NCBI RefSeq assembly: GCF_900168165.1
Contig: NZ_FUYV01000002.1
Span: forward strand, 62,001 to 126,000
DNA length: 64,000 nt
Reading direction: 5' to 3'
From: Alkalitalea saponilacus
GTDB lineage: Bacteria; Bacteroidota; Bacteroidia; Bacteroidales; Marinilabiliaceae
Shown: piece after piece, positions 1 through 64,000 of the stretch
Numbering within the stretch: position 1 is the first letter of the stretch
How the letters are laid out: every line of letters begins with the position of its first letter
The notes under the pieces: model-generated
Database searches by the model: none
Seen by the model: the letters and a program-made list of their open reading frames with translations, nothing else
What the model was told of the DNA's origin: nothing
Made by a program: the position numbers and the translations under genes

Positions 1-150
1 AAACATATTTACACCACGGATGCCTGTGCCTACAAGAGCCATTTTTCTCTTTTTCCCTGGTGTGCGCCGGGCAGCAACACTATTAACCGGATTCATTAAT
101 AATGATCCAGCTGCCAAACCTGTACTTGCTAAAAATTTTCTTCTGTCCAT
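1..150 (-). CDS. Gfo/Idh/MocA-family oxidoreductase, 5' fragment
   Basis: Only the first 50 codons are in the window and the gene continues beyond base 1. The reading frame starts with ATG at 148-150. It opens with MDRRKFLAS, a twin-arginine-like signal followed by a short hydrophobic stretch (residues 6-27). The mature part then begins with KMALVGTGIRGVNMF, a first beta-strand plus glycine-rich turn typical of the NAD(P)-binding fold of Gfo/Idh/MocA dehydrogenases. Bacteroidota carry many Tat-exported members of this family that act on sugars or glycan-derived compounds. The family call rests on this short N-terminus alone, so substrate cannot be inferred. It is divergent from the HTCS gene at 478. 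Confidence 0.6.
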   Translation of the reverse strand, partial: MDRRKFLASTGLAAGSLLMNPVNSVAARRTPGKKRKMALVGTGIRGVNMF

Positions 151-477
151 GGTTGTACATTCTAAATTATTTCAAAATTTTCATGCAACATTATGTAATT
201 AAAATAACGATTACACGCCCATAAGTAAATAAAACTTAATATTAACAAATAAATACTTCAATCAGATAATATATCTATAAATCAAATAGCGACAAAGCAT
301 CCAATTTTGATAGTGAGATTAACCATCGCCTATAAACTAAGAACTTACACAAAACAGAAATTCATCAAAATAATATGATTAGACACAAGAGTGCAAGGTG
401 TCTTTACGTTTTTTTTCATACATTCACACTATTAAACTACTTTTGTGATATCGGAATCTCCAAATTAGTACTTAATT
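151..477. other. Intergenic region between divergent genes
   Basis: This AT-rich spacer of 327 bases separates the oxidoreductase start from the HTCS start. I see no convincing gene in it. It should hold the promoters of both divergent genes, and the only candidate element I can point to is TACTTTTG at 438-445. Confidence 0.6.
438..445 (+). promoter_or_regulatory. Candidate -7 element for the HTCS gene
   Basis: TACTTTTG fits the Bacteroidota TAnnTTTG -7 consensus and lies 32 bases before the HTCS ATG. No clear TTTG-type -33 box is visible at the expected distance, so this is tentative. Confidence 0.35.
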
Positions 478-3400
478 ATGAAGTTTATTTTTACCATTAT
501 ATTATCTATTTTCTTTCAACATACAGTCTTATCAAATCTTAGTTTTAAAAGCATCACCTCAAACAATGGGCTCTCGTCGAGCAGAATAACTTCAATAGTA
601 CAGGATACAGATGGCTTTATTTGGATTGGGACTGAGGATGGCCTTACAAAGTATGACGGATCGCATTTTCATATTTACAAACATGATCCGGAAAACATAA
701 AAACCATATCTTCTAACCAAATTTACACGCTATTTATTGATAAAAAAGGGGATATTTGGGTAGGCACATCGAACGGCATAAACGTATATAACAGAAAAAA
801 TGATTCATTCATAAGAATGAATCACTTGCCCAGGGAGAACATCTATGCTATAGCTCAGGATTTAAACGGCCATATATACATTGGTGCGCACAACTTCTTT
901 TTCCTGAACTCAATAGACCAACAGTTGACTGAATTTTTTCCAGATCCAAATTCAGATAACAGCATAAGCCATGGAATAGTCAATACCATATATATAGATT
1001 GTGAAAACAATATTTGGGTTGGAACAAAACATGGCTTAAATCTTTTTATCAGAAATCTTGGCGCTTTTAAAACATTTCTGGATGAACCAGATAAACCTGG
1101 CAGTATAACTGGAAACGATATAAGGTCAATTACACGTGATGAGCAAGGACGTTTATGGATTGGCACCAACAAAGGGTTAAATAAAGGAACAATCAATGAA
1201 AATGACATCATTTTTAAAAATTTCATACACAACCCCTCCAATGATTCTTCTATTTCAGAAGGAGCAATTCTCTCGTTGCATCTTGATAACCATGGATACC
1301 TTTGGGTTGGAACTCAAAACGGAGGCCTTAACAGACTGAAGATAAACAGCAATTTATCCGCCCCGGCATTTGAGCGATATCAATACCGACCTTTTACTCC
1401 AAATTCAATTACCAATAACACCATACAGACGATTTACGAAGATTTTCAGGAAAACATATGGATAGGCACTTATGCAGGGGGAATTAACATATATAAAAAG
1501 AATGCCAAACAAATTGAACTGCACAGAAAAACTCCCGAAAAGAAAAGCTCAGTAATTAACAACCATGTTAACACATTTTTGGAGGATGATCACTTTATTT
1601 GGATTGGAACTGAGGGGGGGCTGAGCCGGTACAATAAAGAAACAGAAAAATACACCCACTATGTGCATGAAAAAAAGAATTCAAACAGCATTGGCTCCAA
1701 TGCTGTTTGGGATCTTGCTGAAAATAACAATGATCAAATATGGATAGGCACCTGGGGAGGAGGCTTAAATCTTTTCGACAAAGAAAAGGGTGAGTTCACC
1801 ATTTTTTTACCGTCCGATAACATCAAAAGTCTAAATTCAGCTAACATTTTCGCAATTCTTCCTGAGGAGAACGGAGATTTATGGATAGGGACAATGGGAG
1901 GAGGCCTGAATCATTATAATAAATCTGAGAATACCTTCACCCATTATACCATTGATAATTCATCAATCAAAACAAATTTTGTAGAAGATATAATCAAGTT
2001 ATCTGATAGCGTTCTTTTACTGGCAAATGTTAATGGGGTCACAAAATTTAACATCGCTCAGAATATTTTCACCCCTGTAACATTATCGGGGAACAATCAG
2101 GATGTCAATGTTTATGCATTATACAAAGACAGTAAAAACAACATATGGATTGGAACAGAAGCAGGACTTCATGTCATCAATGAAGAGCTTGCACATTTAG
2201 GACACTATTCTATAAAAGACGGACTTCCGCATAATGCCATTAAAAGTATAAAAGAAGACAGGTCTGGCAATTTATGGTTGGGGACTAATATGGGCATTTC
2301 AAAATTCACGAAGGCAGTTCTTCTTCCCAGTCAACCCATCCTGACAAATCTGAAACTAGAAGACGGTTTGCAGGGGAATGAGTTCAACCGTCGATCTGCT
2401 TTATTAACCAGAGAAGGGATCATGTATTTCGGCGGCATCAACGGCTTCAACCGATTTCATCCTGACAGCATAAGGCTTAATCCGTTTATTCCTGATGTGG
2501 AAATAGTAGATTTTTACATCTCCGGAAACCTCGTGGATACAGGAACTGAAGCATCTCCCCTACAGCAACACATTTCTTATACTGAGGAGATAACTTTAAA
2601 GAAGAGTCAAAACAACTTTGGTTTTAGGTTTACAGCCTTTAATTACATCTCACCTGAAAACAACCTGTTTGCCTACAAACTTGATGGGTTTGAAGATCAA
2701 TGGAACTACATTACAGACCATAGAGAAACTCACTATACCAACATAAATCCAGGCAGATACACCTTTAAAGTTAAAGCAGCCAATAATGACGGACTATGGA
2801 ATGACAACTACAGAAAGATTGACATCGTTGTTTTACCCGCTTGGTGGCAAACTCATTTGGCATACATTGGATACATCATTATACTATTGCTACTTATTGT
2901 AGGATATAAGCGATATTCTCTTATTGAAATCACACAAAAAACGCAATTGCAAATCGAACATTTCAAACACAAGAAACAGGAGGAGATTAATCAGGCTAAA
3001 TTGAATTTCTTCACAAATTTATCTCATGAAATAAGGACTCCATTAACTCTAATAAAAGAACCTGTTGAAGATTTAATAAAAGATTCTCAAATTGACACAA
3101 AAATTAAAGAATCTCTTATACCTACACAAAAGAATATTCAGAGGCTATTGGATTTGATTAATCAAATCCTGGATTTCAGAAGAATTGATACAGGAGGTGA
3201 GAGGTTAAATATGACCTACAGCAATATTAACAATCTGATAAACGATATTATCAATGCATTTAAAAGCAGGTCAAACAAAGAGAAACACACATTTCGTCTG
3301 ATATCTGAGAAAGCTAAACTCTACGCTTGGTTTGACTACGAAAAAATGACAACCATAATTTATAATCTGATATCAAATGCGGTAAAATACAGTCCCGAAG

Positions 3401-4614
3401 GAGGAAGTATTGAAATCAGAACAAGTGAAATTATGAATGTCAAAACGAAAAAGCAGACCGGATTAAAGCTTTTCAGAAAAAGAGCCAGCATACCTCATCT
3501 GGAGATTAAAATTTCGGATACTGGTTGTGGAATCCCAAAGAAAGAAGTCTCTAATGTATTTAGAAGGTATTATAGAATTCCGATAAATGAGCGTAAATCT
3601 GAAGGAACAGGAATTGGGCTGGACATAACCAAACAATACATAGAACTACATAACGGAAAAATATGGGTTGACAGCACAGAAGGCAAAGGCTCCTGCTTTG
3701 CCTTCCAAATCCCTGTAAATCATCAGATGGAACAACTACAACAAGATGAGGAGACATTAAAAAAAGAGAACGTTTTTATCACCATTGATGAGACAACACA
3801 GGGACAAAACAAATCAGTTGAGTCAGCCTCCGATGCATACGAGAGAAGCACAGTTTTAATTGTTGAAGATAATACTGATTTATTAAATCACATCGCCAAC
3901 AAACTAAACATAAAATACCATGTTATAACTGCTAATAATGGTAAAGAGGGTCTTGAATATGCAAACGAGATTAATCCCGACATCATTGTCACTGATATCA
4001 TGATGCCGCTAATGGATGGGTTTGAATTGATCCGGCTATTAAAGAGTGATATATCGACAAGTCATATTCCTATTATAGCTCTGACAGCCAAAGCCAACGA
4101 AGAAGATCAGATTAAAGGCGTTCAAACGGGAGCTGATGCGTATATTACCAAGCCATTCTCAACCGAAATTCTAGTAACCTACATAAACAGATTAATCAAT
4201 ACAAGAAACGCCCTAATAGATAAGTTCAGAAATGAAATTCACCTAAAACCCACAGATATAACCATCACCAACACAGATCAACTTTTCGTTGAAAAACTTC
4301 TGGATATTACAAATAAATTTCTATCTGATCCTGAATTCAGCGTGGAACATTTAAGTAGCCAACTAAACATGAGTTATCGCTCTCTGGCAAGAAAAATAAA
4401 GGCTCTGACAGACCAAACAGCCATTGAATTCATAAGAACAATGCGCCTGAAAAGAGCCGCTGAACTTCTTTCTTCTTCAAACTTAACAGTTAACGAGATC
4501 AGTACTCAAACAGGATTTAATGACCCAGCCTATTTCAGTCGCTGTTTTCGTGATGAATTTAAAACGTCTCCAACTGACTACCAAAAAGAAAATAAACAAA
4601 AAAAAGAGATATAA
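478..4614 (+). CDS. Hybrid two-component system (HTCS) sensor-regulator
   Basis: This 1378-residue one-protein two-component system probably senses an oligosaccharide in the periplasm and activates glycan-use genes from the cytoplasm. In order: signal peptide (about 1-19); about a dozen propeller blades with recurring WIGT.GGL-type motifs (about 40-640); a Y_Y_Y domain (about 712-776); one membrane span (about 790-811); a histidine kinase with His850 in FFTNLSHEIRTPL, N-box ISNAVKYSPEG and G-boxes DTGCGIP and GTGIGLD; a receiver with Asp1173 in IVTDIMMPLMDG; and a C-terminal AraC-type helix-turn-helix (about 1275-1370). Architecture and length match HTCS proteins of Bacteroidota polysaccharide loci. 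The downstream GH8 enzyme suggests a xylo-oligosaccharide ligand, which is inference. No susC/susD pair sits beside it. Confidence 0.95.
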   Translation: MKFIFTIILSIFFQHTVLSNLSFKSITSNNGLSSSRITSIVQDTDGFIWIGTEDGLTKYDGSHFHIYKHDPENIKTISSNQIYTLFIDKKGDIWVGTSNGINVYNRKNDSFIRMNHLPRENIYAIAQDLNGHIYIGAHNFFFLNSIDQQLTEFFPDPNSDNSISHGIVNTIYIDCENNIWVGTKHGLNLFIRNLGAFKTFLDEPDKPGSITGNDIRSITRDEQGRLWIGTNKGLNKGTINENDIIFKNFIHNPSNDSSISEGAILSLHLDNHGYLWVGTQNGGLNRLKINSNLSAPAFERYQYRPFTPNSITNNTIQTIYEDFQENIWIGTYAGGINIYKKNAKQIELHRKTPEKKSSVINNHVNTFLEDDHFIWIGTEGGLSRYNKETEKYTHYVHEKKNSNSIGSNAVWDLAENNNDQIWIGTWGGGLNLFDKEKGEFTIFLPSDNIKSLNSANIFAILPEENGDLWIGTMGGGLNHYNKSENTFTHYTIDNSSIKTNFVEDIIKLSDSVLLLANVNGVTKFNIAQNIFTPVTLSGNNQDVNVYALYKDSKNNIWIGTEAGLHVINEELAHLGHYSIKDGLPHNAIKSIKEDRSGNLWLGTNMGISKFTKAVLLPSQPILTNLKLEDGLQGNEFNRRSALLTREGIMYFGGINGFNRFHPDSIRLNPFIPDVEIVDFYISGNLVDTGTEASPLQQHISYTEEITLKKSQNNFGFRFTAFNYISPENNLFAYKLDGFEDQWNYITDHRETHYTNINPGRYTFKVKAANNDGLWNDNYRKIDIVVLPAWWQTHLAYIGYIIILLLLIVGYKRYSLIEITQKTQLQIEHFKHKKQEEINQAKLNFFTNLSHEIRTPLTLIKEPVEDLIKDSQIDTKIKESLIPTQKNIQRLLDLINQILDFRRIDTGGERLNMTYSNINNLINDIINAFKSRSNKEKHTFRLISEKAKLYAWFDYEKMTTIIYNLISNAVKYSPEGGSIEIRTSEIMNVKTKKQTGLKLFRKRASIPHLEIKISDTGCGIPKKEVSNVFRRYYRIPINERKSEGTGIGLDITKQYIELHNGKIWVDSTEGKGSCFAFQIPVNHQMEQLQQDEETLKKENVFITIDETTQGQNKSVESASDAYERSTVLIVEDNTDLLNHIANKLNIKYHVITANNGKEGLEYANEINPDIIVTDIMMPLMDGFELIRLLKSDISTSHIPIIALTAKANEEDQIKGVQTGADAYITKPFSTEILVTYINRLINTRNALIDKFRNEIHLKPTDITITNTDQLFVEKLLDITNKFLSDPEFSVEHLSSQLNMSYRSLARKIKALTDQTAIEFIRTMRLKRAAELLSSSNLTVNEISTQTGFNDPAYFSRCFRDEFKTSPTDYQKENKQKKEI

Positions 4615-4958
4615 ATACTTCATCCGTTTACAAACTTCAACAATTGGCAGAATTATTCAATAAATTGGCAAATCTGTCCAATGCATATTATCATTTCAAA
4701 ATTACTTTTGCTCTCATTGAATTTTGATTTGATCCGGATCCTTAAAATTCGAAAACAGATGATTAAGATGTTGGTCACAAAGAAAGAATCCAGAGAACTA
4801 ACAACACCGCTTAAATTAGCCTTTAAGATTCTTTAAACAACCAATTTAATTAATTATCTGCTCAACATCTTAAACATTTCTGATTGTTTGTCAGTGAAAA
4901 AACCTAATCTGACAGATTATCTGTTTCAGACATTTACTAATAACTAAAGTTCGAATTT
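4615..4958 (+). promoter_or_regulatory. Spacer upstream of GH8 gene, probable HTCS target region
   Basis: This spacer of 344 bases contains no gene. TACTTTTG at 4703-4710 is identical to the candidate -7 element before the HTCS gene. An 11-base inverted repeat, TTAAGATGTTG at 4763-4773 and CAACATCTTAA at 4863-4873, spans it. Closer to the start codon is the short dyad AATCTGACAGATT, followed by further CTG/CAG-containing words. HTCS regulators commonly bind upstream of the genes they activate, so one of these is a reasonable target, but I cannot tell which. Confidence 0.35.
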
Positions 4959-7274
4959 ATGAAGAATTTTTTCTTTCTGTTGTGTACACTGTTATTCAGT
5001 ACCAACCTTATTGCAACAACCATAACCCTCCAATGTGAAAACATGAATCCGCATAGCCCCGGAGGGTTCGGACTGATAACAGATCAACCAACAAACGGAG
5101 TATGGCTTTATGCAAATGGAGACCAAGTATCACAAACTGTTACTTTACCAGAAGTTCCCGGCACATATCTTATAGAAGTAAGAGGAGCTTCAGATGGTTC
5201 ATCACAAGCCGATGCTCAGTTAAGAATTGGAGGAACAACTATCCATACTTTTCAGTTTTCAGGAACTGATCTCCAAACCCTTAACATAGAGACAACACTC
5301 TCAGGAGATAGCGAAAAAGAGGTAATTTTAATTCGCACCCAGGATGATGGCACCAGCAATACTTTCCTTGATTTCATTTCAATTACCCTACAAGAGGACT
5401 CAGGGGATAACGGTGACCCAGACACACCAGGGAATGACGATGAAATCACCCTTCAATGCCAAAGCATGAATGTGCATAGCCCACATGGCTTTGGGCTAAT
5501 CACGGATAATCCAACAAACGGAGTATGGCTTTACGCAAATGGAGACCAAGTATCACAAATTGTTACATTACCAGAAACTTCTGGCAGATATAGGATTGAT
5601 GTGAGAGGAGCTTCAAACAACAACAATGCGGCAGGCGCCCAGCTAAGAATTAATGGTGACAACATATTTCTGTTCTCATTTACTGGCACCACTCCAGCTA
5701 TTATTTCAAGAGAAGTGAACATCTCAGGTGACAATCCTTCAATTGACTTACTGCTTATAAGAACAGACGACACAGGAGCTTCAAACACCTTCCTGGACTA
5801 CATATCAATTACATATTTAGGAGAGATTCCACCACCACCGCCACCACCGGTTATTCCCGAAGAAGGAGCAATATACTCCGGTCAATATAGAAATATGTTT
5901 CTGGAAGCTGGCTATACTCCGGAAGAGATTGATGATAAAATCAATGATGTCTTTAACCAACTTTTTTATGGAGACGATGATACAGAAAGAGTCTACTACC
6001 CTGTTGGTAATGACATGGCTTACATTCTGGATGCGGCTAACAATGATGTAAGAACTGAAGGGATGTCATATGGGATGATGATTGCTGTTCAAATGGATAA
6101 ACAGGAAGAATTTGACAGATTATGGAACTTCGCTAAAACACACATGCAGCATGGCCCTGGTAACAGAGAAGGGTATTTTGCCTGGGTAGTAAACAGGGAT
6201 GGAAGTATTATAGATCAGAATACAGCTTCGGATGGAGAGATATATTTTGTTACGGCACTTTATTTCGCTTCTGTACGCTGGGGTAACGGTGATGGCATTT
6301 ACAACTACAGAGCTGAAGCGGATTATATTCTGAACCAGGTAATGAGCAAAGGTTGGCCTCATAATACAATCATTGGCTCAGTTCCCAATATGTTTACCCC
6401 CGACCACCAGGTTGTTTATGTTCCATATGCAACAGCATCTGAATTTACGGATCCTTCATACTATCTTCCAGCATTTTTTGAAATCTGGGGTATGATGGCT
6501 GATACAAACAATGAATTCTGGTATCAAGCTGCAGAGGTAGCAAGAGATTTCCTATACGATGCCGCGCACCCGGTTACGGGCTTAACACCGGATTACGCTA
6601 ATTTTGATGCAACACCAAGACAGCAAGGCGAAAAAATGCACTTTGTTGTTGATGCATGGAGAGTAATCATGAATGTTGCAATGGATTATGCATGGTTTAA
6701 AAAGGATGAAAGGCAAAAAGAATTATGTATGAGAATACAATCATTTTTCCATAGCGAAGGAATGTATACCTATTGGAGCGGATATGAACTCGATGGCACC
6801 CCGTTACCGGGAAGAAATCACCAATCAGCAGGCTTAGTGGCATGTAACGCTGTTGGATCTTTAGCGTCAGACGATGCCATGGCTTGGGAGTTCATACATT
6901 CACTCTGGAACAGAGAACCAACAACTGGACAGTACAGATACTATGATGGAATGCTCCAAATGATGAGTCTGTTGCATTTGGCAGGGGAATTCAGAGCATG
7001 GACTGACAATTTCTCTACTAGCACACCAGAAGCAGAAGGATCATATAAGCCCAGCATTTCTGTGTTTCCAAACCCCTCAACAGGGAATATTACAATAAAC
7101 ACTAATGATGTAATAGATCAAATAATCATCAGCGACATGTCTGGAAAAGTCATATTGAATAGAAGAAGTGTATCAGAGCCCACAGTTAACATTACTAATA
7201 TGGAAAGAGGAGTGTATATCCTAACAGCCCAATCAGGAAATCAGATATTCACAGAAAAAATCATTATCCGTTAA
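4959..7274 (+). CDS. Secreted GH8 enzyme, reducing-end exo-oligoxylanase-like, with two CBMs and T9SS domain
   Basis: 771 residues. A signal peptide (about 1-20) precedes two related beta-sandwich modules (about 23-145 and 160-288). Each begins with a Q.E/SM-type motif and ends in FLDFISI or FLDYISI, resembling CBM6/35/36-type carbohydrate-binding modules. A proline-rich linker leads to the GH8 domain (about 305-690). Candidate catalytic residues, by comparison with known reducing-end xylose-releasing enzymes (Rex), are Glu367 (VRTEGMSYG), Asp425 (TASDGEIYF) and Asp565 (VVDAWRV). The C-terminus (from about 700, VFPNPSTG) is a type A T9SS sorting domain. Rex enzymes release xylose from the reducing end of xylo-oligosaccharides. 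Characterised Rex proteins are often simple and intracellular, so export with two CBMs is unusual. Endo-xylanase or another GH8 activity cannot be excluded. Confidence 0.88.
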   Translation: MKNFFFLLCTLLFSTNLIATTITLQCENMNPHSPGGFGLITDQPTNGVWLYANGDQVSQTVTLPEVPGTYLIEVRGASDGSSQADAQLRIGGTTIHTFQFSGTDLQTLNIETTLSGDSEKEVILIRTQDDGTSNTFLDFISITLQEDSGDNGDPDTPGNDDEITLQCQSMNVHSPHGFGLITDNPTNGVWLYANGDQVSQIVTLPETSGRYRIDVRGASNNNNAAGAQLRINGDNIFLFSFTGTTPAIISREVNISGDNPSIDLLLIRTDDTGASNTFLDYISITYLGEIPPPPPPPVIPEEGAIYSGQYRNMFLEAGYTPEEIDDKINDVFNQLFYGDDDTERVYYPVGNDMAYILDAANNDVRTEGMSYGMMIAVQMDKQEEFDRLWNFAKTHMQHGPGNREGYFAWVVNRDGSIIDQNTASDGEIYFVTALYFASVRWGNGDGIYNYRAEADYILNQVMSKGWPHNTIIGSVPNMFTPDHQVVYVPYATASEFTDPSYYLPAFFEIWGMMADTNNEFWYQAAEVARDFLYDAAHPVTGLTPDYANFDATPRQQGEKMHFVVDAWRVIMNVAMDYAWFKKDERQKELCMRIQSFFHSEGMYTYWSGYELDGTPLPGRNHQSAGLVACNAVGSLASDDAMAWEFIHSLWNREPTTGQYRYYDGMLQMMSLLHLAGEFRAWTDNFSTSTPEAEGSYKPSISVFPNPSTGNITINTNDVIDQIIISDMSGKVILNRRSVSEPTVNITNMERGVYILTAQSGNQIFTEKIIIR
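5088..5559 (+). repeat. 49-bp near-identical repeat within the CBM modules
   Basis: Bases 5088-5136 and 5511-5559 are identical over 49 positions except for one synonymous T/C difference. They encode the same PTNGVWLYANGDQVSQ stretch in each of the two binding modules. The flanking parts of the modules are clearly more diverged. Confidence 0.9.
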
Positions 7275-7309
7275 TTCAACCCTGATCTTTTAAATTAGCA
7301 GAAATGCCA

Positions 7310-7342
7310 CCAGCCGCGAAACATCGCGGCTGGTTTGCTTTT
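7310..7342 (+). terminator. Rho-independent terminator after GH8 gene
   Basis: A perfect 9-bp GC-rich stem (CCAGCCGCG / CGCGGCTGG) with a 6-base loop is followed by TTTGCTTTT. It lies 36 bases after the GH8 stop codon and separates it from the next gene. Confidence 0.85.
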
Positions 7343-7434
7343 GGCTCTCACTATATAATTAGGGAAAACCAGGCACATTCTATTCGATATTTTGAAAATA
7401 ATTTCACTATTTTGTATTTTGAAAAAACAAAACC

Positions 7435-8082
7435 GTGAACAAACAGCTGAGAGATATCATAGCAGAGGGAGAACACCAAACCCAGGATTTTAAATACGCC
7501 ATTACCGACTCCAAAAAAATTGCACGCTCATTGGCTGCATTTGCCAATACAGATGGAGGAAGATTGCTGGTTGGTGTTAAAGACAATGGCCGAATTGCTG
7601 GTGTTGCCTCTGATGAGGAGTATTATATGGTTGAGGCTGCCGCAAACATGTATTGTAAACCGCCTGTTTCCTTCGAGACAAAAATATGGGAAGAAGATAC
7701 TAAAACTGTTCTGGAGGTGATTGTTCCCAAAAGCATTAAAAAGCCGCACAAGGCACCTACAAAAGATGGAGATTACAAAGTTTACGTTCGCGTAAATGAT
7801 CAAAACATTCTGGCCAATGGCGTTTTATTAAAAGTATGGGCCAGACAAAAAAGAAAAACCGGAACATTTCTCAAATTAACCCAGGCCGAAAACACTCTTT
7901 TAAAGTATTTTGAGACAAATGAAAGCATCTCTTTGCCGGGTTTTCAAAAAATTGCCGGAATCAATCGCTGGTCAGCCGAAAAAATCATTATTAATTTATT
8001 GGTGATGAACATACTGGAAATGGACATCAGTGAAAAACAGTGCCTTTACAGGCTGAAAAAGAAAAGCAATCATGATCAGTAA
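7435..8082 (+). CDS. AlbA_2 (Schlafen-type) domain protein
   Basis: 215 residues from a GTG start at 7435; the next in-frame ATG would remove about 63 residues and half of the conserved domain, so GTG is preferred. Residues about 9-125 form an AlbA_2 domain, with the E..DFK motif near the start, FANTDGGRLLVGV and a YVRVNDQN segment. The C-terminal part (about 140-215) looks like a winged-helix module. AlbA_2 proteins bind nucleic acid or act as transcription-linked regulators, but the precise role of this short soluble form is unknown. It has no signal peptide and stands alone between the GH8 terminator and convergent gcvP. Confidence 0.75.
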   Translation: MNKQLRDIIAEGEHQTQDFKYAITDSKKIARSLAAFANTDGGRLLVGVKDNGRIAGVASDEEYYMVEAAANMYCKPPVSFETKIWEEDTKTVLEVIVPKSIKKPHKAPTKDGDYKVYVRVNDQNILANGVLLKVWARQKRKTGTFLKLTQAENTLLKYFETNESISLPGFQKIAGINRWSAEKIIINLLVMNILEMDISEKQCLYRLKKKSNHDQ

Positions 8083-8096
8083 TTCTGATTACTGAT
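8075..8096. terminator. AT-rich hairpin between convergent genes
   Basis: ATCAGTAAT and ATTACTGAT form a perfect 9-bp stem with a TCTG loop, overlapping the stop codon of the AlbA_2 gene. It could terminate either convergent transcript, but it has few GC pairs and no long U-tract. Confidence 0.35.
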
Positions 8097-8106
8097 TTAG
8101 CATGAG

Positions 8107-10971
8107 TTATTGATACGAATCCACCGGATCACAGGTACAAATCAGATTTCTGTCACCCCAGGCATTGTCAACCCGTCCAACAGAGATCCAAAACTTTCTC
8201 TCTCTCACCCAGGTTAAAGGAAATCCGGCACGTTCTCGTGAGTATGGATGAGTCCAATCATCCGAGGTCAGCTCATAATCGGCATGCGGAGAGTTTTTCA
8301 ATAAATTATCCTCTTTGTCGGTTTCTCCATTTTCCACCTCTCTGATTTCATCCCTGATTGCTTTCATGGCTTCGATAAACCTGTCCAGTTCCGCTAAAGA
8401 TTCACTTTCGGTAGGTTCAACCATCAAGGTGCCGGCCACAGGAAAAGATAGTGTCGGTGCATGAAAACCATAGTCTATCAAACGCTTGGCAATATCTGTC
8501 TCAGTTACCCCTGAGCTGTTCTTAAAGTTTCTGCACTCAAGAATTAATTCATGTGCCACATAACCTTTTTCTCCAGTATAAAGAATGTTGTAATCTTTTT
8601 CGAGCTTTTTGGCTATGTAGTTGGCATTTAGAATCGCTATTTTGGTTGCATAGGTGAGTCCTTCTGCTCCCATCATTTTAATGTATCCATAAGTAATCGG
8701 AAGCACACCGGCGCTTCCCCATGGAGCCGCCGATATGGTCATAACACCATGGCGTTTATTATCAATTACGGGATGACCGGGTAAAAACTCAATCAAATGC
8801 TTTGCCACACCAATTGGACCTACACCGGGGCCTCCTCCACCGTGGGGGATGGCGAAGGTTTTATGTAAATTCAAATGACAAACATCGGCACCTATTATTC
8901 CGGGGTTGGTAATACCAACCTGGGCATTCATATTTGCACCATCCATGTACACTTGACCACCATTATCATGAATTATTTTACAAACATCCTTTATGGAAGC
9001 TTCAAAAACCCCGTGTGTTGAAGGATAGGTTACCATTAAACAAGATAAATTTTCCCGGTGTTCCTTAGCTTTTTCTTTAAGATCAGCAACATCAATATTG
9101 CCATTTTCATCGCACTTAACCACAATCACCTTTAAGCCCGCCATAACTGCACTTGCCGGATTGGTTCCATGTGCAGACGAAGGAATCAGAGCCACATCGC
9201 GGTGTCCTTCACCTTTACTTTCATGATAAGCACGAATAACCATTAAGCCAGCATACTCTCCGGAAGCTCCTGAATTGGGTTGCAGACTTACGTCTGCAAA
9301 ACCTGTTATTTTCGCTAAATCGGATCGCAACTCATTCATCATTTCATGATAGCCGGCAGCTTGTTCTTTAGGAACAAAGGGGTGTAAGCCTCCAAATTCA
9401 GGCCAGGTTATGGGAAACATTTCGGATGCAGCATTGAGTTTCATGGTGCATGACCCTAGAGAAATCATAGAATGGGCCAAAGAGATATCCTTTCGTTCCA
9501 GAAGTTTAATGTAGCGCATCATATCTGTTTCCGATCTGTATTTATGAAACACTTCCTGTTTCATAAACTGCGATAATCGTTTCAATGATTCCGGGATAAT
9601 CTCTTTCTCAGAGCTCTCTACTTCGGCGGTTTTAACACCGATGGACATAGAAACAATCTCCGCAATATTTTTAATATCTTCAACAGTAGAGGTTTCATCC
9701 AGACTGACACCAAAATCCCGTACCCCTCGGTAAAGAAAATTCACTCCGTTTTGAAGCGCAACTGCCCTTAACTTTTCACAAGTTACACCATCGGGCAATC
9801 GAAAACGCAGAGTATCAAACCATGAATTATTTAGCTGGTTAACACCTAGCTTTTTTAGAGTTAAAACCAATGAAGTTGCCAATTTGTGAATTCTCAATGC
9901 CATTGATCTTAACCCATCGGGGCCATGATAAACGGCATAAAAACCTGCCATCGAAGCAAGCAGAGCCTGAGCAGTACAAATGTTAGAGGTGGCTTTTTCC
10001 CGTTTAATATGTTGTTCTCTGGTTTGTAAAGCCATGCGTAAAGCACGCTTCCCTTTTACATCGCGGGTAACTCCTATGATCCGACCCGGGACAAATCTTT
10101 TAAACTCCTCACGGGTAGCAAAATAACCTGCATGAGGACCGCCATAGGCCATAGGAACGCCCATTCTCTGCGTTGAACCCACGACAATATCCGCACCCCA
10201 TTCTCCCGGTGGTTTTAGCAGTGTGAGTGATAAAAGATCCGAAGCCACAACAACTTTTCCCTCTTGCTCATGAATTCTGGAAACCAGTGGTTCGTAATCA
10301 TTGATTTCTCCCATTGCATTTGGATACTGAAAAATGGCACCAAAATGCTTATTTCCAGAATATTTTATTTCATTAAAACCAACAAATTCAAGTTCTATTC
10401 CCAACCCTAATGCTCTGGTTTCAATCACCGACCGTGTTTGAGGCCAAATTGCATCATCCACAATGCAAACATTTACGCCACTCTTTATTTGTTTTCTGGA
10501 ACGGGTGTTGTACATCATAATCATGGCTTCAGCCACAGCTGTAGCCTCATCCAGAAGAGATGCATTGGCAATTTCCATTGAAGTGAGTTCTGAAACCATG
10601 GTTTGGAAGTTGAGTAAAGCTTCTAAACGTCCTTGCGATATTTCAGCCTGATAGGGTGTATAAGAAGTGTACCAAACCGGATTTTCCAACACATTGCGAA
10701 TGATAACCGATGGTGTAAATGTGTTATAATACCCCATCCCGATATAAGTTTTGAGCAATCTGTTTTTTGATGCAATTTTTCGGATTTTTTCAAGAAAATC
10801 AGATTCACTTATACCACTCCCTATTTCAAATCCCTCCTTTGTTCGAATAGAGTCGGGTACAGAAAGACAAAGTAATTCATCCAGTGACTCCACTCCTAAT
10901 TCTAAGAGCATTGTATCAACATCCTGCTTTTGGGGGCCAATATGCCTGGCTACAAACGGGGAAAAACTCAT
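8107..10971 (-). CDS. gcvP: Glycine dehydrogenase (decarboxylating), P-protein
   Basis: This is the PLP-dependent P-protein of the glycine cleavage system (EC 1.4.4.2), which decarboxylates glycine and transfers the aminomethyl group to lipoyl-GcvH. Its 954 residues match the single-chain form of the family. Lys704 in LNLHKTFAIPHGGGGPG is the PLP-binding lysine by comparison with family members. N- and C-terminal halves are both complete, from FVARHIGP near the start to the WTHPYSRERA region near the end. It is the last of three same-strand genes (pcm, hydrolase, gcvP) with a 93-base gap upstream. No gcvT or gcvH lies in the window, so the other subunits are encoded elsewhere. Confidence 0.97.
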   Translation of the reverse strand: MSFSPFVARHIGPQKQDVDTMLLELGVESLDELLCLSVPDSIRTKEGFEIGSGISESDFLEKIRKIASKNRLLKTYIGMGYYNTFTPSVIIRNVLENPVWYTSYTPYQAEISQGRLEALLNFQTMVSELTSMEIANASLLDEATAVAEAMIMMYNTRSRKQIKSGVNVCIVDDAIWPQTRSVIETRALGLGIELEFVGFNEIKYSGNKHFGAIFQYPNAMGEINDYEPLVSRIHEQEGKVVVASDLLSLTLLKPPGEWGADIVVGSTQRMGVPMAYGGPHAGYFATREEFKRFVPGRIIGVTRDVKGKRALRMALQTREQHIKREKATSNICTAQALLASMAGFYAVYHGPDGLRSMALRIHKLATSLVLTLKKLGVNQLNNSWFDTLRFRLPDGVTCEKLRAVALQNGVNFLYRGVRDFGVSLDETSTVEDIKNIAEIVSMSIGVKTAEVESSEKEIIPESLKRLSQFMKQEVFHKYRSETDMMRYIKLLERKDISLAHSMISLGSCTMKLNAASEMFPITWPEFGGLHPFVPKEQAAGYHEMMNELRSDLAKITGFADVSLQPNSGASGEYAGLMVIRAYHESKGEGHRDVALIPSSAHGTNPASAVMAGLKVIVVKCDENGNIDVADLKEKAKEHRENLSCLMVTYPSTHGVFEASIKDVCKIIHDNGGQVYMDGANMNAQVGITNPGIIGADVCHLNLHKTFAIPHGGGGPGVGPIGVAKHLIEFLPGHPVIDNKRHGVMTISAAPWGSAGVLPITYGYIKMMGAEGLTYATKIAILNANYIAKKLEKDYNILYTGEKGYVAHELILECRNFKNSSGVTETDIAKRLIDYGFHAPTLSFPVAGTLMVEPTESESLAELDRFIEAMKAIRDEIREVENGETDKEDNLLKNSPHADYELTSDDWTHPYSRERAGFPLTWVRERKFWISVGRVDNAWGDRNLICTCDPVDSYQ

Positions 10972-11064
10972 AGGGCAGCAAATTAATAAATCATCATTAT
11001 TCAGGGACTTAAATTAACACAAATATGTCAATTATCTATCGATTATCAGGGTGATTATTATCAA

Positions 11065-11703
11065 TTACAAAAAGGGATTATTGTAACGTTCTTTTCCAAT
11101 GGTTGTGGAAGGGCCATGGCCACTATAAACAACCACATCATCAGGCAAAACCATCAATTTCTCCTGAATGCCTTTTATTAAACTCTCGTGATTACCACCC
11201 GGCAAGTCACTTCTACCAACACTTCCCTGAAACAGCACATCACCGGAAAACAGAATTTTGCTTTCTTCATTATAGAACAAAATTCCACCGGGAGAATGCC
11301 CTGGAATATGAATGACTTTAAAAACGGTATTTCCAAAACGAACCTCATCGCCTTCCGCCAGAAATTCTTTTGGCAAAGGAGGCTTTTCCCGCACTTCCAA
11401 TCCAAATTGCAATGCATAATCCTGCGTTTGTTCCAGAAAAAAAAGATCATCTTTATGTGATTCCGGATCAAGTTCATATGTTTTCGACACATATGATGTG
11501 CCAAAAACATGGTCCAAATGCAAATGAGTTTGCAACAGCTTTACAGGCTTAACACCCAAACTATCAATTTCATCAGAGAAATGCTGACACTCCTGGTCAC
11601 TCAACATTCCCGGATCAAAGATTACACACTCCTTGCTTTCGTCATAAACGATATAGGTATTTTCCTGAAACGGATTATAAACTAAATTCTTTACTTGTAT
11701 CAT
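11065..11703 (-). CDS. Metallo-beta-lactamase-fold hydrolase (glyoxalase II-like)
   Basis: A 212-residue cytoplasmic protein of the MBL fold. The metal-binding motif QTHLHLDHVFG supplies HxHxDH. Further metal ligands are expected in IPGHSPGG and in LFSGDVLF, and the C-terminal SGHGPSTTIGKE segment completes the site. Size and motifs match the small glyoxalase-II-like hydrolases widespread in Bacteroidota. Some members hydrolyse hydroxyacyl-thiols, but the substrate here cannot be read from sequence. It lies 47 bases downstream of pcm and is probably cotranscribed with it. Confidence 0.88.
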   Translation of the reverse strand: MIQVKNLVYNPFQENTYIVYDESKECVIFDPGMLSDQECQHFSDEIDSLGVKPVKLLQTHLHLDHVFGTSYVSKTYELDPESHKDDLFFLEQTQDYALQFGLEVREKPPLPKEFLAEGDEVRFGNTVFKVIHIPGHSPGGILFYNEESKILFSGDVLFQGSVGRSDLPGGNHESLIKGIQEKLMVLPDDVVVYSGHGPSTTIGKERYNNPFL

Positions 11704-11750
11704 GTCTTCCTGTTTAACTTTTAAGTTCTTCTATTTCTAACGATAATCGC

Positions 11751-12407
11751 CTATAATTGTTTTTGTGCAACGCCACTTAACATTGGCACAAATGCACATT
11801 TCCCGAATTCCTCCTTTTCAAATTCCTGATCACTTATACGTATGATCCTGGTCATGACCTGAGTACTTGTTCCAACAGGAATAACCATAATACCTCCGGT
11901 TTTTAATTGCATCAGAAGCGAAGCAGGTACTTCTGATGCACCTGCTGTGACAATTATGGCGTCAAACGGAGCAAACCCGGGTAATCCTTCATACCCATCT
12001 CCCAAAAAAAGACGTAATTTTCGGTACTTAAAACCGGACAAAGCAATCTTTGTTTTGCTATACAATTCGGGCTGACGCTCAATAGAAAAAAGGTGAACAC
12101 CCATCTCACAAAGCACAGCCGCCTGATATCCTGAGCCTGTGCCAACCTCCAGTATTTTGTCCCCTGGTTTTACTTTTAATAAACTGGTTTGAAGTGCAAC
12201 GGTGGAAGGTTGCGAAATGGTTTGACCAGCTCCGATTGGGAAAGCCATATCTTTGTAGGCATATTTTACAAAGGAACTGTCGAGAAAAACATGCCTGGGC
12301 ACCGACCCAATGGCTTCCAAGACCTTTTCATCAGTGATCCCCTTTTTCCGGACTTCGTCAACCAGACGAGCACGCAACCCTTTATGTCGGAATGAATCTT
12401 CTAGCAT
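11751..12407 (-). CDS. pcm: Protein-L-isoaspartate O-methyltransferase
   Basis: A 218-residue SAM-dependent methyltransferase that starts repair of isoaspartyl residues in aged proteins (EC 2.1.1.77). The family hallmarks are present: VPRHVFLDSSF, AFPIGAGQTISQPSTVA and the SAM-binding loop ILEVGTGSGYQAAVL, followed by FDAIIVTAGASEVP. Length is normal for the bacterial enzyme and there is no signal peptide. It is the first gene of the presumed pcm-hydrolase-gcvP transcription unit. Confidence 0.95.
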   Translation of the reverse strand: MLEDSFRHKGLRARLVDEVRKKGITDEKVLEAIGSVPRHVFLDSSFVKYAYKDMAFPIGAGQTISQPSTVALQTSLLKVKPGDKILEVGTGSGYQAAVLCEMGVHLFSIERQPELYSKTKIALSGFKYRKLRLFLGDGYEGLPGFAPFDAIIVTAGASEVPASLLMQLKTGGIMVIPVGTSTQVMTRIIRISDQEFEKEEFGKCAFVPMLSGVAQKQL

Positions 12408-12980
12408 AAGGACAAAATTAATCGACTTTTTAGAACTACCATGAATAATTCATCAAAGATGAATGATTGCATATCAATCTGATCTTACATCGACTAAAAA
12501 CAACGTCAGAATGCGCACTTAACATTCACAAATTCAACAACATCCCATCATCTTCTTAATAAATGAGTGACATAGCACCTATAGGATATTCATTTTTGTA
12601 AAACTTAATAGAGCTTATTGAGATAAGATAGAAAAAGAACAATGATGTAAAAAATTTTATTCCAACAAAAAGAATATAGTTTTCTACGAAAACTATATTA
12701 CCCCTTTAATCGAGACGATGCTGTACATCTTCTGGTAAATTTAAACAGCTATTTAGTATAATATTAATCAAAAAACAACGTTTAAATTATTTGTGATATC
12801 TTCGACCAATAATAGTAAATTATTGCTAAATTGAAGATATAATACATCCCGAGAGTTCATTTATGAGACAACAACTAAACGTATCAGTTTGCTGTTACAT
12901 TTTTGAAAAACATACCACAGCACAACTAACCCTGTAAACACCTTAAAGCCAAAATTATTGACAAGATTTACAAGATTTAA
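12408..12980. other. Long intergenic region between divergent genes
   Basis: This AT-rich spacer of 573 bases lies between the pcm start (minus) and the sugar transferase start (plus). I found no ORF with protein-like composition, no tRNA-like fold and no strong hairpin. It presumably carries the two divergent promoters, although no clear TAnnTTTG with correct spacing stood out. A small RNA cannot be excluded by eye. Confidence 0.5.
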
Positions 12981-14489
12981 ATGTTCTCAAAAAAATTCAT
13001 CAAACGGGGATTGCCAGGTTTAATTACGCTGGTAACAGACTTTCTGACCGGGGTTTTAATTCTCAACATTTTCACAGCCCTGGTTATATCTACAAATCTC
13101 ACAGACTTTAGTCTGCCAATTGATGTGAGTCCTAAAATATGGATACCATTTACCTTTATTGTTGTCTTCTCTATTTTTGGGAGCTACAAAACCGATACAT
13201 CCATTGTAGGACAAGTTTCCATCAAACGACCGTTGGTGATCCTCGGTCTCTATTATCTCACAACTCTTGTAGCCATTACATATTTTGAACCAACAAGTGG
13301 TGTTCCTTCGCGATTTTTGCTGAAGGTTCTCGTGGTAACAGTTATTTATGCCGCAACCATCTCAATTAACAGGTTGCTGATTCACCTGACATTCACCATG
13401 TTGCTCAAAACAAATATATTATCGCACAAAGTACTACTTGTATTTCATAATTTTCCTAGTAACGCTTATTTTAAAGAGTTTTTACGCTACATAGGCGTGA
13501 ATAACCTGACTTTGTCAGGTTATTGTGGAACAGAAAGAATAAAACCTGATTTTCATCCTGAAATACCCTATCTTGGCAGATTTGACAATGCACCTGACAT
13601 TGTTAAAGAATACTCTATTGATGAAGTAATCATATTCAATCACTCGCAGAAAACCAGGCAAACAGAAAAAATACTTACAGAAATAAACACAGAGGAGGTT
13701 TTAGTAAGACTGGCGCCAGGCTCAACAGAATCCATTCCTGTTCAGATCGGAGTATCACACCTAACCGAAATTCCGGTTGTTTCCATACGACCTCGGAGCA
13801 TCAACTTGGGATATAAACTGAGTAAGAGAATACTGGATATTTCGGTAGCGGTACCAGGGTTAATATTAACCGCTATTATCTATCCCTTTCTATCATGGAA
13901 AATCAGAAGAAATTCACCAGGCCCGGTTTTTTTTAAGCAGGAAAGATTGGGGAAAAACGGGAACCAATTTACCATGTACAAATTTCGTACGATGCATGTA
14001 AATGCTGAAGAAAACGGCCCTCAGCTAGCTGCCAAAGGCGATGACAGAAGAATTACTGAAACAGGGCGCTTTTTAAGACAAACTCACATGGACGAACTTC
14101 CTCAATTCTGGAATATTCTTAAAGGTGAAATGTCCCTGGTGGGACCTCGTCCCGAAAGGGCTTACTTTGCATCTCAGGTGGAAAAAGAGACTCCATACTA
14201 TAAATTCATTTTGCAGGTAAAGCCCGGACTGACATCGTTAGGCATGATAAAATACGGGTATGCTCACAATGTGAATGAAATGACAGAACGACTGATTTAC
14301 GATGTCATATACATAAATAACCTTTCAATCATTGCCGATCTAAAAATTATTGGAAGTACAATGGTCTATATTTTGAAAAAGATTTTCTTCAGACAGGTTG
14401 AAACGAAATCGTTTCAATCTGAAACCATCAATATACAAACACCAAAACAATCTGACCCTAACAAATTGAAAACAAAGATGAAAGCGTAA
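12981..14489 (+). CDS. Polyprenyl-phosphate sugar-1-phosphate transferase (WcaJ/WbaP-like)
   Basis: A 502-residue inner-membrane enzyme that loads the first sugar-phosphate onto undecaprenyl phosphate for an exopolysaccharide or O-antigen repeat unit. The N-terminal half has about four membrane segments (about 12-130) and a nucleotide-binding-like domain (about 140-265). After a further hydrophobic segment (about 283-310), the C-terminal catalytic domain shows FFKQERLGKNG, MYKFRTMHVNAEENG, THMDELPQFWN and MSLVGPRPERAY, all diagnostic of bacterial sugar transferases. The C-terminus has an extra basic, polar tail of about 35 residues. No other glycosyltransferase, flippase or polymerase is beside it, so the sugar specificity and product are unknown. 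Confidence 0.93.
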   Translation: MFSKKFIKRGLPGLITLVTDFLTGVLILNIFTALVISTNLTDFSLPIDVSPKIWIPFTFIVVFSIFGSYKTDTSIVGQVSIKRPLVILGLYYLTTLVAITYFEPTSGVPSRFLLKVLVVTVIYAATISINRLLIHLTFTMLLKTNILSHKVLLVFHNFPSNAYFKEFLRYIGVNNLTLSGYCGTERIKPDFHPEIPYLGRFDNAPDIVKEYSIDEVIIFNHSQKTRQTEKILTEINTEEVLVRLAPGSTESIPVQIGVSHLTEIPVVSIRPRSINLGYKLSKRILDISVAVPGLILTAIIYPFLSWKIRRNSPGPVFFKQERLGKNGNQFTMYKFRTMHVNAEENGPQLAAKGDDRRITETGRFLRQTHMDELPQFWNILKGEMSLVGPRPERAYFASQVEKETPYYKFILQVKPGLTSLGMIKYGYAHNVNEMTERLIYDVIYINNLSIIADLKIIGSTMVYILKKIFFRQVETKSFQSETINIQTPKQSDPNKLKTKMKA

Positions 14490-14576
14490 AATTCATCAAA
14501 TCAATGTTATCGCATAAGTTTTTTCTAAAATGCCTTTGGGAATTGAAAGTTTGAAAAATCCCTCAGATAGGAATCA

Positions 14577-14614
14577 ATAAAAAGAGGGCGTCTCGTTCTA
14601 TTGAAACACCCTCT
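14577..14614 (-). terminator. Terminator of the amylase transcript
   Basis: Read on the minus strand, AGAGGGTGTTTC pairs with GAGACGCCCTCT, using two G-U pairs, around an 8-base loop and is followed by TTTTATT. It lies 25 bases after the amylase stop codon and closes the susCDE-amylase unit. Confidence 0.8.
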
Positions 14615-14638
14615 ATTGACATGAAGAAATAAAAACAT

Positions 14639-17413
14639 CTATTTCAAGAACTTTTTCCTACTCACAATTCCATTCTGATGCACCACCTGAATAAGGTAAA
14701 AACCGGCAGACAGATGGGATGTCTGTAATTCAATAGTATGATCATCGACTGTTCGTTGCAATAATTGTCGTCCATTGGCGTCAAAAACATACACAGATGA
14801 AATCACATAGGGTGACTGCACATAAAGCTTATCATTTACCGGAATCGGATACATCTCTATATTTAACGATGATTTCTGCAAATCACGTATGGAAGTTGTC
14901 GGATCAAATCCAAACATTTTGGTGGAAGAAAATAGAGTAAATGCTCCCGGAGCCAATTCAATTTCCAATGAAAGGTCTTCCACATAAATACTATCACCCT
15001 TAAAGTGATTGTACCACCAACCGGTTGAACTAAACTGTGGTGTAACAGTCCGTGTTTGAGTATCAAAATTACCGACAAGACGAATGTCGTTGCTCTCGTG
15101 GTTAAGTGCTATCTGCTTAACAGCTCCTGCAACATTCATATTATAATCAGTTGTAGAGAAGACAGGCTCTTCCCTTTTCAAATGGATCATTTGCGAATAA
15201 ACATTCCATAAACGCTTACGATCAGCGTTTTCAAGATAATCCCATTTTGGTGGTTTTGGTGCCAAACGGCCACCAAAATCATCAATGCTGTAGTCAAATC
15301 CTAATTCACCAAACTGCCAGATCATTTTTGGTCCGGGAATAGAAAACAGAAATGCTGCCGCAGCCTTTTTCCTGTTCAGTGCATTCCGAAGATTCTTAAC
15401 CGAATAGTCAGTGGCTTCTGCTCCATAATTCAAAGCACGGAACATGACCCGCTCTTCATCATGACTTTCCATATAGGCCACTAGGTTTGGATTACTCCAA
15501 CCCCTGTTGGTATATGATGCCCAGGAGAAATCTGATTTTCCTCCATCATGATAACCCATTACAGCCTCACTAAATGAGTAATTCATATTTCCCCACAGCA
15601 AAATACCGTAATCAGCCAAAACTGTCTCTTCAGAATTATCAGCCAAATGCTCAAAAATGATGATGGCATCATCTTTAACCTCACGCAAATTATCAACCAT
15701 TCTTTTTAGAATGGCAACACGGCTGGCATCATACTCGCTGGCCCATGAATTGGGTCCATATGGCGTATTCGTAAACCCTTTGGTAAAATCAAACCGGAAA
15801 CCATCAATTTTAAACTCCGTTACCCAAAATGAGAGAACACTATCGACCAATGCCTGGGTATACTCACTTTCGTGATTTAAAGGAAATCCCCATTGTAAAT
15901 GCGGGTTCTGAATGTTATTATCTCTTAGATACCATGGATTATTTGAAGCAGCTCGTCCACCTTGAAAATACATTTGTAAGAGAGGAGATTGACTAAAGGT
16001 ATGATTCAGAACAATGTCCATGATCACTGCAATGCCACGTTTGTGGCATGCATCGATAAACGCTTTATAGTCATTGGCTGTTCCATAAGCTTTATCGGTG
16101 GCGAAAAAGAAGGATGGATTATACCCCCAACTCTCATTCCCTTCGAATTGATTAAATGGCATCAATTCAATGGCATTAACCCCCAATCTAACGAAATAAT
16201 CGAGCGTATCGGTAATGGTTTTAATGTCTGCATTATGTGTAAAATCCCTGATTAAAACTTCATAAATCACAAGGTCTTCGTTGGCCGGAGGTGTAAAGTC
16301 CGTTACCTGCCACTCGTAAACTTCAGGAGCAGTATTTATCACCGCAGCCAAACCTGTCGTTTTATCTGAAGGAAATGGCTTTAAATCAGGATAAATTCTG
16401 TCAGGTATATATTGATCGTTCCACTGATCAAGAACCTTGTTGGTGTAAGCATCGGCTAGCCGAAGTGTACCGTCTATAAAGTATTGGTATGCATATTCAA
16501 CCCCTGATTCAAGATCATTGATGGTTAACCAGTAGAACTCACCATCCCGCTTCATTTGAGAATCAGGATTTGGCTCCCAATTGTTAAAGTCTCCAATAAG
16601 ATAGACATACTCTTTAAATGGCGCCTGAAGAACAAACGTTACCGTTTCTTCATCAATGACATTGCCTCCCAATCTCAAACCCTCAGGTTTTGGTTCCTCT
16701 ACCGTTTCCTGACGAATGAATAAAGACCGGGTTTGGGAAACTGAATTGTTCTGATCAAATGCTTCAAGCTTTATTTCATGTACACCTGAAGCTGGTGCCG
16801 CAAAAGTGTGCTCCAATGTTGAAGATGATGTTTCGTGTATCACTTCCTCATTCAGGAATAGTTTCATTCCATCTGCATTCATAGAATGCCCCACAACAGT
16901 AATCTCCTCATTGGCTAAAACAAGAATATCGTCCTGCGGCGACTGAAAAACAACTGCAAGTTCAGGCTTAAATACTTCAATAAAAATGTCACTGCCATCT
17001 GTATCTTTACCTTCTCTCCAACTTCCGTTTATTTGTGTGGCACTCCTAAAAACAAATGCCATCTGAAGAATCTCTTCCTCGGCAGGAACACCGTAGTATT
17101 CTCTGATGTTATCAATAACCAGTTGATGCCTGTTATAGGCAACCATGGTCAATTTTGCTTTCGGGATATTTTCGCCCCACTCAGCAATCACATAACGCCA
17201 ATCTGAGCTTCCCGTGCTCTCATTGGTTATGACTCCTGTGTGAGCGTAAATTTCCCCGGTAAAATTCACCAATCCTCTTGATCCCCTGTCGGCATAAAAA
17301 GTAATTGTAACCGACTCATCTTCCGTAACTATAACCGGCTCGGTAGTAACAACCTGAGATTGCACTCCACCTATGAATATGAAAAGAAGAATTATTTGTA
17401 GTAAATGCTTCAT
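14639..17413 (-). CDS. Secreted multidomain GH13 alpha-amylase with T9SS domain
   Basis: 924 residues. A signal peptide (about 1-19) is followed by a beta-sandwich possibly binding starch (about 20-150), an Ig-like segment (about 155-235) and a CBM48-like domain (about 245-340, YLIGDFNNWEPN). The GH13 barrel (about 370-760) has the catalytic residues Asp542 (GFRFDFTKGF), Glu588 (IIFEHLAD) and Asp652 (ESHDEERV). A C-terminal T9SS type A sorting domain starts near 851 (MYPIPVNDKLYV). It should be exported and attached at or released from the cell surface, where it cleaves starch into maltodextrins for SusCD. It is the last gene of the susC-susD-susE/F operon, but a 229-base gap with two hairpins precedes it. 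Confidence 0.93.
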   Translation of the reverse strand: MKHLLQIILLFIFIGGVQSQVVTTEPVIVTEDESVTITFYADRGSRGLVNFTGEIYAHTGVITNESTGSSDWRYVIAEWGENIPKAKLTMVAYNRHQLVIDNIREYYGVPAEEEILQMAFVFRSATQINGSWREGKDTDGSDIFIEVFKPELAVVFQSPQDDILVLANEEITVVGHSMNADGMKLFLNEEVIHETSSSTLEHTFAAPASGVHEIKLEAFDQNNSVSQTRSLFIRQETVEEPKPEGLRLGGNVIDEETVTFVLQAPFKEYVYLIGDFNNWEPNPDSQMKRDGEFYWLTINDLESGVEYAYQYFIDGTLRLADAYTNKVLDQWNDQYIPDRIYPDLKPFPSDKTTGLAAVINTAPEVYEWQVTDFTPPANEDLVIYEVLIRDFTHNADIKTITDTLDYFVRLGVNAIELMPFNQFEGNESWGYNPSFFFATDKAYGTANDYKAFIDACHKRGIAVIMDIVLNHTFSQSPLLQMYFQGGRAASNNPWYLRDNNIQNPHLQWGFPLNHESEYTQALVDSVLSFWVTEFKIDGFRFDFTKGFTNTPYGPNSWASEYDASRVAILKRMVDNLREVKDDAIIIFEHLADNSEETVLADYGILLWGNMNYSFSEAVMGYHDGGKSDFSWASYTNRGWSNPNLVAYMESHDEERVMFRALNYGAEATDYSVKNLRNALNRKKAAAAFLFSIPGPKMIWQFGELGFDYSIDDFGGRLAPKPPKWDYLENADRKRLWNVYSQMIHLKREEPVFSTTDYNMNVAGAVKQIALNHESNDIRLVGNFDTQTRTVTPQFSSTGWWYNHFKGDSIYVEDLSLEIELAPGAFTLFSSTKMFGFDPTTSIRDLQKSSLNIEMYPIPVNDKLYVQSPYVISSVYVFDANGRQLLQRTVDDHTIELQTSHLSAGFYLIQVVHQNGIVSRKKFLK

Positions 17414-17492
17414 ACGCTAAACCCCTTTGAGTTTTTTAAAAAAAACAAACAAATATCTGTTATGATATCTCCTCGTGAGTCACTCTTATTAT

Positions 17493-17606
17493 CCTTATTC
17501 GTTCAAAACGAATAAGGTTCATCTATATAAGAAGCCCAAACAAAATCATTAAATGATGATTTAATAAACAAGAAATACTCACCCGATGAAATAATCATCG
17601 GGTGAG
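17493..17606 (-). terminator. Two hairpins between susE/F and amylase genes
   Basis: The gap holds two perfect stem-loops. One is an 11-bp stem at 17493-17517 with a 3-base loop, and the other is a 12-bp stem at 17578-17606 (CTCACCCGATGA / TCATCGGGTGAG) with a 5-base loop. Neither has a strong U-tract on the minus strand, so they may be partial terminators or mRNA-processing/stability elements. Confidence 0.5.
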
Positions 17607-17642
17607 TGAAAAGTTTATAATTATAAACTGGTCTGTTTAATC

Positions 17643-19475
17643 TTAGTCTTCAACTGGTGTAATTTCAATAGAACTACTTCCCAGATCAAGAACAAAGTGA
17701 TATGTGCCACTTTCGGCAACAAACTCCCAGTTTGGATCTCCATGACCTTCTGCAACTATAATTACCGAGGTATCAAAATTGGTAATGATGTCGTGCCCCA
17801 TACTTAGTGGCCCCCAATCCTTTTGAGCAAACAAGCGGAAATGCTCATTTTGGGTAAAGTTAATTTCACCCTCCAACTTGTTTTCGCTGGTCCAGGAAAT
17901 AGCCGTCACTGGTTCATCCCAATTCCATCCGTGCGTTGCTGATCCTGTTAGATATAGTTCGTTCACAGGTTCAATGGTAATCTTATCTTCTGCATAATTG
18001 ATGCGAACCATGTAAAGACCATCCTCAGGCACAAAAGCATTTCCATCAGCAGTAGTAAATCCAACAGACTCTCCTAGTTGTTCAAAGTCACCTCCCCAAA
18101 CTTTTTCCGTGTTCCACTTGAATCCATTAGCTGCATTAAAATGACGAATGATCCAAAATTCTCCCTCTTGTCCAGGGAATGGAAGCATCTCCACGATACC
18201 GTCGGATTCCCAATTCCAGTCTCCAAAATCGGTTCCAATCATGTAAACATTATCGGGAAACTCTTTGAATTCGTTAATGGTGATGATCATTTCGTTTGCA
18301 TTAACAGCATTAATGGTAAATACAATGGTATATTCCCCGGTTTCGGACACCATTAAATTGCCATCATCATCAATAACAAGACCTGAACTATTGCCTGCAT
18401 CAAGGCTTCCATATCCTGTGTCGAAATTGATATCATTCTGCGGAGCAGCTACTCCATTTAGCGTACGGATTTTAAAACCTTCATCGGCATCGAGAACAAC
18501 CTTTTCCCAGGTCCAGGTATAAGTTCCCTCGGAATGCGATGGAACACCTCCATTGTTGGCCAACAGCACATTGCCCCAAGACCAGGCACCGTCTGGCTCT
18601 GCTCCATCGTTATCAGAACTGATGGCACTTCCCACAAGTTCTACAACCACACCTTCCCAATCAGTTAAATCTGCAGCTTCATTCTGAACAATTGAGAACT
18701 TTTCATTTTCAGCGTCTAATGTAATGGTGTAGTTTCCTCCGGGGGTAGCTATATTGGCTCCGTCATGCTCAAGAGCAACATTTGCTTCCTCAATCACAGT
18801 TCTGGAGTCTCCAACCAAACCAAGGTTATGTGCCCAGGCATTTCCTGGATCTTTCTCAGGAGCTCTGAATTTAAATTCACCAGGCAACATGTCTACTGTA
18901 AGAGAATATAATCCTGTTTCGGCATTATAATTCATTGTCCTCTCATCAGCATCGGTCCATCCGCCAACAGCGCTACCAATAACTGTCCATCTTTCTGCTG
19001 CTGGCCCATCAGACATGAATGGATTTACAACAACTCTGACAACCTCAGAAGGCATATTAATACTGGTTCCAATAAGTCTTGCTCTGACTCTGATATATGC
19101 ATAGGCATCTTCACCCACCTCATATCCCAAAGCAATTAACGCTTGATTAAACGTTAAAACAGTCGACGTAAATGTTCCCTCAGCTCGGTTTTCAGTACCT
19201 GACAAATTGCGTGGAGCAGAAAAATCAGATTCCATTGAAACTTCAATCAAATACTCCTCTGAAACATTTACATCAAACAGAGCCTTTGAGAATGAAAATA
19301 CCATAGGTTGTGAGGCATTTTCTTCCAGCAATTGAAAAGATTGATCATGAGTTGGACTTGTCAAGGAAGGTGGCGTTGAAGCCTCCATATCCAATGTGGG
19401 TTTAAACTCGTCTTCGCAAGCAGCAAAAACAGCCAGACCCAATATTGCTATTATTAAAAATCTTAACTTCTTCAT
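17643..19475 (-). CDS. SusE/SusF-like starch-binding outer-membrane lipoprotein
   Basis: 610 residues. The signal peptide ends in a lipobox with Cys20, followed by EDEF; acidic residues right after the cysteine resemble lipoprotein export signals for surface display in Bacteroidota. After an Ig-like N-terminal domain come about four beta-sandwich modules (roughly 160-270, 275-400, 400-505 and 510-610). They recur with W-rich motifs such as WTVIGSAVGGW, MIGTDFGDWNWE and LTGSATHGWNWD, typical of SusE/SusF starch-binding domains. It should hold starch chains on the cell surface and pass them to SusCD. It lies 78 bases downstream of susD, with a hairpin in the gap. Confidence 0.9.
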   Translation of the reverse strand: MKKLRFLIIAILGLAVFAACEDEFKPTLDMEASTPPSLTSPTHDQSFQLLEENASQPMVFSFSKALFDVNVSEEYLIEVSMESDFSAPRNLSGTENRAEGTFTSTVLTFNQALIALGYEVGEDAYAYIRVRARLIGTSINMPSEVVRVVVNPFMSDGPAAERWTVIGSAVGGWTDADERTMNYNAETGLYSLTVDMLPGEFKFRAPEKDPGNAWAHNLGLVGDSRTVIEEANVALEHDGANIATPGGNYTITLDAENEKFSIVQNEAADLTDWEGVVVELVGSAISSDNDGAEPDGAWSWGNVLLANNGGVPSHSEGTYTWTWEKVVLDADEGFKIRTLNGVAAPQNDINFDTGYGSLDAGNSSGLVIDDDGNLMVSETGEYTIVFTINAVNANEMIITINEFKEFPDNVYMIGTDFGDWNWESDGIVEMLPFPGQEGEFWIIRHFNAANGFKWNTEKVWGGDFEQLGESVGFTTADGNAFVPEDGLYMVRINYAEDKITIEPVNELYLTGSATHGWNWDEPVTAISWTSENKLEGEINFTQNEHFRLFAQKDWGPLSMGHDIITNFDTSVIIVAEGHGDPNWEFVAESGTYHFVLDLGSSSIEITPVED

Positions 19476-19509
19476 AGAGATAATTATTTAAACAGTTTTT
19501 GAATTTTTA

Positions 19510-19537
19510 CCAAAGGCACTTTAAAGAGTGCCTTTGG
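19510..19537 (-). repeat. Hairpin in the susD-susE/F gap
   Basis: CCAAAGGCACT and AGTGCCTTTGG form a perfect 11-bp stem with a 6-base loop. On the minus strand it is followed by TAAAAATTC rather than a U-run, so a partial terminator or an mRNA-stabilising 3' structure for susCD fits better than full termination. Confidence 0.55.
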
Positions 19538-19553
19538 GCAAAAACCGAACAGA

Positions 19554-21182
19554 TTAATTTGAATAACCGGTATTTTGTATCAAATTAGGATTTGTATCCA
19601 AATCATTCACCGGAATTGGATATAAGTCTCTAAAAGCTCCTGTAGAACGTCCCTCAGGAACGTTTCCTTTCCAGGTCCAGATATAATCACCACCTGTGAG
19701 TTTCCCAAAACGAATCAGATCTGTTCTTCTATGTGCTTCCCAGTAAAGTTCCCTAGCACGTTCATCCAAAATGAAATCCAAAGTAAGTTCAGAGTCAGTT
19801 ATTCGATGGTTCGTGTTTCCGAAAGCACGGTCGCGCAGTTCATTAACTAACTGCAGAGCAATGGCTCTGCTTCCACCTTGTCCTCCTCTTAGCACAGCTT
19901 CGGCATACATAAGATAAGCATCGCCTAAACGGAACATTGGGAAGTCAGTGCTGGCAAAGTCTCCCTCTGCCATTGGGTCTGGTTCACCGTCAGATCTTAG
20001 ATTTGTGAATTTGTATACACCTATACCATGAGTAAACAAACCAACATTTTCTACTTCCCATGACCAACTTTCAGGGTCAAAGAAGAACTGAGCACGGTGA
20101 TCTTCTCTGGCATTAAATACCGGATCTTCGGTAGTAAAATCGCTTTCATTAAACCCAAAAATCTCTACAAGTTCTTTAATCGCTCTGATTCCACCCCATG
20201 CACCAACACCATTTGGCAGCATGTTTCCACCTCTTGATGCATTGGTAATAAATGTCATACCACCATATTGCTGAGTATTTTGAGCATTAAAAGAGATTGG
20301 AAAAATGATTTCCGGACTCTGGTCATTATCAACCCTAAACATTCTTATGTAATTAGGATCTATTGAATACCCTCCTTCATTTATAACTTTATTTAGGTAA
20401 GTTAATGCTTCAGTGTATTTTGCTTCTCCAATATAAACCTCTGCATTAAGATACAGTTTAGAAAGCAACATCCATGCAGCAACTCTGTCAACGCGAGCAT
20501 ATTCATTGGTACCAGGCGCAGCAAGGTCGCCTTCTAAATCAATAAGTTCCTGCTCGACGTAATCGAAAAGATCGGCACGAGTGATTCGTTGAGGAAAAAA
20601 TGCCCCAATCGGATCTTCATCTGTTACAAAAGACACGTTTCCAAACATATCAATGGCATGCCAATAAGAAAAAGCTCTTAAGAAACGAGATTCTGCCTGA
20701 TATAGTCTTAGATCTTCAAGAAAATCACCTGTTGCACTGCCCATGGCATCTTCGGAAGTCCTGATGAATTCATTTGCCAATGTAATGGCATAAAAAATAC
20801 GCGAGTACATAGCACCAATAAACACATCATTTGGTGACCAGGTGTGCCAATGGAAATCTTTAATACTGGCATCATCCCATGCCATCACTGTCTCATCAGT
20901 TGGTAACTGTTGTAAATTCCAATATAAACGCAGATAGTTACCAAAGCCTTCATCAATCCCTTCGATATCAGGCAATCCACCACCTCCACCACGTTGACCA
21001 CTGATGGCATAGGTTGCATATACACGTGCCAAAGCACGTTTATATGATAGCTCATCAGAAAATACATTTGTTGCAGTTGCCTCATTAGGGTCAATAGGCT
21101 CTACATCCAAATCGTTTATGCATGCTGTAAAGGCTACCATCACAGCAATTGCAAATATTGATAGAAATTTAATATGTCTCAT
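19554..21182 (-). CDS. susD: SusD/RagB-family nutrient-binding lipoprotein
   Basis: 542 residues with a lipoprotein signal whose lipobox places the acylated residue at Cys21 (FTACINDLD). The SusD fold is indicated by the N-terminal ANVFSDELSYKRALARVYA helical region. It is also supported by the C-terminal pattern LDFILDERARELYWEAHRRTDLIRFGKL, written here in part: ERARELYWE and RRTDLIRFG are the classic SusD motifs. The protein ends with LYPIPVNDLDTNPNLIQN. It forms the lid over the SusC barrel and binds maltodextrins. It lies 29 bases after susC, so the two are cotranscribed. The starch assignment comes from the surrounding amylases and SusE/F protein. Confidence 0.95.
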   Translation of the reverse strand: MRHIKFLSIFAIAVMVAFTACINDLDVEPIDPNEATATNVFSDELSYKRALARVYATYAISGQRGGGGGLPDIEGIDEGFGNYLRLYWNLQQLPTDETVMAWDDASIKDFHWHTWSPNDVFIGAMYSRIFYAITLANEFIRTSEDAMGSATGDFLEDLRLYQAESRFLRAFSYWHAIDMFGNVSFVTDEDPIGAFFPQRITRADLFDYVEQELIDLEGDLAAPGTNEYARVDRVAAWMLLSKLYLNAEVYIGEAKYTEALTYLNKVINEGGYSIDPNYIRMFRVDNDQSPEIIFPISFNAQNTQQYGGMTFITNASRGGNMLPNGVGAWGGIRAIKELVEIFGFNESDFTTEDPVFNAREDHRAQFFFDPESWSWEVENVGLFTHGIGVYKFTNLRSDGEPDPMAEGDFASTDFPMFRLGDAYLMYAEAVLRGGQGGSRAIALQLVNELRDRAFGNTNHRITDSELTLDFILDERARELYWEAHRRTDLIRFGKLTGGDYIWTWKGNVPEGRSTGAFRDLYPIPVNDLDTNPNLIQNTGYSN

Positions 21183-21211
21183 ATTCTATAATCTTTTAAG
21201 AAGTGATCATT

Positions 21212-24200
21212 TTAGAAGTTTACATTCACTCCCAACATAAATGTCCTTGGTCTGGGATAAATATTGTTATCAATTCCTCCGGAAACCTCAGGATCTAATC
21301 CGGAATAATCAGTAATAACAAATGCATTCTGCACCGAAGCAGTAACACGACCACTTAATCTTTCAGTCAACAATCTTTCGAATGAGTATCCCAAAGTGAT
21401 ATGATCCATTCTGAAAAATGAAGCATCTTCCAAATAAACGCTAGACCAATATTGTGCATTTGTGAAATTTGTTCTCTGCACAGCCTTTGGAATGTTTGAA
21501 AGATAACCAGACTGGTTGTAAAGCTCCTGATAAATAGCTCTGTCTGACCAGTTATTGTTATACACTTCATTTCCAATACTTAATCTTCCGGCAAACGAGA
21601 AGTCCCAGTTTCTGTATTTGAGGTCAGATGAAATACCAATCAAGAAATCGGGAGTTGGTGTACCCATAAAGTATTTGTTGTCATTATTTCCAGCAACATT
21701 TCCACCTTCTCCGGTTTTATCAACATACAGCCCTTCAATTGGCATTCCGTTGGTGTCGTAAACCTGCTGGAACAAGAAGAAAGTATTGGCTGCTTGTCCT
21801 ACACGGTTCCACATAACTGTGTTTCCTGTTCCTCCTGAAATACCTCCAAGAGGATATCCTACACCTGCGTCTTCTGTGTCAAGATTTGACAGAGAGGTTA
21901 TCTCATTACGGTTGGCAGAGAAATTGGCTCCAATAGACCATCTCAGATCAAGTCTGGAGATAGCGCGGTAATTAAGATCAATTTCTATACCTTGATTTTC
22001 AAGTGAACCAACATTCGTGGTCAGGTAGTTTGAGAAATTTGTTCCGGCAGCAATAGGAACGTTACTAATAAGATCAACCGTTTCACGGTGATAAACATCT
22101 ACTGATCCCTGGATTCGGTTATTCAGGAACCCAAAGTCTAAACCAAGATTATAAGTCGTTGTCTCTTCCCACTTAAGATTTGCATCATATGGGTTTGGTC
22201 TGAGAGTTGAATAATAGGTGTCACCAAATCGATAATAGGCACCTTGCTCACTTTCCCTGTAAATTGGAATATACGGGTAATAATTTGTACCGATATCCTG
22301 CTGGCCAGTCACTCCGTATCCAAAACGCATCTTTAATTCCGAAAGAGAATCAGCGTTCTCAAGAAAAGACTCTTCATTTATCTTCCATGCAAAAGCAAAG
22401 GCAGGGAACAATCCCCAGCGATTATCTTTTCCAAATCTGGAAGAGCCGTCATTTCTTAATGTGGCAGTTACGAGATATCTGTCCATAAAAGCATAATTCA
22501 AACGGCCGAAGAAAGACACCAAATAGTTTTCATTCTTATATGCACGAGAACCAGCTCCTATGTATTCGCCATCATCACCCATTTCCCAGGATCTGTTGCG
22601 TGAACTGCCTGAGCGATAAAAATACTGCCATCCATAACCAGCAGTAGCATCAAATCGGTGATCTCCTACTTCTGTCACATAATTCAGGTAGAAATCAAGT
22701 AATTGATTTTTACGAGTACCTCTATAACTCTGAACATTAAATGACGGTTCACGCAAGCTCCACGAAGCTCTTGGATCCGTATTATTATTACCCTCGCCCT
22801 CAGAAACTTCCATACCCATGTTCAAATTTGCTCTTAGTCCTTCCAAAAATGGAACTGCGTAATCGAACTGAATATTACCAATTGCTGACTGAACATCTGA
22901 TTGATCATCCCTGTATGCCAATCTGGCCATCGGGTTGTGAGTCGCAATATTTATGGGATTTCCATTTAACTGGTCTGCCTGAGCCAATTCAATCCATGTA
23001 AAGTATCCACCATATCTGGTGTTATCATTTCTGATTGGCTGTGATGGGTCAAACTGAAATGCTGAAGAAATCGCATCCTGATTAGAGAAATTATTATGAA
23101 TGTCCATCCCTTTCAGGTTTATGGTAACCCTAAGCTGATCATCAAAGAATGAAGGATTTGCAGTCACTGCAAGAGTCGTTCTTGATAAACTTGATTCCTT
23201 GAGAATACCATTTTCTATGGTGTGTCCAATAGAAGCTCTGAATGGAATATCATTATAGCGTCCGTAAAAACTCACGTTGTGGTCTGTAGAAACTGCAGTT
23301 CTGTAGATTTCATCCTGCCAGTCAGTATTAGCCTGCCCTAGTCTGGTCAATGCCACTGGATCCATGCCATGATTGGCAACGCGATCGGCAATTAAATCAC
23401 GAAACTCATTACCATCAAAAACATCATGATATTTCACCAGTCGTCCTACAGAAACATTTCCGGTATAGTTTATATTCAGTCCATCCTGTGTTCCCCTTTT
23501 GGTTGTAATAATAATTACACCATTTGAAGCTCGTGATCCGTAGATGGCTGTTGCGGAAGCATCCTTCAAAACAGTCATTGACTCAATATCATTGGGATTT
23601 ATGGTAGAAAGGGGGTTAGCTAGCCCTTCTACGCCGCTATTATCAACGGGGAACCCATCAATTACAATAAGCGGATCATTAGAAGCTGATAATGAGGATC
23701 CTCCCCTGATTCGGATAGTAGATCCGGATCCAGGCGCTCCACTGCCCTGTGTAACCATTACACCAGGAATGCGTCCCGTAATTAATCCTTGTGGCGTGGT
23801 AATTGGACCGCGGTTGAAGTCATCCGCTCCAATTACATTCACTGAACCAGTAGCGTCAGACTTACGTATTTGTCCATATCCAATAACAACTACCTCATCT
23901 ACTCCAAATACACTCGGCTGCATAACAACGTTAACAACTGTTGCGTCGGCAGAAACGTTTCGTCTTTCTGTATCATAGCCAATAAAAGAAAATTGCAATA
24001 TATCCCCTACATTGGCATTAATTGAATAGGTTCCATCAATAGAAGTAATTGTTCCTGTTGGCGTTCCGGCAATCACAATAGTTACTCCCGGAACAGGTTC
24101 TCCATTAGTACTATCAGTGACCCTACCCGTAACGTTTACCTGCTGAGCAGATACTCCCAAGGGAATAAGGCAGCCCAATAAAAGCATCAGGAATTTTTGT

Positions 24201-24220
24201 TTTAATAACATCTTCTTCAT
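21212..24220 (-). CDS. susC: SusC/RagA-family TonB-dependent transporter
   Basis: 1002 residues. A signal peptide (about 1-25) precedes a carboxypeptidase-regulatory-like domain (VTGRVTDSTNGEPVPGVTI, about 28-105). The plug domain (about 115-235) carries the SusC-type motifs TIRIRGGSSLSASNDPLIVIDG, shortened here to IRIRGGSSL and PLIVIDGFP, and MTVLKDASATAIYGSRASNG. The 22-strand-type barrel ends with the aromatic terminus FMLGVNVNF. It should import maltodextrins across the outer membrane with TonB energy. It is the first gene of the minus-strand operon, behind the TATATTTG promoter at 24362-24392. Confidence 0.97.
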   Translation of the reverse strand: MKKMLLKQKFLMLLLGCLIPLGVSAQQVNVTGRVTDSTNGEPVPGVTIVIAGTPTGTITSIDGTYSINANVGDILQFSFIGYDTERRNVSADATVVNVVMQPSVFGVDEVVVIGYGQIRKSDATGSVNVIGADDFNRGPITTPQGLITGRIPGVMVTQGSGAPGSGSTIRIRGGSSLSASNDPLIVIDGFPVDNSGVEGLANPLSTINPNDIESMTVLKDASATAIYGSRASNGVIIITTKRGTQDGLNINYTGNVSVGRLVKYHDVFDGNEFRDLIADRVANHGMDPVALTRLGQANTDWQDEIYRTAVSTDHNVSFYGRYNDIPFRASIGHTIENGILKESSLSRTTLAVTANPSFFDDQLRVTINLKGMDIHNNFSNQDAISSAFQFDPSQPIRNDNTRYGGYFTWIELAQADQLNGNPINIATHNPMARLAYRDDQSDVQSAIGNIQFDYAVPFLEGLRANLNMGMEVSEGEGNNNTDPRASWSLREPSFNVQSYRGTRKNQLLDFYLNYVTEVGDHRFDATAGYGWQYFYRSGSSRNRSWEMGDDGEYIGAGSRAYKNENYLVSFFGRLNYAFMDRYLVTATLRNDGSSRFGKDNRWGLFPAFAFAWKINEESFLENADSLSELKMRFGYGVTGQQDIGTNYYPYIPIYRESEQGAYYRFGDTYYSTLRPNPYDANLKWEETTTYNLGLDFGFLNNRIQGSVDVYHRETVDLISNVPIAAGTNFSNYLTTNVGSLENQGIEIDLNYRAISRLDLRWSIGANFSANRNEITSLSNLDTEDAGVGYPLGGISGGTGNTVMWNRVGQAANTFFLFQQVYDTNGMPIEGLYVDKTGEGGNVAGNNDNKYFMGTPTPDFLIGISSDLKYRNWDFSFAGRLSIGNEVYNNNWSDRAIYQELYNQSGYLSNIPKAVQRTNFTNAQYWSSVYLEDASFFRMDHITLGYSFERLLTERLSGRVTASVQNAFVITDYSGLDPEVSGGIDNNIYPRPRTFMLGVNVNF

Positions 24221-24361
24221 AAAAACATGATTTAGTTAATTTTTATAAAAGTTTTTGGCGTAAGATTCTAATGCTCGTTAGCATGATAAAATCTTATAAA
24301 CGGGGAAATAAAAATGAATTAACAACTTTTCGCTTCAATCTGAAATCAAAAATCATTGCAA

Positions 24362-24392
24362 CAAATATAGAGCAAACAAGAGGAATTGTAAA
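24362..24392 (-). promoter_or_regulatory. susC promoter
   Basis: On the minus strand, TTTAC (24388-24392) is followed after exactly 18 bases by TATATTTG (24362-24369), a good Bacteroidota -33/-7 pair. The predicted start near 24356 gives a leader of about 135 bases. The promoter before the MFS gene has the same two boxes with the same spacing. Confidence 0.7.
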
Positions 24393-24428
24393 CATGTTTT
24401 AACATTGATAGCCAGATTTTTGCAGGTT

Positions 24429-24478
24429 ATTTTTCGCAAACGTAACCGCAAACGTTTGCGGTTACGTTTGCGAAAAAT
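24429..24478. promoter_or_regulatory. LacI-family operator inside a 50-bp perfect palindrome
   Basis: Two 25-base arms (24429-24453 and 24454-24478) are exact reverse complements. The core CCGCAAACGTTTGCGG is a textbook LacI-family operator. Each outer arm repeats CGCAAACG, so up to three overlapping half-site pairs are present. The centre is 61 bases upstream of the susC -33 box, and the LacI gene starts 285 bases away on the other side. Confidence 0.85.
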
Positions 24479-24506
24479 CCATATGTTTTATAACATGTTT
24501 TAGACG

Positions 24507-24525
24507 TTTTCCGCAAACGATTTAA
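24507..24525. promoter_or_regulatory. Second operator-like site
   Basis: CCGCAAACGATTTAAA shares CGCAAACGAT with the sites beyond the LacI gene. Its centre is 65 bases from the centre of the palindromic operator. The right half is degenerate. Confidence 0.5.
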
Positions 24526-24762
24526 ATTTTTATAAGTAATTCTTACTCTAAAGGGGTACGCAATCACCAAACCCCATATAAACATTAAGTAATACCAACT
24601 ATCAATTTAAAACCACATATAATCACATCAATTATTTAGTTAATCTGACAACTTACTCTTCAAATGCTAAAAAGAGCATTTTGCGGGATCTTTTAACAAC
24701 ACATTCCTTTTTTTTATTAATTTTAAATCAACAACCAAAAAACACCACAGAACTTAGAGTAT

Positions 24763-25773
24763 ATGAAACCTTCACACATCACCATAAAAGATATTGCACG
24801 AATTTTAGGGGTTTCCCCTTCTACTGTTTCAAGAGCATTGAAAGACCATCCGGACATCAGTGAAGAGACCCGCAATCTGGTGAAAACATTTGCTGAAAAA
24901 GTAAAATACCGGCCAAATGCTTTAGCACTAAGCCTTCGAAAACAAAAAACCAACACTCTGGGTCTGATTATTCCTGAAATAGTGCATCATTTCTTCTCAT
25001 CTGTTATTAGTGGTATGGAAGATCTTGCCTATGGAGAAGGTTACCATATGATGATATGCCAATCCAACGAAAATTATTATCGGGAAGTGATCAATACCCA
25101 GGCACTTTTGGATCACAGAGTAGACGGATTGCTGGTTTCAATAAGCAAAACAACGAAAGAGTTCAACCATCTGCAAACAGCTATTGATAATGGAACACCT
25201 GTCGTGTTTTTTGACAGAATTTGTGATGAAATTGAAACTGACAGAGTCATTACCGATGATTTTGAAGGTGCCCGCGTAGCAACCGAACACCTTATAGAAT
25301 GTGGATGCAAAAAAATACTCCATCTGGCAGCTCCCAAACATCTGTTAATTGGGAAGAAAAGATATGAAGGGTATTGCCATGCTTTAAAAAGTCATAATAT
25401 CGAGATAAAAGAAGAGTTCACATTAAAATGTGATACCAGAGAGGAAGTTCTTACCATGCGTCAGCACCTTTTGGATATAGCTCCTGAAATTGATGGCGTT
25501 TTTGCCGTCAATGATAGTACTGCTATTGCTATCATGCAAGTATTACAGCAAAATGGGTATAAAATTCCTGATCAAATAAAAGTCATTGGATTTGGTGATG
25601 GTCCTAACGCTACCATCGCTTCGCCTCCGCTTTCTACTGTAGAACAAAAAGGATATGAAATGGGACGTGAGGCTGTCCGAATGCTTATTCAACGATTGGA
25701 GAACCCCACAGCACCAATCAACTACCAAACCAAAATAATTACCCCAACATTAAAAAAGAGAAGTTCAACATAA
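24763..25773 (+). CDS. LacI-family transcriptional regulator of the starch/maltose locus
   Basis: 336 residues. The N-terminal helix-turn-helix (about 4-50) has the family signature ITIKDIARILGVSPSTVSRAL, shown here by VSPSTVSRAL, plus the hinge KYRPNALALSLR. The rest (about 60-336) is a periplasmic-binding-protein-like effector domain that starts with LGLIIPEIVHHFFSSV and contains FAVNDSTAIAIM and VIGFGDGP. It lies between the two arms of the locus and is flanked by four GCAAACG-type operators, its probable binding sites. Both promoters have the sites well upstream of -33, which suggests activation rather than simple blocking; that is inference. The effector is probably maltose, a maltodextrin or a sugar phosphate. 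Confidence 0.92.
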   Translation: MKPSHITIKDIARILGVSPSTVSRALKDHPDISEETRNLVKTFAEKVKYRPNALALSLRKQKTNTLGLIIPEIVHHFFSSVISGMEDLAYGEGYHMMICQSNENYYREVINTQALLDHRVDGLLVSISKTTKEFNHLQTAIDNGTPVVFFDRICDEIETDRVITDDFEGARVATEHLIECGCKKILHLAAPKHLLIGKKRYEGYCHALKSHNIEIKEEFTLKCDTREEVLTMRQHLLDIAPEIDGVFAVNDSTAIAIMQVLQQNGYKIPDQIKVIGFGDGPNATIASPPLSTVEQKGYEMGREAVRMLIQRLENPTAPINYQTKIITPTLKKRSST

Positions 25774-25783
25774 AAATTCATTC

Positions 25784-25801
25784 TTCGAAAACGATTGCGA
25801 A
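25784..25801. promoter_or_regulatory. LacI-family operator, distal
   Basis: TTCGAAAACGATTGCGAA is an imperfect palindrome (7 of 9 positions symmetric) centred 67 bases upstream of the next operator. Confidence 0.65.
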
Positions 25802-25850
25802 CAAAGCAATTAAACCATCATACTAGAAATTAACAACTTAGAACACACCC

Positions 25851-25867
25851 TTCGCAAACGATTGCAA
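25851..25867. promoter_or_regulatory. LacI-family operator, proximal
   Basis: TTCGCAAACGATTGCAA shares CGCAAACG with the susC palindrome. Its centre is 64 bases upstream of the TTTAC box of the MFS promoter, nearly the distance seen at susC. Confidence 0.7.
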
Positions 25868-25923
25868 TAAGGCAACTCACTGCATACCTGCAATAAACAT
25901 CAATAAAAAAAATCTTTTCTTTA

Positions 25924-25954
25924 TTTACATTAGAATAAAAACCTTCTATATTTG
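25924..25954 (+). promoter_or_regulatory. Promoter of the maltose-utilisation operon
   Basis: TTTAC (25924-25928), an 18-base spacer and TATATTTG (25947-25954) form a good Bacteroidota promoter. Boxes and spacing are identical to the susC promoter. It is followed by a long leader before the ATG at 26348. Confidence 0.7.
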
Positions 25955-26347
25955 TCATTGTAAACGGGAAATTTACAATTTAGGAATTACCACAACAACT
26001 TTCTTTTACCTGCCAGACAGGTTCGCTTATACTTAAATCAAACTATTGCATTTTTTATTACAAAATTACTGTGTCGATTAACGATACAGGAGTAATAGCA
26101 GTTGATATTGTATTCTTTTTATAATATTCTAACAGAAGTTGCCCCATAATTTTCAGTTTAGAAAGTAGCAGCGCATAGAATAACAAGCAAGAAAGAGGAC
26201 AATCATATCGAACATGGCTAATTTATTTAGCGACATTGAATAAAATAAATATTAAACATTCTATAAACTATTAATTAACCTTTTCGTGAGCAGAGGAACT
26301 TTTGAAGGAATGGTTCATGAATCACACGAATTAATATCTAAAAACAG

Positions 26348-27688
26348 ATGAAGCAATTACCTCGGCTGTCAACAGCACAAATTTGGAACATGAGCGTAGG
26401 CTTTTTGGGAATCCAGTTTGGTTTTGCCCTGCAAAATGCCAATGCAAGTCGGATTTTACAAACATTTGGAGCCAATGTTGAACACCTTTCATGGTTTTGG
26501 CTTGCAGCTCCCATTACAGGTATGCTTGTACAGCCCATAGTGGGGCATTACAGTGATCGCACCTGGACCCGTTTGGGACGACGTAGACCCTTTTTCCTGG
26601 CTGGAGCAATCTTCGCGGCCATAGCACTGATTTTTATGCCCAACTCAGGATCATTAACTCTGTTTATTCCGCCTATGCTTATTGGAGCAGGGATGCTGAT
26701 GGTTATGGATGCATCTTTTAATGTAGCCATGGAACCTTTCAGAGCTCTGGTTGCAGATAAACTGCCCAATGAACAACGAGCCAGAGGCTTCTCGGTGCAA
26801 GCAACACTGATTGGGATAGGTGCGGTTGTCGGGTCACTTATAACTTATGTTCTGGCAGAATGGTTGGGTGTTTCCAAAACCGCTGATCCTGGAATTGTAC
26901 CTTCCAATGTGATTTACTCTTTTTATGTAGGTGCCGCCGTTTTGGTAGGAGCCATCATATGGACGGTAGTAACAACCAAAGAGTACTCGGCAAAAGAGCT
27001 TAAGGAATATGGTGTAGTGGAAGACTCCGATGATTCCAAAGAGAAGGATGCCGGTTTTATGCAAATATTTAAGGACTTTGCGGCCATGCCGAAAACCATG
27101 AAGCAACTTGGTCTTGTACAGTTCTTCTCGTGGCTTGCTCTTTTTGGAATGTGGGTTTTCACCACACCGGCCATTGCACAGCATATTTATGGATTAGCTC
27201 CCAATGATACTGCATCTGCTGAATACAATAACGCAGCTAACTGGGTTGGAGTGTTATTTGGTGTTTATAATGGTGTTGCCGCTATTTTTGCATTTACATT
27301 ACCATTCCTGGCAAAGAAAATTTCACGTAAGGGAACGCATGCAGCTGCCTTGGCAATTGGCGCAGTAGGATTAACTTCCATCTATTTTATTCAAAGTCCT
27401 ACCATGCTAATTGTTCCGATGATTGCCATTGGTATTGCATGGGCAAGTATTCTTTCAATGCCTTATGCCATCCTATCCAGCGCTTTACCGGCAGCCAAAT
27501 ATGGAATTTACATGGGGCTGTTTAACTTCTTCATTACCATGCCGCAAATTGTAAACGGAATTTTTGGCGGACCAATCATTAAGCGTGTTTTCGACTCACA
27601 GGCTATTTACGCATTAATCATTGCCGGAGTCAGTCTTTTAATTGCGGCTGTTTCGGTGGTGTTTGTTGAAGATAAAATGGAAAAATAG
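26348..27688 (+). CDS. MFS sugar transporter, SLC45/GPH-like (maltose importer)
   Basis: A 446-residue inner-membrane protein with about 12 hydrophobic segments and no signal peptide. The N-terminus (WNMSVGFLGIQFGFALQNAN) and the loop motif GHYSDRTWTRLGRRRPFFL are typical of the SLC45-like sugar:proton symporters found beside GH65 phosphorylases in Bacteroidota. It should carry maltose or other glucosides from periplasm to cytoplasm. It is the first gene of the plus-strand operon, followed after 114 bases by pgmB. Substrate is inferred from the neighbouring GH65 enzyme and amylases. Confidence 0.88.
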   Translation: MKQLPRLSTAQIWNMSVGFLGIQFGFALQNANASRILQTFGANVEHLSWFWLAAPITGMLVQPIVGHYSDRTWTRLGRRRPFFLAGAIFAAIALIFMPNSGSLTLFIPPMLIGAGMLMVMDASFNVAMEPFRALVADKLPNEQRARGFSVQATLIGIGAVVGSLITYVLAEWLGVSKTADPGIVPSNVIYSFYVGAAVLVGAIIWTVVTTKEYSAKELKEYGVVEDSDDSKEKDAGFMQIFKDFAAMPKTMKQLGLVQFFSWLALFGMWVFTTPAIAQHIYGLAPNDTASAEYNNAANWVGVLFGVYNGVAAIFAFTLPFLAKKISRKGTHAAALAIGAVGLTSIYFIQSPTMLIVPMIAIGIAWASILSMPYAILSSALPAAKYGIYMGLFNFFITMPQIVNGIFGGPIIKRVFDSQAIYALIIAGVSLLIAAVSVVFVEDKMEK

Positions 27689-27802
27689 GGAAAGGCAGAA
27701 CGGAGACAGGAGATCGGAACATCCCAACCATCAACTTTAAACTTTAAATGCGGAACGGAGGGTTTAAATTGAATTAATACAATAGCATAAAATAACTGAA
27801 AA

Positions 27803-28450
27803 ATGATAAAAGCCTGTTTGTTTGACCTTGACGGAGTGATAGTTGATACTGCCAAGTATCACTACATCGCGTGGAAGGAACTGGCAAGTGAAATGGGATT
27901 TGAATTCACCCTTGAACACAACGAACGCCTTAAAGGTGTAAGCCGCATGGCTTCACTTGATATTCTTCTTGAAATTGGAGGAGTTACCAAATCCACTGAA
28001 GAGAAAGAAGAACTTGCAGATCGAAAAAATGAGCATTACCGCTCATTTATACTGCAAATGAAACCCGACGAGATTTTACCAGGAGCAAAAGAGTTCCTAA
28101 CAGAATGTAAGAAAAATGGGATTGCGACAGCTTTGGGATCGGCAAGTAAAAATGCCATGACCATTTTGGAACGTCTGGAACTTACCAAATATTTTGACGC
28201 CATCATTGATGGAACCAATACAACCAAGGCAAAACCAGATCCTGAAGTATTTCTGAAAGGAGCTGATGCGCTTAACGTTCCGCCCAGCACGTGCGTTGTT
28301 TTTGAAGATGCCGAAGCCGGGGTAGAAGCAGCCATATCTGCAGGAATGAAATGTGTGGGTATTGGTTCACCGTCAATTCTTTCAAAAGCCAACATGGTAG
28401 TAAGCGGGCTGAACGAAATTAAATTGCAGGACATTATTAAACTCCAATAA
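27803..28450 (+). CDS. pgmB: Beta-phosphoglucomutase
   Basis: A 215-residue cytoplasmic HAD-superfamily enzyme that converts beta-D-glucose-1-phosphate to glucose-6-phosphate (EC 5.4.2.6). Asp8 and Asp10 in FDLDGVIVDTAKYHY are the nucleophile and acid/base. The cap-domain region, the LGSASKNA motif, KAKPDPEVF and VFEDAEAGVEAA all fit the family, and the length is normal. It lies 11 bases before the GH65 gene whose product is its expected substrate, a pairing that strongly supports the assignment. Confidence 0.94.
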   Translation: MIKACLFDLDGVIVDTAKYHYIAWKELASEMGFEFTLEHNERLKGVSRMASLDILLEIGGVTKSTEEKEELADRKNEHYRSFILQMKPDEILPGAKEFLTECKKNGIATALGSASKNAMTILERLELTKYFDAIIDGTNTTKAKPDPEVFLKGADALNVPPSTCVVFEDAEAGVEAAISAGMKCVGIGSPSILSKANMVVSGLNEIKLQDIIKLQ

Positions 28451-28461
28451 CTGACAGTAAG

Positions 28462-30777
28462 ATGAGACAATATTTGAAGCACGATGAGTGGAGAATAATT
28501 GAAGAAGGCTTTAATCCTGATTACCAGAGAGCTTCCGAGAGCATATTCAGTCTCGGAAATGGTAAAATGGGACAAAGAGCCAACTTTGAGGAAACATACA
28601 GCGGATCGACCCTTCAGGGAAGCTATATTGCCGGGGTGTACTACCCCGATAAAACAAGAGTTGGATGGTGGAAAAACGGATACCCAGAGTATTTTGCCAA
28701 GGTACTGAATTCTCCTAATTACATAGGAATCAACGTTGAGATTGAAGGTGAACAACTGGACCTGTTCAAGTGCAAAACCGAAGGTTTTGTGCGTACACTC
28801 GATATGCAAAAGGGCATTTTATCCAGAGAATTCAAAGCAACCTTAAATAATGGGAAACAAGTAAAAGTAGACGCGACACGGTTTCTAAGCATGTCTGAAC
28901 CTGAATGTGCATTTATCAGATACGCTGTTACTCCCCTCAACTTCACCGGCCAATTGGCTTTTGAGCCTTATATTGATGGTGATGTGGAAAACGAAGACTC
29001 CAACTACGATGAAAAATTCTGGAACATTTTAACCACAAACAGCAAAAATGGAGAAGGTGAACTGTTGGTTCAGACGAAGAAACTGGATTTTCGGGTTGCA
29101 TATGCCATGAATTGGGACATCAACACACGAAATCACAAAGTTTCTTCTTCACACAATGCTGCTAGAACATCAAACAGAGTAGAAGTTAAAGCCTCTGAAA
29201 ACGAAACCATCATTTTCGACAAATTCATAGGCGTTACCAGTTCTTTAAATCATCAAAACGAGCAACTTATCAGTAAGGCTCAACAAAGAGCGTTGCAGGC
29301 TAAAACTGTAGGATTTGACAAAATGCTGAAAATCCAGATCAATCATTGGGCCACCATCTGGGAACACAGCGACATAAAAATAGAAGGTGACGTTGCAGCA
29401 CAGCAGGGAATACGCTTTAACATTTTCCAGTTGAACCAGACCTACACAGGCGATGATGAAAGGTTGAATGTAGGCCCCAAAGGCTTTACCGGCGAAAAAT
29501 ACGGTGGAACCACTTACTGGGATACCGAAGCTTATTGCATTCCGTTCTTCCTGGCTACTGCACCACAGCATGTTACAAGAAACCTGCTTGTGTATCGTTA
29601 CAAACACCTTCAAAAGGCCATTGAAAATGCGGAAAAACTTGGATTCACAGGTGGTGCTGCACTTTACCCCATGGTTACCATCAACGGAGAAGAGTGCCAC
29701 AATGAATGGGAAATCACCTTTGAGGAGATTCACAGAAATGGGGCCATTGCTTTTGCCATATACAACTACATCCGCCACACAGGTGATGAGAAGTATCTGG
29801 AAGAATATGGGTTGGAAGTTTTGATTGCCATTGCAAGATTCTGGGCACAGCGCGCCAATTGGTCGGGCGAAAAACAGAAATATGTCATTTTGGGCGTTAC
29901 CGGGCCAAACGAATACGAGAACAACATCAACAACAACTGGTACACCAACAAAATGGCCGTTTGGTGTATGACATACGCAGCCAAGGCACTAAAAATTGTT
30001 GAAACGATGAACCCCTCCCGTTATCAGGCCATTTTAGAAAACATCAATTTTAAATATGCTGAGGAGACTGCTAAATGGGCAGAAATATGTGAGCAGATGC
30101 ACTTCCCATTTAATAAGAATCTAAACATTTTTATGCAGCAAGATGGTTTCATGGACAAGGAACAAATGATGGCAGATGACCTGCCGGCATCCACTCGTCC
30201 AATCAACCAGCACTGGTCATGGGACAGAATCCTGCGTTCATGCTTCATCAAACAAGCCGACACACTTCAAGGCATTTATGTATTTGAGGATGAATTTGAT
30301 ACTGACACCATTCGCCGACATTTCGATTTCTACGAACCTCGTACTGTGCATGAATCATCGCTCTCGCCTTGCGTTCACGTCGTGCTTGCAGCACGACTTG
30401 GCAAACAGGATAAAGCATACGACCTATACCTGCGTACCAGCCGTTTGGATCTGGATGACTACAACAACGAAGTTCATGAAGGTCTTCACATCACCAGTAT
30501 GGCCGGAACATGGATGTCGATCGTTGAAGGTTTTGGTGGGAAACGGGTAAAAGATGGGAAACTCCATTTGAACCCAATCATTCCTCAACAATGGAAATCC
30601 TATGCATTCATGGTGGTATTCAGAGGAAACTATCTCGAAGTCAAGGTAAGTCAGGACAATATTGAGATCATCTCTCATGCCAAAAATGAAGCAACCCTAA
30701 TGGTTTACAACGAAAAAGTAACCGTAAAACCATCAGAATCTGTCACACTATCATTAAAACCTACATACTATGCTTAA
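28462..30777 (+). CDS. GH65 glycoside phosphorylase, probably maltose phosphorylase
   Basis: A 771-residue cytoplasmic enzyme without signal peptide. Family GH65 phosphorylases split alpha-glucosides with inorganic phosphate to give beta-glucose-1-phosphate plus the acceptor sugar. The N-terminal beta-sandwich (EGFNPDYQRASESIFSLGNG, about 15-270) is followed by an (alpha/alpha)6 barrel. Glu484 in VTGPNEYENNINNNWYTN is the general acid by family comparison. The C-terminal sheet domain is complete. Length matches maltose phosphorylase (EC 2.4.1.8). Kojibiose, nigerose or trehalose phosphorylase are alternatives that sequence alone cannot exclude, but amylase neighbours favour maltose. Its stop overlaps the next start by 8 bases. 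Confidence 0.9.
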   Translation: MRQYLKHDEWRIIEEGFNPDYQRASESIFSLGNGKMGQRANFEETYSGSTLQGSYIAGVYYPDKTRVGWWKNGYPEYFAKVLNSPNYIGINVEIEGEQLDLFKCKTEGFVRTLDMQKGILSREFKATLNNGKQVKVDATRFLSMSEPECAFIRYAVTPLNFTGQLAFEPYIDGDVENEDSNYDEKFWNILTTNSKNGEGELLVQTKKLDFRVAYAMNWDINTRNHKVSSSHNAARTSNRVEVKASENETIIFDKFIGVTSSLNHQNEQLISKAQQRALQAKTVGFDKMLKIQINHWATIWEHSDIKIEGDVAAQQGIRFNIFQLNQTYTGDDERLNVGPKGFTGEKYGGTTYWDTEAYCIPFFLATAPQHVTRNLLVYRYKHLQKAIENAEKLGFTGGAALYPMVTINGEECHNEWEITFEEIHRNGAIAFAIYNYIRHTGDEKYLEEYGLEVLIAIARFWAQRANWSGEKQKYVILGVTGPNEYENNINNNWYTNKMAVWCMTYAAKALKIVETMNPSRYQAILENINFKYAEETAKWAEICEQMHFPFNKNLNIFMQQDGFMDKEQMMADDLPASTRPINQHWSWDRILRSCFIKQADTLQGIYVFEDEFDTDTIRRHFDFYEPRTVHESSLSPCVHVVLAARLGKQDKAYDLYLRTSRLDLDDYNNEVHEGLHITSMAGTWMSIVEGFGGKRVKDGKLHLNPIIPQQWKSYAFMVVFRGNYLEVKVSQDNIEIISHAKNEATLMVYNEKVTVKPSESVTLSLKPTYYA

Positions 30778-32638
30778 AAAGAGTAGATTTATCATTCTTA
30801 TGCTCCTGGCTACATTGTTGGCCGGAAACGGAAATCAGAGCTTTGCGTCAAACATTAAAGAAAGACTGGAACCGGCCTCGTGGTGGATTGGTTTTCAAAA
30901 TCCTACAGTCCAGTTAATGGCATATGGCAAAGATATCGCTTTGCTAAGGCCGGAAATTGATTATCCCGGCGTATCCATTGAAAGAATCATCGCGGTTGAA
31001 AATCCAAACTATCTTTTCATCGATGTAAATATCAGCCAGAATGCCAATCCCGGAAAAATGGAGATCAGATTCAGAGACGGACGCAGAGTGCGAACCACCA
31101 GAACTTTAGAGCTGCTAACCCGTGAAAAAGGCTCAGCCGAAAGAGAAGGTTTTAATCAGACGGATGCCATCTACCTGATTATGCCGGATAGGTTTGCCAA
31201 TGCCAACCCCAATAACGACATGATTCCCGGAATGCTTGAAAAACCAAACAGAGACGAACCATACGGCCGTCACGGAGGCGATCTTCAGGGAATTAAAGAA
31301 CGTCTGGATTTCATTAAAGATATGGGTTTTACTGCCATATGGCTAAATCCAGTTCTGGAAAACGACCAACCCGAAGCATCGTACCATGGATATGCCACAA
31401 CAGATTATTATAAAATCGATCGCAGACTTGGAACCAATGAGGAATTTAAAGCTTTGGTTGATGCAAGTCGAGAAAGAGGAATCAAAATTATCATGGATAT
31501 GATTTTCAACCACTGTGGAAGCAAGCACTGGTGGATGAATGATTTGCCAACGGAAGACTGGGTACATCAATATCCTGAGTTTACGCGCTCAAACTATCGT
31601 TTGAGCACGGTTTCGGATCCTTATGCTTCAAAAGCAGATTTTGACCTGACCGTGTGTGGCTGGTTCGACACAACCATGCCGGATATGAATCTGAAAAACG
31701 AATTGGTTCTCAACTATCTGACTCAAAAAAGCATCTGGTGGATTGAGTATGCCGGACTACAGGGCATTAGAATGGACACATATCCATACCCCGACAAAGA
31801 CGCAATGGCTGACTGGGTTCTTCGCGTTAAAAAAGAGTATCCCGACTTCTCAATTGTAGGAGAATCATGGATTGGAAACACTTCGCAATTGGCCTACTGG
31901 CAAAAAGATTTCCCCAACCAGGATGGATACAATTCCTACATTAAAAATCTATTTGACTTTCCATTGGCTTATGCCATCAGCAGTGCTTTTAACGAAGGAG
32001 AAGGATGGGACAGCGGTTTACAACGTCTTTATGACGTTTTAGCCGATGATCATCTATACCGGTATCCAAAACATTTGGTGGTATTTGCCGAAAACCATGA
32101 TTTCGGCAGAATGATGCACTTTTTCAACGACGACATCAACAAAATGAAACTGGCCATTGCATTTCTAGGCACCGTTAGAGGAATTCCTCAATGGTATTAC
32201 GGAAGCGAGATTCTGATGGGAGGAGACGGAGCAGCCAGTCATGCAGCCATTCGTCAAAACTATCCCGGAGGATGGCCCGGTGATGAAGTGGATGCATTTA
32301 CCCGTGCAGGAAGAACTGCAGAGCAAAATGAGGTGTTTGATTATCTGACAACGGTACTGAACTATCGCAAAAACAGCCATGTCATTCATCATGGAAACAC
32401 TCTCCATTTTGTTCCTCAAAACGAAGTCTATGTCTATTTCAGATATTTAGACGGAGAAGCCATCATGGTGATGATGAACAACAATAATGAAAACAATACT
32501 GAGGTGGACATGAGCCGCTTTAATGAAATTTTGGCCAACTATTCAGGCGGAAGAGAGATAGTCACAGGAAAGAGATATGAAAAACTGGACAAAATAACAG
32601 TTCCGGCAAAATCTGCCTTGATTATCGAACTAAAATAG
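30770..32638 (+). CDS. Periplasmic GH13 neopullulanase/cyclomaltodextrinase-like (SusA-type)
   Basis: 622 residues with a signal peptide (about 1-27) but no lipobox, so probably periplasmic. An N-terminal cyclomaltodextrinase-type beta-sandwich (about 30-125) precedes the GH13 barrel. The catalytic residues are Asp336 (GIRMDTYPYPD), Glu365 (IVGESWIGN) and Asp444 (FAENHDFGRM); NPVLENDQP and MDMIFNHCG mark other conserved regions. The closest well-known functional analogue is SusA, which breaks maltodextrins after import. Translation is coupled to the GH65 gene by an 8-base overlap, and the next gene starts 8 bases after its stop. Confidence 0.92.
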   Translation: MLKKSRFIILMLLATLLAGNGNQSFASNIKERLEPASWWIGFQNPTVQLMAYGKDIALLRPEIDYPGVSIERIIAVENPNYLFIDVNISQNANPGKMEIRFRDGRRVRTTRTLELLTREKGSAEREGFNQTDAIYLIMPDRFANANPNNDMIPGMLEKPNRDEPYGRHGGDLQGIKERLDFIKDMGFTAIWLNPVLENDQPEASYHGYATTDYYKIDRRLGTNEEFKALVDASRERGIKIIMDMIFNHCGSKHWWMNDLPTEDWVHQYPEFTRSNYRLSTVSDPYASKADFDLTVCGWFDTTMPDMNLKNELVLNYLTQKSIWWIEYAGLQGIRMDTYPYPDKDAMADWVLRVKKEYPDFSIVGESWIGNTSQLAYWQKDFPNQDGYNSYIKNLFDFPLAYAISSAFNEGEGWDSGLQRLYDVLADDHLYRYPKHLVVFAENHDFGRMMHFFNDDINKMKLAIAFLGTVRGIPQWYYGSEILMGGDGAASHAAIRQNYPGGWPGDEVDAFTRAGRTAEQNEVFDYLTTVLNYRKNSHVIHHGNTLHFVPQNEVYVYFRYLDGEAIMVMMNNNNENNTEVDMSRFNEILANYSGGREIVTGKRYEKLDKITVPAKSALIIELK

Positions 32639-32646
32639 ATTTAACC

Positions 32647-35052
32647 ATGTTAAAATTCAGGTTTATTATTCCCCAAATTTTCCTGATTATTCCACTGGCA
32701 GCCCTCTGGGGCTCGCCAGCCGGGAATAACAACAAAGTCAGTTTAATTAACCACTCCCAAACCAGGGATTGTCTGGTCTTAAGCACCAACGAAGGTCATA
32801 TACGAATGGCCGCTGTAACCCCAAATAGCATAGTGATCTCTTTTTGCAGAGATTCAATTTTCAGTGATCCAAGTGATGCGCTGATTGCACATCCCGGATC
32901 ACAACCCTTAATTATTCAGGAACAAGACTCCAGAATTATGACCAGAATGGGTCAAAATCAAGTCACCATCCAAAAAAAGCCCTTTGAAATAAGTTTACGC
33001 ACCGGATCTCAGCACCAGGAAACCATTCTGATTCATGGAAGTATGCAAAATGGGAATTCTACCGGTGTTTCAATTCAATTGCAGCCCGGAGAGAAAATAA
33101 CCGGAGGTGGCAGTCGCGCCATCCCGATGGATAGACGAGGCTACCAGCTAAGGCTCAACAACGAGCCACACTGGGGTTACGCATGGGGTGCAGAGAACCT
33201 CAACTATTCCGTTCCTGTTTTTGTATCCGATCGTCCATACCTCATCTTTTTTGATGCACCACAACGAGCCACAGCCGATATTGGATACAGCGATGAAAAT
33301 ATATTCAGACTGGAATCCAACAAGGAAAACTTCACTGTATATATTGTTACCGGAAACGACCACAAAGAAACTTTAAAGGAATATACACTTTTGACAGGCA
33401 CTCAGCCACTCCCCCCTTTCTGGGCACTGGGTCACTTGCAAAGTCGATTTGGATATACTTCGCAGGAACACGCAATAAATGTAGCCGACTCCACCATCAT
33501 GGCCGGGTTTCCATTGGATGCAATGATTATGGATCTCTATTGGTTTGGAAAAGGAATCGGCGATTTCAGGATGGGGAATTTAACCTGGGAAGCTGAGAAC
33601 TGGCCACAGCCCCAAAAAATGATTGATCATTTTTTGGATAACGGAGTCAAAACCATATTAATCACAGAACCATTTTTCCTGACAGATTCAGACCACTACG
33701 ATGAAATGGCTCAAAAGGGATACTTCGGAAAGGACAGCACCGGAAACGCATTTGTTATTGACGATTTTTGGTTTGGACCGGCATCATTGATCGATGTGTT
33801 TAACCCCGATGCCATGGAATGGTTTTGGAGTAAACATGTGCCTCACATAGAGAAAGGAATCGCTGGATGGTGGGGTGATTTGGGTGAACCCGAAAAACAT
33901 CCCGCAGGTATCTACTACAAAGCAGGCTCATCAGATGAAATACACAACATCTACGGACACTACTGGAGTAAAATGCTTCATGATAAATACCGCGAGCATT
34001 ATCCTGATCAAAGGTTGTTTTTCCTCAACCGGGCCGGATATGCAGGAAGCCAGAGGTATTCAGTTTTTCCATGGTCGGGGGATGTGTCCAGGTGCTGGAA
34101 TGGTTTTCGTGCACAACTTCCCATTATGCTGGGCATGTCTATGAGCGGTATTCCCTATATGCACTCTGACTTGGGAGGTTTTGCCGCCGGTGAAAAAGAC
34201 GATGAATTATATACAAGATGGATGCAATTTGGAGTATTCAACCCTGTTTATCGCCCCCATGGTGAAAGCATCCCATCCGAGCCCATTTATTTCAGTGATG
34301 ATGCTCAAGATGTTATCAGGGAGTTTATAAAACTAAGATATGAACTGTTGCCATACCTATACACCATGAGTTGGCAACAAACGACCAAAGGCACTCCGCT
34401 AGCCCGTCCACTTTTTTATGAACATCCAGATAAATCGGAGTTTTTCGACATATATGACACTTACTACTGGGGCGACAACCTTTTGGTTGCGCCGGTACTG
34501 GAGCCGGGCATTACTTCACGGGACGTTACACTACCTGAAGGATATTGGATCCACCTTTTCAATAATCAAATATATAGTGGAGGACAAACCATTTCTGTTG
34601 AAACGCCCTTTGAGAACATACCTGTGTTTGTGAAAGCAGGCAGTTTTATTACCAAAGCAAAACCGGTAATGTCCACCGAATATTTCTCAACCGACACTCT
34701 TCTGGTAAGTTATTACCATCATCCCAAAACCGAAAATGGACATGGGCAAATGTTCATGGATGATGGTGAAAATCCGACATCTATTGAGAATGGTGAGTAT
34801 GAACTGGTGTCTTACCAAGCAACCAATACCGGACGACAGTTAAAAATTGAAGTAAATTGCAACAAGGGCAACTATTATGGAAAACCGGAGCAAAGACACT
34901 ATAATGTCATAATACATAATTTAGAGAAAGAGCCAAGAAGAGTCAATATAAATGGAAGAAGGTCGGACTTCTCATTTGATGAAAAGAGATCAAAATTGAT
35001 CATCCCGTTTAACAGACAGCGGGAAAAAATTGAGATAGTCATAAGGAAATAA
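32647..35052 (+). CDS. Periplasmic GH31 alpha-glucosidase
   Basis: 801 residues with a signal peptide (about 1-25) and no lipobox. The GH31 barrel carries the nucleophile Asp411 (GWWGDLGEPE) and acid/base Asp479 (FPWSGDVSRCW). Other family markers are FWALGHLQSRFGYTS, MDLYWFGKG and PYMHSDLGGFA. The C-terminal domains (about 640-801) are beta-sandwiches. By context it acts like SusB, releasing glucose from maltodextrin ends in the periplasm, although SusB itself belongs to GH97. Other alpha-glucan or alpha-xyloside activities occur in GH31, so the exact linkage is inferred from the operon. Confidence 0.92.
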   Translation: MLKFRFIIPQIFLIIPLAALWGSPAGNNNKVSLINHSQTRDCLVLSTNEGHIRMAAVTPNSIVISFCRDSIFSDPSDALIAHPGSQPLIIQEQDSRIMTRMGQNQVTIQKKPFEISLRTGSQHQETILIHGSMQNGNSTGVSIQLQPGEKITGGGSRAIPMDRRGYQLRLNNEPHWGYAWGAENLNYSVPVFVSDRPYLIFFDAPQRATADIGYSDENIFRLESNKENFTVYIVTGNDHKETLKEYTLLTGTQPLPPFWALGHLQSRFGYTSQEHAINVADSTIMAGFPLDAMIMDLYWFGKGIGDFRMGNLTWEAENWPQPQKMIDHFLDNGVKTILITEPFFLTDSDHYDEMAQKGYFGKDSTGNAFVIDDFWFGPASLIDVFNPDAMEWFWSKHVPHIEKGIAGWWGDLGEPEKHPAGIYYKAGSSDEIHNIYGHYWSKMLHDKYREHYPDQRLFFLNRAGYAGSQRYSVFPWSGDVSRCWNGFRAQLPIMLGMSMSGIPYMHSDLGGFAAGEKDDELYTRWMQFGVFNPVYRPHGESIPSEPIYFSDDAQDVIREFIKLRYELLPYLYTMSWQQTTKGTPLARPLFYEHPDKSEFFDIYDTYYWGDNLLVAPVLEPGITSRDVTLPEGYWIHLFNNQIYSGGQTISVETPFENIPVFVKAGSFITKAKPVMSTEYFSTDTLLVSYYHHPKTENGHGQMFMDDGENPTSIENGEYELVSYQATNTGRQLKIEVNCNKGNYYGKPEQRHYNVIIHNLEKEPRRVNINGRRSDFSFDEKRSKLIIPFNRQREKIEIVIRK

Positions 35053-35159
35053 CTTTCAAGTTAATTGCAATGCTTAAACCATCTGTAATTTTTAACAGAT
35101 AGCTGAGGGAGATCGCTAAGTAAAGAATCATAATAACACAAACATCAAAACAGAATAAA

Positions 35160-36530
35160 ATGAAGAAAATTATTTTTCTGTTTGCCTTGGTCGGCCTAAT
35201 AGCAGCCTGTGGCACTCAGACCCAACAAGAGATATCAAAACTTCAGAGACCTGTCAGCGAGGTTCCAATCCCGGATTGGAGTCATAACGCGGTTATTTAC
35301 GAAGTAAATGTGCGACAATATACTCCTGAAGGCACTTTTGAAGCTTTTGCAGCGCATTTACCGCGACTTAAAGAACTGGGAGTTGACTTTTTATGGTTTA
35401 TGCCCATTCATCCCATTGGGGAGAAAGAGCGAAAAGGGACGCTTGGCTCCTACTACTCCATTAAAGACTACAAAGGCGTCAATCCCGAGTTTGGCACTTT
35501 TGAAGATTTCAAAGCCATTGTTAACCAGGCTCATGAATTAGGGATGAAAGTGTTCCTCGATTGGGTGGCCAATCATTCGGCATGGGATCACCCATGGGTT
35601 GAAAAACATCCTGAATGGTACGACCGCGACTCATTGGGAAATATGTTCGCACCTTACGACTGGACAGATGTAGCGCAGCTTGATTACAACAACCATGAAA
35701 TGCGTGCTGCCATGATTGATGCGCTTGAGTTCTGGGTACGGGAGGCCAACATAGATGGCTACCGTTGCGATGTGGCCGGACTGGTTCCTGTGGATTTTTG
35801 GGAAGATGCAAGGATGGCTCTCGACAATATTAAGCCTGTTTATCTTTTGGCAGAGGACGAAGACGAAACAGCTTTGTTGAACAAGGCCTTCAATTCAAAT
35901 TATGGGTGGTCGTTTCATCACATCATGAATGCTGTGGCAGCCGGAGAGCAGAATGTGACGGATGTTGTGGAATATTTCGAAAATCTCTACGAAACATATC
36001 CATTGGGTACTTACCCCATGCATTTCATCACAAACCACGACGAAAACAGCTGGGCTTCAACCGAGTTCGAAAGAATGGGTGACGCTGTTAAAACTTTTGC
36101 CACGCTGACTTTCGCTATTGAAGGAATGCCTCTGATTTATACCGGACAAGAAGTTGGAATGGATCACATGCTGGAATTCTTTGAGAAAGATGAAGTAGAT
36201 TGGAGCGATCCCATGAATATGACTCCATTTTACCAATCTTTAATTAGGCTAAAGAAAGAGAACAGAGCTTTATGGAACGGAAAAGCCGGCGGAGAAATGA
36301 CCATCATAGCCACCGAGTATCCTGAAGAGATCTTCCTATTTAAAAGGGAAAAAGACAACAACAAAGTTGTTGCCCTTTTTAATCTTTCTCCACAGGAAAT
36401 TGTAATGGATGCCTCTGTTGGAATTTCCGGAGAATACCAGGAATACTTTTCAAAGAAAAGCATGACTCTTCCATTTGAGTCATTGACATTGAATCCATGG
36501 GATTATAAAATCATCACCATAAACGAATAA
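35160..36530 (+). CDS. GH13 alpha-amylase-family lipoprotein
   Basis: 456 residues. The lipoprotein signal has its acylated Cys17 (LIAACGTQTQQ). The sequence after the cysteine lacks the acidic residues seen in SusE/F, so the protein may face the periplasm rather than the cell surface; this is inference. The compact GH13 barrel has Asp204 (DGYRCDVAG), Glu232 (LLAEDEDET) and Asp294 (ITNHDENSW) at the catalytic positions. It lacks extra binding domains. It begins 107 bases after the GH31 gene with no terminator between and ends the operon. It could be a SusG-like amylase or an oligosaccharide-trimming enzyme. Confidence 0.88.
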   Translation: MKKIIFLFALVGLIAACGTQTQQEISKLQRPVSEVPIPDWSHNAVIYEVNVRQYTPEGTFEAFAAHLPRLKELGVDFLWFMPIHPIGEKERKGTLGSYYSIKDYKGVNPEFGTFEDFKAIVNQAHELGMKVFLDWVANHSAWDHPWVEKHPEWYDRDSLGNMFAPYDWTDVAQLDYNNHEMRAAMIDALEFWVREANIDGYRCDVAGLVPVDFWEDARMALDNIKPVYLLAEDEDETALLNKAFNSNYGWSFHHIMNAVAAGEQNVTDVVEYFENLYETYPLGTYPMHFITNHDENSWASTEFERMGDAVKTFATLTFAIEGMPLIYTGQEVGMDHMLEFFEKDEVDWSDPMNMTPFYQSLIRLKKENRALWNGKAGGEMTIIATEYPEEIFLFKREKDNNKVVALFNLSPQEIVMDASVGISGEYQEYFSKKSMTLPFESLTLNPWDYKIITINE

Positions 36531-36554
36531 CCATTCCTTCAAAATGGTTTGTCT

Positions 36555-36591
36555 AACCACTTCGGAATTAAGCTCCGAAGTGGTTTTTATT
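36555..36591 (+). terminator. Terminator of the maltose operon
   Basis: AACCACTTCGGA and TCCGAAGTGGTT form a perfect 12-bp stem with a 7-base loop, followed by TTTATTTT. It sits 24 bases after the last GH13 stop and reaches the end of the convergent kinase gene. Confidence 0.88.
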
Positions 36592-39061
36592 TTATCGGCA
36601 AGGTAAAATAAAAACTCGTCCCCCTCCCTTCCTGCGATTCAAACCAAATCTTCCCGCCTAACATTTCAACATATGCTTTGGCTATTGAAAGTCCCAAACC
36701 GGTTCCTTTTAAGGAGTGAGTGAGTGAGTTATTCACCTGCTGAAAGCGTTCAAACACCTGATAAAAACAATCTTCAGGTATTCCTACACCGGTATCTTTC
36801 ACATAAAGCTCAATATGGTCTGATTTAAATTGATAACCGGCTATAATCTTTCCCTCCGGCGTAAATTTAACCGCATTTGAGAGGAGGTTATTCAAAATCT
36901 GACGTAGTTTAATCTCGTCAGAATATATCATATCAGATGGCGTCACTGTTCCCTTTTCTATTAACAACTTGGTTTTACCAGCTTTTACACGGCTATTAAA
37001 CAAAGAAAAGACTGAATCAAGCACCTCATTAAGAGAGAATTTTGTATACGACACCGTGATTTGTCCCGCCTCAATTCTGGAAACATCAAGAATATCACTT
37101 ATAATACCCAACAAAAGATGACTATTTTCTTTAATTATCGTGATAAAATCCTCACGTTCGGCATCGCTTTCAGCCGTGCGTAAAAGTTCTGAAAACCCAT
37201 ATATCGCATTCATCGGAGTACGAATCTCGTGGCTCATATTTGCCAGAAATGCTGATTTTAAACGATCACTCTCCTCCGCCTTTTCCTTAGCTTTTGTTAA
37301 TTCCTTATTTTTTTGTTCTAAAATGAGTTCGTTTATTTTTCTTTCAGTGATATCTGTGATGGTACCAATGTAACCTTCAAAAACATCGTCATTTTTTTCG
37401 GGGACTGCGAAACCAAGAACCCAAACCACTGTTCTGTCAGGTTTGAGAAAACGATATTCCACTGATGAAGGCTGCTGGTCAAGGGTACGTTGTTTCCATC
37501 CGGAAACAACTCTGTCAAGATCTTCAGGATGAACAGCCCTGAGCCATCCATCACCCAGTGCATCGCTAAAACTCAGACCTGAAAGTTCACTCCAACGTGG
37601 ATTCACATATGTGGTATATCCATTTGCCCTGGTACGGAATATTCCCACTGGGGATATTTCAGCCAATTTATGGAACAACTTCTCACTTTCGAATAGTCTT
37701 TCTTCCTTTTCTTTTCTAAAATGAATATCCTGCATGGATCCTGTCCAGATGACATCTCCATTCGGAAGAATATAGGGAATAGACTCGTCCCTGTGCCATC
37801 GCTCGTTGTTATTTGTTATTAATCGGCCTTCCCAAATAAATTTCTCTTTTCTTTCATACGCTCTTTGATTTGCCTCCAGAAAACTCTGTCGGTCATCGGG
37901 ATGAATGGCATTTATTGGAATATAAGGATCGACCTTGAGTTCATTAACGGTCGTCCCTACCATTTTGGCAAACATCTCGTTGCAATATAATACACTGATA
38001 ACAGGCAAGCCTGACTCGTGATAAACGCTTCCCGCTCTCATCTTAATCCGGTATATACCTGATGGAACAGCCTGTACCACGCTTGTCAGAAAAGTCATTT
38101 GATCTTCCAATTCGTTCTTTACCTTCTCCAATTCTGAGTTCTTTTCTCCTAAAAGTTGTGTGTGACTTTTAACTGCACTTCTTAATAAGAGTGTAAACAC
38201 TAAAAACAACATGATTACACCCAGCAATATATAGATTAACCAAAAAACATATCCGGGAATTCCGTCTGCCTGATCACGTTCAAGCCATTGACGCAAAGAG
38301 CGAAAATAAACAGACTGGGGATCATTGATCATAACCCGAAGTTGTTGATCAACTTTTTCGATAATTGAGAAGTTCACATTCGGAGAAAATACAAAATGTA
38401 ATTTGGAAGGGCGAAAAACTAACGGAGAAGAGACAAAATCAGAATCAAATAGCCCCGAAAAATAGAAAAAGCGATCGGCAATTATAAAATCAACCTCGTT
38501 TTGAGCTAGACCCTGAGCCAATTCTGGATAATTTCTGAAACCAATTACTTCATATTCCAATTGAAAAGAATTTGGCAGATCATATCTTAAATATGATTCC
38601 TGTATTGAACCACGCAAAACACCAATCCTAGTACCATCCAAATCTGTAACAGATGAGATAATTTCCCCCACTGAAAAAATCTCCAACCAGGATTCTATAA
38701 CTGGTATCTGGTTAAAGTAAAAAATGGTGTCGCGACCTGAAGAGAATGCAACATCAGGAAGAATGTCTATTCTTCCTTCCTGAATATCCAAATAAAAATC
38801 TTCCCACTCCCCTTCTACATAGTCAAGCTTCCATCCCTCATTTTTGGCAATATCATTTAAAATATCCACAAAAAAACCTACAGGTTCTCCTGCATCATTA
38901 AAATAGAGTTTTGGAGGATTTGGATATATTCCTACTCGAAAAGTTTCCGCATTTACTATGAATTGAGATGAAACAAAGAAAATCAAAACTGAATAAACTC
39001 TTATGAGTTTATTCTCTGAAACCTTTTGAATTATTTGTCTTAATCTATTCATAAAAAACAC
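36587..39061 (-). CDS. Sensor histidine kinase with periplasmic solute-binding and PAS domains
   Basis: 824 residues. An N-terminal hydrophobic segment (about 18-37) is followed by a family-3 solute-binding-protein domain (about 40-265: FRVGIYPNPPKLYF, GFFVDILND). A membrane span (about 270-292), a coiled coil and two PAS/PAC domains (about 330-450 and 455-575) lead to a kinase core. The core has His611 (MSHEIRTPMNA), N-box LLSNAVKFTPEG, DTGVGIPED and GTGLGLSIAK. It has no receiver domain and no response-regulator gene is nearby. Such proteins bind small molecules such as amino acids in the periplasm. ATG at 39061 is used; an ATG three codons later is an alternative start. Confidence 0.9.
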   Translation of the reverse strand: MFFMNRLRQIIQKVSENKLIRVYSVLIFFVSSQFIVNAETFRVGIYPNPPKLYFNDAGEPVGFFVDILNDIAKNEGWKLDYVEGEWEDFYLDIQEGRIDILPDVAFSSGRDTIFYFNQIPVIESWLEIFSVGEIISSVTDLDGTRIGVLRGSIQESYLRYDLPNSFQLEYEVIGFRNYPELAQGLAQNEVDFIIADRFFYFSGLFDSDFVSSPLVFRPSKLHFVFSPNVNFSIIEKVDQQLRVMINDPQSVYFRSLRQWLERDQADGIPGYVFWLIYILLGVIMLFLVFTLLLRSAVKSHTQLLGEKNSELEKVKNELEDQMTFLTSVVQAVPSGIYRIKMRAGSVYHESGLPVISVLYCNEMFAKMVGTTVNELKVDPYIPINAIHPDDRQSFLEANQRAYERKEKFIWEGRLITNNNERWHRDESIPYILPNGDVIWTGSMQDIHFRKEKEERLFESEKLFHKLAEISPVGIFRTRANGYTTYVNPRWSELSGLSFSDALGDGWLRAVHPEDLDRVVSGWKQRTLDQQPSSVEYRFLKPDRTVVWVLGFAVPEKNDDVFEGYIGTITDITERKINELILEQKNKELTKAKEKAEESDRLKSAFLANMSHEIRTPMNAIYGFSELLRTAESDAEREDFITIIKENSHLLLGIISDILDVSRIEAGQITVSYTKFSLNEVLDSVFSLFNSRVKAGKTKLLIEKGTVTPSDMIYSDEIKLRQILNNLLSNAVKFTPEGKIIAGYQFKSDHIELYVKDTGVGIPEDCFYQVFERFQQVNNSLTHSLKGTGLGLSIAKAYVEMLGGKIWFESQEGRGTSFYFTLPIK

Positions 39062-39210
39062 GCTTACATGCCTTACATCCTACAATGTAATAATTACCAA
39101 ACACTTTTGCCAAAAGTAAATAAAAAAAAACAACCTGCTCAAATAATTATGCTGCATAGCATTAAAAGTAGATATCTCAAGGCATTTCTTTTTCCACAGA
39201 AATATTTTCA

Positions 39211-39252
39211 CAAAAAAGCCATGCCAAACCAATATAGGTTTTGCATGGCTTT
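39211..39252 (-). terminator. Terminator of the GH28 gene
   Basis: On the minus strand AAAGCCATGCAAAACC pairs with GGTTTGGCATGGCTTT (one mismatch) around a short AT loop, followed by TTTTTTG. It begins 41 bases after the GH28 stop codon. Confidence 0.8.
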
Positions 39253-39293
39253 CATCAAAAAAATATAGTTATGAACTCAAAGAGTTTTAATCT

Positions 39294-40901
39294 CTACCAA
39301 GCTGCAGTAGGAAGTTCCTTTCTGATAACATCTTCTTTCACATCCCTGTCAAAACTGACCATTCCCGGCTCATAGTTAGGCATCACAACAACGCCGGTAT
39401 ATTTTCCTTCTAAACGAATGGGCTCTTCTCCTTTTTTATCAGACAAAGAAACGTTGTCAAGATATAGTTCATACACATCGTGTGCTACCATCGCTCTCTC
39501 TTCTGATTGAATCGAAACATTTCTCATATTGAGATTTTTTACTCTGTGGAGACGAATTCCTTCGCGGGCATTTACTACTTCAATATTCTCCAGATAGATA
39601 TCCTCCAGCCACTTCTCAGGCAGACCATTTAAAACAATTGCTCTGGGTACTCCATCAATTCTAATATTTCGGATGTCGATGTTTCTTAACAGTGGAGCAG
39701 GGCCAACTCCAGCTCCTGTGTAAAATGTATTGAAGTTAAGAGCTTCATATGTAGAATTAATCACCTCTATATCTCTGATATATATATTCTCAGTAACATT
39801 TCCCCTACCACGGGCAGTTTTAAACCGAATACCCCGGTCACAATCTTCAAACAAGGCATTGTGCACGTAAATATTGCGAATACCTCCCGAAGTTTCACTT
39901 CCAAAAACTACACCGCCACTACCGGTAACCACTCTGTATGCATGGAAATGACGAATCACAACATTTTCTGTCGGAATATTGATTTCCAATCCCTCTTCGT
40001 TAAAACCAGATTTGATAACAATCGCGTCATCTCCAGTGCTCAACGTAGTATGCTCAACCAATACGTCTCTTGATGAGTCAATCACAATTCCATCGCCATT
40101 ATGAGAGTCCCGGCTATTGATGGTAACATCACGTATGATGGCACGTTGCGAATAAACCAAATGTAGATTCCACATCGGTCCGTTATTAACGGTAATTCCT
40201 TCAATCAACAGATCTTCAGACTCCCAGAAAACAACAAAATTTGGTCGCATCCCCTCTGTACCGGAACCTTTTCCAAAATTTGTTCTTCTTGACAAGGGTA
40301 CTTTGGTTGCTTCTGCCCTGGGTTGAACAGTCCAATCTGCCAGCCAATGGCCAGCCTGTCCGTCAAGAACTCCTTTTCCGGTAATGGCAACATTTCTAAC
40401 CCTGTAAGCATAAATAAGCGGAGAGTAGTTATATACTTCTACACCTTCGTATCGCTGAATAACTACAGGCAGATAGTCCTCTTTATCTTCACTGAAGTAA
40501 ACTGTACTTCCTTCAGAAATGTGTAAATGAATATTACTTCTCAGGTGAATCGGTCCGGTTAACCAGTTTCCGGCAGGTATTAATACTTTTCCTCCTCCAA
40601 CTGCATGTGCAGCATCAATGGCGCGATGAATGGCCTCTGTGGATTTAAAAGACTTATCGCTTCCCATTTCTTTGGCTCCGAAATCGACAATATTAAATAC
40701 CCGATTAGGGAATGTGGGTCTTTCCAATTGAATCATTTCAAATGGCGCCACAATAGGAGCAATCTCATAAGGAATTGTTGCCACAGGTTTCACCTGTGCA
40801 CAGGCTACAGTTCCAAAAAAAGTTACAAGGATAATGCTAAGCAATCCAAATTTTGACTTTTGCACCAACCTCATCCGAATGTCAGTTAAATTAAATCTCA
40901 T
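39294..40901 (-). CDS. GH28-family (polygalacturonase-like) secreted protein, atypical active site
   Basis: 535 residues with an N-terminal signal sequence ending near residue 35; Met10 is an alternative start. The right-handed beta-helix begins with FNIVDFGA and GGGKVLIPAGNWLTGPI, typical of GH28. The three catalytic aspartates are present: Asp270 (HNGDGIVID) and Asp291/Asp292 (TGDDAIVIKSG). Arg and Lys of the RIK-like motif are kept (GIRFKTARGRG). However the conserved His of the GHG motif is replaced: the sequence reads VTGSGGVVFGSE, with Ser328 in that place. Family members act on polygalacturonan, rhamnogalacturonan or related glycans. Activity may be altered here. No pectin-related genes surround it. 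Confidence 0.85.
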   Translation of the reverse strand: MRFNLTDIRMRLVQKSKFGLLSIILVTFFGTVACAQVKPVATIPYEIAPIVAPFEMIQLERPTFPNRVFNIVDFGAKEMGSDKSFKSTEAIHRAIDAAHAVGGGKVLIPAGNWLTGPIHLRSNIHLHISEGSTVYFSEDKEDYLPVVIQRYEGVEVYNYSPLIYAYRVRNVAITGKGVLDGQAGHWLADWTVQPRAEATKVPLSRRTNFGKGSGTEGMRPNFVVFWESEDLLIEGITVNNGPMWNLHLVYSQRAIIRDVTINSRDSHNGDGIVIDSSRDVLVEHTTLSTGDDAIVIKSGFNEEGLEINIPTENVVIRHFHAYRVVTGSGGVVFGSETSGGIRNIYVHNALFEDCDRGIRFKTARGRGNVTENIYIRDIEVINSTYEALNFNTFYTGAGVGPAPLLRNIDIRNIRIDGVPRAIVLNGLPEKWLEDIYLENIEVVNAREGIRLHRVKNLNMRNVSIQSEERAMVAHDVYELYLDNVSLSDKKGEEPIRLEGKYTGVVVMPNYEPGMVSFDRDVKEDVIRKELPTAAW

Positions 40902-41290
40902 AGAATATCATATTAAGTATAGTCGAATTATTCTTTATCACAAATATCTTATAAAAACGTGAATAAAAGTTGTCACATTTTATCTGAATAAGTGTGACTA
41001 GTTATTAATTAAAAATGTTTTGGCAACATACACACACATATTAGATAGTTTGAAACAAACCGACTGGGACAATTTTAGCAAAAGTCGAAAATGAACACTT
41101 AAATAGCTTCATAGAATAAAAGATGAAACAATTACCATCAAACCATAAATAATACTTTTCGCAAAGGAGCAAATGATTCCTTATCTGTGAATGCCTTGGA
41201 GCAACTATCTGATCGTTAATTGGTATTAAAAATCAAAAGTCCTGTGCAGTATTCTGCACAGGACTTTTAAAATATACTTTCTCAACAAAC
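40902..41290. other. Intergenic region upstream of the GH28 gene
   Basis: 389 bases without a gene. It should contain the GH28 promoter; GATATTTG on the minus strand (about 40939-40946) is one mismatch from TATATTTG. The upstream edge holds the terminator of the preceding operon (41235-41268). I see nothing else in it. Confidence 0.5.
41235..41268 (-). terminator. Terminator of the cohesin-like/kelch operon
   Basis: AAAAGTCCTGTGCAG and CTGCACAGGACTTTT form a perfect 15-bp stem with a 4-base loop and an adjoining A/T tract. It lies 22 bases after the stop codon of the cohesin-like gene. Confidence 0.88.
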
Positions 41291-44200
41291 TCACCTTTGG
41301 ATGATCAGCTTAAGACTCTCACAGCCTTCATGCGAGCATAAGCTTACAACGTAAACTCCACTTGGCAAGCCGGATACATCTATGCTCTGATTTATGACAT
41401 CAACGGTAGTTACAATCACCTCACGCCCCGTAATATCATAAATAAAAACACTCAAAACCCGAGAGGCATTAATAAAGATCTCTACTGTTGCGGGATTTGG
41501 CCATACTTTAACATCCTTCAATTCGTGAGAATTGAAACCTGTACAGACTTCAACGGTTATCTGCATAACTCCTTCACCAATACAACCATTTCCATCAGTG
41601 TAAAAATACTCAACATCAAACAACCCGGCTCCTGAAATTATCGGATCAAAAAAACCATCCAATACCCCTAAACCAGAATATTGACCACCAACCGGAGTTG
41701 CACCGGACAACTCTATGGGTGAATCATTCGTACATAAGGTCAAATCAGGAGGCATTACGATTTCAGGGAGTGGAAACACCTCGGCTGAGAACACTCCGGT
41801 ACTTGTACATCCATTTTCATCTGTGTAGAGATAATTAATCTCATGAACACCTGTTCCTGATTCACGTGGATTAAAAAACCCTTCGTGAACACCGGAACCC
41901 GAATATATACCACCAGCAGGCAGTGCCTCCGACAATTCCAGGGGTGCATCATTTAAACACAACTGCAGATCAGAAGGCATCACGACCTCAGGGAGTGGAA
42001 ACACCTCTGCGATAAACACACCAATACTTTTACATCCATTTTCAGATGTATAAAGGTATTCAATCTCATGAACACCTACTCCAGATTCCTGCGGATCAAA
42101 AATGCCTTCTTGAACTCCGGAGCCCGAGAATACTCCGCCGACGGGCAAGGCACCGGATAGCACCAATGGGGCATCATTAACACACAACACCTCATCATCG
42201 GGCATTGTAACTTCAGGAGATGGAAGCATAACCAAAGTCAACACAACAGTGGAATCACAGCCATTGTAGGCTTTAAACACTTCGGTATAGGTACCTGACT
42301 CAGTAAGATCCTGTCTTCCAAAATAATAAACATCACCTTGACAAAACTCATCTTCATCAGTTTCGAAGAAATTCTCATGTTCATGTGAAATACTTATTGA
42401 TTGATTCCCCAGATTAAAAGGAATTTTATTTCCATTGAAATCACTGAATTCAATCTCCTCCTTCTCCCATGAAAAGGAGGTAGACACCCCAAGATCAGCA
42501 TCAAATCGCAACTCTATAAGCACATCATCGCCAACATTAGCAGGCTCCGCTGAAGCCCAGGAAATATAAATCAAATCATCGATTTGATTTACTGATAATA
42601 CGCCATCTTCCATCTCACTGTGCACCCAATCATACCCATAAAAATTCACATCATCTGAATCAAAAGCAACAACAAGGGATATGGCTCCCAAATTATTGGC
42701 ATTGGTAACCTTTATCGGTAAATAAAGCATCCCAGCACATAATCCCGTGTTGTGACCAAACGAAACAGAAATCAACGGGGTTGTAACCTCCAGCTTACCT
42801 GCATTTGAGAAAACCACAGGAGGACAACTTCCCGACACTTTACATCTGTATAAGTTGCCTTGCATTTCGGCTGTCACATTACTTAAGGTTAACTGTGTGC
42901 TGGTTGCACCGCTAAAACGTCCTCCGTTGGATAAATCACTCCAGCTGTCGCCATTATCTGTACTCTCCTGCCATTGATACGACAAACCTGTGCCAGAAGC
43001 CTGAAGAGCAAACTGTACACTTCCGCTTCCATAAATACTTTGATCTTCAGGGTGCGAATTTATAACAGGATTTTGAGGAACATTAATATTCCCGTTTTGA
43101 TAGGACGAAAATATATTTAATCCGTTAATGTTAACAAACTCAGAATCTGTCCTCCAGTTCAGAGAAGAACTGCCAGGAACGCCATCAAATTCAAACTCTA
43201 CCAAAACACCATTATCGGGAATGGAAGCCGCAGTTGTACCCACCCAACTGATATATAACACCCCCTCATCGGCATTTGCCGCAAACATGCCGTCTCTCAG
43301 ACTCTCGTGCAAACTACTATATCCGGTAAACTCCAATACCTCATTATTATATTCAAGCGCAAGAGAAAAGGCTCCGACCCTTGAGAAACTGCTTACCCTG
43401 ACAGGAATTGCAATTTCCCCGGGACATATAGTTGATGTACCCAAGGTAGTGGAAATATTAGGCAAGACAGTAAGCGTGGCTTCCCTACTATGTAACGTTG
43501 GCTCGCAAGTTCCTGTTATCCGGCAACGATAAACATTTTCATCCAGATCAATTCCTACAGAAGAGATTGATAAAGTAGCTGTTGTTACACCCGAATACCC
43601 GCTGCCATTATTCAGGTCAGTGAAAGTATCCCCGCCATCGGTACTTACCTGCCAGCGATATGACAAGCCGGTTCCAGATGCAGTTAATGGGAATGTGACA
43701 TTTTGATTCTCGGCAATCACCCTGTCGGGTGGTTGACTCATAATCTGAGGTAAAGAATTAACTTGCAAACTGCCGTTGTTATACACACTGGGGATTTCAT
43801 TCATGGATGAACCAAAAAACTCATTTGATTCAACCTGCCATTGCAATTGGCTGTTTCCCGGCTCAACATTAACCAACAATTCAAATAGCGGCTCATTAAG
43901 AATCGTTATGGACTCCAAGGCAACCCATGATAGATAAACAATGCCATTCTCCTGGTTTACCACAACGGTATTGTTAAAATCAGGATGAAAACTATCAACC
44001 CCTAATAATTCAACCACATCGGTATTAAAACCTATTGCCAATGAAAACGAAGAAACATCGATAAAACCCTCGGTTTCAACAGGTATTGAATGTGTTCCCG
44101 GACACACAGTTAGAGAGGGAATAGATGCTATAACCGGTTTTACAACCTCCAATGATACATTATTAGAGAAAACTGAAGGAGAGCATGTGCCCAAAACATG

Positions 44201-44905
44201 ACATCGGTAAAGGTTACCGTTTAATCCGGTCGAGGCATTGGTTATCCTCAAATTAGCAGTAGTTACATTGGAATAAGGCGCTACGTTTGACAAGTTTATA
44301 AACGTTTCTCCCCCATCTTCACTCAACTGCCATTGGTAACTCAACTGAGTACCCTGTGCTGATACAGAAAAGACAGTTGTTCCGTTTTCCAGAATAAATT
44401 GCGATGTGGGCTGAAGAGTTATTGAAGGTGGTTGCAATAATGTAACAGAGCCTCCTTGAAAAATTACATCCAGAACCTCTCCGGAATCATTACTTATTTC
44501 GCAATTTCCGGGGGTTGCAAGATCCCAACCAAGTGAACTGCTTCCATATTTTAGAACCTCAAATTCCAATTCAAGCAGCACACCTTCATCAATACTTACT
44601 GGATTGGTGTCAATCCAACTTATCATCACACGTCCATTGCCACCATTCACAATCAGCATACCACTAGCAAAGTCCGCATGCCTGTTTCTGTAATTGACAT
44701 ATGTAAATTCTTCCTCATTGTACTCAAGTACCAGCGATATGGCTCCCACATTATTAAAATTGGAGACTTCAACCGGCACTGCTATTTCATTGGAACAGTC
44801 TGTGACTGTTCCAATGCTTACAACTGCGTTTTCTGAAAACAGTGTTTTTTGTCCAAAAAGTACAATAAGAGAAAGAACGATTAATTCTTTAATGTAAACT
44901 CTCAT
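41291..44905 (-). CDS. Large T9SS protein with four cohesin-like and three Ig-like domains
   Basis: 1204 residues. After a signal peptide (about 1-23), cohesin-like domains (about 25-155, 255-382, 485-610 and 708-838) alternate with Ig-like domains (about 157-252, 383-484 and 610-706). Each cohesin-like unit has a cysteine near its start, then IAVPVEVSNF.NVGAISL-type text and a VYISW-type strand. Each Ig-like unit has LSYQWQ/LSYRWQ and NLYRC. Next come a short cysteine-containing segment (about 847-893) and three 75-residue tandem repeats (895-1119). The C-terminus is a T9SS sorting domain (from about 1127, VWPNPATVEIF). It looks like a surface scaffold rather than an enzyme. It starts 6 bases after the stop of the 1754-residue protein, so both are made from one transcript. 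Confidence 0.85.
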   Translation of the reverse strand: MRVYIKELIVLSLIVLFGQKTLFSENAVVSIGTVTDCSNEIAVPVEVSNFNNVGAISLVLEYNEEEFTYVNYRNRHADFASGMLIVNGGNGRVMISWIDTNPVSIDEGVLLELEFEVLKYGSSSLGWDLATPGNCEISNDSGEVLDVIFQGGSVTLLQPPSITLQPTSQFILENGTTVFSVSAQGTQLSYQWQLSEDGGETFINLSNVAPYSNVTTANLRITNASTGLNGNLYRCHVLGTCSPSVFSNNVSLEVVKPVIASIPSLTVCPGTHSIPVETEGFIDVSSFSLAIGFNTDVVELLGVDSFHPDFNNTVVVNQENGIVYLSWVALESITILNEPLFELLVNVEPGNSQLQWQVESNEFFGSSMNEIPSVYNNGSLQVNSLPQIMSQPPDRVIAENQNVTFPLTASGTGLSYRWQVSTDGGDTFTDLNNGSGYSGVTTATLSISSVGIDLDENVYRCRITGTCEPTLHSREATLTVLPNISTTLGTSTICPGEIAIPVRVSSFSRVGAFSLALEYNNEVLEFTGYSSLHESLRDGMFAANADEGVLYISWVGTTAASIPDNGVLVEFEFDGVPGSSSLNWRTDSEFVNINGLNIFSSYQNGNINVPQNPVINSHPEDQSIYGSGSVQFALQASGTGLSYQWQESTDNGDSWSDLSNGGRFSGATSTQLTLSNVTAEMQGNLYRCKVSGSCPPVVFSNAGKLEVTTPLISVSFGHNTGLCAGMLYLPIKVTNANNLGAISLVVAFDSDDVNFYGYDWVHSEMEDGVLSVNQIDDLIYISWASAEPANVGDDVLIELRFDADLGVSTSFSWEKEEIEFSDFNGNKIPFNLGNQSISISHEHENFFETDEDEFCQGDVYYFGRQDLTESGTYTEVFKAYNGCDSTVVLTLVMLPSPEVTMPDDEVLCVNDAPLVLSGALPVGGVFSGSGVQEGIFDPQESGVGVHEIEYLYTSENGCKSIGVFIAEVFPLPEVVMPSDLQLCLNDAPLELSEALPAGGIYSGSGVHEGFFNPRESGTGVHEINYLYTDENGCTSTGVFSAEVFPLPEIVMPPDLTLCTNDSPIELSGATPVGGQYSGLGVLDGFFDPIISGAGLFDVEYFYTDGNGCIGEGVMQITVEVCTGFNSHELKDVKVWPNPATVEIFINASRVLSVFIYDITGREVIVTTVDVINQSIDVSGLPSGVYVVSLCSHEGCESLKLIIQR
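41560..42222 (-). repeat. Three tandem 225-bp coding repeats
   Basis: Within the cohesin-like protein, three 75-codon units follow each other at about 41998-42222, 41773-41997 and 41560-41772. Each reads roughly P.PE.VMP.DL.LC.NDAP, then GG.YSGSGV.EG.F.P, then Y.YTDENGC. Units one and two are most alike. Confidence 0.85.
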
Positions 44906-44911
44906 AATAGT

Positions 44912-47900
44912 CTATTTGGACACAACAATTTTTACAACTTGAATGCTTTCGCCATAGTTTGTATTAGCCCTCATATTGAGCATATAAACACCATTTGCTA
45001 TCAAAGAAGCATCTATACTGTACTGATGATTCCCCGGTGCAAAAGACTGCTCACCTGACTGATAAACCGATGTACCGGCAGCATTTACCAACTCAAATGA
45101 AAGCAGAGCGTCACTTTCGAGGGCAAAACTTACTGTTGCACTCTCTTTTACCGGATTAGGATACACTACCAACGATGATGTCTTAATATTATTTTCATCC
45201 AGAAATGTTGCTACTTTTCTTAACTCGGGTGCAGATATATTAGCTCTTAAAGGTTCTCCCCATTGATTGGCGATTTCAATGTTTTCGTACAATTCAGGCA
45301 ATAAAGATTCAGAAATTGGTGCAAAATCTAATGCCTCCATCTCTACCACAATGCGCAGAGGTTGTTCCTGATTCGTTTGAATCGGTTCCGTTCCTGCCCA
45401 TGCAAAACGGAACAATCCGTTTTGAGCGCTGTATACAAATCCATTTCCACCATCAAAACTAACGCCTTTCACTTTCATCATATCCTCAGGATAATAAAAC
45501 CCAAAGGAAATAGCTCCGACATTTTCATCAATATCAAAATCGAAAGGCAATTCAAATTCATTGTATGATGTTACAACCACCTCTCCCGAAGGGGTAATTC
45601 CTTGTCCTGATTTCAGACTCTTCAAGAGGCTGTATGACCCATTAACATCACCAAAGCACAATACTCTTAGCCCGCTAAAAATAGAATTTCCATCCACTAA
45701 ATAATCATCGTAATGATAAAGAAAATCGCCTGATGGAAACTCATCAATTAATCCGGCATATCGTTTCAACATAAAGAGCGCATCGGTACCATTTACACTT
45801 CCGCTCAGATTTACATCTGCTGCCGCAAGGCTTAACCCGGTAAGCAGTTCTTTGCGGGTAAAATGATTCAAAACCAGCAATGCATCTGTTGCATTTACGC
45901 CACCCCATGGTTCAGCAGGCTCAACCAACATTCGATAACCCGACGAAGCGAATGCAGAAAATGCAAAATCACCGGCTTCTGAAACGGTTTGTTGAGCTAC
46001 TTCTACGCCATCAAAATCCACAATGCGGATGATGGCATCACTCATCGGAGTTGAAGCCTCATTTCCATAATGCAACTCACCGGTAAGTAGAAGCTCTTCT
46101 CCTTCCATCCACGGTAATTGAGCAAATTCCACGGTATAAACCTTGCCACGATCAGCCTGATTATGCTTATCATAAATAACATTGGAAATCATGGCAGAAT
46201 CTGCTGCACTCCAAAAGTTGTAACGCGCATTGATATCGTTGATGGTGTTGTTATAAACAGCATATCCGGGGCTGCTATAAAAATTATTTACATATTCAGG
46301 TTCTCCCCCAATGGTAACACGACTGGTTCCATCCAGATAAATGGACGCATCCTGATTATTCATGAAAACATTGTTGCGAAAAGCATCGGGTTGCGAATTC
46401 CATAGTCGTATTCCATAACCTCCCGAGTTACGCACGACATTATTATTAAAAGTGGGCTCAGTGGTTCTGTCAAGGAAAATGTTATACTCAGAGCCCTGCT
46501 CAATGATGCAGTATTTCATAACAGAAGAAGCCCCGTGTAAATCACTGCCAATATAATAGTTAATGCCACCCCAACCTTCTGACTCATCGAAAGCTTTAAA
46601 AACAATGGGAGAATCTTCGGTTCCTATCGCCAATAAATTACCTGTATACCAACTGTGAGTATTCCTGCCTACATTGAGAGAAGCATCGGGATTAAACCTC
46701 ATTTCTACACCCGGATGAACAATAAAATCAATTGTAGCCCGATCACGCTCTAACCCAATATTGCCAAGTACATGATAAGGAATACCATCACTGTAAAAAG
46801 TTGCATCTGAAGTATAAAGACCCCCATTAACAGCTATGTACTGCATACCATTGTCGGCATAGCTATTATTATCAAGAATTGGAAGACTGTTCCAGGTTGC
46901 CAGATACAATGGGTATTCTTCATTTTCGCCAAACGTAGTGTTACTTATTGTTGGCGTACTCGCTCCGGTTAAAAACATACCGTTGGTGCCGTTGTTAAGT
47001 ATTTGGCAATTATCAAACTCCGGTGATGCGGCGGTTAAGTAAACACCATTTTGAGCAGCATTTCTGATGGTAACTTTTTCCATTAAAGGCATGGTCGTTC
47101 TGTCACAAAACAGGTTATAGGCATCGCCATGCTCAACAACACAATATTTCATAAAAGATGATGCACCATATAAATTGCTTCCATTAAAGAAATTCATTCC
47201 TCCCCAGCCTAACGATTGATCAAATGCACCAAACACGATTGGGAGTTCCTCTGTTCCTTCTGCAATTAAATTACCCCCATTATTGCTATTATTTACAAGA
47301 CCAACATCGAAAGAAACATCCTGATCAAATAAAAATATTACGCCTGGCTCGACAATAAAATCAGCAGGATTTCGATATGCTGTTAATGCGATATTATTTC
47401 TAACATGGTAAGGAATTCCGTCATTTACATAAGTTATATCACCTGTAATATCTCCGCCACTAAGAGATATGTACTGCATTCCATTGCCTTCATAACTGTT
47501 ATCCTCAAGAATTGGAAGGCTATTCCATGCTAACATCACTATTGGATACTCTTGATTTTGAGAAAACAAGGTATTACTTATAACCGGCGTACTTGATCCA
47601 TTAAGTCTTACCCCGTTCAATCCATTATTTAAAACTTTTGAATGGCTTAACTCGCCCCGACTGTTATGATACCGAATGCCATTACCAGCAGAATTCTGTA
47701 TAACACTGTTCACAATATTTACCACCGTGCCTTCAGCATAAATATTGTAAATTCTTCCATTTTCTACAATACAGTATGCAAGTTCTGAAGGTGCTTGACC
47801 GGATATATTTAATCTAAGATGAATGCCATCCCATCCTCCGGGTTCACCGTTAAAGGAGGTGAATTTTATGGGTCGTTCTTCAGTTCCCACAGCATATAAT

Positions 47901-50176
47901 TCACCAAAATTAACAGATGATGTACTAAAATACAAACTAGCACCTTCTATAGCTTTAATGGTATTTCCGGGTTCTATGGTTAAACGTCTGTTGGCTCGAA
48001 CCGTTAATTGCCCCAAAAGAATAATATCATAATCAATGGTAAACCATGTTTGATTGCTTGTAACATCTCCCTCCGGCAGAACGATACCATTAAACTCATT
48101 ATCAACCAGGATGGGACTCCCCCCAGGCTGCCTGATGCTGGTATTGGGGGTATTGTAATATATTCCATACTTATTTTCACCAATGGTTGTATTGGTAAAA
48201 GTTGGGTTGGAGTCAAAACCAGTCATCATGACCCCGGCATCTCCATTATTGCTAATTTCTGTATTGATAAATGTTGGAGAAGAAGATTGCAAGCTAATCC
48301 CGTGCGACGCATTATTTATCACTTGAGTATTCTCAATATTAATATTTGCATTTTGCAAATGAATTCCTCTACCTGTTGAATTCCTGATCACAGAATTATT
48401 CAACATAGGCTCGGTAGTGTCGCTGCAACGCAGGTTAGCATTATTGACTCCATGTCCTGCGTTTGATATCACCACATAATTAAATTGAGAAGAAACACCG
48501 TTGTTACTGTTCGCACTGAACCAAATTCCTCCCCAAAGCCCCTCTTCGTCAAGATACCCGGTAAAATATACAGAGTCACCTTCCAGCCCGTTACAAATAA
48601 TATTTGCCTGTCGAACCTCCATGGTTACCTCAGGTAAAAACAAGATTTGTGTTCCTGCTTCAAAAGTATGTGTACCGCCGGTAAAAACAATATTTCCAGT
48701 AACCCAGTAAGGGCTTGCAGCTTTAGTATAGGTAACATTTCCACTGAGGTTTCCGCTTAACTGACTACCGGGAGTTTGCATCGTAACACTATTCAAAGTA
48801 GCCTGAGCTGCGGTTTTATCATTAAATAACTTAACTTTGTATTGCAGATATCTCCCGGTTTCTTCAATTTCAATGGGACTTATATCCTCATACGTGTTCC
48901 AGTTGCTCCATACTCCATCATTACCGGCAATTCTAAAGGAGACTTCCAGTCCTGCACCAGTTGCGATGCTTGTTGCAAAGGATAGTTCGCTAATGATGCG
49001 CTCGGCACCAAGTTCATCAAACTTGGTTGAAATAAACAAACCTTTACTTTTTCGATTGGTTGAAAGCGTCAACAAACTATACCTCGCATTTACAATCGGA
49101 ACCCCTGAAAGGTTGGTTCCTCCGCCATACACCACTTGTCCGTTGGCTCCAAATGCCACAAAATCCTTTACATAATCAACCATCCCCGTAGAGGAACTCC
49201 AAACCAGCGGAGTGGTTGTAATGTCAGCAAAAGCGACACCATTGGTAATAGAAGTCGCATTTTCCCCTCCCATCACCACCAATAGTCCATTGGCAATAAA
49301 AGATGCATGATGACTAACAGCCTGAGGGAGGTTTGTCTCAGAAACCCATCCTCCCAAATTACCATCTGATTGAGAAAAATTACGGAAAACAGTATTGAGT
49401 TTTTCATCATCATTATTGACACCGCCTATCACAAGAACATCTTCACCATCTACAACCATGGTATGATTTCTCACCTCCACAGGCAGAACAGTTGTCACTT
49501 CAAACTCCGATAATTTACCGTTAGCCAATACTTGTGCCACCCATACTTCAGAAGTTCCACTACCATTTGAAAACTGGGAACTTCCACCAGCAACATAGAG
49601 ATATCCGTTACAAAACACAGCAGTATGCCCATGCAATGATGATGGCAAACGAATTTCCATCTCTTGCCATTGTCCAATATTTCCATTCAAACTCATGGTG
49701 GCATAAAAAATTCTGTCACTCACCTCATCGTCTGTAGCACCGCCTAACACATAAATGGTATTGTCTCCTATGACCATTGCATGGTTTCTAACCCCTTTGG
49801 GAAGAGCCGACACCGTTGTCCAGCCACTAATTCCTGAGGATTGCAAAGCAGCTCGATATACTTGTGGCGAATTAGATGTTCCGTTAAACCCACCTGAAAG
49901 AAATACAAAACGATTATTCCAGGTGGCAGCCTGATGACCACTTAGTGTTTGAGGAATGACTGTGGTAGTAACCCAGTTGCCCATAGACGATGCCTGAAAA
50001 GGTAAGCCAATGGCATTGGAACCAACCAGTAAATCATTGAAATTACCGATATTAAAATCATCATTACTGGTGTGAGTAAATGAGACCTGCGCATGCATTG
50101 ACAAGGAGGGAAAAAGAAGAAGATAAACTAGAAATGCGGACGCAAGTCCCCCAACAAAGTGTAGAAACTTTTTCAT
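44912..50176 (-). CDS. Giant T9SS protein: kelch, beta-helix, dockerin-like and cohesin-like modules
   Basis: 1754 residues. In order: signal peptide (about 1-29); kelch-type propeller (about 55-350) with recurring LSGG, VLGG and VIGG motifs; a beta-sandwich (about 365-465); a long right-handed beta-helix built from about four related segments (about 470-1340) with motifs such as IRNSTGRGIHL and ILNNGTNGMFL; a transthyretin-like domain (about 1360-1420); a dockerin-like module (1423-1470); a cohesin-like domain (about 1520-1660); and a T9SS sorting domain (from about 1680, VYPNPVKESATV). The second dockerin half, DVNLSGSVNGTD (from Asp1454), keeps the calcium-loop pattern. The first half, PWGGVNATDALLV, has lost it. 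No catalytic motif was recognised, but beta-helices can be lyases or adhesins. Confidence 0.85.
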   Translation of the reverse strand: MKKFLHFVGGLASAFLVYLLLFPSLSMHAQVSFTHTSNDDFNIGNFNDLLVGSNAIGLPFQASSMGNWVTTTVIPQTLSGHQAATWNNRFVFLSGGFNGTSNSPQVYRAALQSSGISGWTTVSALPKGVRNHAMVIGDNTIYVLGGATDDEVSDRIFYATMSLNGNIGQWQEMEIRLPSSLHGHTAVFCNGYLYVAGGSSQFSNGSGTSEVWVAQVLANGKLSEFEVTTVLPVEVRNHTMVVDGEDVLVIGGVNNDDEKLNTVFRNFSQSDGNLGGWVSETNLPQAVSHHASFIANGLLVVMGGENATSITNGVAFADITTTPLVWSSSTGMVDYVKDFVAFGANGQVVYGGGTNLSGVPIVNARYSLLTLSTNRKSKGLFISTKFDELGAERIISELSFATSIATGAGLEVSFRIAGNDGVWSNWNTYEDISPIEIEETGRYLQYKVKLFNDKTAAQATLNSVTMQTPGSQLSGNLSGNVTYTKAASPYWVTGNIVFTGGTHTFEAGTQILFLPEVTMEVRQANIICNGLEGDSVYFTGYLDEEGLWGGIWFSANSNNGVSSQFNYVVISNAGHGVNNANLRCSDTTEPMLNNSVIRNSTGRGIHLQNANINIENTQVINNASHGISLQSSSPTFINTEISNNGDAGVMMTGFDSNPTFTNTTIGENKYGIYYNTPNTSIRQPGGSPILVDNEFNGIVLPEGDVTSNQTWFTIDYDIILLGQLTVRANRRLTIEPGNTIKAIEGASLYFSTSSVNFGELYAVGTEERPIKFTSFNGEPGGWDGIHLRLNISGQAPSELAYCIVENGRIYNIYAEGTVVNIVNSVIQNSAGNGIRYHNSRGELSHSKVLNNGLNGVRLNGSSTPVISNTLFSQNQEYPIVMLAWNSLPILEDNSYEGNGMQYISLSGGDITGDITYVNDGIPYHVRNNIALTAYRNPADFIVEPGVIFLFDQDVSFDVGLVNNSNNGGNLIAEGTEELPIVFGAFDQSLGWGGMNFFNGSNLYGASSFMKYCVVEHGDAYNLFCDRTTMPLMEKVTIRNAAQNGVYLTAASPEFDNCQILNNGTNGMFLTGASTPTISNTTFGENEEYPLYLATWNSLPILDNNSYADNGMQYIAVNGGLYTSDATFYSDGIPYHVLGNIGLERDRATIDFIVHPGVEMRFNPDASLNVGRNTHSWYTGNLLAIGTEDSPIVFKAFDESEGWGGINYYIGSDLHGASSVMKYCIIEQGSEYNIFLDRTTEPTFNNNVVRNSGGYGIRLWNSQPDAFRNNVFMNNQDASIYLDGTSRVTIGGEPEYVNNFYSSPGYAVYNNTINDINARYNFWSAADSAMISNVIYDKHNQADRGKVYTVEFAQLPWMEGEELLLTGELHYGNEASTPMSDAIIRIVDFDGVEVAQQTVSEAGDFAFSAFASSGYRMLVEPAEPWGGVNATDALLVLNHFTRKELLTGLSLAAADVNLSGSVNGTDALFMLKRYAGLIDEFPSGDFLYHYDDYLVDGNSIFSGLRVLCFGDVNGSYSLLKSLKSGQGITPSGEVVVTSYNEFELPFDFDIDENVGAISFGFYYPEDMMKVKGVSFDGGNGFVYSAQNGLFRFAWAGTEPIQTNQEQPLRIVVEMEALDFAPISESLLPELYENIEIANQWGEPLRANISAPELRKVATFLDENNIKTSSLVVYPNPVKESATVSFALESDALLSFELVNAAGTSVYQSGEQSFAPGNHQYSIDASLIANGVYMLNMRANTNYGESIQVVKIVVSK
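45745..45910 (-). other. Dockerin-like module coding region
   Basis: Two VNxTDAL-containing helical repeats (residues about 1423-1444 and 1452-1475 of the giant protein) match the duplicated F-hand plan of type I dockerins. Only the second repeat retains Asp, Asn and Ser ligands for calcium. Confidence 0.75.
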
Positions 50177-50307
50177 AAAACAGTTGCTTTTTGGTTTAAA
50201 TTTTAATGAGCTTTTGTTATGGGTAAGGAAGGTTCATACAAAGAAACTACAAACTAATTACTTTATACGCAATTCACATAACTGGTTTCAATTATATGAT
50301 GAAACCA

Positions 50308-50315
50308 CAAAAATA
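50308..50315 (-). promoter_or_regulatory. Candidate -7 element of the giant-protein operon
   Basis: TATTTTTG on the minus strand fits TAnnTTTG and equals the asnB -7 box. It lies about 130 bases before the ATG at 50176. A matching -33 box is not clear. Confidence 0.3.
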
Positions 50316-50374
50316 GATGATAAATGGCATATAAAATAGCACAAACACTATATGATACTACTCTTTATTAAAGA

Positions 50375-51766
50375 TCAAACAATCCCTCTGTTTGACATAA
50401 ACCGATGACCGATATAAGCAAGTATAAGGACAGCCACTCCCATAAAAGGATAAAATCCTGAAATCCCATCAGTTAAAAAGGCCTGACGAACGGCACCAAG
50501 CAAGGCTACTGCAGAAAACAGAAGATAAATAACAGGCAACCATGGGTATCCTGTTGCTTTATAAGGCCTGAACCTATTGGGTTGCTTTACTCTTAAAACA
50601 AAAAGCGCTAAAACAGTCAATGAGCCGGTTATAAACATGGCAATACTGGCCATCTCAATGATGGCATAAAAGCTTCCGGTAAGAACTAAAAAAATAGCGA
50701 ATATTGCCTGAACCCATAAGGCTCTTCCCGGAACTTTCATTTTATTAAGTCGTGCAGCTCCCGCCCAGAAAGCTCTCTCTTTTGCCATGGCAAATGCAAC
50801 ACGCGCACTGGTCAATATTGTCGCATTTAATGAAGTTACAATGGCAACGGTGATGGTGATTAAAACCAAATTTGCCATAACCGGACTGTTTAGTGCTCTG
50901 GCCATTGCTGTTCCCGCATCCATGTTTTTGAGGGATGACAATCCCTCAAAACCAAGAGAGAACACAAAAGCAGCACACATCAAAACATAGAGAACAGTAA
51001 CAACAACCGTTGCCCAAGTCATGGATTTTGGGATGTTACGACCGGGGTCTTTCACTTCACCTGCAACATAAATTATATTAAGCCACCCGGAATATGCAAA
51101 ATTCACAAAGAGAAAAGCAGTAATAACACCTCCTGCTGAAACCGATGAATCCCAAATCTGAATAGATTGATCCGGCCTGACGCTCCATCCACTTAGCACG
51201 GCGTAACCAGCAAGAAAGATCAGGAATAGAATTGGAATAAGAGTAAATAGAATTTGAGTTCGTGCTGCAATTCGTGTCCCAGCATAATTTATTGCAGTAA
51301 TTAAAAGAATTAATAACACTGCGAAAAAATTAGCTTTTTGCAGGGGGATACCCGGTGCAATATTGGCCATCATATCCAAACCGGAAAGAGCTGATATCTG
51401 ATACTGAAAGACCGCCACGGCCATTCCGGCAATAGAGCCACCAAAAATGGTAACAAACAAAACCCATCCGGAAGCAAAAGCGACGGAATCACCGTAAGCT
51501 TCTTTCTGGAAAACATAATCCCCTCCGGCTTTTGGGAGCATTGCTCCCAATTCACCACACGCAACCGCCCCTGAATAGGCAAAGAGACCACCCAGCAGCC
51601 AAATTAGAAAAAACATCAGAAGAGAACCTGTTTCAGAAGCAACTGCAGATGGGAAAAGGAAAATCCCAACTCCCAACATGGAGCCTGCAACAACAGTAAA
51701 ACCTGCCATTGGACCAATTACCCGTGGCATACGTACACCATCACTTCCCTGTTCAAAATCATCCAT
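50375..51766 (-). CDS. APC-family amino-acid permease
   Basis: A 463-residue inner-membrane protein with about 12 hydrophobic segments. The N-terminal GFTVVAGSMLGVGIFLFPSAV is the first-helix substrate-binding motif of the amino acid-polyamine-organocation family, seen here as SMLGVGIFLFP. Segments such as ACGELGAMLPKAGGDYVF and NFAYSGWLNIIYVAGEVKDPGRN follow, abbreviated here to GELGAMLPKAGGDY and GEVKDPGRNIP. It is closer to LAT/YfnA-type exchangers than to sodium symporters. It follows glnN on the same strand but is separated from it by the glnN terminator. Substrate unknown; the nitrogen-assimilation neighbours suggest an amino acid. Confidence 0.88.
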   Translation of the reverse strand: MDDFEQGSDGVRMPRVIGPMAGFTVVAGSMLGVGIFLFPSAVASETGSLLMFFLIWLLGGLFAYSGAVACGELGAMLPKAGGDYVFQKEAYGDSVAFASGWVLFVTIFGGSIAGMAVAVFQYQISALSGLDMMANIAPGIPLQKANFFAVLLILLITAINYAGTRIAARTQILFTLIPILFLIFLAGYAVLSGWSVRPDQSIQIWDSSVSAGGVITAFLFVNFAYSGWLNIIYVAGEVKDPGRNIPKSMTWATVVVTVLYVLMCAAFVFSLGFEGLSSLKNMDAGTAMARALNSPVMANLVLITITVAIVTSLNATILTSARVAFAMAKERAFWAGAARLNKMKVPGRALWVQAIFAIFLVLTGSFYAIIEMASIAMFITGSLTVLALFVLRVKQPNRFRPYKATGYPWLPVIYLLFSAVALLGAVRQAFLTDGISGFYPFMGVAVLILAYIGHRFMSNRGIV

Positions 51767-51833
51767 AATTATCTCCTCAATAACAATAGATTTTGAAAGA
51801 TATAAAAAAGCACCTCTTTCACAAACAAAATAG

Positions 51834-51880
51834 CTTAAAAACGAAACGGGCCTGCTTCACTTTTGAAGCAGACCCGTTTT
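51834..51880 (-). terminator. Terminator of glnN
   Basis: AAACGGGTCTGCTTCA pairs with TGAAGCAGGCCCGTTT on the minus strand, with one G-U pair and a 4-base loop, followed by CGTTTTTAAG. It begins 27 bases after the glnN stop. Confidence 0.88.
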
Positions 51881-51906
51881 CCCCCTTTAATAACCTTAAA
51901 ATCAAA

Positions 51907-54102
51907 CTATCGTGCAAACAAGAGTTCGCGATATTTAGGAAGTGGCCACATTTCATTATCCACAATAAGTTCGAGCTTATCAATGTGGTAACGAATATCA
52001 TCCAGATATGGACGAACAGTTTTATCATAAAGTTCGGCTGCTTTATGCGCATCCTCTTCTTTATTAGCCACTTTTCTTGCTTCTACCATTTCATGAACTT
52101 TGTTTTTAATGTTCTTAATATGGTATGAAGTCTTTTTAATCAAATCAACACGATCCCCGGCAAGCTCATTAAAATCTGCTGTATCCCCAAATACATCTTT
52201 CAATCCTTGAACGTTGGTGATAAGAGTGTTCATGTACTTAACACCGGTAGGAACGATATGGTTGATGGCTATATCACCCAACACACGAGATTCAATCTGA
52301 ATCTTTTTCGTATATTTCTCCATCTCCACCTCAACGCGAGCTTCTAGTTCTTTCGGCTCAAACACACCGTTGGCAGCAAACAGAGCTTTAGATTTATCAG
52401 TAAGATAAGCATGTAAGGCTTCAGGAGCATTCGAGATGTTATACAAACCTCTTCGAGCTGCTTCCTCAACCCATTCCGCACTGTATCCGTTTCCATCAAA
52501 ACGTATTTTCTTGGTTTCTTTGATGTAGCGTTTCAATGTTTGAAGAATAGCCTCATCCTTTTTAACACCTTTCTCAATTAAGCCATCCACCTCTGATTTG
52601 AATTTCTTCAACTGTTCTGCAACAATGGTGTTTAGTACGATCATTGCTGATGCACAGTTTGCAGAAGAACCAACGGCTCTGTATTCAAACCTGTTTCCTG
52701 TGAAAGCAAATGGTGAAGTACGGTTACGATCGGTATTATCGAGAAGGATTTCAGGAATTTTACCAATATTCAGCTTAATGGAAGTCTTTTCATCAGGCGT
52801 CATCTTCTTATCCGGTACGGTTTCCTCTAATTCATCCAAAACACGATTTAACTCATGACCAAGAAATACTGAAATAATTGACGGAGGTGCTTCGTTGGCA
52901 CCTAATCGGTGCATATTGCTAGCAGTCAAAATACTTCCGAGTAGCAAATCCTGATGCTCGTACACAGCCTTCATTACATTCAGAAGGAATGTCAAAAACT
53001 GCATATTGGTACGTGGATTCTTTCCTGGGGACAATAGGTTAACACCAGTATCAGTGCTTAACGACCAGTTATTATGTTTTCCTGATCCATTGATACCTTT
53101 GAATGGTTTTTCATGGAAAAGAATTCGGAAACCATGTTTACGAGCAATTCTTTTCATCACATCCATGATTAATTGGTTGTGATCGTTGGCTAGGTTACAC
53201 TCTTCAAAGATAGGAGCTATTTCAAACTGGTTTGGTGCTACCTCATTGTGCCTGGTTTTCACAGGAATTCCTAGCAGATATGATTCATGCTCAAAATCCT
53301 CCATATAGGCAATAACACGCTCTGGTATACTGCTGAAATAATGATCTTCTAATTGTTGATCTTTACTTGAGGAGTGTCCCATTAGGGTTCTTTCAGTCAA
53401 CATAAGATCCGGACGTGCCATAAAGAGTCCTTCATCAACTAAGAAATACTCCTGCTCCCATCCAAGATTACTGGACACTTTAGAAACATTTTTATCAAAG
53501 TATTGACAAACATCCACCGCTGCTTTATCAACAGCACCAAGTGCCTTTAAGAGAGGCATTTTGTAGTCAAGTGCTTCCCCAGTGTAGGATATGAAAATGG
53601 TTGGCAAACACAAAGTTGTTCCAACTATAAATGCAGGGGAAGATACATCCCATGCTGTATATCCTCGCGCTTCAAAAGTGTTTCTCAATCCACCTGAAGG
53701 GAGACTGGATGCATCGGGTTCCTGTTGAACCAGCAACTTTCCACTAAAACTTTCTACTACGCCATTACTGACAGAATCGGTAACAATAAATGCATCATGC
53801 TTTTCAGCGGTTGCATCTGTAAGAGGGTGAAACCAGTGGGTGTAGTGTGTCGCTCCATTTTCGGTAGCCCAAGCTTTCATTCCCAAAGCAATCTGGTCTG
53901 CCATTTTACGGTCGATTCTCGTACCTTTATTAATAGCTTCCATTACATGCTCATAAGCATCCTTAGAAAGATATTTTTTCATTTTAGGTTTATCGAAAAC
54001 CTGCTTACCATAATACTCTGAGGTAGCTCTACCCAGTTCTTCAATGTACATGGGCTTCCTTTTCAGAAGCTCCTTCAATGCCATAAATCTTAATGTTGCC
54101 AT
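51907..54102 (-). CDS. glnN: Glutamine synthetase type III
   Basis: ATP-dependent ligation of ammonia to glutamate (EC 6.3.1.2) in the cytoplasm. The start chosen is ATG at 54102, giving 731 residues (MATLRFMALKELLKRKP), which matches the usual length of type III enzymes. An in-frame GTG at 54132 would add ten residues without conserved content. Type III markers include NQFEIAPIFEECNLANDHNQ, shown in part by EVAPNQFEIAP and ANDHNQL, then GSGKHNNWSLSTDTGVNLL, seen as KHNNWSLSTDTG, and RNRTSPFAFTGNRFE. The C-terminal type III extension is present. It lies 167 bases downstream of gltD on the same strand, so glutamine and glutamate synthesis are clustered. Confidence 0.96.
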   Translation of the reverse strand: MATLRFMALKELLKRKPMYIEELGRATSEYYGKQVFDKPKMKKYLSKDAYEHVMEAINKGTRIDRKMADQIALGMKAWATENGATHYTHWFHPLTDATAEKHDAFIVTDSVSNGVVESFSGKLLVQQEPDASSLPSGGLRNTFEARGYTAWDVSSPAFIVGTTLCLPTIFISYTGEALDYKMPLLKALGAVDKAAVDVCQYFDKNVSKVSSNLGWEQEYFLVDEGLFMARPDLMLTERTLMGHSSSKDQQLEDHYFSSIPERVIAYMEDFEHESYLLGIPVKTRHNEVAPNQFEIAPIFEECNLANDHNQLIMDVMKRIARKHGFRILFHEKPFKGINGSGKHNNWSLSTDTGVNLLSPGKNPRTNMQFLTFLLNVMKAVYEHQDLLLGSILTASNMHRLGANEAPPSIISVFLGHELNRVLDELEETVPDKKMTPDEKTSIKLNIGKIPEILLDNTDRNRTSPFAFTGNRFEYRAVGSSANCASAMIVLNTIVAEQLKKFKSEVDGLIEKGVKKDEAILQTLKRYIKETKKIRFDGNGYSAEWVEEAARRGLYNISNAPEALHAYLTDKSKALFAANGVFEPKELEARVEVEMEKYTKKIQIESRVLGDIAINHIVPTGVKYMNTLITNVQGLKDVFGDTADFNELAGDRVDLIKKTSYHIKNIKNKVHEMVEARKVANKEEDAHKAAELYDKTVRPYLDDIRYHIDKLELIVDNEMWPLPKYRELLFAR

Positions 54103-54269
54103 ATCAAATTGTTTATTTAGAGAGTTAGACACTACAAATATGTAACTTTTTTATTAAAACCCCTTACATTTTCATGTTAAAAAATATAAATAACAATCTT
54201 TTTTATTGGTACACCCCCTATTCAAACACACCCAAGCAACCAATTAACACTAAAAACAAAAGACCACCC

Positions 54270-55688
54270 CTATTTTTTACTCAGATAGTCATGAACTTTT
54301 TCTGCCGCTTCCCGACCTTTTGCAATAGCAGTCACCACCAAACTGGCTCCGTTTGCTGCATCACCTGCAGCAAAGACCCCATCCATGCTGGTTGAATAGT
54401 TATCATCTATCTTAACATTACCTCTCGGATCTAACTCCAGATTAAGCTCTTTTATTAAACCTTCATGTACAGGATGAACAAATCCCATTGAGAGAAAAAC
54501 CATATCAGCATCAATCACTCTTACCGTATCAGGCTTTTCACTCATCTTCCAACTTCCATTTTCGTTGGTCCACTCAACCTCCGCCACTTCAACACCAGTT
54601 ACAACTCCATCTTTACCTAAAAATTTACGGGTGGCCAAACTCCACATCCTTTCACATCCCTCTTCATGAGAGGAGGATGTCTTAAGCACATTTGGCCAAT
54701 ATGGCCATGGATTACCAGGTCTGCGTTTAGCCTGTGGTTTTGGAAGAATCTCGACCTGACCAACCCATGAGGCTCTTTGACGGTTTGCTGTCCCTACGCA
54801 ATCGCTTCCGGTATCTCCACCACCAATTACCAACACCTTTTTTCCTTTCGCTTCAATCCTTTCACCGTTGAAATTAACTCCTCGGTTTACTTTATTCTGT
54901 TGAGTCAGATACTCCATTGCAAAATAGACACCTTTCAAATCACGTCCTTCAACCGCAAGGTCTCTAGGTTTCATGGCGCCAATTGCCAACACCACCGCAT
55001 CGTATTTCTTCAATATCTCCTTACCGGTAATGTTCTCACCAACGGACGTATTTGTCTTAAATTCTATCCCTTCTGTTTCAAAAATCTGAATTCTTCGATC
55101 TATCACTTTTTTATTTAGCTTAAAATCCGGAATCCCATAACGCAACAGACCACCTACAGCATCATCACGCTCAAAGACAGTAACTGTATGTCCGGCCTGA
55201 TTCAACAAATCAGCAACAGACAACCCGGCAGGCCCTGAACCAATGACTGCAACTTTTTTCCCGGTGCGCTTCTTTGGTATACGTGGCTTGATCACACCTA
55301 GCTCAAATGCTTTTTCCACAGTTGAGGACTCATTCTCCCGAATGGTAACAGCCTCTTCATGAATAGCCAACACGCATGACTTTTCACATGGTGCCGGACA
55401 TACTCTCCCGGTAAATTCAGGAAAACTGTTTGTTGAGTGAAGAATTTTATACGCCTCATCATAATCTCCTTTATATAAAGCGTCCTGCCACTCAGGAATC
55501 TTACTTCCTACAGGACATGCCCAATGACAAAACGGAATACCGCAATCCATGCAGCGGGACGCCTGTAATCGACGATCCTGATCATTTAGAACCTGCTCAA
55601 CTTCCCCATAATCATCAACACGCTCATTCACAGGCCGATTACCACTGAATTTTTGCGGAACCTCTATAAAACCTCTTGGATTTCCCAT
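54270..55688 (-). CDS. gltD: Glutamate synthase, small (beta) subunit
   Basis: A 472-residue FAD protein that passes electrons from NAD(P)H to the large subunit. The N-terminal cysteine clusters CMDCGIPFCHWACP and CPAPCEKSC bind two [4Fe-4S] centres. The FAD-binding motif VIGSGPAGLSVADLL and the NAD(P)-binding motif VIGGGDTGSDC follow. The C-terminal GVFAAGDAANGASLVV segment closes the FAD site. Length is normal. It begins 72 bases after the gltB stop, so the two subunits are cotranscribed (gltB first). Confidence 0.97.
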   Translation of the reverse strand: MGNPRGFIEVPQKFSGNRPVNERVDDYGEVEQVLNDQDRRLQASRCMDCGIPFCHWACPVGSKIPEWQDALYKGDYDEAYKILHSTNSFPEFTGRVCPAPCEKSCVLAIHEEAVTIRENESSTVEKAFELGVIKPRIPKKRTGKKVAVIGSGPAGLSVADLLNQAGHTVTVFERDDAVGGLLRYGIPDFKLNKKVIDRRIQIFETEGIEFKTNTSVGENITGKEILKKYDAVVLAIGAMKPRDLAVEGRDLKGVYFAMEYLTQQNKVNRGVNFNGERIEAKGKKVLVIGGGDTGSDCVGTANRQRASWVGQVEILPKPQAKRRPGNPWPYWPNVLKTSSSHEEGCERMWSLATRKFLGKDGVVTGVEVAEVEWTNENGSWKMSEKPDTVRVIDADMVFLSMGFVHPVHEGLIKELNLELDPRGNVKIDDNYSTSMDGVFAAGDAANGASLVVTAIAKGREAAEKVHDYLSKK

Positions 55689-55760
55689 AATTATATTTTT
55701 TATACAGCCATCCGGCTTTTACCCGGAGCGACCAAAGTACTACTTAAGTTAAATGAACTA

Positions 55761-58700
55761 CTACTCTCTGATATAAGGAGCATCTTCCGTTTCTTTTAGC
55801 TTTTGCTCCAGTTCCATTAATTTTTGTTGCTGAAGAACCTTTTTATATTCAAATGGAATAATTTTCACAAACTTCGGAAGATAGTAATCCCAATTAACAA
55901 GAATTTCTCTTGCCTTAGCACTGTTTGTATGCAACAGATGGTTATTTAACAACTCCTGAAGCTCTTTAATATCATCGTAATCGTGAACCGGATTCAGCTC
56001 AACCAAACCTTTATTACAGAAATAATCAAGCTTACCACTTTCATCCAGCACATAAGCTATTCCACCACTCATTCCGGCAGCAAAATTTCTTCCGGTTGAC
56101 CCAATTACAACCACTCTACCTCCGGTCATGTACTCACAGCAATGATCTCCAACCCCTTCTACTACAGCATTGGCTCCTGAATTCCTTACAGCAAACCTCT
56201 CGCCTGCCACTCCATGTACATAAAGACTTCCTGAGGTAGCTCCATATAATACTGTATTTCCAATAATGATATTTTCCTCAGGTTTAAATGAAGACCCTTT
56301 GGGTGGTACAACCACGATTTCTCCCCCCGACAAACCTTTACCCAGATAGTCGTTGGCATCACCTTCCAAACGTATGCTGACACCTTTTACAAGAAAAGCT
56401 CCTAAACTTTGTCCTGCCGAGCCTGTAAATGTGCAGTTAATGGTACTTGGTGGTAAACCTTCTTCACCATAAACCTTTGAAACCTCACCGGATAACATGG
56501 CCCCTACTGTTCTGTCGGTATTAGCAATTGGGTGAGCTATCCAGACTTTGGTTTTATTCTGTATGGCAGGTCTGGCTTGACGAATTAATTCATGATCCAG
56601 CACCTGATCAACCTTATGCTTCTGAACCAGGGTCTGGCGAATGGGGTATTTACGTCCCTCTTTCGGGAAGTAGGTTAAAGCAGATAAGTCAATCCCTGAA
56701 GTTTTCCAGTTGCCAACCTCTTTGTTTTGCTCTAACAGATCAGCACGACCTATGATTTCATCCATGGATTTAACGCCCATCGCAGCAAGATGCTCACGCA
56801 CCTCTGTTGCAATAAATGTAAAGAAGTTAACCAGATGTTTATGTTTTCCTATGAAACGCTTGCGTAACTCTTCATCCTGCGTAGCAATTCCGGCGGGACA
56901 AGTATTTAAATGGCATTTGCGCATCATTATACAACCAAGCACAACCAAACCGGCAGTTGCAAAGCCATACTCTTCAGCACCCATAAGTGCCATTTTAATA
57001 ACATCCAGTCCCGTTTTCAACTGTCCATCGGTCTGAATCTTTACCCGCCCACGCAGGTTATTTAACACAAGCGTTTGCTGAACCTCAGCCAATCCAAGTT
57101 CAACAGGAAGACCTGCATGCTTGATTGAACTAACAGGACTCGCACCGGTTCCACCCTCGGTACCGCTGATGGTAATAAGATCGGCATGAGCTTTAGCCAC
57201 ACCCGCTGCAACAGTTCCAACCCCGGTTTCAGAAACCAGTTTCACACTGATTTTAGCTGATGGATTGGTACATTTCAAGTCGAATATCAATTGAGCTAGA
57301 TCTTCAATGGAGTAGATATCATGATGCGGTGGCGGGGAAATCAACGTAATTCCCGGAGTGGAATTACGTAATTTAGCAATCACTTTATCAACTTTATAAC
57401 CCGGCAACTGACCACCTTCGCCGGGTTTAGCCCCCTGAGCTATTTTGATCTGAAGTTCATCAGCATTTACCAGATAATTGTTGGTTACTCCAAAGCGGCC
57501 ACTGGCAACCTGTTTAATTGCACTACGAGCATTGGATTTAAAACGGGAAGCGTCCTCTCCTCCTTCTCCGGTATTGCTTCGTCCGCCAATCTTATTCATG
57601 GCTAAAGCCAAAGCCTCGTGTGCCTCCTTTGAAATAGAACCGTAGGACATGGCGCCGGTGACAAATCGTTTCATTATGGATTCCACAGGCTCCACTTCAT
57701 TAATATCAATCGACTTTCCTGTTTTAACCTTTAAGAAACCTCGTAAAAAGAGCGGTGTTTGATTGTCGTGGTCAACTCTTTTGGAGTACTCTTTGAATTT
57801 TGAATAATCATTTTCAGCAGTAGCCCATTGAAGCAATCCAATGGTTTCAGGATTCCAACCATGCTTTTCTCCATATTTTCTGAAAGAGTATGCTCCAAAA
57901 CTGTCAAAAGGGCCTTCACTCTTATCATCTGCAAACGCTTTTTCGTGAAACAAGATTGCTTCTTTTGCAAGTTCCTCAAATCCAACGCCTCCAATTCGTG
58001 ATGAGGTTCCGGTGAAATAAGTTGATATCACTTCCTGGGAGATTCCCACTGCTTCAAAAATCTGTGCTCCGTGATAGCTCCTCAGAGTACTGATACCCAT
58101 CTTCGAAAGCACTTTTAAGAGCCCCTTATTGATGGATTTCACATAATTCTCACGAGCCTCATGATAATCCATTTTTATCACCCCTTTTTTCACCATTTCA
58201 TCAATCACGGCAAAACTTACATAAGGGTTTATCACACTGGCTCCATAACCCAACAATAATGCAAAATGCATCACTTCACGCGCTTCTCCCGTCTCTACAA
58301 TCAACCCGATTTGCATCCGCTTTTTGGATTTCACTAAATGATGATGAACAGCTGCTGTTGCCAATAATGAAGGAATAGCCACCTCTTTGGAAGAGATGTT
58401 TCTATCACTTAGAATCACATAATTATTACCGTCATCAACGGCCTTTTCAGCCGTTTTACATATGGTAATCAATGCTTTTTTAAGACCTTCACCACCCTGA
58501 TCAGCGGTAAATGTCATAGGAATGGTAACGTGCGTAAACTCCTCTCTCCTGTAATCCTTTATCTTGCCTAAATCTGTATTTGATAAGATTGGCGAAGCAA
58601 ATTTGATGGAACGACACTGCGCCGGAGTTTCGATGAGAAGATTCTTAGAAACCGATCCGATATAGCTGGTCAAGGCCATCACCAAGCCTTCTCTGATAGG

Positions 58701-60332
58701 ATCGATGGCAGGGTTGGTTACCTGTGCAAATAGCTGCCGAAAATAAGAGAACAACCTCTGTGGCTTATCAGACAAAGCTGCCATGGGTGTATCATTACCC
58801 ATTGAACCTACCGGTTCATTGGCTGAATTAGCCATCGGAAAAATGATCTGCTCAAAATCTTCCTTGTTATATCCAAAAGCTTTTAAATAAGTGTCGAATT
58901 TATTCCCCAACGAGGATGAAACTCGTTGTTTTACATCAATATCATTCAGGCTGATTCGGTTTTCTTTCAGCCAATTTTCATATGGGTGCAATCTTGATAA
59001 TTGAGATTTAATCTCTTCATCAGGAATAATGATGCCAAGTTGAGTATCTACCAACAAGAGTTTTCCGGGACGTAAACGTCCCTTTACAACAATCTCCTCA
59101 GCAGGGAAAGTCTGTACACCCACCTCAGACCCCATCACAATCATGTCATTTTTTGTTATAACATATCTGGAGGGACGCAAACCGTTTCTATCCAAGGTAC
59201 CTCCAATGTACCGTCCATCTGAAAAAACGATAGATGCCGGACCGTCCCAAGGTTCCATGATGGTACTATGGTATTCGTAATAAGCTTTCAAGCTGGGAGG
59301 AATCGGGTTTTTATCGTTCCACGATTCGGGAATCAGCATCGTCAATGCATGAGGGAGCGTTCTTCCGGTCATAAACAGGAACTCCAGCACATTATCCAAC
59401 GATGCAGAGTCGCTCTTATGAGGTTCAATCACCGGAAACAGTTTTTTTAGGTCGTCACCAAAAAGATCCGATTCCAGCAAGCCCTCTCTTGCCTCCATCC
59501 AAAGTCGGTTTCCCTTTATGGTGTTGATCTCTCCGTTATGCGCCAACATACGGAATGGCTGTGCCAAATCCCATGTAGGAAAAGTGTTGGTACTAAAGCG
59601 GGAATGAACCAGTGAGATGGCACTGGAAATACCCGGATGCTTCAAATCAAGGAAATACTCACCAAGCTGGTCAGGCGTCAACATTCCTTTATATATAAAA
59701 ACCTTGCTTGACAGACTGACGATATAAAAATGTTCTTTCTGCTTCAGAGAGGAATTTCTGATGGCATTCTCGGTAACTTTTCGAGCCAAAAACAGTTTCC
59801 TTTCTAAAACATCCTGCTCATAATCGCCCTGAACAAACACTTGGCGAACAACTGGTTCATTACTTTTGGCTATTTCGCCCAACACCTTATTATTCACAGG
59901 AACATCCCGGTATCCTATCAAATCCAAACCTTCCTCCTGTAAACATCTGTTCAGCTCAGACACACAAAACATCTGCTCCTTCTCATTCCGGGGAAGAAAG
60001 ATTAAACCTGTACCGTACCTACCAGCCTGAGGAAGATTAAAATCAAACGTAGAAAACAGATCATGCGGAACCTGCATCAGAATTCCGGCTCCATCGCCGG
60101 ATTTATTATCAGAACTTTCAGCACCACGATGGGTCATATTCACAAGCACCTCTAATCCTCTGCGTACTATTTCATTGGACTTTACACCCTTTATATTCGC
60201 TACGAATCCTATCCCACAATTCTCATGTTCATTGGCCGGGTCATACAAGCCCTGGGCTTTTGGAAGTCTTTGTTGCATTTCCATTCGATCAAAATTTAGG
60301 TTATTGGCTTTTCCGAAATCCAATTCGGCCAA
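55761..60332 (-). CDS. gltB: Glutamate synthase, large (alpha) subunit
   Basis: 1523 residues, catalysing glutamine + 2-oxoglutarate to two glutamates with the GltD subunit (EC 1.4.1.13). The class II amidotransferase domain begins at Cys39 (ENCGIGFVANIKG), which becomes the N-terminal nucleophile after removal of a 38-residue leader. The central and FMN-binding domains include PGEGGQLPGYKVD and TISGTEGGTGASPV. The [3Fe-4S] cluster motif is C-I-M-M-R-K-C-H-L-N-T-C (C-x5-C-x4-C). A C-terminal GXGXG beta-helix domain ends the protein. A start at Met17 would still leave a 22-residue leader. Confidence 0.97.
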   Translation of the reverse strand: MAELDFGKANNLNFDRMEMQQRLPKAQGLYDPANEHENCGIGFVANIKGVKSNEIVRRGLEVLVNMTHRGAESSDNKSGDGAGILMQVPHDLFSTFDFNLPQAGRYGTGLIFLPRNEKEQMFCVSELNRCLQEEGLDLIGYRDVPVNNKVLGEIAKSNEPVVRQVFVQGDYEQDVLERKLFLARKVTENAIRNSSLKQKEHFYIVSLSSKVFIYKGMLTPDQLGEYFLDLKHPGISSAISLVHSRFSTNTFPTWDLAQPFRMLAHNGEINTIKGNRLWMEAREGLLESDLFGDDLKKLFPVIEPHKSDSASLDNVLEFLFMTGRTLPHALTMLIPESWNDKNPIPPSLKAYYEYHSTIMEPWDGPASIVFSDGRYIGGTLDRNGLRPSRYVITKNDMIVMGSEVGVQTFPAEEIVVKGRLRPGKLLLVDTQLGIIIPDEEIKSQLSRLHPYENWLKENRISLNDIDVKQRVSSSLGNKFDTYLKAFGYNKEDFEQIIFPMANSANEPVGSMGNDTPMAALSDKPQRLFSYFRQLFAQVTNPAIDPIREGLVMALTSYIGSVSKNLLIETPAQCRSIKFASPILSNTDLGKIKDYRREEFTHVTIPMTFTADQGGEGLKKALITICKTAEKAVDDGNNYVILSDRNISSKEVAIPSLLATAAVHHHLVKSKKRMQIGLIVETGEAREVMHFALLLGYGASVINPYVSFAVIDEMVKKGVIKMDYHEARENYVKSINKGLLKVLSKMGISTLRSYHGAQIFEAVGISQEVISTYFTGTSSRIGGVGFEELAKEAILFHEKAFADDKSEGPFDSFGAYSFRKYGEKHGWNPETIGLLQWATAENDYSKFKEYSKRVDHDNQTPLFLRGFLKVKTGKSIDINEVEPVESIMKRFVTGAMSYGSISKEAHEALALAMNKIGGRSNTGEGGEDASRFKSNARSAIKQVASGRFGVTNNYLVNADELQIKIAQGAKPGEGGQLPGYKVDKVIAKLRNSTPGITLISPPPHHDIYSIEDLAQLIFDLKCTNPSAKISVKLVSETGVGTVAAGVAKAHADLITISGTEGGTGASPVSSIKHAGLPVELGLAEVQQTLVLNNLRGRVKIQTDGQLKTGLDVIKMALMGAEEYGFATAGLVVLGCIMMRKCHLNTCPAGIATQDEELRKRFIGKHKHLVNFFTFIATEVREHLAAMGVKSMDEIIGRADLLEQNKEVGNWKTSGIDLSALTYFPKEGRKYPIRQTLVQKHKVDQVLDHELIRQARPAIQNKTKVWIAHPIANTDRTVGAMLSGEVSKVYGEEGLPPSTINCTFTGSAGQSLGAFLVKGVSIRLEGDANDYLGKGLSGGEIVVVPPKGSSFKPEENIIIGNTVLYGATSGSLYVHGVAGERFAVRNSGANAVVEGVGDHCCEYMTGGRVVVIGSTGRNFAAGMSGGIAYVLDESGKLDYFCNKGLVELNPVHDYDDIKELQELLNNHLLHTNSAKAREILVNWDYYLPKFVKIIPFEYKKVLQQQKLMELEQKLKETEDAPYIRE

Positions 60333-60453
60333 GCTATATACATTACATTATTTATAGTAGTACCTCTTGAGTGTTTATGATGTAACAATTGACTCTTGGA
60401 ACGGTTTAGTTACATAACTGAATTAATTCGCGACTTAGAATTAAAAAACATTA

Positions 60454-60485
60454 CAAATTTAATTCTTTTTATTTCAAAATGAAAC
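60454..60485 (-). promoter_or_regulatory. Candidate gltB promoter
   Basis: TAAATTTG (60454-60461 on the minus strand) fits TAnnTTTG, with a GTTTC box 19 bases upstream. The leader would be about 115 bases. Confidence 0.35.
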
Positions 60486-60725
60486 CTGACGGCAGTAATA
60501 TATTAATCAGTTAACATTTTTTACTACAACCAGAAAAACCATCCAACATCACACTATCAACAACATAACTATACACTTTCAGATTCAAATCAACAATATC
60601 CAACTGATTCTATTAAACTCAACAATACAAAATCAAGAAACAAATTGAAATCTATATAACTTGACACTGCAAAAATATCAAAATAAAACGATATATAAAA
60701 TTTTTACATTATTTTATCACTTTTG

Positions 60726-60756
60726 CTTGCGTTTTAATTACAATTCCGTATTTTTG
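60726..60756 (+). promoter_or_regulatory. asnB promoter
   Basis: TATTTTTG at 60749-60756 is a TAnnTTTG element, with CTTGC (60726-60730) 18 bases upstream as -33 box. It predicts a leader of about 48 bases before the ATG at 60811. Confidence 0.55.
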
Positions 60757-60810
60757 TATCGAAAACATAATCAAATCATCATCAAATTACTAATTAAAAA
60801 AAGTTTAACC

Positions 60811-62397
60811 ATGTGTGGATTTGCAGTTTATACAGGCGGGGATAAGAAGCTGAAGCTTGACATAGCCCACGAATTTGAGAAAATCCAGTACAGGGGACCC
60901 GACAACACCATCATTAGGGATTTTGGAGAAGAAGGATGGATGGGTTTCCACCGTTTAAAAATTATGGATCTGTCGGATGCCGGAAATCAGCCCCTGACTC
61001 ATAATAATATCCACTTGGTTTGTAATGGAGAGGTTTACAACTTTAGAGAACTGAAAAAGAAATATGAAACCGGCTTTGAATTTCAATCTGAGAGTGATTG
61101 TGAGGTCATGCTGCCTCTTTTTCTGGAAAAAGGAATTGTAGGAATGGCAAAAGAATTGGATGCCGAATATGTTTGTGTTATTTATGATGATATTCAGAAA
61201 AAGTATTTTGCAGCCAGGGATCCCATTGGTATCAGACCTATGTTTTACGGATATGATGAATCAGGCGAAATATGCTTTGCCAGCGAAATGAAAAGCCTCC
61301 ATAAAATTTGTGACAAAGTATATCCTTTCCCACCTGGATATTGTTACGATGGAGAAAAACTGGTACAATATGAAGACATCTCAAAAGTAGAAAAATTTCA
61401 TACGGACGAGCAGGAAGAGATCTTTAAAAATATAAATGACCTGTTTACAAAAGCTGTAGAAAAGAGAATGGATGCTGATGCTCCAGTGGGATTTCTTTGC
61501 AGCGGAGGATTGGATTCAAGTCTTGTTTGTGCCATTGCAGCCAGACTTACCGACAAACCTATAAAAACCTTTGCGGTAGGTATTGAGGATGGCCCCATTG
61601 ACACAAAGTATGCCAGAATAGTAGCTGATTATTTAAAAACAGATCATACCGAAGTTCTGTTCTCGAGACAAGAGATATTTGATTCCCTAAGCACTCTTAT
61701 ATACAATACTGAAACCTGGGACATCACCACAATCCGCGCCTCTATGGGTATGTATATATTATGCAAGTATATACATGAAAAAACAGACGTGAAAGTTCTG
61801 TTGACAGGGGAAATCAGTGACGAAATATTTGGTTACAAGTATACCGATTTTGCACCTACTCCGGATGCTTTTCAAAAAGAGGCTGAGAAACGAATTCGTG
61901 AAATATACATGTACGACGTATTAAGAGCCGACCGGTGCATCTCTTCCAACGGACTTGAAGCGAGAGTTCCTTTCGGGGATTTGGATTTTGTAAAATATGT
62001 TATGGCAATATCTCCCGAGAAAAAAATGAATTTCACCGGAATTGGTAAATATCTTTTAAGAAAGGCCTTTGAGGACAACTATTTGCCTCATGATATTCTA
62101 TACCGTGAGAAGGCCGCGTTTTCCGATGCAGTTGGACATAGTGTAGTGGATTACCTGAAAGCCTATGCAGAAGAGATGTATTCCGACGAAGATCTGGAAT
62201 TGGCACAGAAAAAATTCACACATGCGCCTCCGATTTCGAAAGAGTCACTGATGTACAGAGAAATTTATGAAGGACACTTTCCGGGAAGGGCAGACCTGAT
62301 TAAAGATTTCTGGATGCCGAACAAAGAGTGGGAGCATTGTAATGTAAACGATCCAAGCGCAAGAATTTTACCAAACTATGGTAAAAGTGGAGAATAA
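60811..62397 (+). CDS. asnB: Asparagine synthase (glutamine-hydrolysing)
   Basis: 528 residues from ATG at 60811. This start is required because the amidotransferase nucleophile must be Cys2 (MCGFAVYTGG); an upstream in-frame TTG at 60661 would bury it. The class II glutaminase domain (about 1-190: QYRGPDNT, FHRLKIMDLSDAGNQPL, NGEVYNFRELK) is followed by the synthetase domain with the PP-loop SGGLDSS (from Ser231) and LTGEISDEIFGYKYTDF. It makes asparagine from aspartate, glutamine and ATP (EC 6.3.5.4). Divergent from gltB; both use glutamine, so shared nitrogen control is plausible. Confidence 0.95.
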   Translation: MCGFAVYTGGDKKLKLDIAHEFEKIQYRGPDNTIIRDFGEEGWMGFHRLKIMDLSDAGNQPLTHNNIHLVCNGEVYNFRELKKKYETGFEFQSESDCEVMLPLFLEKGIVGMAKELDAEYVCVIYDDIQKKYFAARDPIGIRPMFYGYDESGEICFASEMKSLHKICDKVYPFPPGYCYDGEKLVQYEDISKVEKFHTDEQEEIFKNINDLFTKAVEKRMDADAPVGFLCSGGLDSSLVCAIAARLTDKPIKTFAVGIEDGPIDTKYARIVADYLKTDHTEVLFSRQEIFDSLSTLIYNTETWDITTIRASMGMYILCKYIHEKTDVKVLLTGEISDEIFGYKYTDFAPTPDAFQKEAEKRIREIYMYDVLRADRCISSNGLEARVPFGDLDFVKYVMAISPEKKMNFTGIGKYLLRKAFEDNYLPHDILYREKAAFSDAVGHSVVDYLKAYAEEMYSDEDLELAQKKFTHAPPISKESLMYREIYEGHFPGRADLIKDFWMPNKEWEHCNVNDPSARILPNYGKSGE

Positions 62398-62496
62398 CCA
62401 AACTGAAACCTAATTACTTACATATACCTAAATTTTCCTAATACCTGGTTAAACCTAAACCAAACCTAATCCTATCCGTTCCTAAACCTGAGAAAT

Positions 62497-62540
62497 CCGG
62501 AAACAGAGCTTTACCTGGTTGCTCTGTTCCGGGTTTTCTT
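62497..62540 (+). terminator. Terminator of asnB
   Basis: CCGGAAACAGAGC and GCTCTGTTCCGG pair in a 12-bp stem with one bulged A around an 11-base loop, followed by GTTTTCTTTTC. It lies about 100 bases after the asnB stop. Confidence 0.8.
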
Positions 62541-62591
62541 TTCAATTTTAAATTATCAGTAAATCAATAGCCATTGTTCGTTATTTAAAGC

Positions 62592-62620
62592 CAAGAGCCA
62601 TCGCGATGCGATGGCTCTTG
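62592..62620. terminator. Stem-loop between convergent asnB and dipeptidase genes
   Basis: CAAGAGCCATCG and CGATGGCTCTTG form a perfect 12-bp stem with a 5-base loop, 24 bases beyond the dipeptidase stop. It probably ends the dipeptidase transcript, although the U-tract is weak on both strands. Confidence 0.6.
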
Positions 62621-62643
62621 TTATCTTAAACATATAGATTTTC

Positions 62644-64000
62644 TCAACCTTTGTAATATTCATAAAACTTCCCTACCGTCTCAATTCCTTTAAAAAATTG
62701 CTCTAATGGAAAATTTTCATTGGGTCCATGAATGGCATCAGACTCCAGGCCAAATCCCATCAGTACGGATTTCACACCCAATATCTGCTCAAATGAAGAT
62801 ATAATAGGAATAGAACCTCCACTTCGAACGGGAACCGGAACTTTTCCAAAAACAGATTCGTAAGCTTTTTCAGCTGCTTTATATGCCGGGATATCTATTG
62901 GACAAACGTAACCATAACCACCCTGTAGTGGAGTAACTTTTACCGAAACGCTTTCAGGTGCAATGCTTTCGAAATAATTCTTAAACAACACGGCAATTTT
63001 CACATGATCCTGGTTTGGAACCAATCGGCTGGAAACTTTGGCATAGGCCTTTGAAGGCAAAACAGTTTTCGCTCCCTCACCGGTATAACCTCCCCATATT
63101 CCACACACATCAAAAGAAGGTCGAATACCAGTTCGTTCAGATGTTGAGTACCCCGTTTCACCCTTTAATGCCTTCACTCCTATCGATTTTTTATAAGCAG
63201 TCTCATCAAACGGAGCCTCTGCCATTTTTGCTCTTTCCTCCGTGCTTACCTCAAGCACATCATCATAAAATCCGGGTATGGTGATTCGCCCATCGCCATC
63301 AGTCATTTGAGCAATCATTTTGCACAATACATTGATGGGATTAGCCACTGCTCCGCCAAACAACCCGGAATGCAAATCACGATTAGGCCCGGTAACCTCC
63401 ACCTCCCAATATGCAAGGCCCCTCAGGCCGGTGGTAATTGAAGGTATTTCGGGAGAAATCACAGAAGTATCTGAAACCAGTATAACATCACAACTCAGCA
63501 GATCTCTATTCTCTTCACAGAATGCCATGAGATTGGGAGAACCAATCTCTTCTTCCCCCTCGATAAGGAACTTGATGTTGCAATTTAGTTTACCAGAAGC
63601 TACTAAATACTCAAAAACCTTTGCGTGAATAAACCCCTGACCTTTGTCATCATCGGCACCACGACCGTAAATTTTGCCATCCATAATAACTGGCTCAAAT
63701 GGAGGAGTGTCCCATAAGCTTACCGGATCAACAGGCATCACATCCATGTGTCCATAAACCAAAACCGTGGGAAGCTTCTTGTCAATTGCTTTCTCTGCAA
63801 AAGTAACAGGGTTCCCCTTGGTCTCCATCACTTCTGCCTTATCGGCTCCGGCCTCAAGCAAAAGTTTTTTCCACAACTCAGCTGCACGACGCATATCATT
63901 CTTGTGCTCAGATTGTGAGCTGATAGATGGAATTCGCAACAATTCAAACAACTCACTAAGAAAGCGCTCTTTATTTTCTGAAATATATTCTTTTAAATCG
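62644..64000 (-). CDS. M20-family metallopeptidase/dipeptidase, 5' incomplete
   Basis: The frame stays open to the window edge and reads DLKEYISENKERFLSELFELLRIPSIS, i.e. DLKEYISENKERFLSE before FELLRIPSIS. A normal M20 N-terminus is therefore present and the true start is just outside; an apparent TTG start at 63951 is internal. At least 452 residues are visible. Zinc-site motifs are VYGHMDVMPVD, GRGADDDKGQ, EGEEEIGSPN and VSDTS, and the lid domain and C-terminal FGLESDAIHGPNE are intact. These cytoplasmic peptidases cleave dipeptides or larger amides; specificity is not readable. No signal peptide is evident in the visible part. Confidence 0.93.
   Translation of the reverse strand, partial: DLKEYISENKERFLSELFELLRIPSISSQSEHKNDMRRAAELWKKLLLEAGADKAEVMETKGNPVTFAEKAIDKKLPTVLVYGHMDVMPVDPVSLWDTPPFEPVIMDGKIYGRGADDDKGQGFIHAKVFEYLVASGKLNCNIKFLIEGEEEIGSPNLMAFCEENRDLLSCDVILVSDTSVISPEIPSITTGLRGLAYWEVEVTGPNRDLHSGLFGGAVANPINVLCKMIAQMTDGDGRITIPGFYDDVLEVSTEERAKMAEAPFDETAYKKSIGVKALKGETGYSTSERTGIRPSFDVCGIWGGYTGEGAKTVLPSKAYAKVSSRLVPNQDHVKIAVLFKNYFESIAPESVSVKVTPLQGGYGYVCPIDIPAYKAAEKAYESVFGKVPVPVRSGGSIPIISSFEQILGVKSVLMGFGLESDAIHGPNENFPLEQFFKGIETVGKFYEYYKG

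Follow-up and report, generated by a model that had tools for sequence, protein, structure and literature searches.

The window studied here, a stretch of 64,000 nucleotides of Bacteroidota DNA, carries a two-gene operon that, in our judgement, probably encodes a self-sufficient cohesin-dockerin surface complex exported by T9SS, with P1 as the scaffold and P2 as the client. A surface complex held together by such contacts had been put forward as a hypothesis in a preliminary description of this DNA; it is still the best reading, as the modules and the pairing of the two genes hold, although the first calcium loop of the dockerin proved incomplete.

Organization of the Gene Pair

Both genes lie on the minus strand, P2 first and P1 downstream of it, and are 6 bases apart (TAG, ACTATT, ATG). 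This gap and the product sizes given in the preliminary description (1754 and 1204 residues) were confirmed with both open reading frames:

44912-50176, minus strand: P2, 1754 aa, a T9SS-type protein with a signal peptide (recognized by eye)
44906-44911, minus strand: intergenic gap of 6 bp, from the P2 stop (TAG) to the P1 ATG
41291-44905, minus strand: P1, 1204 aa, a scaffold in which four cohesins alternate with Ig domains, ending in a T9SS tail
41233-41270, minus strand: terminator-like hairpin 3' of P1, 17 pairs and then a T run (consensus scan only)

Terminator-like hairpins were found at 7 sites in the same scan, versus 7.9 expected by chance, and the one located 3' of P1 is notable only for its length and place. 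An amino-acid permease gene lies upstream of P2, 198 bp away. The operon is also neighboured by a GH28 gene (39294-40901), whose Pfam list contains neither dockerin nor T9SS matches and which, among the flanks compared, adjoins the operon in Natronoflexus only. The host is a soda-lake-type Bacteroidota bacterium. The possibility of a plasmid-borne unit is ruled against by a tblastn search with the prealbumin-dockerin part of P2, which gave no match at E<=1e-5 in 72,556 plasmid records.

Cohesins of P1

Pfam recognizes Cohesin (PF00963, 55.5 bits for a cut-off of 24.1), Ig_3, and Por_Secre_tail in P1. Two cohesin stretches are significant by Pfam and four by a cohesin profile built in this work from Bacteroidota matches; four P1 cohesins are also found by the lineage profile search of the genome, and they follow each other about 230 residues apart. 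The architecture first proposed for the downstream product, i.e., four cohesins, Ig domains, and a T9SS tail, is thereby borne out, with the following modules:

44498-44821, minus strand: cohesin 1, residues 29-136 (PF00963 and predicted model)
43808-44128, minus strand: cohesin 2, residues 260-366, the weakest of the four (57.7 bits by lineage profile)
43121-43450, minus strand: cohesin 3, residues 486-595 (both cohesin profiles)
42428-42766, minus strand: cohesin 4, residues 714-826 (both cohesin profiles)
41297-41506, minus strand: T9SS C-terminal sorting domain (PF18962, 42.2 bits, cut-off 27; TIGR04183, 45.8 bits)

Pfam detected no CBM family on P1 at E<=1. The fold of cohesin 1 was predicted within a composite chain made of the end of P2, the stop codon read as a residue, and the start of P1 (pLDDT 76.4, pTM 0.62). 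This prediction gives P1 cohesin 1 the jelly-roll fold of a type I cohesin, which matches 6kgd_A with a Z of 19.2 and an rmsd of 1.9 over 132 residues (26% identity), as well as 2xdh (Z 18.1) and 1ohz_A (Z 16.9). Structure prediction of the modules, which had been proposed as a check, supports the cohesin fold for this module as a model; the isolated model that contains the dockerin is of low confidence (see below).

Modules of P2

In P2, a kelch propeller and a beta-helix are followed by a prealbumin-like module, the dockerin, a diverged cohesin, and finally the T9SS tail:

49157-49981, minus strand: kelch beta-propeller, approximately residues 66-340 (Pfam kelch families)
46172-48679, minus strand: right-handed beta-helix, approximately residues 500-1335 (PF13229, 122.8 bits, 4 stretches; bounds approximate, with estimated outer limits)
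45917-46078, minus strand: CarboxypepD_reg/SdrD_B-like (prealbumin-like) module, approximately residues 1367-1420, directly before the dockerin
45761-45904, minus strand: dockerin, residues 1425-1472 (PF00404 and profile match to solved dockerins)
45251-45562, minus strand: cohesin, approximately residues 1539-1642 (hhalign, 2xdh match, and relatives)
44915-45166, minus strand: T9SS C-terminal sorting domain (PF18962, 33.0 bits, cut-off 27; TIGR04183, 26.4 bits)

The Pfam families of P2 include Beta_helix and NosD, and kelch families are also present in all five relatives scanned. The Kelch_4 model, whose Pfam description reads 'Galactose oxidase, central domain', is over its cut-off in P2; it represents a kelch repeat. 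No catalytic family exceeds its cut-off in P1 or P2 (Pfam and TIGR models) and no glycosidase family exceeds the Pfam cut-off in P2, in agreement with the early view of a kelch/beta-helix cargo with no recognized enzyme. The prealbumin-like module is unlisted by Pfam in the window copy of P2, forms a beta-sandwich in the predicted composite model, and corresponds to a CarboxypepD_reg match in 5/5 of the relatives scanned, below the curated cut-off in each.

The dockerin was identified by Dockerin_1 (PF00404) at residues 1425-1470, with 31.9 bits for a cut-off of 22.9, and by profile matches to 8x3a (E 1.1e-9) and 1ohz_B (E 4.7e-5). Its tandem repeat is visible as two repeats in a 24-row alignment. 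The second calcium loop is complete, with D1454, N1456, S1458, N1462, and D1465 invariant in 24/24 rows, while the first is incomplete, being devoid of the D-x-N-x-D part. The P2 dockerin therefore does not have the two complete calcium loops by which a type I dockerin is recognized and, judged by its sequence, is a dockerin variant distinct from the canonical type I. Dockerins with a single calcium loop exist elsewhere. Before the invariant Asp, repeat 1 displays Ser (17 rows) or Ala (7 rows) and then Thr (23/24), and repeat 2 displays Gly (22/24) and then Thr (23/24); the Ser-Thr pair found at the corresponding place in clostridial type I dockerins is in contact with the cohesin, and the title of the solved structure 2ccl names an S45A, T46A mutant.

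The isolated prealbumin-dockerin part gave a model of low confidence (pLDDT 62.5), with helices at the expected places, and a fold search with this model returned nothing at Z>=8 and no dockerin or X-dockerin among the matches listed. The pLDDT of the dockerin helices is higher in the composite than in the isolated model; the alignments differ between the two, so this was not counted as evidence. The identity of the P2 dockerin is thus supported by profile matches and not by structure.

The cohesin of P2 is missed, in the window copy, by both Pfam and the cohesin profile built in this work. It is revealed by hhalign against the P1 cohesin (95.9%, E 5e-9), by its best solved profile match, the 2xdh cohesin (E 0.0011), which is the best solved match for the P1 cohesin as well, and by relatives, as it is detectable by HMM in 21 of 23. 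The early reading of the upstream product as a protein with a dockerin, a cohesin-like domain, and a T9SS tail was accordingly upheld, Pfam providing the dockerin and the tail. By their C-terminal sorting domains, P1 and P2 are both predicted T9SS cargo, and the genome carries the T9SS translocon gene SprA (TIGR04189, 2738 bits) and 70 Por_Secre_tail matches, 64 of them over cut-off.

Conservation of the Pair Among Relatives

Conserved pairing in related genomes had been set beforehand as a refutation test of the preliminary description, which withstood it in part. A search of the genome_contigs collection (84,980 species) using the first 900 residues of P2 yielded 33 loci, labelled mostly Bacteroidales, Bacteroidetes, or Bacteroidia, apart from two 'uncultured bacterium' and one Alphaproteobacteria; the cultured Natronoflexus pectinivorans DSM 24179 carries the operon. 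Adjacency was counted at 23 loci, leaving out 10/33 whose sequence ends before the 3' end of P2. At 23/23 loci, P2 has a dockerin and the gene that follows has four cohesins, the gap being 6-104 bp (median 13); the two genes thus stay together, which rules out chance or a local curiosity. Three of these P1 genes (L121, L140, and L147) run past the available sequence, and two of the 23 loci (L126 and L137) are tandem operons on one contig. The cohesin register of P1 is identical at 22 loci, the exception being L136, where the fourth cohesin starts at 803 versus 710-728, i.e., about 80 residues later.

In five relatives, identity to the window copy is 36-42% along the entire P2 and 37-41% within the first 840 residues of P1, while the C-terminal part of P1 is unconserved. 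Twenty complete P1 C-termini were inspected by eye, six of them also with Pfam. Judged by eye, 12 are T9SS-like, including that of L133, which is below the Pfam cut-off, and 8 have no T9SS tail. Four of the latter (L123, L127, L130, and L152) end with a double EF-like tail finishing in SQVP or TQVP followed by a single residue, three with another dockerin-like end (L129, L135, and L145), and one with an SLH domain and RHS repeats (L144). The conservation of the first 840 residues and the variation of the C-termini suggest a constant four-socket part and a far end of P1 that is exchanged, so that the anchoring of P1 would differ between lineages. In a Mantel test (n=22) from which the window row and L150 were excluded, P1 and P2 distances correlate with r 0.93.

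Of 295 genomes scanned within the order, the P2 N-terminal part has a match in 15 and P1 a match over the whole model in 12, a 13th (G302) being cut by a contig end; all 13 fall within the 15. In the two P2 genomes outside the 13, P1 is cut by a contig end (G149), or a P2-like protein has neither dockerin, nor cohesin, nor adjacent P1 in the 729 bp examined downstream (G102). The other 22 genomes with matches to the P1 model, G149 included, have shorter or differently built versions, of which a giant scaffold in G129, a genome devoid of P2, is the nearest to full length (model positions 95-846). Variants with differently split cohesin genes occur in G104 and G142, and in G074 a second dockerin-bearing P2-like gene, with no P1 of its own, lies about 2 kb upstream of P2. 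G244 has one P2 paralogue with neither dockerin nor P1; the P1 of this genome is preceded by a gene cut by the contig, of which only the cohesin end is visible. Two P2 paralogues with neither dockerin nor cohesin (L213 and L216) have no adjoining cohesin gene (2/2), and a third (L214) runs off its contig. Closer to the window, the operon of G001, of the same genus, is 91-92% identical in the parts searched. The C-terminal region of P2 has no match at E<=1e-5 in 35 other genomes of the same family; a more distant version is present in one of them, G003, with a 1502-aa protein with a dockerin followed, 81 bp away, by a 1318-aa protein with cohesins.

These data bear on the possibility that the P2 dockerin pairs with the P2 cohesin, either inside a single P2 molecule or head to tail from one P2 copy to the next, the P1 cohesins binding something else or acting only as spacers. 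Since P2 carries its own cohesin, its dockerin might bind in cis: the two modules are only about 65 residues apart and both are kept in 21/23 relatives (HMM). However, a self-contained P2 would need no P1, while a four-cohesin P1 accompanies the dockerin-bearing P2 at 23/23 loci, and the P2 cohesin is the more diverged: outside the genus, its identity to the window copy is 20-34%, versus 35-45% for P1 cohesin 1. We therefore regard this pairing as unlikely and favour binding of the P2 dockerin to P1.

Cohesins and Dockerins in the Genome and Across the Order

In each of two Natronoflexus genomes, that of the window included, lineage profiles detect four cohesins, which all belong to P1, and a single strong dockerin, that of P2. 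The diverged cohesin of P2 comes in addition to the four P1 cohesins of this count. In the window genome, one further match to the dockerin profile is weak (E 0.027) and restricted to the prealbumin-like part (model positions 24-71), and Pfam finds one dockerin over cut-off, on P2, and five weaker ones below it (E 0.02-0.63). As the sole convincing dockerin sits in P2, the dockerin-borne partner of P1 from its own genome would be P2. The imbalance between four P1 cohesins and one convincing dockerin could also be explained if P1 captured dockerin proteins released by other bacteria of the community, and a similar idea was raised for Paenibacillus guangzhouensis (PMC11557425), but this would leave unexplained why P1 shares its operon with a dockerin-bearing gene, and we consider it very improbable.

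A plant cell wall cellulosome was rejected for this genome. P1 does correspond to a scaffoldin with at least two cohesins, having four, but it bears no CBM, one dockerin only is over cut-off, and no dockerin-bearing glycosidase was found by Pfam in the window genome.

Across the 295 genomes of the order, scans that scored at most 13 cohesin, 21 dockerin, 3 P2, and 3 P1 candidates per genome, and for which absence is to be understood at that sensitivity, detected cohesins in 83 genomes and dockerins in 104 at E<=0.001 (77 and 98, respectively, over the Pfam cut-off). Both modules are present in 64 genomes, cohesin only in 19, dockerin only in 40, and neither in 172, a co-occurrence with a Fisher p of about 1e-20 when kinship is ignored; in 14 control genomes, cohesin was found in one and dockerin in two. 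Where both occur, their numbers correlate (rho 0.59, with at most 13 and 21 counted). Both this co-occurrence and the Mantel correlation reflect shared descent in part and do not show contact. Giant scaffolds with a similar cohesin period also exist, with 9 and 10 cohesins in pieces of a 6522-aa and a 5621-aa frame, respectively. A sample of 14 dockerin proteins from six dockerin-rich genomes, hand-picked among 21 dockerin ORFs (15 regions), was scanned with Pfam: a prealbumin-like match directly precedes the dockerin in 11, and no glycoside hydrolase family was found at E<=0.001 in any, one having Laminin_G_3 (lectin/glucanase superfamily). Among these clients are two peptidases (one M14, one M10-like), a phosphatase, and lectin- or LRR-like proteins.

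Not every dockerin of the order has a detectable partner, since G110 and G213 have 11 and 10 dockerin matches, respectively, and no cohesin match at this threshold. Such genomes, together with the alternation of cohesins and Ig domains and the degenerate first calcium loop, would fit modules that are purely structural, the cohesins serving as Ig-like beta-sandwich spacers and the dockerin as a calcium clip, with no P1-P2 binding through them. This is quite unlikely in view of the conserved adjacency, of the dockerin-less paralogues that lack P1 (2/2), and of the positions conserved where each of the two dockerin helices begins. The preliminary description had itself mentioned purely structural modules and pairing within one chain as alternatives; both are weakened.

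The Proposed Surface Complex

For the proposed P1-P2 complex, we infer co-transcription, export, dockerin-cohesin binding, the stoichiometry, and an adhesive role of the kelch/beta-helix part. P1 and P2 would be co-expressed from one short operon and exported by Sec and T9SS to the outer surface, where the P2 dockerin would plug into the P1 cohesins, making P1 a four-socket scaffold or hub. Because P1 has four cohesins, it could display up to four copies of P2, each with its kelch propeller and long beta-helix, and the cohesin that P2 itself carries could prolong the assembly. The working end is likely to be the kelch/beta-helix part, whose role is probably adhesive, and the likely gain would be avidity for a polysaccharide or another surface.

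Counting for this complex are the adjacency, the presence of P2 in all 13 genomes with P1, the dockerin-less paralogues devoid of P1, the closed set of cohesins and dockerin, the cohesin fold, the second calcium loop and the Thr of each dockerin repeat, the Mantel correlation, the co-occurrence, and T9SS; counting against it are the low-confidence prealbumin-dockerin model, the incomplete first calcium loop, P2's own cohesin, the dockerin genomes without cohesin, G129, G074, and the varied anchoring of P1. More tentatively, the operon may encode a self-assembling surface polymer, with head-to-tail chains of P2 and P1 as a branching hub, and be a compact member of a widespread and largely undescribed Bacteroidota scaffold system, which in other families would have grown into giant scaffolds with many dockerin clients, among them peptidases, phosphatases, and adhesin-like proteins, in other words a cellulosome analogue not for cellulose.

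Comparison With Known Systems

As in the clostridial cellulosome, a multi-cohesin scaffold with a predicted type I cohesin fold (Z 16-19) is found together with a dockerin-bearing client. Unlike it, the present system has T9SS tails, a genome with a single convincing dockerin, client and scaffold encoded in one two-gene operon, and neither a dockerin glycosidase nor a CBM that could be found. A likeness to Archaeoglobus fulgidus lies in its cohesin structure, 2xdh, the best solved profile match to the cohesins of both P1 and P2. In this archaeon, the cohesin and dockerin genes are adjacent. ANME archaea possess dockerin proteins that also bear as many as five cohesins (PMC9012536); these archaeal non-cellulosomal proteins belong to another domain of life, and neither T9SS nor a kelch/beta-helix client is mentioned in the sections of that paper covered here (PMC9012536).

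In bacteria, a 3,755-aa scaffold of Candidatus Stygibacter (Cloacimonadota), with tandem cohesins, CBMs, and separate enzyme clients, was proposed to form a cellulosome-like complex (PMC8542988). It shares with P1 the tandem cohesins and a C-terminal (T9SS-type) domain for cell-surface attachment, whereas P1 has four cohesins, no CBM that could be found, and an adjacent non-enzyme client (PMC8542988). Like P2, the monovalent adaptors of Paenibacillus guangzhouensis combine a dockerin with a cohesin in a single chain (PMC11557425). This bacterium differs in being Gram-positive, with SLH anchors and many adaptors, several of which are fused to glycosidases (PMC11557425), in contrast to the one adaptor-like protein with kelch and beta-helix described here.

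In the sections covered of a camel-rumen study, cohesins are reported in Firmicutes_A bins only (PMC9177762), and dockerins alone were noted in Bacteroidales single-cell genomes (PMC10266427). A 2024 survey of cellulosomes required a dockerin-bearing glycosidase and omitted metagenome-based genomes, so that operons such as this one escape its criteria (PMC11557425). No description of the operon was found in the open-licence literature searched, and it is absent from the sections covered of PMC12871809, PMC12484212, PMC9763041, and PMC8810776. The operon is carried by Natronoflexus pectinivorans DSM 24179, a cultured species, and is therefore testable with few small recombinant modules; if the contact between P1 and P2 is real, cohesin-dockerin assembly would be a general surface-building tool in Gram-negative T9SS bacteria. 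What appears to be new is thus a conserved two-gene, apparently non-enzymatic, T9SS version of the known cohesin-dockerin systems, in Bacteroidales.

Conserved cysteines and variable ends of the P1 scaffold

In P1, the scaffold with four cohesins, two cysteines of the first cohesin, C37 (near window position 44795) and C135 (near 44501), are invariant in all 21 of the cohesin-1 sequences aligned, and it is possible that they form a disulfide.

The other end of the scaffold varies among relatives. At L144 (positions 9998-16567), the P1 relative of 2189 aa has the four cohesins, after which Pfam matches an SLH domain at 45.9 bits and RHS repeats at 164.5 bits; going by these matches, an RHS-type protein has replaced the scaffold end. 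At four further loci (L123, L127, L130, and L152), P1 has a double EF-like tail at or near its C-terminus and no T9SS tail, and the same arrangement is found in the P2-like proteins of L213 and L216. The final residues of these tails are often SQVP, TQVP, or similar. Dockerin_1 is not among the Pfam matches for this tail in L123 and L152; it could represent a second module of a dockerin-like or anchoring kind.

Genes surrounding the operon

Directly upstream of P2, the dockerin-bearing kelch/beta-helix protein, a LuxR-type response regulator, itself preceded by a histidine kinase, is encoded at 5 of the 23 loci that reach the P2 3' end with room downstream (L136, L137, L140, L143, and L146). 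The one kinase scanned, that of L136, contains FG-GAP repeats. A search of the window gave no match at E up to 1e-10. Where present, this gene order is consistent with a possible dedicated regulation of the operon.

A GH28 pectinase-type gene (window 39294-40901) follows P1 in the same orientation, past the terminator-like hairpin; of the flanking regions compared, only those from Natronoflexus have it next to the operon. The window also holds a starch-type locus (14639-24220), comprising a T9SS-tailed alpha-amylase, SusE/F, SusD, and a SusC-like TonB receptor. The operon of L148, with 44% identity to the window P2, is on a contig labelled as an Alphaproteobacteria MAG; this contig is probably from Bacteroidota and mis-binned.

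Cohesins and dockerins beyond the operon

Pieces of giant cohesin scaffolds were seen at L223 (G129:C23, 9 cohesins), L224 (G230:C35, 10 cohesins), and L227 (G249:C2, 6+6 cohesins), and each of these genomes has at least 21 dockerin matches. Genomes G110 and G213 have 11 and 10 dockerin matches, respectively, whereas the profile search of genomes gave no cohesin in either at an E-value of 0.001 or below; their partner could be missing or diverged, or these dockerins could have another role.

The dockerin clients L234, L235, L237, and L240 end shortly after the dockerin with a GDVN/GDAN/GDTN..S..P element, and their Pfam lists contain no T9SS match. An element of the same kind, CFGDVNGSY, lies between the dockerin and the cohesin of P2. 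Lastly, the L129 operon is flanked by two more proteins that match the dockerin profile (L129:7606-9081, 491 aa, and L129:18754-22527, 1257 aa), and its P1 may thus have clients besides P2.
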